This document shows positions 1-30,221 of a stretch of 30,221 nucleotides of DNA, one piece after another (the stretch's first letter is position 1; the number at the start of each line of letters is the position of its first letter). Both the position numbers and the translations under genes were made by a program. The stretch lies in the IMG/VR virus record IMGVR_UViG_3300042549_002141, positions 1 to 30,221 of that record. One strand, 5' to 3'. The notes under the pieces are model-generated. The model worked only from the letters and a program-made list of their open reading frames with translations, did not search any database and was not told where the DNA came from. This DNA is from a virus.

Positions 1-1
1 C

Positions 2-1843
2 AACGCCAGAGGCTACGGTGACGCTTTCAATCAAGCGGCGGGGATGTTTAGCGCGGATCAAGAGCGGCAGATGAAGAACGCACAGAATCGCGCACAGTAT
101 GGTCTCTCAGCAGATCAGGAGCGGGAACGGTCTCGACAGTTCGGTGCAGAACAAGGGCTCAACGCTGCTCAGGTGTTGTCTACGCTTGGTGGGCAGCAGT
201 TCCAGCAAGGCATGGATATCAATAAGCTGCGTAATACCTATGGGGCGCAGCAGCAAGCCCAAAATCAGAGAGGTCTTGACATTGGCTACCAAGACTGGAT
301 GAACCAGAAGAATTTCGACTGGGATCAGATCATGCGTAGGTCTGACCTCCTACGCGCAGTGCCGTCTGGCTCTTCGTCTACCACTTCTATGTACAAGGCT
401 GGCCCAAGCACGGCACAGAACCTAGCCGCTACTGCTGGTACTGCCTACGGAGCGAGTCAACTGTTTGCGCGTGGCGGTCTGGCTTATGCTGCTGGGGGTA
501 TCACGGGCGATGAAAACGTAGCCGCTATTGTTCCTACGCTCAGTATTGACCAACTGAAACAGGCTTACGCTGCTGCTGTACAGATGAATGATCCCGAGAG
601 GATCAGAGTCATTGCTGAGGAGATTCAGAAACGGGAAGCAGTGGATAGCACTTCTGCTATGCCTCCACCCACGGAGCAGCCGATCCCAGCTAATAGCATT
701 TCTGCTATGGCTACTCCAGACATGGTTGACAACATAATGCCTACCCAAGAAGGTATGGCTAACGGTGGCATCGTTGCTTTTGAGGATGGGGGGCAAGTAA
801 GCGGTTCCTATTCCCCCGGCAATGCAGAGATATACAACAAAGCAGGGCAGATGGGGCTTGCCGCTATGAAGCGGAAGTTAGAACTTCAACCACCCAAGGG
901 CATGACGCAAGAGCAGTATCGCGCTGCTGTTATGGCTGAACTTGATGAGTTCAAAGATTTGGCTGGACCTGACCCATACGAAGCTATGGGTAAAAACATT
1001 GAGGGTAGAAAAGCCGACTTAGAAAAGCAAAAGAAAACAGGTTTAGGTCTATCTCTTCTTGAAGCCTCGGGGAAACTTCTAGAAGGACCTAACCTTGCTA
1101 GTGGTTTAAGTGGGGCTTTACCCACCTTTGCTAAGTCTTACGGCGCTTCGACTAGAGATGTCGCCGAACAGCAAGACGCTCTCCAGAAATACCAATTTCT
1201 CATGGAAGACGCCAAGCGCAAAGAGCGCATGGGTGACCTTAAAGGTGCTCGGGAATCTGTCAAAGCAGCGAAAGCGGCTGAGTTGGCGGCATACGGAGCG
1301 GAACGCACTGCACTTCAAGGGGATATCACGGGTGCTGCAGCTTTGGCGGCTCCGTTCAAACCAATGCGTCCTACGGGCGGCGGTGGTGGCGGTGGCGCTG
1401 GTAAGGAAAAACTTGCTGAACTGTTGCAACGAGTTAAGTATGAAGACATGGCGCGGATAAATGCCAAGCTGCCAAAAGACCAACAAAGGTCAGATCAGGA
1501 GCTTCAACGAGAATCCGCTGAACAAGCGATGAAAGAATCTAAGACCTCTGATTACGGAGCGGATAGGCTGACTGCGGCTGCACGTGAAGCTGCGAAGAAA
1601 CGGGTAGCTGCGAAGGAAATGTTCATAGGCCCGAAAGGTATGGAGAAATTCGCAAAAGATAACAACATGACGGTAGATGAAGTCAGACAAAGTTTTGTAG
1701 ATGCCGACATGTCAGATGCGATAATGCAGAAACTCTTGGGTCCGTATGGGAAAGACAAACTTAAAGACGACGCTAAACCTGCTCGCGGTGGTCCTATGTC
1801 AAAAGAGCCGCCAGCAGGATTTAAGGTAGACAAACCAAACTAA
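2..1843 (+). CDS. Phage virion-type protein with glycine motifs (5' end outside window)
   Basis: The reading frame stays open to base 2 of the window. The first ATG at 44 has only a weak purine stretch before it, so the gene is probably cut by the window edge. Counting from that ATG, residues 1-100 are rich in Gln, Ala and Arg, with repeated SADQERxR segments. Around 142-152 comes ARGGLAYAAGG and around 239-253 ANGGIVAFEDGG. A run of glycines lies near 445-455 and the C-terminal third is charged and probably helical. Such RGG(I/L)..A.GG segments are familiar to me from structural or fibre-associated proteins of environmental tailed phages. The exact role (tail, fibre or internal virion) cannot be decided. 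It lies just upstream of a giant virion-type gene on the same strand, which supports a late structural role. Confidence 0.6.
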   Translation, partial: NARGYGDAFNQAAGMFSADQERQMKNAQNRAQYGLSADQERERSRQFGAEQGLNAAQVLSTLGGQQFQQGMDINKLRNTYGAQQQAQNQRGLDIGYQDWMNQKNFDWDQIMRRSDLLRAVPSGSSSTTSMYKAGPSTAQNLAATAGTAYGASQLFARGGLAYAAGGITGDENVAAIVPTLSIDQLKQAYAAAVQMNDPERIRVIAEEIQKREAVDSTSAMPPPTEQPIPANSISAMATPDMVDNIMPTQEGMANGGIVAFEDGGQVSGSYSPGNAEIYNKAGQMGLAAMKRKLELQPPKGMTQEQYRAAVMAELDEFKDLAGPDPYEAMGKNIEGRKADLEKQKKTGLGLSLLEASGKLLEGPNLASGLSGALPTFAKSYGASTRDVAEQQDALQKYQFLMEDAKRKERMGDLKGARESVKAAKAAELAAYGAERTALQGDITGAAALAAPFKPMRPTGGGGGGGAGKEKLAELLQRVKYEDMARINAKLPKDQQRSDQELQRESAEQAMKESKTSDYGADRLTAAAREAAKKRVAAKEMFIGPKGMEKFAKDNNMTVDEVRQSFVDADMSDAIMQKLLGPYGKDKLKDDAKPARGGPMSKEPPAGFKVDKPN

Positions 1844-1849
1844 ACTACT

Positions 1850-4800
1850 ATGGCAATTCAAACCGCGACCAATCAAGAAACTGGAGAGCGAGTTGCCTTA
1901 GTTAATGGGGAATGGCAACCAATCCTCCAATCCGCAACGAACGCAGCAGGGGCAAAGGCTTTTCTAGTCGGTAATGAGTGGTTGACTGAGGATGCCCCCG
2001 CTACCCCTGCCGCTACAGCACCAGAACAAAAAACTACAGCGAACCCATTTATGGGGGCGATTAGCCGCGCTGCGTCTTTAGCTGGGGCTGGGGTAGGGGC
2101 TGTAGCGGAATCTGCCGAACGCCTTGGCGATAAGCTGGAATTGGCTATGCCATTGTCAGGCATAAGCCCAGAAGATATTAAGAACAAGAAACAACTACAA
2201 CCTCTATTTGACTTGTCTAAGTTTTTACAAAATGCTAGCGATAGCATTGGGTATCAGCCAAGCACACAACTTAAAGAGTTAGGCTCTAATCCGCTTAAAG
2301 CCGTCCCGTTTATCGCAGAGCGCGTAATAACATCCTCCCCCGATATGGTGGCAGCAGTGGGGGTTCTACCCGCATACATCGTGGCGCGGACAAAAGAAAT
2401 CTTGGATGAGCGGGTTAAGAACGATGGGAAAACACTGGATGAAGCTACTGTTGGGGATGTGACCGCAGCAGCAGGTGCGGCAATCGCCGAAGGTACGCTT
2501 GAACGGTTTGCTACTAAGGGGTTGTTTAAACCTACTACTGGGACTACAAAAACTGGACGCATAGCGAAAGAAACAAGTGTTCAGGCGGGCACGGAAGTCG
2601 CACAAGAAGAGTTATCGTATCTAGCAGAAGCTGCGGGTACGAAGAAGGGACTTAGTGCCGAGGAAGCGTTAACTCGCGGTGCGGAAGCTGCTTTAGTTGG
2701 TGGAGGACTCGGTGCTACGGTTCAAGGAGCAAAAGAGGCGCTTGCACCAAAAGCAGTAGCCCCGGACGCAGTAGCCCCCGATGAACGAATTGAACCTACT
2801 TTAGAGGCACAAGATGCGCCAATTCCGCCGACTACGCCAACTACGCCAACAGAAGGGCCACCCGCTAGTCCTAGCGGAGCTATCCCTGAGCCAACTGGAG
2901 CAAGCGTTCCTGTGGTTAGCGAGCCCGGAGCGGCTAGCCCCGCCGAGGGAGTTGCAGGAGTTGAGCCAAGTGGAGTGGTTCCTAGTGCAGAAGATGCTGG
3001 AGGGGCTGCAGCAGGAGAAGGAAATGTACCCGCTTCAGTAGCTCCTGATCTGGCTAGCGTAGCTGCCTTACCTAATACCACGGCTGTATTCCGCACAAAG
3101 CGTGGGTCTACCTATGCCTTCCACAATGATGGGACTACTACGAGAAATCGTAGTGGTGAAGGGCATACTGATACCTCTACTGGTGTGCAGCCTACTTCGG
3201 GTCGTACCATTTTCCTCACGCCCGCTGTTGCAGATCAAATCGGCGGTTTTCTGCAGAACCCCGATATGGGGACTAAGCTAGTCCGTGGTGTTGACGAACA
3301 GGGTCAACCTACGAACAAAGCCAACGTAGTTCTTACCGAAGACTATGGCCCCAAGAAGGCTGGTACGGTACTAACTTCTGTGAACTATAGTAAAGAACCC
3401 CGTCTAGGGTTTCAGCCTGTTGAGATTTGGTCAAGTGAAAGTCCTGTCGGCGATGATGGTAGTGGCATCCACTTTGGCTCTAGTATCACTGAAGTAAAAC
3501 CTGCAACAGAAGTCCTTCAAATGGAGCTACCGCTGAACGGTAAGCCGCCAGAACAACCCACCACAACCACTACTGAGGAAACCGCAAGTGGCACTAAAAC
3601 CCCTGAAGCCCAGCAAACAGAAGCGCAAGGACAAGCAGCCCCCGCTGTTCCCCCAGCAGCAGCCCCACAAGTAGCCCCACCCCCACTCCCTCCTTCTTCC
3701 TTACCTCCTCCACCCCCTCCACCCCCTCCCCCTCCTCCCCCTCCTCCCCCTCCTCCCCCCGATGCTGAGAAAGAACTCGCGGATGATGGGGACTCTGGCG
3801 TCAGCATATTTGAGAAGCTGCGTAAGAGTCGGCTGGGTGAAGAAGGGCCAGAAATCGCAGATGCCCTGCAATCAGGTAACCCCCAGACTTCGATACCCAC
3901 CCTCCGTAGGTTGGTTGATCGTAATTGGGCAAACATGTCCTATGGGTCTATTGAGGCATTGGTAGCGCAGCCTACGTTTACGTTCCTCGCCGACTGGTCT
4001 GGCATCAAGGCTATTGATGATGCTGCTGTGCAACTGCAGGAGATGCACGGGTTCTCACAATCCCTACTTGCAGAAACCCAAGAAGTGCTTGGTGAACTGC
4101 AGAGAGAGCTTAACCCGCTGTTAACGAACCCTAAAGCGTACCGCAAGAAGTTTGAGGATTTGACCTACGGCTCCACCTTGCTGCGGTATGACCCGTCAGA
4201 CCCTGCTTCTACTCCACTAAAGGGGCGAAGCGAACAAGACCTCTCTGATGCGCGTAGGCTTGACCAAATGTACAAGACGATTGGCCCCAAGGGCCAGCAG
4301 ATGTACAAGAACATCAAAGCGCACTACGACAAGATGATTAAGTTGTACTCGGACTTGCTCGATGCGCAAATCCAGCAACTGCCGGGGATGTCGTCTGAGG
4401 CTAAAGAGAACCTCATCAATGTGCTGCGTAAGACGTTTGAAGCAGACGCACGTATCCGTCCGTTCTTCCCGTTGGTTCGCCGAGGAGATTTCTTCCTGCG
4501 TGTAGATGAGATGAAGGGGGCAAAACTTCACACACAGTTTTACATGTACGAGACTATCGGCGACAGGGATAACGCCAAAGCGGACATGATTAACGATAAC
4601 CCTAACGCCAAGATAAGTTCTGGTGAAGGTATATCGCAGCTACGGATTAAGACGTACAAGACCAGCGAGATGCTGACCAAAATCTTTGATGCTATCGACC
4701 AAGAGAACTTTGGGTCAGAGCAAGGTAAAGAGTCGTTGAAGGATGCCATCTATCAGGTCTACCTGAACACGATGCCTGAACAGTCTTTCCGCAATCAGTT

Positions 4801-6721
4801 TATCCACCGTGCGGACAAAACCGGATTCAGCCCTGACTTGCTCCGTAATATGGCTACTACTGCATCGAGAACTTCCATGCAGTTGGCTCGACTAAAGTAC
4901 GCTCCACTTCTTCGTAACTCCCTTTCTGCTGCACGTGATGCGGTAGAGGGTCGGCCTAATATGTCTCCGTTCGTTATCGAAGCGGAGAAACGAGTGGACA
5001 TGGCTATGTCTGGCGAGGGCGGCGGGCTAGGGGAGTCTATTGCTGGTGCGCTTAATAAAGCCTCGTACATATATTTCCTGTCTGGGCCTATATCTGCACT
5101 CATACAGCCAGCCAGCATATACATAGCGGCGTTCCCGATTCTTGGGGCTAACCATAACAATGTTAGCGGCGCGGCTTACGAACTTGCTAGGCTGTCCAAA
5201 CTCGTTGGGCAGTTTGGGGTCATGCGTACTAACAAAGACGGCACACATTCATATGTGGCTCCAAGCCTTGCGAACAATAAAAAATTGCCAGCGCGGGAGC
5301 GGGATGCTATAGAGCAGATGGTAACTAGGGGAGTTACTCAATCTACATACGCTAGCCTAGCGTATGGGAACCAAAACATTGACACCCGTACCTCGGCTAC
5401 TGTTCCGGGTAAGGCAGGGCATATTGCAGCAGTGTGGTGCAAGCTGCTTACCTCCAGCCTGATGCACAACACCGAGCGAGTTACTCGTGAAATTGTGTAC
5501 CTTGCGTCGTATCGGTTAGGTATTAAGCGAGGGCTAGACCACGATGCGGCGATCAATCAAGCCGTAAAGGATGTCAACGAATCTCTTGGAAACTACGATG
5601 TAACTAACCGCCCACGATGGACTCAGCGTGGTCTTGGGAAGGTGGCGTTTCAGTTCAGGATGTTCCAACTGCACACAGTGCTGGGGCTGATAACTAACTT
5701 CGCCAAAATGTTTGGCTTCTTTGGTAAAGAGGGTAAGCAAGCCGCAGCCATAAAGTTCTTCGGCACGTTCCTGACAGTCGGCAGTGTGACGGGGTTAGCT
5801 GGACTCCCCTTCTTCGGTTACATGATAGGGGCTGTAGGTGGTGCGCTTAAACTTTTCGAGGAAGATGAAGACTGGCCCCAAGAACTAAAAGACATGGACG
5901 CTAAGACATGGTTCCGAGAGGTGTACCTACCCGAGAAGTTTGGGGATACATTGATTGGTGGTGTACCCCTGTCTCAGATAATAGACTCTGGGCCGATAAA
6001 CGCTTTTACAGGATTTGGTGTTGCAGAACGTATCGGCTTAGCTGATATATCTGGGCGGGACATGAAAGAGGCAAAAAGCGCACGGGATGGGATCACCCAA
6101 ATGCTCATGGAGGTTATGCCCTCACTTAGCATGGCACTAGCCTTTGCCGATGCGTATGATGCGTACCAAGTCGGTGACATTCAAAAGATGCAAGAACGCA
6201 TAGCCCCAGCCAACGTAAGAAATATCCTAGCGGCTCAACGTATTGAAGAAGAAGGTATTGTTGACGCTGCTCGTAACCCTATTGTTGATCCAGAGGAAGT
6301 AAGTGCGGGCATGTTAGCGATGAGGAATTTGGGGCTTCGTACCGCTACAGAAGTTAGAGTTGCTGACGTAATAGGTAAACTAAACGGTGAAGCGCAAAGC
6401 ATCGTTAACAAGAAAGACCTACTAGAAAGACGTATCAAGTTCCAAGCGCGTAAAGGTGATTTTGATGCGCTTAGCGGGATACTGCAAGATAGCGTGGTCA
6501 AGTTCAATATGGACTACCCAGAATACGCTATGGAACCAGAGGCTGTATACGATATGGTTATAGCAGACCTTGAAGTAAAGTACTCATCGCAGTTGGGCAT
6601 GAACCCTAAGACATACGAAAAGAATCTGCGTCTAGTGGGTGAAGCCGTAGACAACCTGAAAGAACGTGTAGCCAGAGAATCAGCAGCTAGGCAAGCGGTC
6701 AGGGAAGCCAAAGAAAAGTAA
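1850..6721 (+). CDS. Giant virion-associated protein (internal/ejection-type), 1623 aa
   Basis: Residues 1-50 carry two copies of a short lvnGEWqP / lvGnEWl type motif. Residues 60-300 are Ala/Gly-rich with hydrophobic stretches. Residues 320-405 are Pro/Ala/Gly-rich linker, and 19 consecutive prolines occupy 619-637. The remainder is a long, mostly helical region. Near 1270-1330 is a segment with FRMFQLHTVLGLI followed by hydrophobic helices. This resembles the C-terminal part of very large phage proteins carrying the PLxRFG-type domain; the assignment is from memory and only moderate. Such giants are usually virion proteins delivered with the DNA or internal core proteins. The gene starts 6 bp after the preceding stop with no clear Shine-Dalgarno site, which suggests translational coupling. 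No protease, lysozyme or methylase motif was recognised. Confidence 0.6.
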   Translation: MAIQTATNQETGERVALVNGEWQPILQSATNAAGAKAFLVGNEWLTEDAPATPAATAPEQKTTANPFMGAISRAASLAGAGVGAVAESAERLGDKLELAMPLSGISPEDIKNKKQLQPLFDLSKFLQNASDSIGYQPSTQLKELGSNPLKAVPFIAERVITSSPDMVAAVGVLPAYIVARTKEILDERVKNDGKTLDEATVGDVTAAAGAAIAEGTLERFATKGLFKPTTGTTKTGRIAKETSVQAGTEVAQEELSYLAEAAGTKKGLSAEEALTRGAEAALVGGGLGATVQGAKEALAPKAVAPDAVAPDERIEPTLEAQDAPIPPTTPTTPTEGPPASPSGAIPEPTGASVPVVSEPGAASPAEGVAGVEPSGVVPSAEDAGGAAAGEGNVPASVAPDLASVAALPNTTAVFRTKRGSTYAFHNDGTTTRNRSGEGHTDTSTGVQPTSGRTIFLTPAVADQIGGFLQNPDMGTKLVRGVDEQGQPTNKANVVLTEDYGPKKAGTVLTSVNYSKEPRLGFQPVEIWSSESPVGDDGSGIHFGSSITEVKPATEVLQMELPLNGKPPEQPTTTTTEETASGTKTPEAQQTEAQGQAAPAVPPAAAPQVAPPPLPPSSLPPPPPPPPPPPPPPPPPPPDAEKELADDGDSGVSIFEKLRKSRLGEEGPEIADALQSGNPQTSIPTLRRLVDRNWANMSYGSIEALVAQPTFTFLADWSGIKAIDDAAVQLQEMHGFSQSLLAETQEVLGELQRELNPLLTNPKAYRKKFEDLTYGSTLLRYDPSDPASTPLKGRSEQDLSDARRLDQMYKTIGPKGQQMYKNIKAHYDKMIKLYSDLLDAQIQQLPGMSSEAKENLINVLRKTFEADARIRPFFPLVRRGDFFLRVDEMKGAKLHTQFYMYETIGDRDNAKADMINDNPNAKISSGEGISQLRIKTYKTSEMLTKIFDAIDQENFGSEQGKESLKDAIYQVYLNTMPEQSFRNQFIHRADKTGFSPDLLRNMATTASRTSMQLARLKYAPLLRNSLSAARDAVEGRPNMSPFVIEAEKRVDMAMSGEGGGLGESIAGALNKASYIYFLSGPISALIQPASIYIAAFPILGANHNNVSGAAYELARLSKLVGQFGVMRTNKDGTHSYVAPSLANNKKLPARERDAIEQMVTRGVTQSTYASLAYGNQNIDTRTSATVPGKAGHIAAVWCKLLTSSLMHNTERVTREIVYLASYRLGIKRGLDHDAAINQAVKDVNESLGNYDVTNRPRWTQRGLGKVAFQFRMFQLHTVLGLITNFAKMFGFFGKEGKQAAAIKFFGTFLTVGSVTGLAGLPFFGYMIGAVGGALKLFEEDEDWPQELKDMDAKTWFREVYLPEKFGDTLIGGVPLSQIIDSGPINAFTGFGVAERIGLADISGRDMKEAKSARDGITQMLMEVMPSLSMALAFADAYDAYQVGDIQKMQERIAPANVRNILAAQRIEEEGIVDAARNPIVDPEEVSAGMLAMRNLGLRTATEVRVADVIGKLNGEAQSIVNKKDLLERRIKFQARKGDFDALSGILQDSVVKFNMDYPEYAMEPEAVYDMVIADLEVKYSSQLGMNPKTYEKNLRLVGEAVDNLKERVARESAARQAVREAKEK
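3704..3760 (+). repeat. Polyproline-coding low-complexity tract
   Basis: Nineteen consecutive proline codons, a mix of CCT, CCC and CCA, form a pyrimidine-only + strand run apart from single adenines. They encode residues 619-637 of the giant virion protein and are preceded by a Pro/Ala/Ser-rich linker. The tract divides the protein into two halves and is a plausible slippage and ribosome-stalling site. Confidence 0.9.
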
Positions 6722-6724
6722 GCG

Positions 6725-6750
6725 AAAAAAAGCCCCGCTCAAGGCGGGGC
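6725..6750 (-). terminator. Rho-independent terminator for the leftward transcript
   Basis: A perfect 7-bp stem, GCCCCGC (6732-6738) and GCGGGGC (6744-6750), encloses a 5-nt loop. The + strand A7 run at 6725-6731 is a U7 tract in the - strand RNA, so the element ends leftward transcription. On the + strand there is no T tract after the stem, so it would be weak for the converging virion genes. Confidence 0.88.
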
Positions 6751-6781
6751 GTAACTGAACAAAGGAGGGCTCTACTCTAGC

Positions 6782-6976
6782 CTAGACTCTCCAGACCCGC
6801 AAGCCCTTGATGCCCTCCTCCACCACGACTCTGGTGACTATGGACATCTTCAGGCGCTTCATTATCTTGGCTAAGGACTTCCTAGCCTCCTCATGGTCTA
6901 TGCAGGGTACGAAGAACGAGTACCCTTTCCTAAACTTAGCCCAATCAATCCGATACGAGACTGTCTCGATTTTCAT
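6782..6976 (-). CDS. Small conserved-type phage protein, unknown function
   Basis: A 64-aa basic protein beginning MKIETVSYRIDW and ending GLRVWRV. The middle reads FFVPCIDHEEARKSLAKIMKRL. A short protein with an FxVPC segment and a C-terminal G(L/I)R(V/I)WR is familiar from other phage replication clusters, but I know no function for it. Its start lies 32 bp inside the end of the primase-helicase gene and no strong Shine-Dalgarno site is visible, so translation may be coupled. It is the last gene before the leftward terminator. Confidence 0.65.
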   Translation of the reverse strand: MKIETVSYRIDWAKFRKGYSFFVPCIDHEEARKSLAKIMKRLKMSIVTRVVVEEGIKGLRVWRV

Positions 6977-9800
6977 CTGCGGCTAGCAAAGAATCCACTT
7001 GGATAAAGTCTGACGTAGACGCATCGAACCACAGCACACGAACTGCTGGCGAGTTCACCTTCATGCCCTTAGACATTCGTTTGTTCTCGGACTTTTGGTA
7101 GACCCCAAGGGCTTCTAGTTCATTCAGCAGCTTGCTGTAGTTAGTCTGCTGATTTACGCAGTACTCTTTGAACTGCTTGGCTACTACAAAAAGCATCTTG
7201 GTATCTGGCTCGTAGCGAATCAGTAGCTCCCCACGTGGCTCTAGCGTCGGCAAAGCGTTCATCCCACTTCTTGCATCCCCATTCCCGCTGACAACAAGGG
7301 TGTTGTTGATGTGCTCGTTGATGAACTCGCCGAGGGTGGCTATTGGGTTGGACTGCGGTGGCTTAACGTCGCCACGTATGCCCGTAACCATAGTTAATGT
7401 CCATGCGTATATGGCCTTCATATCAAAGCCATGAAGGTCCAAGCCCTTGGCGATAAGCCCACCCGCGATATTACAAGCCGTTTCCGCAGACCAAAACCGC
7501 TCACGGGAAGTAAGTTGAAGGTCATGGTCTAGCCTAGCCTGTACCTTAGCCAGCAACTGCTTTGCCTCTTCCAGATTGTTCACTAGCCACTGGATGTAGA
7601 TAGGCGCTGCGTGACCGTAGTTCTCGTTCAGTTGGTGGTCGAACATCTCTTTACCGTGCGCCACACTGATGATGTCGCTGGGCTCGATCCGGTATTCGAT
7701 CAACCGAACGGACTCTCCATCGGGTGAACTCTTCAGTGCGCTCAGTTTCTCGTAGATGCTGGAGTTAGATGAACATAGGGTCATGCTCTGCCACTTGGTG
7801 TTGTTGGTCCGCATCTGGTTCACAGACCCGCGCATACGGTTCTTGCCCCGCCCTTGGGAGATTGCATAGAGCAAGTCCGAGGACTCCAGCGGCTTCATGT
7901 TGGTGATTTCATCAACAGTATTAGGGATGTTGTTCAGCACCCCCATCTGCTGCACCTTGGCGTTGACTGTATCTGCTGCTGTAGCCATTAGCTCCTTTGG
8001 CATACCGTAGACGCTGTTGCACATACGCAGAACTGTGGACTTACCAGAACCAGCGAACTCATAGATCAAGTTGATCGCAGCCCCATCCAATCCCGTGAAC
8101 TTGAACAACGGAGAGCCAAAGGCGGTGAGCGCACCGAAGGCTTGAGCCTCCATCCCCGGCAACCCATACAGATCGAAGACTTCTCTCCACTTCGCCATGC
8201 TCCCCTTCGTGTGAATCTTCTCTACGTACGGCTCGGTGGCTAGCGTAGGGGGGCTGTAGAAAATGCCATCCTTGGTGATCTCTTTATCCCCCAAGATGAA
8301 CTTGCTGTCGTTGTCTACCCAACCAAATTGTGTTCTCATAGTGTCGGCTTTCTTCTCATGCTGTAGGTTCTTGATGCACATAACAACGAAAGAGGCTAGG
8401 GTTTCGTACTGCTTCGGGTGTGCTACTACACCCTGCTGCGCTAGCATCTTTCGGAGTTCATCCTTGGAAGAAATCACAGCGGTAGAGATAGCGAATTCTT
8501 TAATCCCATCGTGGGGCAAGTGCAGCCTGAACAGCGCAACCTCCCCCATCTCAGGGTCCCTCATCCGTTTGACCACATACAGGTCATGTTCGTATACGAG
8601 CTTTGGGCCATCTTCCTCATCAGTCCCCGGCTTTATGTAGATGCCGCCGTTCTTACCCCTGAAGAATGGGAATGGGTACTCGGGTATGGTTACCGTCTGA
8701 ACCCCCTCCTCAGTCTCTACCTTTACTTCGTTATCTTCTTCTGTAGCCTCGGCAATCTCAACGCCAAGCATGATCGGAGACTTGATGCTGCCTTTATGTG
8801 TGCAGCCGTCGCAGCCTGTCGGGTTCTGCTTCTCGAACGTAGCGCAATGGTGTGGACCACCCTTCGCCACTAGGTGCGCTACCTTCCCGTCTACCTCTGC
8901 TGGGTTGTACTCGGGATGCTGGTTAGACATCTTGTGAGATGCCGTGTCCTTGTCTACGCAGAAGGCGGTGATTGATAGCGCAGATCGCCAGAGTGGTTCC
9001 TCGATAGATGCTTGGTTCTCATAGCAGTGCAGTAGTTGATTACAGCCGACTCCGTTAACCGTCTTCAGCATGATGGTCTTGAAGCGTTTGATCTTGTTGG
9101 CAAGTAACGCTTCCATCATCGGGCTCATCGCCGGGACGAAGGCTGGTCTTTCCTCTACTGGCTTAGGTGGTTCTGAAGAGAGGATGCCTTGAACCTGCGC
9201 ATAACTCATGCGCAGAGTCTCCTCGTTCAGAACTACTACTTCTTTTGTTTCTCCGTTTTTGAAGTTAAACGTACCCGGAATACGTAGTACACGCGATGGT
9301 TCAAATACTGACGCATCAACAATCAGTTGGTGCTCGTTGCACAATTCTCGGAGCCGCTCGGCAAGAGGCTTCCATTGCCATTGCTCAATCGTGCTGTCGA
9401 GTAGCCAGTAAGCGTGTATCCCGTAACCGGAACTTACTAAGATGGGTCGCGGTAGACCTACCGCTTTGCAAAACTTCTGAAGCTCGGCTAATCCAGTGGA
9501 TTGGTCGATGTAGCCCTTGACCCTACCCTTCTCGTCTGGTTCAGCCTTGCTAGGCCCACAGTCGATGTCCACCCATAGGGCTCGGAAGTAGATAGCATTT
9601 TTGTGTTCTCTATTATTGAGAGGTCCGTACTTAGCGCATCCGAAGAACGCATCGAACTTCCCCTTAACGAAACGCTGGGCTAACTTGGTAACCTCTTCTC
9701 TAGTTTCTACAAAGTGCTGATCTACGTATCGACCTATCCCCAATGCGCAGAACCGTCCCTCGGGGGGCAGTACGGCGTCGAGCAGATCGAATGTGGACAT
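6945..9800 (-). CDS. Replicative primase-helicase (AEP-like primase fused to DUF927-like AAA+ helicase)
   Basis: Residues 1-205 look like an archaeo-eukaryotic-type primase/polymerase core: ALWVDIDCG supplies an acidic pair (D78, D80), SSGYGIHAYW supplies the S-x-H element (H129), and SRVLRIPGTFNFK follows. Residues 319-335 hold C319, C330, C333 and H335, a likely zinc-binding knot. The C-terminal half carries a Walker A motif, EFAGSGKST (K587), a Walker B-like VDE (D630, E631) and a sensor-like LCSSNSS near 675-681. This arrangement fits DUF927/SF3-like replicative helicases. The protein would prime and unwind DNA for the phage polymerase encoded about 6 kb upstream in the same direction. 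The gene begins one base after the stop of the HTH gene, with a weak Shine-Dalgarno site. Confidence 0.82.
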   Translation of the reverse strand: MSTFDLLDAVLPPEGRFCALGIGRYVDQHFVETREEVTKLAQRFVKGKFDAFFGCAKYGPLNNREHKNAIYFRALWVDIDCGPSKAEPDEKGRVKGYIDQSTGLAELQKFCKAVGLPRPILVSSGYGIHAYWLLDSTIEQWQWKPLAERLRELCNEHQLIVDASVFEPSRVLRIPGTFNFKNGETKEVVVLNEETLRMSYAQVQGILSSEPPKPVEERPAFVPAMSPMMEALLANKIKRFKTIMLKTVNGVGCNQLLHCYENQASIEEPLWRSALSITAFCVDKDTASHKMSNQHPEYNPAEVDGKVAHLVAKGGPHHCATFEKQNPTGCDGCTHKGSIKSPIMLGVEIAEATEEDNEVKVETEEGVQTVTIPEYPFPFFRGKNGGIYIKPGTDEEDGPKLVYEHDLYVVKRMRDPEMGEVALFRLHLPHDGIKEFAISTAVISSKDELRKMLAQQGVVAHPKQYETLASFVVMCIKNLQHEKKADTMRTQFGWVDNDSKFILGDKEITKDGIFYSPPTLATEPYVEKIHTKGSMAKWREVFDLYGLPGMEAQAFGALTAFGSPLFKFTGLDGAAINLIYEFAGSGKSTVLRMCNSVYGMPKELMATAADTVNAKVQQMGVLNNIPNTVDEITNMKPLESSDLLYAISQGRGKNRMRGSVNQMRTNNTKWQSMTLCSSNSSIYEKLSALKSSPDGESVRLIEYRIEPSDIISVAHGKEMFDHQLNENYGHAAPIYIQWLVNNLEEAKQLLAKVQARLDHDLQLTSRERFWSAETACNIAGGLIAKGLDLHGFDMKAIYAWTLTMVTGIRGDVKPPQSNPIATLGEFINEHINNTLVVSGNGDARSGMNALPTLEPRGELLIRYEPDTKMLFVVAKQFKEYCVNQQTNYSKLLNELEALGVYQKSENKRMSKGMKVNSPAVRVLWFDASTSDFIQVDSLLAADENRDSLVSD

Positions 9801-9801
9801 A

Positions 9802-10041
9802 TTATTTGCGTTTCTTGTGGCACTCTATGAATTGCTTGATGCGGTCATGGTGTGGTGGAGCGGGGGTATTTATCCCCCAAAACCAGTTGTAGATCGTCAT
9901 TCGGCTTACCCCCAGTTCGAGGGCAATCTGTTTGACGGAAACACCGCTATCAATGCACGTTCTGCCCAAGGCTACGCCCAGAGACTCAGCATCCGCTTGT
10001 CTATTAGCTTCAACTAAGTTCTGGCTGTAACCATAGCTCAT
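9802..10041 (-). CDS. Small helix-turn-helix DNA-binding protein
   Basis: A 79-aa protein. The start at MSYGYSQ is chosen because GAGGA lies about 8 nt upstream; a longer in-frame start 21 nt earlier lacks such a site. Residues 36-56 (VSVKQIALELGVSRMTIYNWF) form a typical helix-turn-helix of the resolvase/Cro type, preceded by a helical stretch. It sits two bases after the ssDNA-binding protein gene and directly before the primase. It could be a transcription regulator or an origin-binding accessory factor. It is one of two candidates in the window for binding the repeated CTAAC-N3-GTTAG sites; that link is speculation. Confidence 0.75.
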   Translation of the reverse strand: MSYGYSQNLVEANRQADAESLGVALGRTCIDSGVSVKQIALELGVSRMTIYNWFWGINTPAPPHHDRIKQFIECHKKRK

Positions 10042-10043
10042 GC

Positions 10044-17653: not shown

Positions 17654-17910
17654 TTCGGTTCTACTGTGCATTTTGGTTCTGCTAGTAACTTCATCATCCC
17701 AATGGCGGCATCCTTACTCAGCCCTCGGGCTAGCGTTGTGCTACTTACTTTTTTACCGCACGAAAAGTCCCATCGGTATATCCGGTATCCATCGGGGCGA
17801 AGGCGCTTGACGTACTGAGAAAATTCAGCGTAAGGGGCGTACTCACTGCCAAACAATGCTTGAAGGCCGGGGATCAACTCTCTAAGTATTTCTGCGCGAG
17901 AGATAGCCAT
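17650..17910 (-). CDS. Small conserved-type phage protein, unknown function
   Basis: 86 aa, MAISRAEILRELIPGLQALFGSEYAPY at the start, then a basic region around RLRPDGYRIYRWDFSCGKK and a helical end. The opening motif (isRaeilrEl.PGL.alFg..Y) is one I recall from short phage proteins without a proven role. The start forms a TGATG overlap with the VRR-NUC gene, and the stop forms ATGA with the polymerase, so the three are translationally linked. Confidence 0.68.
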   Translation of the reverse strand: MAISRAEILRELIPGLQALFGSEYAPYAEFSQYVKRLRPDGYRIYRWDFSCGKKVSSTTLARGLSKDAAIGMMKLLAEPKCTVEPK

Positions 17911-18215
17911 CAAATTACCCCCTTGGAATAATTCTCAATAATTGCCTTGAGGTCCTCAATGTTCTCCTCGTTGACTACCATCGCTATCCCGCCAGCGTTC
18001 TTGATCCTGAGTAGGTTCTGCGTCTGCAACGCAGTCGGCTTGTTGTTGCCAGCCTTGGCTTCGATAGCAAGGAACTGGCCGTTGATGCAGCAGAGGAAAT
18101 CGGGGGCTCCTGCGTAGCCGTAGCCCGAACCTATGGGCATGGTGTAGTAGGCGTTGTGTGCCTTGAGAATGTCTTTGATCTTGGCCTTGACCTTGGCCTC
18201 AGGTGTTGCTGCCAT
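17910..18215 (-). CDS. VRR-NUC domain nuclease
   Basis: 101 aa, the usual size of stand-alone viral VRR-NUC proteins. GYGYAGAPDFLCCINGQFLAIEAKAG supplies the PD-(D/E)XK core D39 and E52-x-K54, and Q64 follows (ALQTQNLL). The final part AGGIAMVVN matches the family. Members act on branched DNA such as Holliday junctions or flaps; this one probably resolves replication or recombination intermediates for packaging. It starts directly after the previous stop (TAA then ATG) and overlaps the next gene (TGATG). Confidence 0.85.
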   Translation of the reverse strand: MAATPEAKVKAKIKDILKAHNAYYTMPIGSGYGYAGAPDFLCCINGQFLAIEAKAGNNKPTALQTQNLLRIKNAGGIAMVVNEENIEDLKAIIENYSKGVI

Positions 18216-18563
18216 TTAGCCACCCCACGTGGCATTTAGCCACTCCACGTATGTGTTCCCCTTGTGCTGGATTATTGCCAGACGGAATTGCGGTAGGGGG
18301 GAGTCGTAATGACAATTCTCACACTCGAACTCGACGATGATCCCCTGCCTACGTGGGCTAGGGTTGCATGTGTCTCCAGATGGGAACTTAACTATTTGCC
18401 CATCTGTGCCATTTTGAGTGAGGACAGTTGTTAAATCGTCGCCTTCTTCTCTAGCAAAGACCGTGGTATTGCGCTGATGTATCCACTCACCGTTGCAGCC
18501 GGGGCATATCAGTTGCCCATCCCTTATGACTAGGGGCGCATCTCCAAACGCTACATATGACAC
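18216..18563 (-). CDS. Zinc-ribbon-like phage protein, unknown function
   Basis: 115 aa using a GTG start at 18563. GGGAGG lies 5 nt before this GTG, and the promoter at 18593-18620 would start RNA downstream of the only longer start, a GTG at 18602. CPGC (C20, C23) and CENC (C81, C84) form a wide zinc ribbon. No Met occurs in the body of the protein. It is the first gene of the polymerase/nuclease unit. Function unknown; the N-terminal boundary is uncertain. Confidence 0.68.
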   Translation of the reverse strand: MSYVAFGDAPLVIRDGQLICPGCNGEWIHQRNTTVFAREEGDDLTTVLTQNGTDGQIVKFPSGDTCNPSPRRQGIIVEFECENCHYDSPLPQFRLAIIQHKGNTYVEWLNATWGG

Positions 18564-18592
18564 TTCATCCTCCCAGTAGTTTTCAAGCCATG

Positions 18593-18620
18593 ATCCTACC
18601 ACAACCCTTTACAAAGTCAA
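18593..18620 (-). promoter_or_regulatory. Sigma70-type promoter for the polymerase/nuclease unit
   Basis: On the - strand: -35 TTGACT (18615-18620), 16-bp spacer, -10 TAGGAT (18593-18598). It starts four bases past the terminator at 18625-18648, so one unit ends and the next begins within 60 bp. The -35 region TTGACTTTGTAAAG closely matches the 11.4-kb promoter, and both have a 16-bp spacer. Confidence 0.75.
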
Positions 18621-18624
18621 GACG

Positions 18625-18648
18625 AAAAAAAGCCACCCGAAGGTGGCT
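18625..18648 (-). terminator. Rho-independent terminator ending the 25.7-18.7 kb unit
   Basis: Stem AGCCACC (18631-18637) and GGTGGCT (18642-18648), CGAA loop, and a + strand A7 run at 18625-18631 that becomes U7 in the - strand RNA. The design (A7, 7-bp GC-rich stem, short loop) resembles the terminator at 6725-6750. The upstream gene of 43 codons ends 18 bp before it. Confidence 0.9.
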
Positions 18649-18665
18649 TAGTGGGGGAGGAAACC

Positions 18666-18797
18666 CTAACTTATTGTCTTGAGGGCGTGTGCCAGATTAA
18701 GCGCAGCCTGTGCAAAACTCATTGCATGGTGAGCCTCTTTCGCCTCGCTTGACTTCTTGGTCAACTCCGCGATGGCCTTTTCGATTACGTCTTTCAT
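18666..18797 (-). CDS. Small helical phage protein (43 aa), unknown function
   Basis: A short gene found by reading the gap. GGAG lies about 8 nt before the ATG of MKDVIEKAIAELTKKSSEAK; an ATG five codons upstream is also in frame. The protein is a single amphipathic helix pattern ending MSFAQAALNLAHALKTIS. Tiny proteins with an (M/K)FAQAALN-like ending are known to me from other phages, without function. It is the last gene before the 18.6-kb terminator. Confidence 0.62.
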   Translation of the reverse strand: MKDVIEKAIAELTKKSSEAKEAHHAMSFAQAALNLAHALKTIS

Positions 18798-18817
18798 GGG
18801 TTTTATCTCCATAAGTA

Positions 18818-18841
18818 CCACCTGTTGATCCGGTCAGGTGG
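18818..18841. repeat. Inverted repeat in the leader of the 43-aa gene
   Basis: CCACCTG (18818-18824) and CAGGTGG (18835-18841) can pair around a 10-nt loop. There is no U tract after it, so it is not an obvious terminator. It lies between the DUF3310 gene stop and the 43-aa gene's Shine-Dalgarno and may shape the mRNA there. Confidence 0.5.
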
Positions 18842-18850
18842 CTCCACCGT

Positions 18851-18863
18851 CTAACTTTGTTAG
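18851..18863. repeat. Palindrome CTAACTTTGTTAG overlapping a stop codon
   Basis: A perfect copy of the repeated 13-mer. Read on the - strand, its first TAA is the stop codon of the DUF3310 gene (18860-18862). It is the left edge of the dense array between 18.85 and 29.47 kb. Confidence 0.75.
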
Positions 18864-19348
18864 GAACCTAGCAGTGCGTTGATCTCGCGCTCCAAGTACC
18901 ACACGGCCTTCTTGAGGTCCTCGATGCGCGTACCCTTGTGTCCGCTACGGGTTACGTACTTAACCACATTGCCCAAGTTGTAGTTCAAGTCCTTGGCCTC
19001 GATGAAGTCGATAGTCTCGATGCCGCCATACGTGTAGTGCGGTGGCTGGTTCACCATGTCAGGCCCGTAATCCATTACTGGCGCAGGTGGAAGCAGTTGT
19101 GGTTCGCTGTCGATCTGGTCGGTAAGTTTCTTGACGGCAGCGCCGAGTTTGCTCGGGTACTTCTTCTTGGCCTTAGCCTTGACCGCTGGCTTCTTCTTGA
19201 CCCTCGGCTTGACGCCGTGGACCTCACGGTTGAGTACGTATACCTGCGCATACGTAACGTCATACAGCAACGCTACGTTCTGCAAACTGATGTGCGGGCT
19301 CTCCTTGAGGAACGCCCTGATCTCATCCTTCTTCTGGTTAGCCAACAT
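18860..19348 (-). CDS. DUF3310 protein with N-terminal HTH-like region
   Basis: 162 aa. Residues 98-160 (MVNQPPHYTYGGIETIDFI...LGNVVKYVTRSG...DLKKAVWYLEREI) match the DUF3310 family, which includes T7 gp1.7-related proteins linked to nucleotide metabolism. Residues 1-45 look like a small helix-turn-helix (SLQNVALLYDVTYAQVYVLNREVHG) and 48-75 are a Lys/Ala linker. The fusion suggests a DNA- or nucleotide-associated function, but activity cannot be inferred. The start is preceded by AAGGAG and lies 11 bp inside the upstream gene. Confidence 0.8.
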   Translation of the reverse strand: MLANQKKDEIRAFLKESPHISLQNVALLYDVTYAQVYVLNREVHGVKPRVKKKPAVKAKAKKKYPSKLGAAVKKLTDQIDSEPQLLPPAPVMDYGPDMVNQPPHYTYGGIETIDFIEAKDLNYNLGNVVKYVTRSGHKGTRIEDLKKAVWYLEREINALLGS

Positions 19349-19586
19349 ACTCTTCTCCTTCGCTAATGGTTACGTGGTTGAAACCTAACTTTGTTAGGGC
19401 TTGCTCGTTCAGATAGTGGTCCGTCAGAACTTGCCGCATCTTCACTTGCTGATTCTCGAACTGCTTGTAGTAGTCCATTACTTCTCTCGAAAGCCGTAGG
19501 CTGGTGCAGATCAGGGCTGGCTTCTTGCCAAGGCCGCGACCCTTCTTAACTACGGGCAACTTCAACTCTTCAATTCCTGTCGTCAT
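19338..19586 (-). CDS. Small ribbon-helix-helix-like DNA-binding protein (candidate regulator)
   Basis: 82 aa. After a basic N terminus (KKGRGLGKKP), residues 26-58 (ICTSLRLSREVMDYYKQF...QQVKMRQVLTDHYL) fit a beta strand plus two helices as in ribbon-helix-helix or BrnA-antitoxin-like repressors. Proteins of this class bind short palindromes as dimers or tetramers, so it is a natural candidate partner for the CTAAC-N3-GTTAG sites, one of which (19385-19397) lies within its own gene. AGGAGAAGTTAAATG provides a strong start. The fold call is by eye and moderate. Confidence 0.6.
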   Translation of the reverse strand: MTTGIEELKLPVVKKGRGLGKKPALICTSLRLSREVMDYYKQFENQQVKMRQVLTDHYLNEQALTKLGFNHVTISEGEEYVG

Positions 19587-19755
19587 TTAACTTCTCCTGT
19601 GGTAATACTGTATTTGAAGGGCCAAGGACTTTCTCCTCGGTATAGAAACGGTGCAAGTTCCCGCACTCCCGTCTCCTTATGCTTCCCTTCCTCGTCTCTA
19701 ACACTCTGGTCCATGCCCCGCATTGGGGGCATGAAAAACCTTGAGTAGTCTTCAC
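19570..19755 (-). CDS. Zinc-ribbon protein resembling the NrdR N-terminal domain
   Basis: 61 aa with a GTG start preceded by AAAGGA. CPQC (C9, C12), then RKGSIRRRECGNLHRFYTEE with C31 and H35, match the zinc-ribbon pattern of NrdR-like and phage zinc-ribbon proteins; the ATP-cone of true NrdR is missing. It probably binds nucleic acid. The GTG directly follows the upstream TGA, and the end overlaps the next gene by 17 bp. A competing frame over the same bases lacks any pattern. Confidence 0.7.
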   Translation of the reverse strand: MKTTQGFSCPQCGAWTRVLETRKGSIRRRECGNLHRFYTEEKVLGPSNTVLPQEKLNDDRN

Positions 19756-19914
19756 TCATTCCTTTCTCTGCACACCCTGCGCTAGCAGCCATTTGTCTCC
19801 TAGCCGCTGCACAGCCTGTGCCCATTTCAACTGATTCCTGCGGGTCAGGTCATCGGGGATGTAGTCCATCTTCTGCCACAGTCGGCGCGATGTTTTCAAT
19901 AGTTCAACCTTCAT
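19756..19914 (-). CDS. Small phage protein (52 aa), unknown function
   Basis: A short gene read from the gap, with a strong GAGGAGGTGAAAG Shine-Dalgarno before its ATG. It begins MKVELLKTSRRLWQKMDYIP and continues with RRNQLKWAQAVQRLGDKWLLA. It is basic, helical and tryptophan-bearing. The pattern RR(L)W...iP.dl.RRNq..W..AV..LGdkWL is familiar from other phage genomes, without function. It overlaps the previous gene by 11 bp. Confidence 0.68.
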   Translation of the reverse strand: MKVELLKTSRRLWQKMDYIPDDLTRRNQLKWAQAVQRLGDKWLLAQGVQRKE

Positions 19915-20773
19915 CTTTCACCTCCTCAAGAATGAGAATAAAAGTCTCGTCGTTGATGCGGCATCCGGTGTCGGTCACGAACTGCTCGGCCTCCACCAAC
20001 TTGAGCATACCCAACTTGCCGCGCATCTCTTGGGGGAGCGTATTGTCATCGTACAAATCCACTTTGTCACCTACTTTGACAATATATTTCCCACCGTCTT
20101 TGATGACCAGCACGGCCTTGCCTTCGTTGAAATGATCTCGGACTTTCTGGATGGTCAGCATCTCGACGCCAAGCCTAACTTTGTTATCTATCCCTTCCAA
20201 AGTGTCCCTAGTCTTCTGTGTGTCCTGAGACTTCAGCCAAGTAACGAACACATCGAACCCCTCCTCCTTGACGTACTGATTAGAGACACGTTCGATCTTG
20301 GCTTCGACCTCACGTATCTGTGCCCACTTGTGGTTGCTGGCGGTGTTGGTAACCTCGGCGGCTTTGGCGGCTGCTACGGCTACACGTTCGTTGGTACTCA
20401 TAGACCCGAACATCTTCTTCACCTTGAGCACAGCCTTATCGGTGTCGGTGGTCTTGTACCTGTCGCTACGCAACAACTTATCCGAGATGCGCTTGTTCTT
20501 GACGAAGACACAGTAATTCCTACCGTGCCAGTCATAGCCAATCTCTCCAAGTTTCTCCCCGTCCTTCTGCACCGAGAACTCGATCACCTGAGTACTGTTT
20601 GCTTTGAAAGCAATGAAGTCCCACAGAGGTTTGTCTGTGGCTAACTTAGTTATGACAGTACTCAGCATAAAAGAAACCTCGAATGGCTTCTCCCCGTTAG
20701 CCTCTCGTTGAGTGTTCTTCTCTGCGAGTTTTGGTGTAAAGCGCACGTTGGTGTTATTGATGTCAAGTACCAT
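19904..20773 (-). CDS. Conserved-type phage protein, 289 aa, unknown function
   Basis: The start MVLDINNTNVRF at 20773 is set by AGGAGAAATGAAATG, a variant of the recurring leader. The first 130 residues look beta-rich, with DKPLWDFIAFKAN and YDWHGRNYCVFV; the middle (residues 140-230) is helical; the last 60 are beta-rich with KVGDKVDLYDD. No catalytic motif is recognised. Two copies of the palindrome (20175, 20641) lie inside it. It sits in the middle of the P1 unit. Confidence 0.7.
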   Translation of the reverse strand: MVLDINNTNVRFTPKLAEKNTQREANGEKPFEVSFMLSTVITKLATDKPLWDFIAFKANSTQVIEFSVQKDGEKLGEIGYDWHGRNYCVFVKNKRISDKLLRSDRYKTTDTDKAVLKVKKMFGSMSTNERVAVAAAKAAEVTNTASNHKWAQIREVEAKIERVSNQYVKEEGFDVFVTWLKSQDTQKTRDTLEGIDNKVRLGVEMLTIQKVRDHFNEGKAVLVIKDGGKYIVKVGDKVDLYDDNTLPQEMRGKLGMLKLVEAEQFVTDTGCRINDETFILILEEVKDEG

Positions 20774-20774
20774 T

Positions 20775-21020
20775 TCATTTCTCCTGATGTTGCTGATTAC
20801 CACTTGGATATGGGAAGTACATCTCTGTACGCTCGATCTCGTATTCGAGTTCCGTACGTCCCTCGGCTCCATCCCTTTCTTCAAGTATCCGCATAGAACG
20901 CTCGGCGTCGTCCTCCTGTAGATAGACATGCTGCACCCATCCGTTCTCGGTCTTGACCTTCGGGCATACCCATAGTAGATATACATAGCACCACCCACAC
21001 TCTAGATTGCTCTCTGACAT
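20775..21020 (-). CDS. Small phage protein, unknown function
   Basis: 81 aa from MSESNLECGWCYVYLLWV, with the recurring AGGAGAAACGAAATG leader setting the start. It is acidic and ends TEMYFPYPSGNQQHQEK. No domain recognised. The stop sits inside the Shine-Dalgarno region of the next gene. Confidence 0.65.
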   Translation of the reverse strand: MSESNLECGWCYVYLLWVCPKVKTENGWVQHVYLQEDDAERSMRILEERDGAEGRTELEYEIERTEMYFPYPSGNQQHQEK

Positions 21021-21034
21021 TTCGTTTCTCCTTT

Positions 21035-21898
21035 TTACCACTCGAACTTGCCAAGGATCGCATCGACCTTGGACTTCACGTTGCTACGTGTGTCTGCATC
21101 TTCCTTGATCCTTTCAATGTCGGTAGATAACATTGTTACTTCCAACTGTCGCCGTGCCTCCTCCAACTTGGGATCGTTGGTGACGTTGAGTTTGGTCAAC
21201 AACTCGCACAACTCAAGCGGGTTGGTGATGAGCGAGTCGTAGTAACGCTTCTTGGGTACGTCGCTATCCTCATCGGTGTCGTCGGTCAACTTCTCGCTGA
21301 TGCCCGTGAGCATCTTGTGCAGCCGATCCCACGGAGCCTTCATCGCCTCGGCCAACCGCTCGTTGAACTTCTCCTCATACGCTGCCTGAATCTCGATCAA
21401 GTCCTGCGCTGGTATGTCCAAGCGGAAGTCGCCAGCATCCGACAACGGATTCGTTGAGCGACGGAACCCGAACTTGCATCGCACTTCATCAAGTGGCGGG
21501 TAGTCCTCGGCCTTGAACAACTTGCCCAGATTGGTGGGTGCTTCCGAAACCAGACGCGGGTACTCGGCGTAAAAGTTATTACACATAGCGTGGAACTGAG
21601 ACTCGAACGAGTTCATGGCAGTCTTGTACTCCATGAACACCTTGGTAGGTGCAAGCCTCTCACCCTTGTCTGCCCACGGCAGCGTGTTGAGGTTGTGGTA
21701 CAGCCGGACACGGGCAGCGAACTTCTCGATGTCCTTACGCAAGCCCGTACCTGCGAACAGGTTCTTCTTAGTCTGGCTTGCGTTCGACACTGCTGATGCG
21801 TCGAAGTTAACCCTGTCGGTAGTCTCGCGGTCGATCTTGCTTGCGGGCCACACACTGATGTTCAATTCCACTAATACTGCTGATGCGCTAATAGACAT
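21035..21898 (-). CDS. DUF3150-like protein of the MoxR/VWA module
   Basis: 287 aa from MSISASAVLVELNISVWPAS, with AGGAG 6 nt before the ATG; a start two codons upstream is less well placed. Features include FAARVRLYHNLNTLPWADKGERLAPTKVF, FYAEYPRLVSEAP and DYPPLDEVRCKFGFR, in the style of the DUF3150 family. That family commonly accompanies a MoxR-type ATPase and a VWA protein in phages and plasmids, as it does here. Role unknown, perhaps as substrate or adaptor of the ATPase. It contains a palindrome at 21127-21139. Confidence 0.62.
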   Translation of the reverse strand: MSISASAVLVELNISVWPASKIDRETTDRVNFDASAVSNASQTKKNLFAGTGLRKDIEKFAARVRLYHNLNTLPWADKGERLAPTKVFMEYKTAMNSFESQFHAMCNNFYAEYPRLVSEAPTNLGKLFKAEDYPPLDEVRCKFGFRRSTNPLSDAGDFRLDIPAQDLIEIQAAYEEKFNERLAEAMKAPWDRLHKMLTGISEKLTDDTDEDSDVPKKRYYDSLITNPLELCELLTKLNVTNDPKLEEARRQLEVTMLSTDIERIKEDADTRSNVKSKVDAILGKFEW

Positions 21899-21942
21899 AA
21901 TCATCTCCTATTTGGGGTCCTTGACTTTTCTCTCTAACAATG

Positions 21943-22110
21943 TTAGGCGGGTTGCTCGGAGTCGAACACTTCCTCGATCCAAACACGGGTCGCGCCCGTG
22001 TCCAACCGCATACCCTCGCAGTCCTGACCGATCTCCTCGATGATGAGGTCGGCCTCGGGCGAGTCGGCATCGTCGATGCCAGCAAATTCAAACACAACTA
22101 CTACTTTCAT
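21943..22110 (-). CDS. Small acidic phage protein (55 aa), unknown function
   Basis: A short gene found in the gap, with the recurring AGGAGAAACGAA leader before ATG. MKVVVVFEFAGIDDADSPEADLI opens a beta strand and acidic helix; the end is RVWIEEVFDSEQPA. The stop TAA is supplied by the palindrome CTAACAATGTTAG at 21934-21946. A longer competing frame in this region is Arg/Ser/Thr-rich and lacks a start site. Confidence 0.68.
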   Translation of the reverse strand: MKVVVVFEFAGIDDADSPEADLIIEEIGQDCEGMRLDTGATRVWIEEVFDSEQPA

Positions 22111-22142
22111 TTCGTTTCTCCTGATGATCTAACATTGTTATC

Positions 22143-22171
22143 GCACGGTAACAGCCCATCCGTTACCGTGC
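22143..22171. repeat. Perfect 10-bp inverted repeat between two small genes
   Basis: GCACGGTAAC (22143-22152) and GTTACCGTGC (22162-22171) around a 9-nt loop, in a 71-bp gap that also holds a palindrome copy at 22129-22141. There is no U tract, so it may be an RNA-stability, processing or weak attenuation hairpin, or a protein site. Confidence 0.7.
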
Positions 22172-22181
22172 ATCTTGGGTG

Positions 22182-22406
22182 TTACTTCTCTGGCTTGCCA
22201 GCCAACTTCGCCATGCGATAGAGGTCATCGCTAATCAACTTAGCGGTGAGAGCCTCGGTGTTGGGGTATACGTGATGAGTGTTCTCCCCACCCCCACTCA
22301 CGTACTTGGACTCATACTTCTCTGACTTCTGAAGTATCTCCATCACAACGAGAGCATCCTTGGGGGACATAACGTACTCCCCGTATCCGAATGAAATCAC
22401 TATCAT
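22182..22406 (-). CDS. Small phage protein (74 aa), unknown function
   Basis: From MIVISFGYGEYVMSPKDALVVMEIL, with AGGAGAAACGAAA before the ATG. It continues with a helical block (KSEKYESKYV), a loop ENTHHVYP and a C-terminal helix ending AKLAGKPEK. No known function. It ends 71 bp before the next small gene, an unusually long gap for this cluster. Confidence 0.68.
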   Translation of the reverse strand: MIVISFGYGEYVMSPKDALVVMEILQKSEKYESKYVSGGGENTHHVYPNTEALTAKLISDDLYRMAKLAGKPEK

Positions 22407-22419
22407 TTTCGTTTCTCCT

Positions 22420-23685
22420 TCAGTCTTTAACGTGAACTGTTTTGCCGTTAGGCGCAACGACAGTGTTACCCCCCACGATGGTCCAGAGTACTGGAGCCGT
22501 CCATCCGTGACCCCAATCCGAACCCACGTGACCATCGGTGAGGATGATGATGCACTCGGGGACAATCTTCTTGTTATCCAAGAAGGAAGAGATGCAACTC
22601 GGCGAAGTACCTCCACCACCCTTAGGGCGGGTTGAACTAACAATGTTAGCGACATCCCCATCTCCCTCGTACTCTTCGTGTGCTGCTACTTCTGAGTCCC
22701 AATAGATCAGATCAACCTTGTCCGGGTTGACTTCCTCGGCCACGCCCTTGACTTCCGACAGGAACTCGTTCAACTCCTTGTCGCCAATGGAACCTGACGT
22801 ATCAATAGCGATGACCAAGTGGCCCACCTTCTCACCGATCAGGCTCGGCATATACACATCCCCGCTGAGGAAGCGACGATTCACCCTACGCCATGAGGAC
22901 GTATCCTTAGCAGAGCAGGTGGACTTCACGAACTCGCGGAGGACTTCGCGCCAGTCGATCTTCGGCTCCATCAAGTCCTGCAACTCGCGGCTCATACCAC
23001 CCGCGCCCTTGCCCACCTTCTTCTCAGCCATCAAGCCTTGACGGATTGCTTGGTCAACTTCGCGCTCCAACTGCTTGCGCTCCTCGGGGGTCATATCACC
23101 AGCGCCATCCCAGTCGTGGTCGTCTAGACCAGCACCGTCCTTCGGCTTGCCCGGAACTCGCCCACTTCCGTCAACGGGAGGCCCATCTCCGTCCTCGGGT
23201 TTCCCGTCCCCGCCCCCACCCTCTTGCTCCTCCTTCTTGAGAATGTCGAACACCTGCTTGGCGTTCATCCCCTTGAACCGAGTGTCGATCAGACCCATCG
23301 GCTTACCCTTCATCGGGCCATCCTTGATCTTGGGCATCACGATGGTGTCGCCGTTCGGGTCGATCTCCAACAACATGAGGTTGATAACGTAGTCACAGGC
23401 TTGGTTGGCAAGGCTGTGGTTCTCGTCGTGCAACTTCTTCCACGTGGTGAGGTGGCGCAGCGCCTTGTGCAATGCTTCGTGCAGTACTACGAAGCACAAC
23501 TCCTTATCGGAGAGGTCCTTGACGAACTCCCTGCCGTACTTCTCATCCCGTCCGTTGGTCGATGCGGTTGCGATGTTGTCTACGATGCTGGTCTTACCCA
23601 CCATCAGGATGCCCGACCACAGGGCGAACTTCGGATTACGCATCAGGCTGATCTTGGCCTTCTGCAGTTTGCGTTCTTCTAACAT
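22420..23685 (-). CDS. Metallopeptidase/VWA-domain protein (partner of MoxR-type ATPase)
   Basis: 421 aa. VVLHEALHKALRHL carries an HExxH zinc-peptidase motif (H69, E70, H73). A Gly/Pro/Asp-rich linker spans about 154-195. A VWA-type domain follows with the metal-ion-dependent adhesion site DTSGS (D295, S297, S299), T360 and LTDG (T383-D384). This DUF2201-like architecture pairs with MoxR ATPases. The combination could mature or remodel a protein complex, cut host proteins, or act in defence. The ATG lies inside a palindrome (23679-23691) and AAGGAG precedes it. Confidence 0.82.
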   Translation of the reverse strand: MLEERKLQKAKISLMRNPKFALWSGILMVGKTSIVDNIATASTNGRDEKYGREFVKDLSDKELCFVVLHEALHKALRHLTTWKKLHDENHSLANQACDYVINLMLLEIDPNGDTIVMPKIKDGPMKGKPMGLIDTRFKGMNAKQVFDILKKEEQEGGGGDGKPEDGDGPPVDGSGRVPGKPKDGAGLDDHDWDGAGDMTPEERKQLEREVDQAIRQGLMAEKKVGKGAGGMSRELQDLMEPKIDWREVLREFVKSTCSAKDTSSWRRVNRRFLSGDVYMPSLIGEKVGHLVIAIDTSGSIGDKELNEFLSEVKGVAEEVNPDKVDLIYWDSEVAAHEEYEGDGDVANIVSSTRPKGGGGTSPSCISSFLDNKKIVPECIIILTDGHVGSDWGHGWTAPVLWTIVGGNTVVAPNGKTVHVKD

Positions 23686-23691
23686 TGTTAT
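23679..23691. promoter_or_regulatory. Palindrome CTAACATTGTTAT covering a start codon
   Basis: On the - strand it reads ATAACAATGTTAG, and its internal ATG is the start codon of the metallopeptidase/VWA gene; the Shine-Dalgarno AAGGAG lies immediately upstream. A bound protein or a hairpin would mask translation initiation. Confidence 0.65.
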
Positions 23692-23882
23692 TACTCCTTG
23701 TTTGCTAACTCAACCATTGCCATTGCTATTGGCATCTCTGACTCAGATGGGAACTCAACCAGCACCTCGTACCAGTCGTCGTACCCTCCCTCCCCCGTAG
23801 TACGGCAGACTTGAACTGGGTGTGGATATATCGACACACCCTTTGTCATCTTGTACCGTGCCCATAATCGCTGCTTTCTCAC
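23691..23882 (-). CDS. Small phage protein, unknown function
   Basis: 63 aa from a GTG that overlaps the HNH stop by 4 bp (GTGA), with AAGGA 6 nt upstream; an internal ATG at MTKGVSIYPH would give 52 aa. GGYDDWYEVLVEFPSESEMPIAMAMVELANKE forms the end. No domain recognised. Its stop lies in the Shine-Dalgarno of the VWA gene. Confidence 0.6.
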   Translation of the reverse strand: MRKQRLWARYKMTKGVSIYPHPVQVCRTTGEGGYDDWYEVLVEFPSESEMPIAMAMVELANKE

Positions 23883-24487
23883 AGCAAGTCCTTACCGTGC
23901 TTGTGCCGGTAGGCAATACCTTCGGGGGTAATCCCCGCGAGCCGCGCCCACTCAGCCTGTGTTCTGGTTTCCCCGTTATATGTAATGTTCACGTTGCTAC
24001 TCCTGTTGTTCGCTTGCTCTTGATTTGTTGCCCACCTAACATTGTTAGGTTCGTAGTTACCGTCGTTGTCTATGCGGTCAAGGCTATGACGGTCAGTTGG
24101 GCGGTTGCCTACATCAACCAAGAAATGCTCGAAGTTATTGCGCCATCTATCGCATACAGTGATCCCTCTCCCCCCGTATCGGGGGTATGCGTAATGTGTT
24201 TTCACATAGCAACGTAGTTTCATGCTCGCCCATCTGTAGTACTCAGGTGTACCGTGCATACCATGTGTAGTAGCCGCTTTGCGTAGGTTCCCCGCTGCCA
24301 ACTCTTTTTGTGCGCAGCCACAACTTGCAGTTACCCCCATACGTAAACTACTACCCGCCACTACACATGTGGCCCCACAAATACAAGCACATACCCATGC
24401 GGGCTTCCCGTAAATGTTGGTCTCTGCGCGGGATACAACAGTTAGCCGCCCAAAACACTTACCACATAGGTCAACGAACCTACCCAT
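23879..24487 (-). CDS. HNH homing-type endonuclease inserted in the MoxR/VWA module
   Basis: 202 aa from MGRFVDLCGK, AGGAGG 5 nt upstream. An N-terminal Cys-rich part (C33, C35, C37, C41, C56, C58) is a probable zinc finger. The HNH core includes YGGRGITVCDRW, HSLDRIDNDGNYEPNNVRWATNQEQANNR. A C-terminal block (NITYNGETRTQAEWARLAGITPEGIAYR) resembles NUMOD/IENR-type DNA-recognition repeats. Free-standing HNH enzymes of this type are mobile, and this one splits the MoxR and VWA genes. The palindrome at 24036-24048 lies within the PNNVRW codons of the HNH core. Confidence 0.85.
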   Translation of the reverse strand: MGRFVDLCGKCFGRLTVVSRAETNIYGKPAWVCACICGATCVVAGSSLRMGVTASCGCAQKELAAGNLRKAATTHGMHGTPEYYRWASMKLRCYVKTHYAYPRYGGRGITVCDRWRNNFEHFLVDVGNRPTDRHSLDRIDNDGNYEPNNVRWATNQEQANNRSSNVNITYNGETRTQAEWARLAGITPEGIAYRHKHGKDLL

Positions 24488-24496
24488 AAACACCTC

Positions 24497-25561
24497 CTAA
24501 AGTACATCTTGGTTAAGGGCAACCCAATCGGCAAACGCCTTGCTGCTGAACGCAATGCTTTGCTTAGTTGGGGCTTTGGCTATGTTAACACAAAACACAG
24601 CCTGCCATTCCATTTCGAACCGCTCCAGATACTCCATGAATGGAGCGATGGTGGCCTTGTCGATACGTGCGATAGCACCAAAGCACACGATGGCACATGC
24701 TGCTGGTGACGTAGGCACAGCCGTGGTCTTCGGGTTCTTGATCGTCGCCTCCCACGTTGGGAGTTGGTCCGAGAACTCGATGTACGCTTGCATGTCCCGT
24801 GCTGCAGACTCCCCCACTGCACCAGTCAACGCAGCGATAACGCTGTCGGCGTCGTTCAGGTCCCGTGTCCTAACAATGTTAGAGGCAGTCTCCAACGAGC
24901 GGGGGGTGACGAACCCATTCTGGGTTTTGCGTGGGTGGTAGATGTAGGGGTTGTCCCCTTGGGCAGCATCGGTGTAACTCGCAAGTGCGTGCGGGTACTG
25001 ATTCACCCAAGCGATGACCTCGGCCTCGATGCCCTTGTTGATGGCCCACTCGATCCACTCATCGGCTGTGGGTTTGGATACGGTGACAGTCACAAGCCTG
25101 TTGCGGGAGTGCGCTTTGAGGTTGTCGCCCACACCATCGGACGACAGGTTGCCCGTCAAGAACCTATACGTACCCTTGGGCAGAGAGATGTCGCCAAGGC
25201 GAGGGTTCGCCTTCTCCAACATCGGATGCAACATGTTTTTTACTGGGTCAGCGCCCTTGCTGAACTCGTCGAGCATGATGACCATAGGTCTTCCGGTATG
25301 GATACCGAACCTAGCGTTCGGATAGTACCTAGTAACCTTGTTGTCGTGATCTATCACGGGCATCGCAATGTCGCCCAAATCCATATTGGGTACGTCAATA
25401 TACGCATAGTCACAGCCCGTCTGTGCAGCGATGCTCTCAAGCAAGGAAGACTTGCCGATCCCCGGCTCGCCTTGCAGGAAGAACACAGTCTCGGGGTTCG
25501 TAACGATGAGCCGTGCGGCTTGCTTGAGGGTGACGGTCTTGCCAAAGTTGATCTCAGCCAT
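24497..25561 (-). CDS. MoxR-type AAA+ ATPase
   Basis: 354 aa. Walker A GEPGIGKSS (K37), Walker B VIMLDEF (D98-E99), sensor 1 LTGN (N138) and the arginine-finger region HSRNRLV (R153, R155). After about residue 170 comes a helical lid. MoxR ATPases act with VWA proteins as chaperones or metal inserters, and this gene lies upstream of the metallopeptidase/VWA and DUF3150-like genes. AGGAG precedes the ATG, and the gene is first in the unit driven by P1. One palindrome (24870-24882) is inside. Confidence 0.88.
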   Translation of the reverse strand: MAEINFGKTVTLKQAARLIVTNPETVFFLQGEPGIGKSSLLESIAAQTGCDYAYIDVPNMDLGDIAMPVIDHDNKVTRYYPNARFGIHTGRPMVIMLDEFSKGADPVKNMLHPMLEKANPRLGDISLPKGTYRFLTGNLSSDGVGDNLKAHSRNRLVTVTVSKPTADEWIEWAINKGIEAEVIAWVNQYPHALASYTDAAQGDNPYIYHPRKTQNGFVTPRSLETASNIVRTRDLNDADSVIAALTGAVGESAARDMQAYIEFSDQLPTWEATIKNPKTTAVPTSPAACAIVCFGAIARIDKATIAPFMEYLERFEMEWQAVFCVNIAKAPTKQSIAFSSKAFADWVALNQDVL

Positions 25562-25601
25562 TTCTAATACTCCTAATTACGGCCAACGGCCTACTAACAA
25601 A

Positions 25602-25614
25602 CTAACAATGTTAT
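25602..25614. promoter_or_regulatory. Palindrome CTAACAATGTTAT in the P1 leader
   Basis: It lies about 60 bp downstream of the P1 -10 box and 40 bp before the MoxR-type gene. The equivalent copy for P2 is at 28676-28688. The arrangement fits repression or transcription roadblock just after the start site. Confidence 0.65.
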
Positions 25615-25645
25615 TGCGGGGACCATTCCCCCAACAACTTCCTCC

Positions 25646-25730
25646 ACTAACAACTTAAATTCCCACTTAACCTATAGTATACCACAAATAGGGTCTAATG
25701 TCAAGTAAATTGTGGTGCGAATCGTTGGTG
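25646..25730. repeat. Promoter-bearing direct repeat, copy 1
   Basis: About 85 bp almost identical to 28711-28793: both share the blocks CTAACAACT, AATTCCCACT, ATAGTATACCACAAATA, GGTCTAATGTCAAGTAAATT and ATCGTTGGTG. Each contains a strong - strand promoter, so the repeat is a duplicated control module. Differences are mainly around the -10 downstream bases. Confidence 0.85.
25676..25704 (-). promoter_or_regulatory. Strong sigma70-type promoter P1
   Basis: -35 TTGACA (25699-25704), 17-bp spacer, -10 TATACT (25676-25681) on the - strand, preceded by an AT-rich AATTTAC stretch that could be an UP-like element. It drives the MoxR-to-DUF3310 unit. Confidence 0.88.
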
Positions 25731-25751
25731 TTCGGTTGGTGTTCCCCCTAC

Positions 25752-26912
25752 TTAAATGCGTGTCGAAGTCTTCTTGTACTCAGCCTCAAGCACATCGGCC
25801 TTCGCAACCGCTTCGGTGTCGTACATCCACATCCAGTTGGTGTAGACCTTGTTCGGGGGCATCCCGTCCTTGAGCACTACGGCTTCCAAGATAGCCTTAG
25901 AGAAGTACATCTTCAGCAACTTCTCGAAGTTCGAGCGCAGCGTGGCGGTGTCCACGTTCTTCACCACCGCTGGGTCCTCGGCTCGATGCGAGTTGTGGAG
26001 GTGCTGGTGTGGGTAGACCGTCATAAGAATCACGAACGCCTTGTAGAAGTTCGAGTGTTTAGTGTCCTCGGGCTGATCGTTCTTGATGAGGTCGAAGAAC
26101 TCCCTGCACTTGGTGTCGTACTGATCTATCCACTGCACGTACGTGTTCCATCCTTGTGGGCGCATTTGAGGTATGGGTTTCTGGAACAGCATGTTCCACC
26201 TGTTGTCCAGCCTGATGAGTCCCGAGTCCTGAATAGTCCCAATCACATCAATAGCCTCACCGATGGTGTACTCGATGGCCTCAAAGTAACTTGGCTGGGA
26301 GGCGTAGTACCCACGCACTTCCACTTGCTCCTTGCGTAGGGATATCGATGCCTTGAAGTACTTGATGAACTCAGAATACCGCCGCCTAACATTGTTATTC
26401 TGCGAGCGGTTGATGGCGTAGCCGTAGATGACTGGCTTGGTGTCTGCGTCGAAGGCGAGGAGAACTGGCGGGGTCTTTGAGCCGGGTTCTTGTGGGGCAC
26501 AGCGCAGCACCAACCCAGTCGGCGGGATGATGGACTTGGGGTTCTTCTCGGGGGTGGGCGTGTTGATCTCAAGCACGGTTTTCCCCCCCTTGGCGTAGCA
26601 AGTGACGCACAGGATTGTGCCGATGAACTCACGGGTGGTGTTTGTGCCCCACCTCTCCAACTTGACGATGATGCGCCCGTCCTGCTTGAACGTGATTACT
26701 GGCGTGGTGTAGAGCAAAAACTCTACGTCTGTTGCATCCGTCTTACCCGCACGAACGGAGTACGTACTAACATTGTTACGCGCACCCAGAGGGATCATCC
26801 CCGCATTACACCCGCTGCCCCCGATAGGCTTGGTGGTGTTGAGCAAGCGCAAGGCACGTTTGTACTCATGCACTCGCGGAAGGTATCGCATGGTTGAACA
26901 ATTTCCCCACAT
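25752..26912 (-). CDS. Large phage protein of unknown function (386 aa)
   Basis: Started by AGGAGAAACGAAATG. The first 180 residues look beta-rich (TDVEFLLYTTPVITFKQDGRIIVKLERW, FIGTILCVTCYAKGGKTVLEINTP). The rest is helical with many aromatic residues (GWNTYVQWIDQYDTKCREFFDLI). No catalytic motif is recognised, and the composition suggests an intracellular early protein. It lies just upstream of P1 and holds two palindromes (26386, 26767). The gene may be expressed from P2 and run through P1. Confidence 0.7.
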   Translation of the reverse strand: MWGNCSTMRYLPRVHEYKRALRLLNTTKPIGGSGCNAGMIPLGARNNVSTYSVRAGKTDATDVEFLLYTTPVITFKQDGRIIVKLERWGTNTTREFIGTILCVTCYAKGGKTVLEINTPTPEKNPKSIIPPTGLVLRCAPQEPGSKTPPVLLAFDADTKPVIYGYAINRSQNNNVRRRYSEFIKYFKASISLRKEQVEVRGYYASQPSYFEAIEYTIGEAIDVIGTIQDSGLIRLDNRWNMLFQKPIPQMRPQGWNTYVQWIDQYDTKCREFFDLIKNDQPEDTKHSNFYKAFVILMTVYPHQHLHNSHRAEDPAVVKNVDTATLRSNFEKLLKMYFSKAILEAVVLKDGMPPNKVYTNWMWMYDTEAVAKADVLEAEYKKTSTRI

Positions 26913-26923
26913 TTCGTTTCTCC

Positions 26924-27040
26924 TTAGTTGATGATGAAAGTAATACGCTTATCTGCTGCCTTGCGGCGTTTCCAGTAGGGCAGTGCCCACTCTAGGTTCG
27001 TCTCGATGACGATCAGTTTTTTGTTGAAGAAAACTAACAT
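26924..27040 (-). CDS. Small basic phage protein (38 aa), unknown function
   Basis: A short gene found in the gap. MLVFFNKKLIVIETNLEWAL opens a basic, aromatic peptide ending KRITFIIN. Its start ATG lies inside the palindrome CTAACATTGTTAG and its stop lies in the next gene's Shine-Dalgarno. GAGGGGG lies 7-8 nt before the ATG. The stop of the previous gene is also in this palindrome. Confidence 0.55.
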   Translation of the reverse strand: MLVFFNKKLIVIETNLEWALPYWKRRKAADKRITFIIN

Positions 27041-27046
27041 TGTTAG
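27034..27046. promoter_or_regulatory. Palindrome CTAACATTGTTAG joining a stop and a start codon
   Basis: On the - strand CC-TAA-CA-ATG-TTAG: the TAA (27043-27045) ends the 98-aa gene and the ATG (27038-27040) starts the 38-aa gene. Both codons are thus built from one copy of the repeat, an unusual coupling of a DNA motif with translation. Confidence 0.6.
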
Positions 27047-27339
27047 GCCCCCTCTTGCTCATTGACAGCACTCAAGCCGCCATCGAGGTCGATCTCTTGG
27101 TTGTCTTCATCCCAATCGCGCACACTATCTTCCATGCTGGTGAGAGTCTCCTCCACCTCCATGTACTCGCATGGGTACACAAGCCACTTAACGGAAGAGA
27201 GTTCGGGGTTGATATGTGCCGCTGCCCGCTTGGTGAACTCAATGGCCTTCTCACTAGTGCGGAACGCATAGAACCACGTGGGCTCTTCCACTCCCTTGTT
27301 GAACCCCACGGCTACCCACGATGTATGTCGTTGCTTCAT
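27043..27339 (-). CDS. Small phage protein (98 aa), unknown function
   Basis: Started by AGGAGAAACGAAATG. MKQRHTSWVAVGFNKGVEEPTWFYAFRTSEKAIEFTKRAAA suggests a small alpha/beta fold; the C-terminal 30 residues are very acidic (SMEDSVRDWDEDNQEIDLDGG). The acidic tail could mimic nucleic acid or bind a partner. Unknown function. Its stop is in a palindrome. Confidence 0.68.
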   Translation of the reverse strand: MKQRHTSWVAVGFNKGVEEPTWFYAFRTSEKAIEFTKRAAAHINPELSSVKWLVYPCEYMEVEETLTSMEDSVRDWDEDNQEIDLDGGLSAVNEQEGA

Positions 27340-27596
27340 TTCGTTTCTCCTTCGTAATTGCGCACGAGGTGCTCGGCTTCCTTGAATTGCTTGTACACAT
27401 TAGCGTATGCAGTACGCACCACCTTAGCGTCTTCGTCCGTTGCTTCGAGGTGGCGCATGTACTCAAGCACGAACTTCTCCATGTGTTCGAGTTGGCTCTT
27501 TATTTCGAGCAGTTTGAGTGCGGCATCCCTGTGCTTGATTGACTTGGGCCTCCATTGCGTTGGGAACATCAGTTCGTCTTTCGGTACGAAAATCAT
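27336..27596 (-). CDS. Small helical phage protein, unknown function
   Basis: 86 aa from MIFVPKDELMFPTQW, preceded by AGGAGTAACGAG, a variant of the common leader. Residues 25-80 form a long helix pair with coiled-coil tendency (AALKLLEIKSQLEHMEKFVLEYM, KVVRTAYANVYKQFKEAEHLV). The stop overlaps the next start (ATGA). Confidence 0.65.
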   Translation of the reverse strand: MIFVPKDELMFPTQWRPKSIKHRDAALKLLEIKSQLEHMEKFVLEYMRHLEATDEDAKVVRTAYANVYKQFKEAEHLVRNYEGETK

Positions 27597-27600
27597 CTCG

Positions 27601-27819
27601 TTACTCCTTGTATTGACGGCGACCACCGCCTTCGCTAGTGACCCATGCGAACAGGTCAAAGGCATCCGCATAGACGATGGTTGATTTGAACGGGCCTTCC
27701 CACTCGAACTCTGTGTACTCCTCCATCTTGGCTAGGCACTCCTTCTTGGTCTTGCTAACAATGTTGTAGCAGGGGGAGTCAGACTCCTGCGTTGCTATCC
27801 AGTAGGTCAGTTTAGGCAT
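27601..27819 (-). CDS. Small phage protein (72 aa), unknown function
   Basis: From MPKLTYWIATQESDSPCYNIVSK, with GGAG 6 nt upstream. Helical middle (KKECLAKMEEYTEFEW) and DAFDLFAWVTSEGGG near the end. The N-terminal LTYWIA...D...Y.I..KTKKE pattern is familiar to me from other phages but has no known function. A degenerate palindrome lies at 27755-27767. Its start overlaps the upstream TGA (TGATG). Confidence 0.68.
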   Translation of the reverse strand: MPKLTYWIATQESDSPCYNIVSKTKKECLAKMEEYTEFEWEGPFKSTIVYADAFDLFAWVTSEGGGRRQYKE

Positions 27820-27902
27820 CACGTTCTCCAGTAAAAAAGGTCGAACACCACCACCACCACGGCAGCGATCCAATACACCGCACACAAAACACGATCACTC
27901 AT
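27819..27902 (-). CDS. Tiny predicted membrane peptide (27 aa)
   Basis: A very short frame between two genes: MSDRVLCAVYWIAAVVVVVF plus DLFYWRT, a single hydrophobic helix with a run of five GTG valine codons. AGAGG lies upstream, and TAA-ATG and TGATG junctions join it to both neighbours. Such junctions support translation, but its short length makes this uncertain. If real, it is a bitopic or toxin-like membrane peptide. Confidence 0.48.
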   Translation of the reverse strand: MSDRVLCAVYWIAAVVVVVFDLFYWRT

Positions 27903-28196
27903 TTAGCACCTCTCGTTCATGTCGAAGTTCTCAAGGTCACGCCCACGCTGCTTCCAGTCAAGGGGCACGGTGTTCTTGGGATTCAACTGGGCTAACATTG
28001 TTAGGTTGCCGGGACTAACGTACACGTAGTTCGACTTGTTCATCGGCACGATGGTGTGCTTGACCTTACGTGCTGCATCCTCCCCGCAGCACATACACAA
28101 GACGTAACCGAGGCTTAGGCGCTCGGAACTCACATCGTCCCCGCACAAGGGGCACTCGGACCAATCAAGGTTGCGGTTGTTCACTCGGTTGTTCAT
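27903..28196 (-). CDS. Small zinc-finger-like phage protein, unknown function
   Basis: 97 aa from MNNRVNNRNLDWSECPLCGD, with GGAGGCTACGAA before the ATG. CPLC (C15, C18) and CMCC (C34, C36, C37) make a probable zinc knuckle, followed by TIVPMNKSNYVYVSPGNLTMLAQLNPK, a motif I recall from other phages. No function known. A palindrome (27992-28004) encodes the LTML residues. Confidence 0.72.
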   Translation of the reverse strand: MNNRVNNRNLDWSECPLCGDDVSSERLSLGYVLCMCCGEDAARKVKHTIVPMNKSNYVYVSPGNLTMLAQLNPKNTVPLDWKQRGRDLENFDMNERC

Positions 28197-28396
28197 TTCG
28201 TAGCCTCCATGTACTCGCCTCTCTTGCCCGTCAGGTATCCGAACGGGAGCGTGTCGCAATACGCAACCCATTCCTCTGGTGCAATGTCAGGGTCGCCACC
28301 ATTGGGCTTGTAGATACTGTGATACCAAGAAAGGAACTCTCGTTCGAGTTCGTGCTTGGTCAGTTTGCGCTTGGCGTGATTGCGTCGGTCAATCAT
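28193..28396 (-). CDS. Small phage protein (67 aa), unknown function
   Basis: From MIDRRNHAKRKLTKHELERE, with GAGGAG 7 nt upstream. Basic helix, then FLSWYHSIYKPNGGDPDIAPEEWVAYC. The stop overlaps the next start (ATGA). No domain recognised. Confidence 0.62.
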   Translation of the reverse strand: MIDRRNHAKRKLTKHELEREFLSWYHSIYKPNGGDPDIAPEEWVAYCDTLPFGYLTGKRGEYMEATK

Positions 28397-28407
28397 GGTG
28401 TGTCTCC

Positions 28408-28647
28408 TCAGACAGTAAAGGTGAAGCTGACCCTAACAAAGTTAGAGCAGTCGTTGCCCACGCGCACGTGGTAGATGTACAGGGGCAAGCGTGAGGAGAC
28501 TGAGTAGGGCAGTGAACGGCAGATAGCCCACAGGCTACGCACGATGGGGTTGCTGGTTCTGAGGATCATGCTGAAGGGTGGCGGTGCTTCCCCGATGATC
28601 GGGTGGGTGACTGGGTTACGCATTGCAGGGCGGCGAGTCTTGTTCAT
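28408..28647 (-). CDS. Small phage protein (79 aa), unknown function
   Basis: From MNKTRRPAMRNPVTHPIIGE, with AGGAGTAACGAA before the ATG; it is the first gene after P2. SNPIVRSLWAICRSLPYSVSS is moderately hydrophobic, and the end, SNFVRVSFTFTV, is beta-like. A palindrome (28433-28445) encodes the SNFVRV codons. Its stop sits in the Shine-Dalgarno of the next gene. Confidence 0.6.
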   Translation of the reverse strand: MNKTRRPAMRNPVTHPIIGEAPPPFSMILRTSNPIVRSLWAICRSLPYSVSSRLPLYIYHVRVGNDCSNFVRVSFTFTV

Positions 28648-28675
28648 TTCGTTACTCCTAATGGTTGAGACACTT

Positions 28676-28688
28676 CTAACAAAGTTAG
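28676..28688. promoter_or_regulatory. Palindrome CTAACAAAGTTAG in the P2 leader
   Basis: It lies about 50 bp downstream of the P2 -10 box and 29 bp before the first gene. Another copy lies upstream of the promoter at 28842-28854, so P2 is flanked by two sites on either side. Confidence 0.65.
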
Positions 28689-28710
28689 GTCGGGCGGATT
28701 CCAAACCTAA

Positions 28711-28793
28711 CTAACAACTAAATTCCCACTACACATATAGTATACCACAAATAAGGTCTAATGTCAAGTAAATTAGGGTGCAAATCGTTGGTG
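28711..28793. repeat. Promoter-bearing direct repeat, copy 2
   Basis: About 83 bp nearly identical to 25646-25730, including the promoter, the AATTTAC upstream segment and the trailing ATCGTTGGTG. Identity is high on both sides of the promoter boxes, so the module was probably duplicated, not converged. Confidence 0.85.
28739..28767 (-). promoter_or_regulatory. Strong sigma70-type promoter P2
   Basis: -35 TTGACA (28762-28767), 17-bp spacer, -10 TATACT (28739-28744) on the - strand. It drives the small-gene train from 28647 leftward. Confidence 0.88.
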
Positions 28794-28849
28794 GGTTGGG
28801 CGCGTGAATCGGGCGTGTTTTGGGGGTGGTTCGGGTTGGCACTAACATT

Positions 28850-29505
28850 GTTACGTTTCTGGAATTCGGTGAGAACGGTTCTCAACAACTCAAAAAAACG
28901 TAACTTACTACAGATAGGTTGAATTTCGGGGTTTGGCGGTTTTCGGGGGCAGAATGGGGGTGTGGGCTGCGTTACGTTTGGCGCGTTATGCTTTTGGGGC
29001 AAAGTTACGGGGGAAAAAGGCGAACGTAACGGAAAACGTAACGAGACATCGCCATATAAATCAACGACTTAGAAGTGAAAAAACGGTAAAGTTACAATGT
29101 TATGTTTTTTAAAGAATATATATATATCCCGCCGCTGGGTCGGAACGGTGGTATGAATTGCGCTTGCCGTCCGTTATGCTTTTTTCCGGCTGGTGGACTT
29201 TCATACATTTTTCTGAAATCCGTAACTTTGTAACTTATCAATGCTGACAAGGACTTAGCGCAATGTGTGGCGTAACAAAGACACTATTTCCGTAACTTTT
29301 GACCACAAAAGCGTAACGCGCACGTTTGGGCCCGAACTAACAATGTTAGTGCTGCTGCGCTGCTACATGTATATGTTGCCCCCGCCGAAAACGTAACGAT
29401 GCACAATGCGCTACGTTGCTAGCCGCAGCCGCCGCGCAGAGAACTGGCGGCGCGTAACATTGTTAGCCCTACGCTGGCTTGAGCAGCACGCCACGCAAAC
29501 GTAAC
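28850..29505. repeat. Cluster of 13 CGTAAC/GTTACG hexamers
   Basis: CGTAAC starts at 28899, 29025, 29037, 29221, 29271, 29291, 29312, 29392, 29453 and 29500; GTTACG at 28850, 28971 and 29004. Chance predicts about 0.3 in 656 bp. Ten share one orientation. Two coincide with copies of the larger palindrome (28842 and 29454), so the hexamer may be a half-site relative. Confidence 0.82.
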
Positions 29506-29548
29506 GGAGCATCCCAACGGTTGGAGCAGCCGCCGCACAGAGAACTGG
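29425..29548. repeat. Pair of 23-nt direct repeats
   Basis: The segments at 29425-29447 and 29526-29548 are identical apart from one base (GCAGCCGCCG, G/A, CAGAGAACTGG). They flank the last two CGTAAC sites and the palindrome at 29454-29466. Confidence 0.8.
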
Positions 29549-29599
29549 TAGCGCAAGGGTAAGCATAAGAACTGGTAGAGAACTGGTAAGGAACTGGTA
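29542..29599. repeat. GAACTGGTA short tandem repeats
   Basis: GAACTGGTA occurs at 29542, 29569, 29580 and 29591, the last three with an 11-bp period, which is close to a helical turn and puts the sites on one face of the DNA. Confidence 0.8.
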
Positions 29600-29620
29600 A
29601 AAGATTAGGGTAAACCATTA

Positions 29621-29664
29621 AACAGTCATACATAAAAGATGATTGAACAGTCAGACATAAAAGA
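29621..29664. repeat. AACAGTCAKACATAAAAGA tandem pair
   Basis: Two 19-nt copies at 29621-29639 and 29646-29664, differing at one base (T/G), with a 25-bp period. Confidence 0.8.
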
Positions 29665-29776
29665 GGGTTGAGAGACACCGATTCTCCCGTACTAGGTTTA
29701 TCGCCTACCATCTTGGTGGCCGCTCCGGTGTTCTGTTTTGTCTTGAATGACGATGCCCGAAGGGGATTTCTGGGCG

Positions 29777-29804
29777 AAAAAAAGCCCACCGGGTAGATGG
29801 GCTT
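29777..29804 (-). terminator. Rho-independent terminator for the right-edge genes
   Basis: Stem AAGCCCA (29782-29788) and TGGGCTT (29798-29804) with a 9-nt loop; the + strand A7 at 29777-29783 is the U tract of the - strand RNA. Third terminator of this design, it separates the right-edge unit from the non-coding region. Confidence 0.85.
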
Positions 29805-29822
29805 GGCTAACAATGTAATGAG

Positions 29823-30074
29823 TCAGTCAGCCGAATTCTCGACTTCGTTGTCCCGCTTTTCGCACTCGCGCCAGAAGCGGGTAGTCATCCCCCTACGGAC
29901 GGACTCGAGGAAAAAGATGGCAGTCAGCCGACGATCCGGACGATCCCCGCAATCCATCGCGGCCATCTGGCCCTCGGTCAGCATATCCATGCACCGCTCA
30001 AGTGTGGCAATCCGGATTTCGCGCGCAGCGTGCGAACCCGTGGCAATATGGAATTCGAAAAGTTTCTTTGGCAT
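29823..30074 (-). CDS. Small phage protein (83 aa), unknown function
   Basis: From MPKKLFEFHIATGSHAAREI, GGAG 8 nt upstream. Helical middle (TLERCMDMLTEGQMAAMDCG) and basic second half (RRLTAIFFLESVRRGMTTRFWREC). No domain recognised. It is followed by the 29.78-kb terminator, so it belongs to a unit extending beyond the window. Confidence 0.65.
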   Translation of the reverse strand: MPKKLFEFHIATGSHAAREIRIATLERCMDMLTEGQMAAMDCGDRPDRRLTAIFFLESVRRGMTTRFWRECEKRDNEVENSAD

Positions 30075-30090
30075 CTTAGATTCTCCATTG

Positions 30091-30115
30091 TAGGGGCCGG
30101 ACGATCCAGCCCCTA
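30091..30115. repeat. Inverted repeat between the two right-edge genes
   Basis: TAGGGGC (30091-30097) and GCCCCTA (30109-30115), with an inner GGA/TCC pairing. No U tract in either direction immediately after the stem on the - strand, so it is probably an intercistronic hairpin and not a terminator. Confidence 0.45.
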
Positions 30116-30131
30116 GGTTAACAAAAAAGGA

Positions 30132-30221
30132 TCAGCCCAGATCGTCGACGTTACCGCCGAGCAGCTCGAACGCTTCGATCAGCAGACCCTTTGCTTCGCT
30201 GGCAAGGTCGCACTCTTTCGA
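30132..30221 (-). CDS. 3' end of a gene extending beyond the window
   Basis: The last 29 codons and stop of a - strand frame open to the window edge: KECDLASEAKGLLIEAFELL then GGNVDDLG. Helical and acidic. Too short to identify. It lies 57 bp upstream of the 83-aa gene. Confidence 0.55.
   Translation of the reverse strand, partial: SKECDLASEAKGLLIEAFELLGGNVDDLG

Follow-up and report, generated by a model that had tools for sequence, protein, structure and literature searches.

Most of what is known about stoperator-like control comes from temperate actinobacterial phages, whose sites are asymmetric. Cluster A mycobacteriophages such as L5 and TipsytheTRex possess more than 20 sites of 13 bp over the genome, at promoters and elsewhere, whose number is similar between relatives while their sequence differs between immunity types, and the L5-type binder has about 180 aa (PMC9283540, PMC6550527). 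These traits are shared by the phage described here, whose candidate binder comprises ~170 aa. For the T1-like phages TLS and Stevie, regarded as lytic, 21-22-nt direct repeats were reported in about 16-21 conserved copies, mostly near gene starts; their function is unknown and the authors compare them to stoperators (PMC11447400, PMC4319613). As to replication, the lambda origin with its O protein and the satellite PLE with its RepA protein (PMC7145576) share with the locus presented below non-coding repeats accompanied by an AT-rich stretch, and phage-encoded replication genes.

The analysed DNA (the window) is a 30,221-base IMG/VR virus record of an uncultured freshwater (lake) phage. Its early genes are located on the minus strand and encode a DUF927 primase/helicase, a DNA polymerase, an exonuclease, a DNA helicase and HNH enzymes. 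Upstream of these replication genes, the first of which starts near position 28648, a gap of about 1.1 kb (28.7-29.8 kb), non-coding on the early-gene strand, extends to a small gene at 29823-30074. The following features are relevant:

28850..29505, unstranded: putative iterons, a CGTAAC/GTTACG cluster of 13 copies (counts, shuffles; conserved in G008, G011 and G009; alignment)
29072..29247, unstranded: conserved AT-rich core between two TAAGTCSTTG elements, with an AT run at 29100-29127 (sequence; alignment of 11 sequences)
29248..29257, minus: TAAGTCCTTG element, copy 1, present in the putative origins of both iteron clades
29062..29071, minus: TAAGTCGTTG(ATTTATA) element, copy 2 (origin alignment comparison)
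29425..29600, minus: repeats of the CCAGTTCYCTGTGCGGCGG type flanking the cluster on its far side (29425-29453, 29526-29554; shorter ones at 29566-29600)
28739..28767, minus: early promoter P1, TTGACA-17-TATACT (sigma-70-like promoter scan)
29823..30074, minus: small gene, 83 aa, between candidate regulator and putative origin; no family found
30132..30221, minus: candidate site-binding protein, C-terminal 29 codons, cut by the contig end (identified by full-length relatives)
6945..9800, minus: primase/helicase, 951 aa, DUF927, candidate initiator (domain match)
9802..10062, minus: small HTH_3-like protein, 86 aa, disfavoured as palindrome binder

The 83-aa gene is followed by a terminator-like hairpin (29804-29782). 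An Rfam search for structured RNA in 27.8-30.2 kb gave no match, nor did a comparison of 20-30 kb of the window with annotated phages at the DNA level. The CCAGTTCYCTGTGCGGCGG-type repeats occur in one to three copies on the matching side in most CGTAAC-type relatives, and CCAGTTCYCTGTGCGGCGGTAG-like repeats, usually 1-3 copies, were noticed in the stretch separating the small gene from the iterons in the window (29425-29600) and in L046, L048, L058, L062, L068 and L069. Some further genes deserve mention. The gene of the 86-aa helix-turn-helix protein directly precedes the primase gene and is kept in nearly all relatives tested. A MoxR-like AAA ATPase is encoded near a DUF2201 metallopeptidase/VWA protein among the early genes (22420-25561), a pair resembling chaperone-type ATPase/VWA systems, and a 1623-aa protein (1850-6721) resembles DarB-like antirestriction and polyvalent proteins.

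The initial annotation had described 28850-29505 as a cluster of thirteen hexamers in non-coding DNA, mostly in one orientation and next to an AT-rich run, against an expectation of about 0.3. Exactly 13 CGTAAC/GTTACG were counted in these 656 bp, and the segment is indeed non-coding on the early-gene strand. None of 2000 dinucleotide shuffles of the 656 bp reached 13 hexamers (mean 0.88, maximum 4), and in 12 shuffles of the whole window the count of any hexamer per 656 bp did not exceed 6. The excess is beyond doubt, even though the expectation had been set a little low. The AT-rich run is present, but it is located inside the cluster (29100-29127), and the orientation bias (ten CGTAAC on the plus and three on the minus strand) can be refined to two arrays opposed about the AT-rich core. 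With the sequences aligned in the early-gene direction, the window and three relatives contain 21 GTTACG to the left and 7 to the right of the core, and 1 CGTAAC to the left and 16 to the right (Fisher p = 7e-6, to be taken as a guide only since the sequences are related). Clustered short repeats in non-coding DNA are typical of iteron origins. The spacing of the repeats is irregular and their orientations are opposed, as distinct from regularly spaced direct repeats, and the cluster is therefore termed iteron-like and not a canonical array.

Relatives were collected via the primase and via the protein encoded beside the putative origin. At the matching place, G008 (primase identity 90%) contains 14 hexamers in 600 bp, G011 (73%) 11 and G009 (65%) 7. 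Over this range of primase identity (65-90%), the locus recurs with opposed GTTACG/CGTAAC arrays around the AT-rich core and with the TAAGTCSTTGATTT element. The core can be aligned in 11 sequences and is both AT-rich and conserved in relatives, as expected for an unwinding region. The TAAGTCSTTGATTT element is present in one or two copies which, if there are two in CGTAAC-type phages, lie about 190 bp apart, in direct orientation in the window and G008, inverted in G011, G009 and L068. In a clade with 51% primase identity (G012, G014, G015, G019), the CGTAAC repeats are replaced at this locus by TATTAGA/TCTAATA repeats, with 8 copies in 460 bp of G012 versus 1 in the other 18 kb, and 9 copies in 600 bp of G014. 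The element is retained in this clade as TAAGTCSTTGATT, and TAAGTCSTTGATTT is common to both iteron clades. A swap of repeats at a fixed place is what origin repeats co-evolving with their initiator would be expected to look like. As iteron type and the tested core genes (primase and presumed small terminase) share one phylogeny, the swap alone does not single out the initiator. Pseudomonas phage Rollin, the isolate with the closest primase (28.7% identity), shows no dispersed palindromes and no iteron cluster in the early region, and a search of genome contigs for a prophage or host revealed no primase relative.

The motif account of the initial annotation had left out a second element, the palindrome TAACWWWGTTA. 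The window contains 24 copies, of which 21 fall within 18.8-29.5 kb, inside and between early genes. The reversed pattern gave 0 matches in the window. Half of the copies have the full 13-bp form CTAAC-WWW-GTTAG. Sites (unstranded, by motif scan) and the second promoter are as follows:

28677..28687: palindrome TAACAAAGTTA, 51 bp past the -10 box of P1
25603..25613: palindrome TAACAATGTTA, 62 bp past the -10 box of the second promoter
25676..25704, minus: second promoter, TTGACA-17-TATACT, within the duplicated P1 region (94 bp)
28843..28853: palindrome where the repeat cluster borders on the early genes
29338..29348 and 29455..29465: palindromes within the cluster
18852, 19386, 20176, 20642, 21128, 21935, 22130, 22638: dispersed TAACWWWGTTA in 18852..28444, first half
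23680, 24037, 24871, 26387, 26768, 27035, 27993, 28434: the same, second half
5155, 11388, 15208: three further TAACWWWGTTA

At alignable places, the palindromes were kept in 13 of 14 cases in G008, 13 of 16 in G011 and 23 of 23 in G012-G014, while only 38%, 15% and 39% of all 11-mers, respectively, stayed identical, a slightly unlike comparison since the centre of the palindrome was free to vary within W. The spacer of the palindrome divides the relatives into classes. Only 3-bp spacers (21-28 sites, none with 4 bp) were found in the window, G008, G011, G012, G014, G015 and G019, and only 4-bp spacers in G024, G026, G027, L071 and L072, for which counts refer to the available loci. G009 and G025 mix 3-bp and 4-bp spacers (6/13 and 3/8). 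A 1-bp change of the spacer at all sites hardly admits an explanation other than a dimeric DNA-binding protein with changed geometry.

Iterons and palindromes are decoupled. Palindromes are present in the G012 clade, from which CGTAAC clusters are absent; conversely, G005 has GTAACA/ATGTTA iterons but essentially no palindromes, and GGGTTAACCC-like sites, considered there as an alternative operator, number only 4-6 in its genome, too few for a claim. This decoupling argues for each motif being read by a protein of its own. It also bears on an alternative, according to which the cluster is a regulatory region composed of half-sites of the palindrome-binding protein, controls the early promoter and contains no origin. 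CGTAAC and CTAAC both contain TAAC, two of the 13 hexamers (28850 and 29453) overlap copies of the palindrome, and the cluster adjoins P1. The double dissociation between the G012 clade and G005 argues against this alternative, as does the fact that CGTAAC is common to phages with 3-bp and 4-bp spacers; moreover, most hexamers are located hundreds of bp away from the promoter, around the AT-rich core. It is therefore regarded as unlikely. The initial annotation had left the choice between an iteron origin and a control region. An iteron origin appears to be the best-supported reading of the CGTAAC cluster, while the control function is plausible for the CTAACWWWGTTAG palindrome, which is spread across the entire early region and is decoupled from CGTAAC.

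The reading as an iteron origin relies on the conserved cluster and core, the exchange of repeats between clades, the AT-rich non-coding site upstream of replication genes and a nearby skew minimum. Accordingly, 28.7-29.8 kb would be a replication-origin and control locus, in which CGTAAC/GTTACG may act as iterons bound by a phage initiator in two opposed arrays. The candidate initiator is most likely the primase/helicase encoded at 6945-9800, or a partner of it. In phage P4, the alpha protein, a large primase/helicase, serves as initiator, and this is also the likeliest kind of initiator here. It is conceivable that the initiator melts the AT-rich core and that replication starts there. Cumulative GC skew, which had been proposed as a check, has its minimum 1.3-2.6 kb from the repeats in six near-complete relatives. 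In G011, the raw and the circular-corrected minima flank the locus, each at a distance of about 2 kb. However, the minimum lies mostly beyond the regulator gene, on the side where transcription diverges, and may reflect transcription; it is supporting evidence and not proof.

Repeat clusters also occur at phage packaging sites, and the cluster might be a pac or cos site for the small terminase subunit, the presumed terminase genes being about 2 kb away and the divergent genes next to the locus in G008 and G005 looking terminase-like by our own reading. On the other hand, the presumed small-subunit gene has no PHROG match, the cluster is situated on the early-gene side past two genes, with an AT-rich core and a skew minimum nearby, and the assemblies of four relatives carry a short repeat at their ends, which fits a circular map, so that no fixed ends are visible. 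A packaging site is thus quite improbable.

In seven genomes, 74 of 168 palindromes touch non-coding DNA versus 27 expected, and 73 are at most 70 nt upstream of a start versus 25 expected, both figures being based on a simple gene caller. For 26 of 37 sigma-70-like promoters, a palindrome was detected 20-110 bp downstream, compared to 10% at random places, and all 26 lie 42-84 bp downstream of the -10 box. This position is beyond the transcription start, which suggests a roadblock rather than a classic operator. The promoter region itself is duplicated (94 bp, 25646-25739 versus 28710-28800, 88% identical), with a palindrome after each copy. Intrinsic terminators as the reason for the palindromes were rejected by sequence inspection only, as the stem is AT-rich and just 5 bp long and most copies have no T run. 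Many near-identical sites over lytic genes are characteristic of stoperators and are found here as well. CTAAC-WWW-GTTAG is the predicted site of a second, dimeric DNA-binding protein, recurring at intervals of about 500 bp across the early genes, and the bound protein may turn down the early operon as a roadblock or stoperator. The plasmid-prophage N15 has dispersed centromeres, but a corresponding partition or compaction array, for which the scattering of the sites inside and between genes speaks, is very unlikely, as no ParB_N match was found in any of 14 records and the sites are concentrated in the early region at a preferred distance past -10 boxes.

The palindrome binder is probably a new protein of about 170 aa (A2 protein), encoded next to the putative origin. 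A2 proteins (~165-210 aa) are encoded directly beside it in palindrome-bearing phages; in the G012 clade, two copies of the gene beside the origin were observed (L050:545-1066 and 2364-2891). G005, which lacks palindromes, possesses an unrelated protein at this place in two tandem copies (L082), and a relation between this and the A2 protein was looked for but not supported. The assignment is based on location and co-occurrence, essentially on the one contrast with G005, and is the weakest step of the argument. No Pfam or PHROG family was assigned to A2 at a convincing score. Structure models are nearly all helical (mean pLDDT 77 and 74.5), and searches with them yielded weak matches only and no significant structural relative. 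The A2 lineage does not simply follow the spacer class, since the protein of G011 (spacer 3) is nearer to the spacer-4 proteins than to that of G008 (spacer 3). The 86-aa HTH_3 protein was rejected as binder: its recognition helix tracks neither palindrome presence nor spacer, and G005 has the protein but no palindromes. Neither a tyrosine integrase (PF00589) nor ParB (PF02195) was detected in 14 records, several of them near-complete, in a search confined to these two families. A purely lytic lifestyle is likely, and the palindromes would then most likely serve an early-to-late switch or exclusion and not lysogeny.

Taken as a whole, an iteron-type origin with clade-specific initiator sites, combined with a separate palindrome through which one protein would silence the early block, is the rather probable explanation of the sequence data. 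More tentatively, and with somewhat greater doubt than trust, it can be proposed that a new family of ~170-aa proteins binds two dozen palindromes across the early genes of phages without integrase and that the spacer length changed genome-wide between 3 and 4 bp, in one direction or the other, via mixed intermediates that have survived. The relatives would then document in nature how the specificity of an operator set shifts over a whole genome.

Compared to known iteron origins, the repeats described here are short (6-8 bp) and irregularly spaced, and form two opposed arrays spanning about 650 bp; their sequence is exchanged between clades, and the initiator is a candidate only. If correct, the locus would provide a first replicon for this lineage of uncultured freshwater phages and would allow initiators to be paired with their sites. 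The repeats of TLS and Stevie are asymmetric, follow transcription and lie about 76 bases upstream of starts, whereas the sites described here are palindromic and situated downstream of promoters. Unlike L5-type sites, which are asymmetric and oriented with transcription, the site is palindromic and orientation-free with a spacer of 3 or 4 bp, more than half of the copies are inside genes, no integrase was found, and for the candidate binder neither a relation nor a known fold is detectable. With an oriented asymmetric site missing and neither integrase nor ParB found, the system is classified as stoperator-like and not as an L5-type member. If this holds true, it would represent a palindromic version of such control in phages with no detected integrase, and the spacer classes (3, mixed, 4) would open a way to examine the joint change of about 25 sites and their binder.
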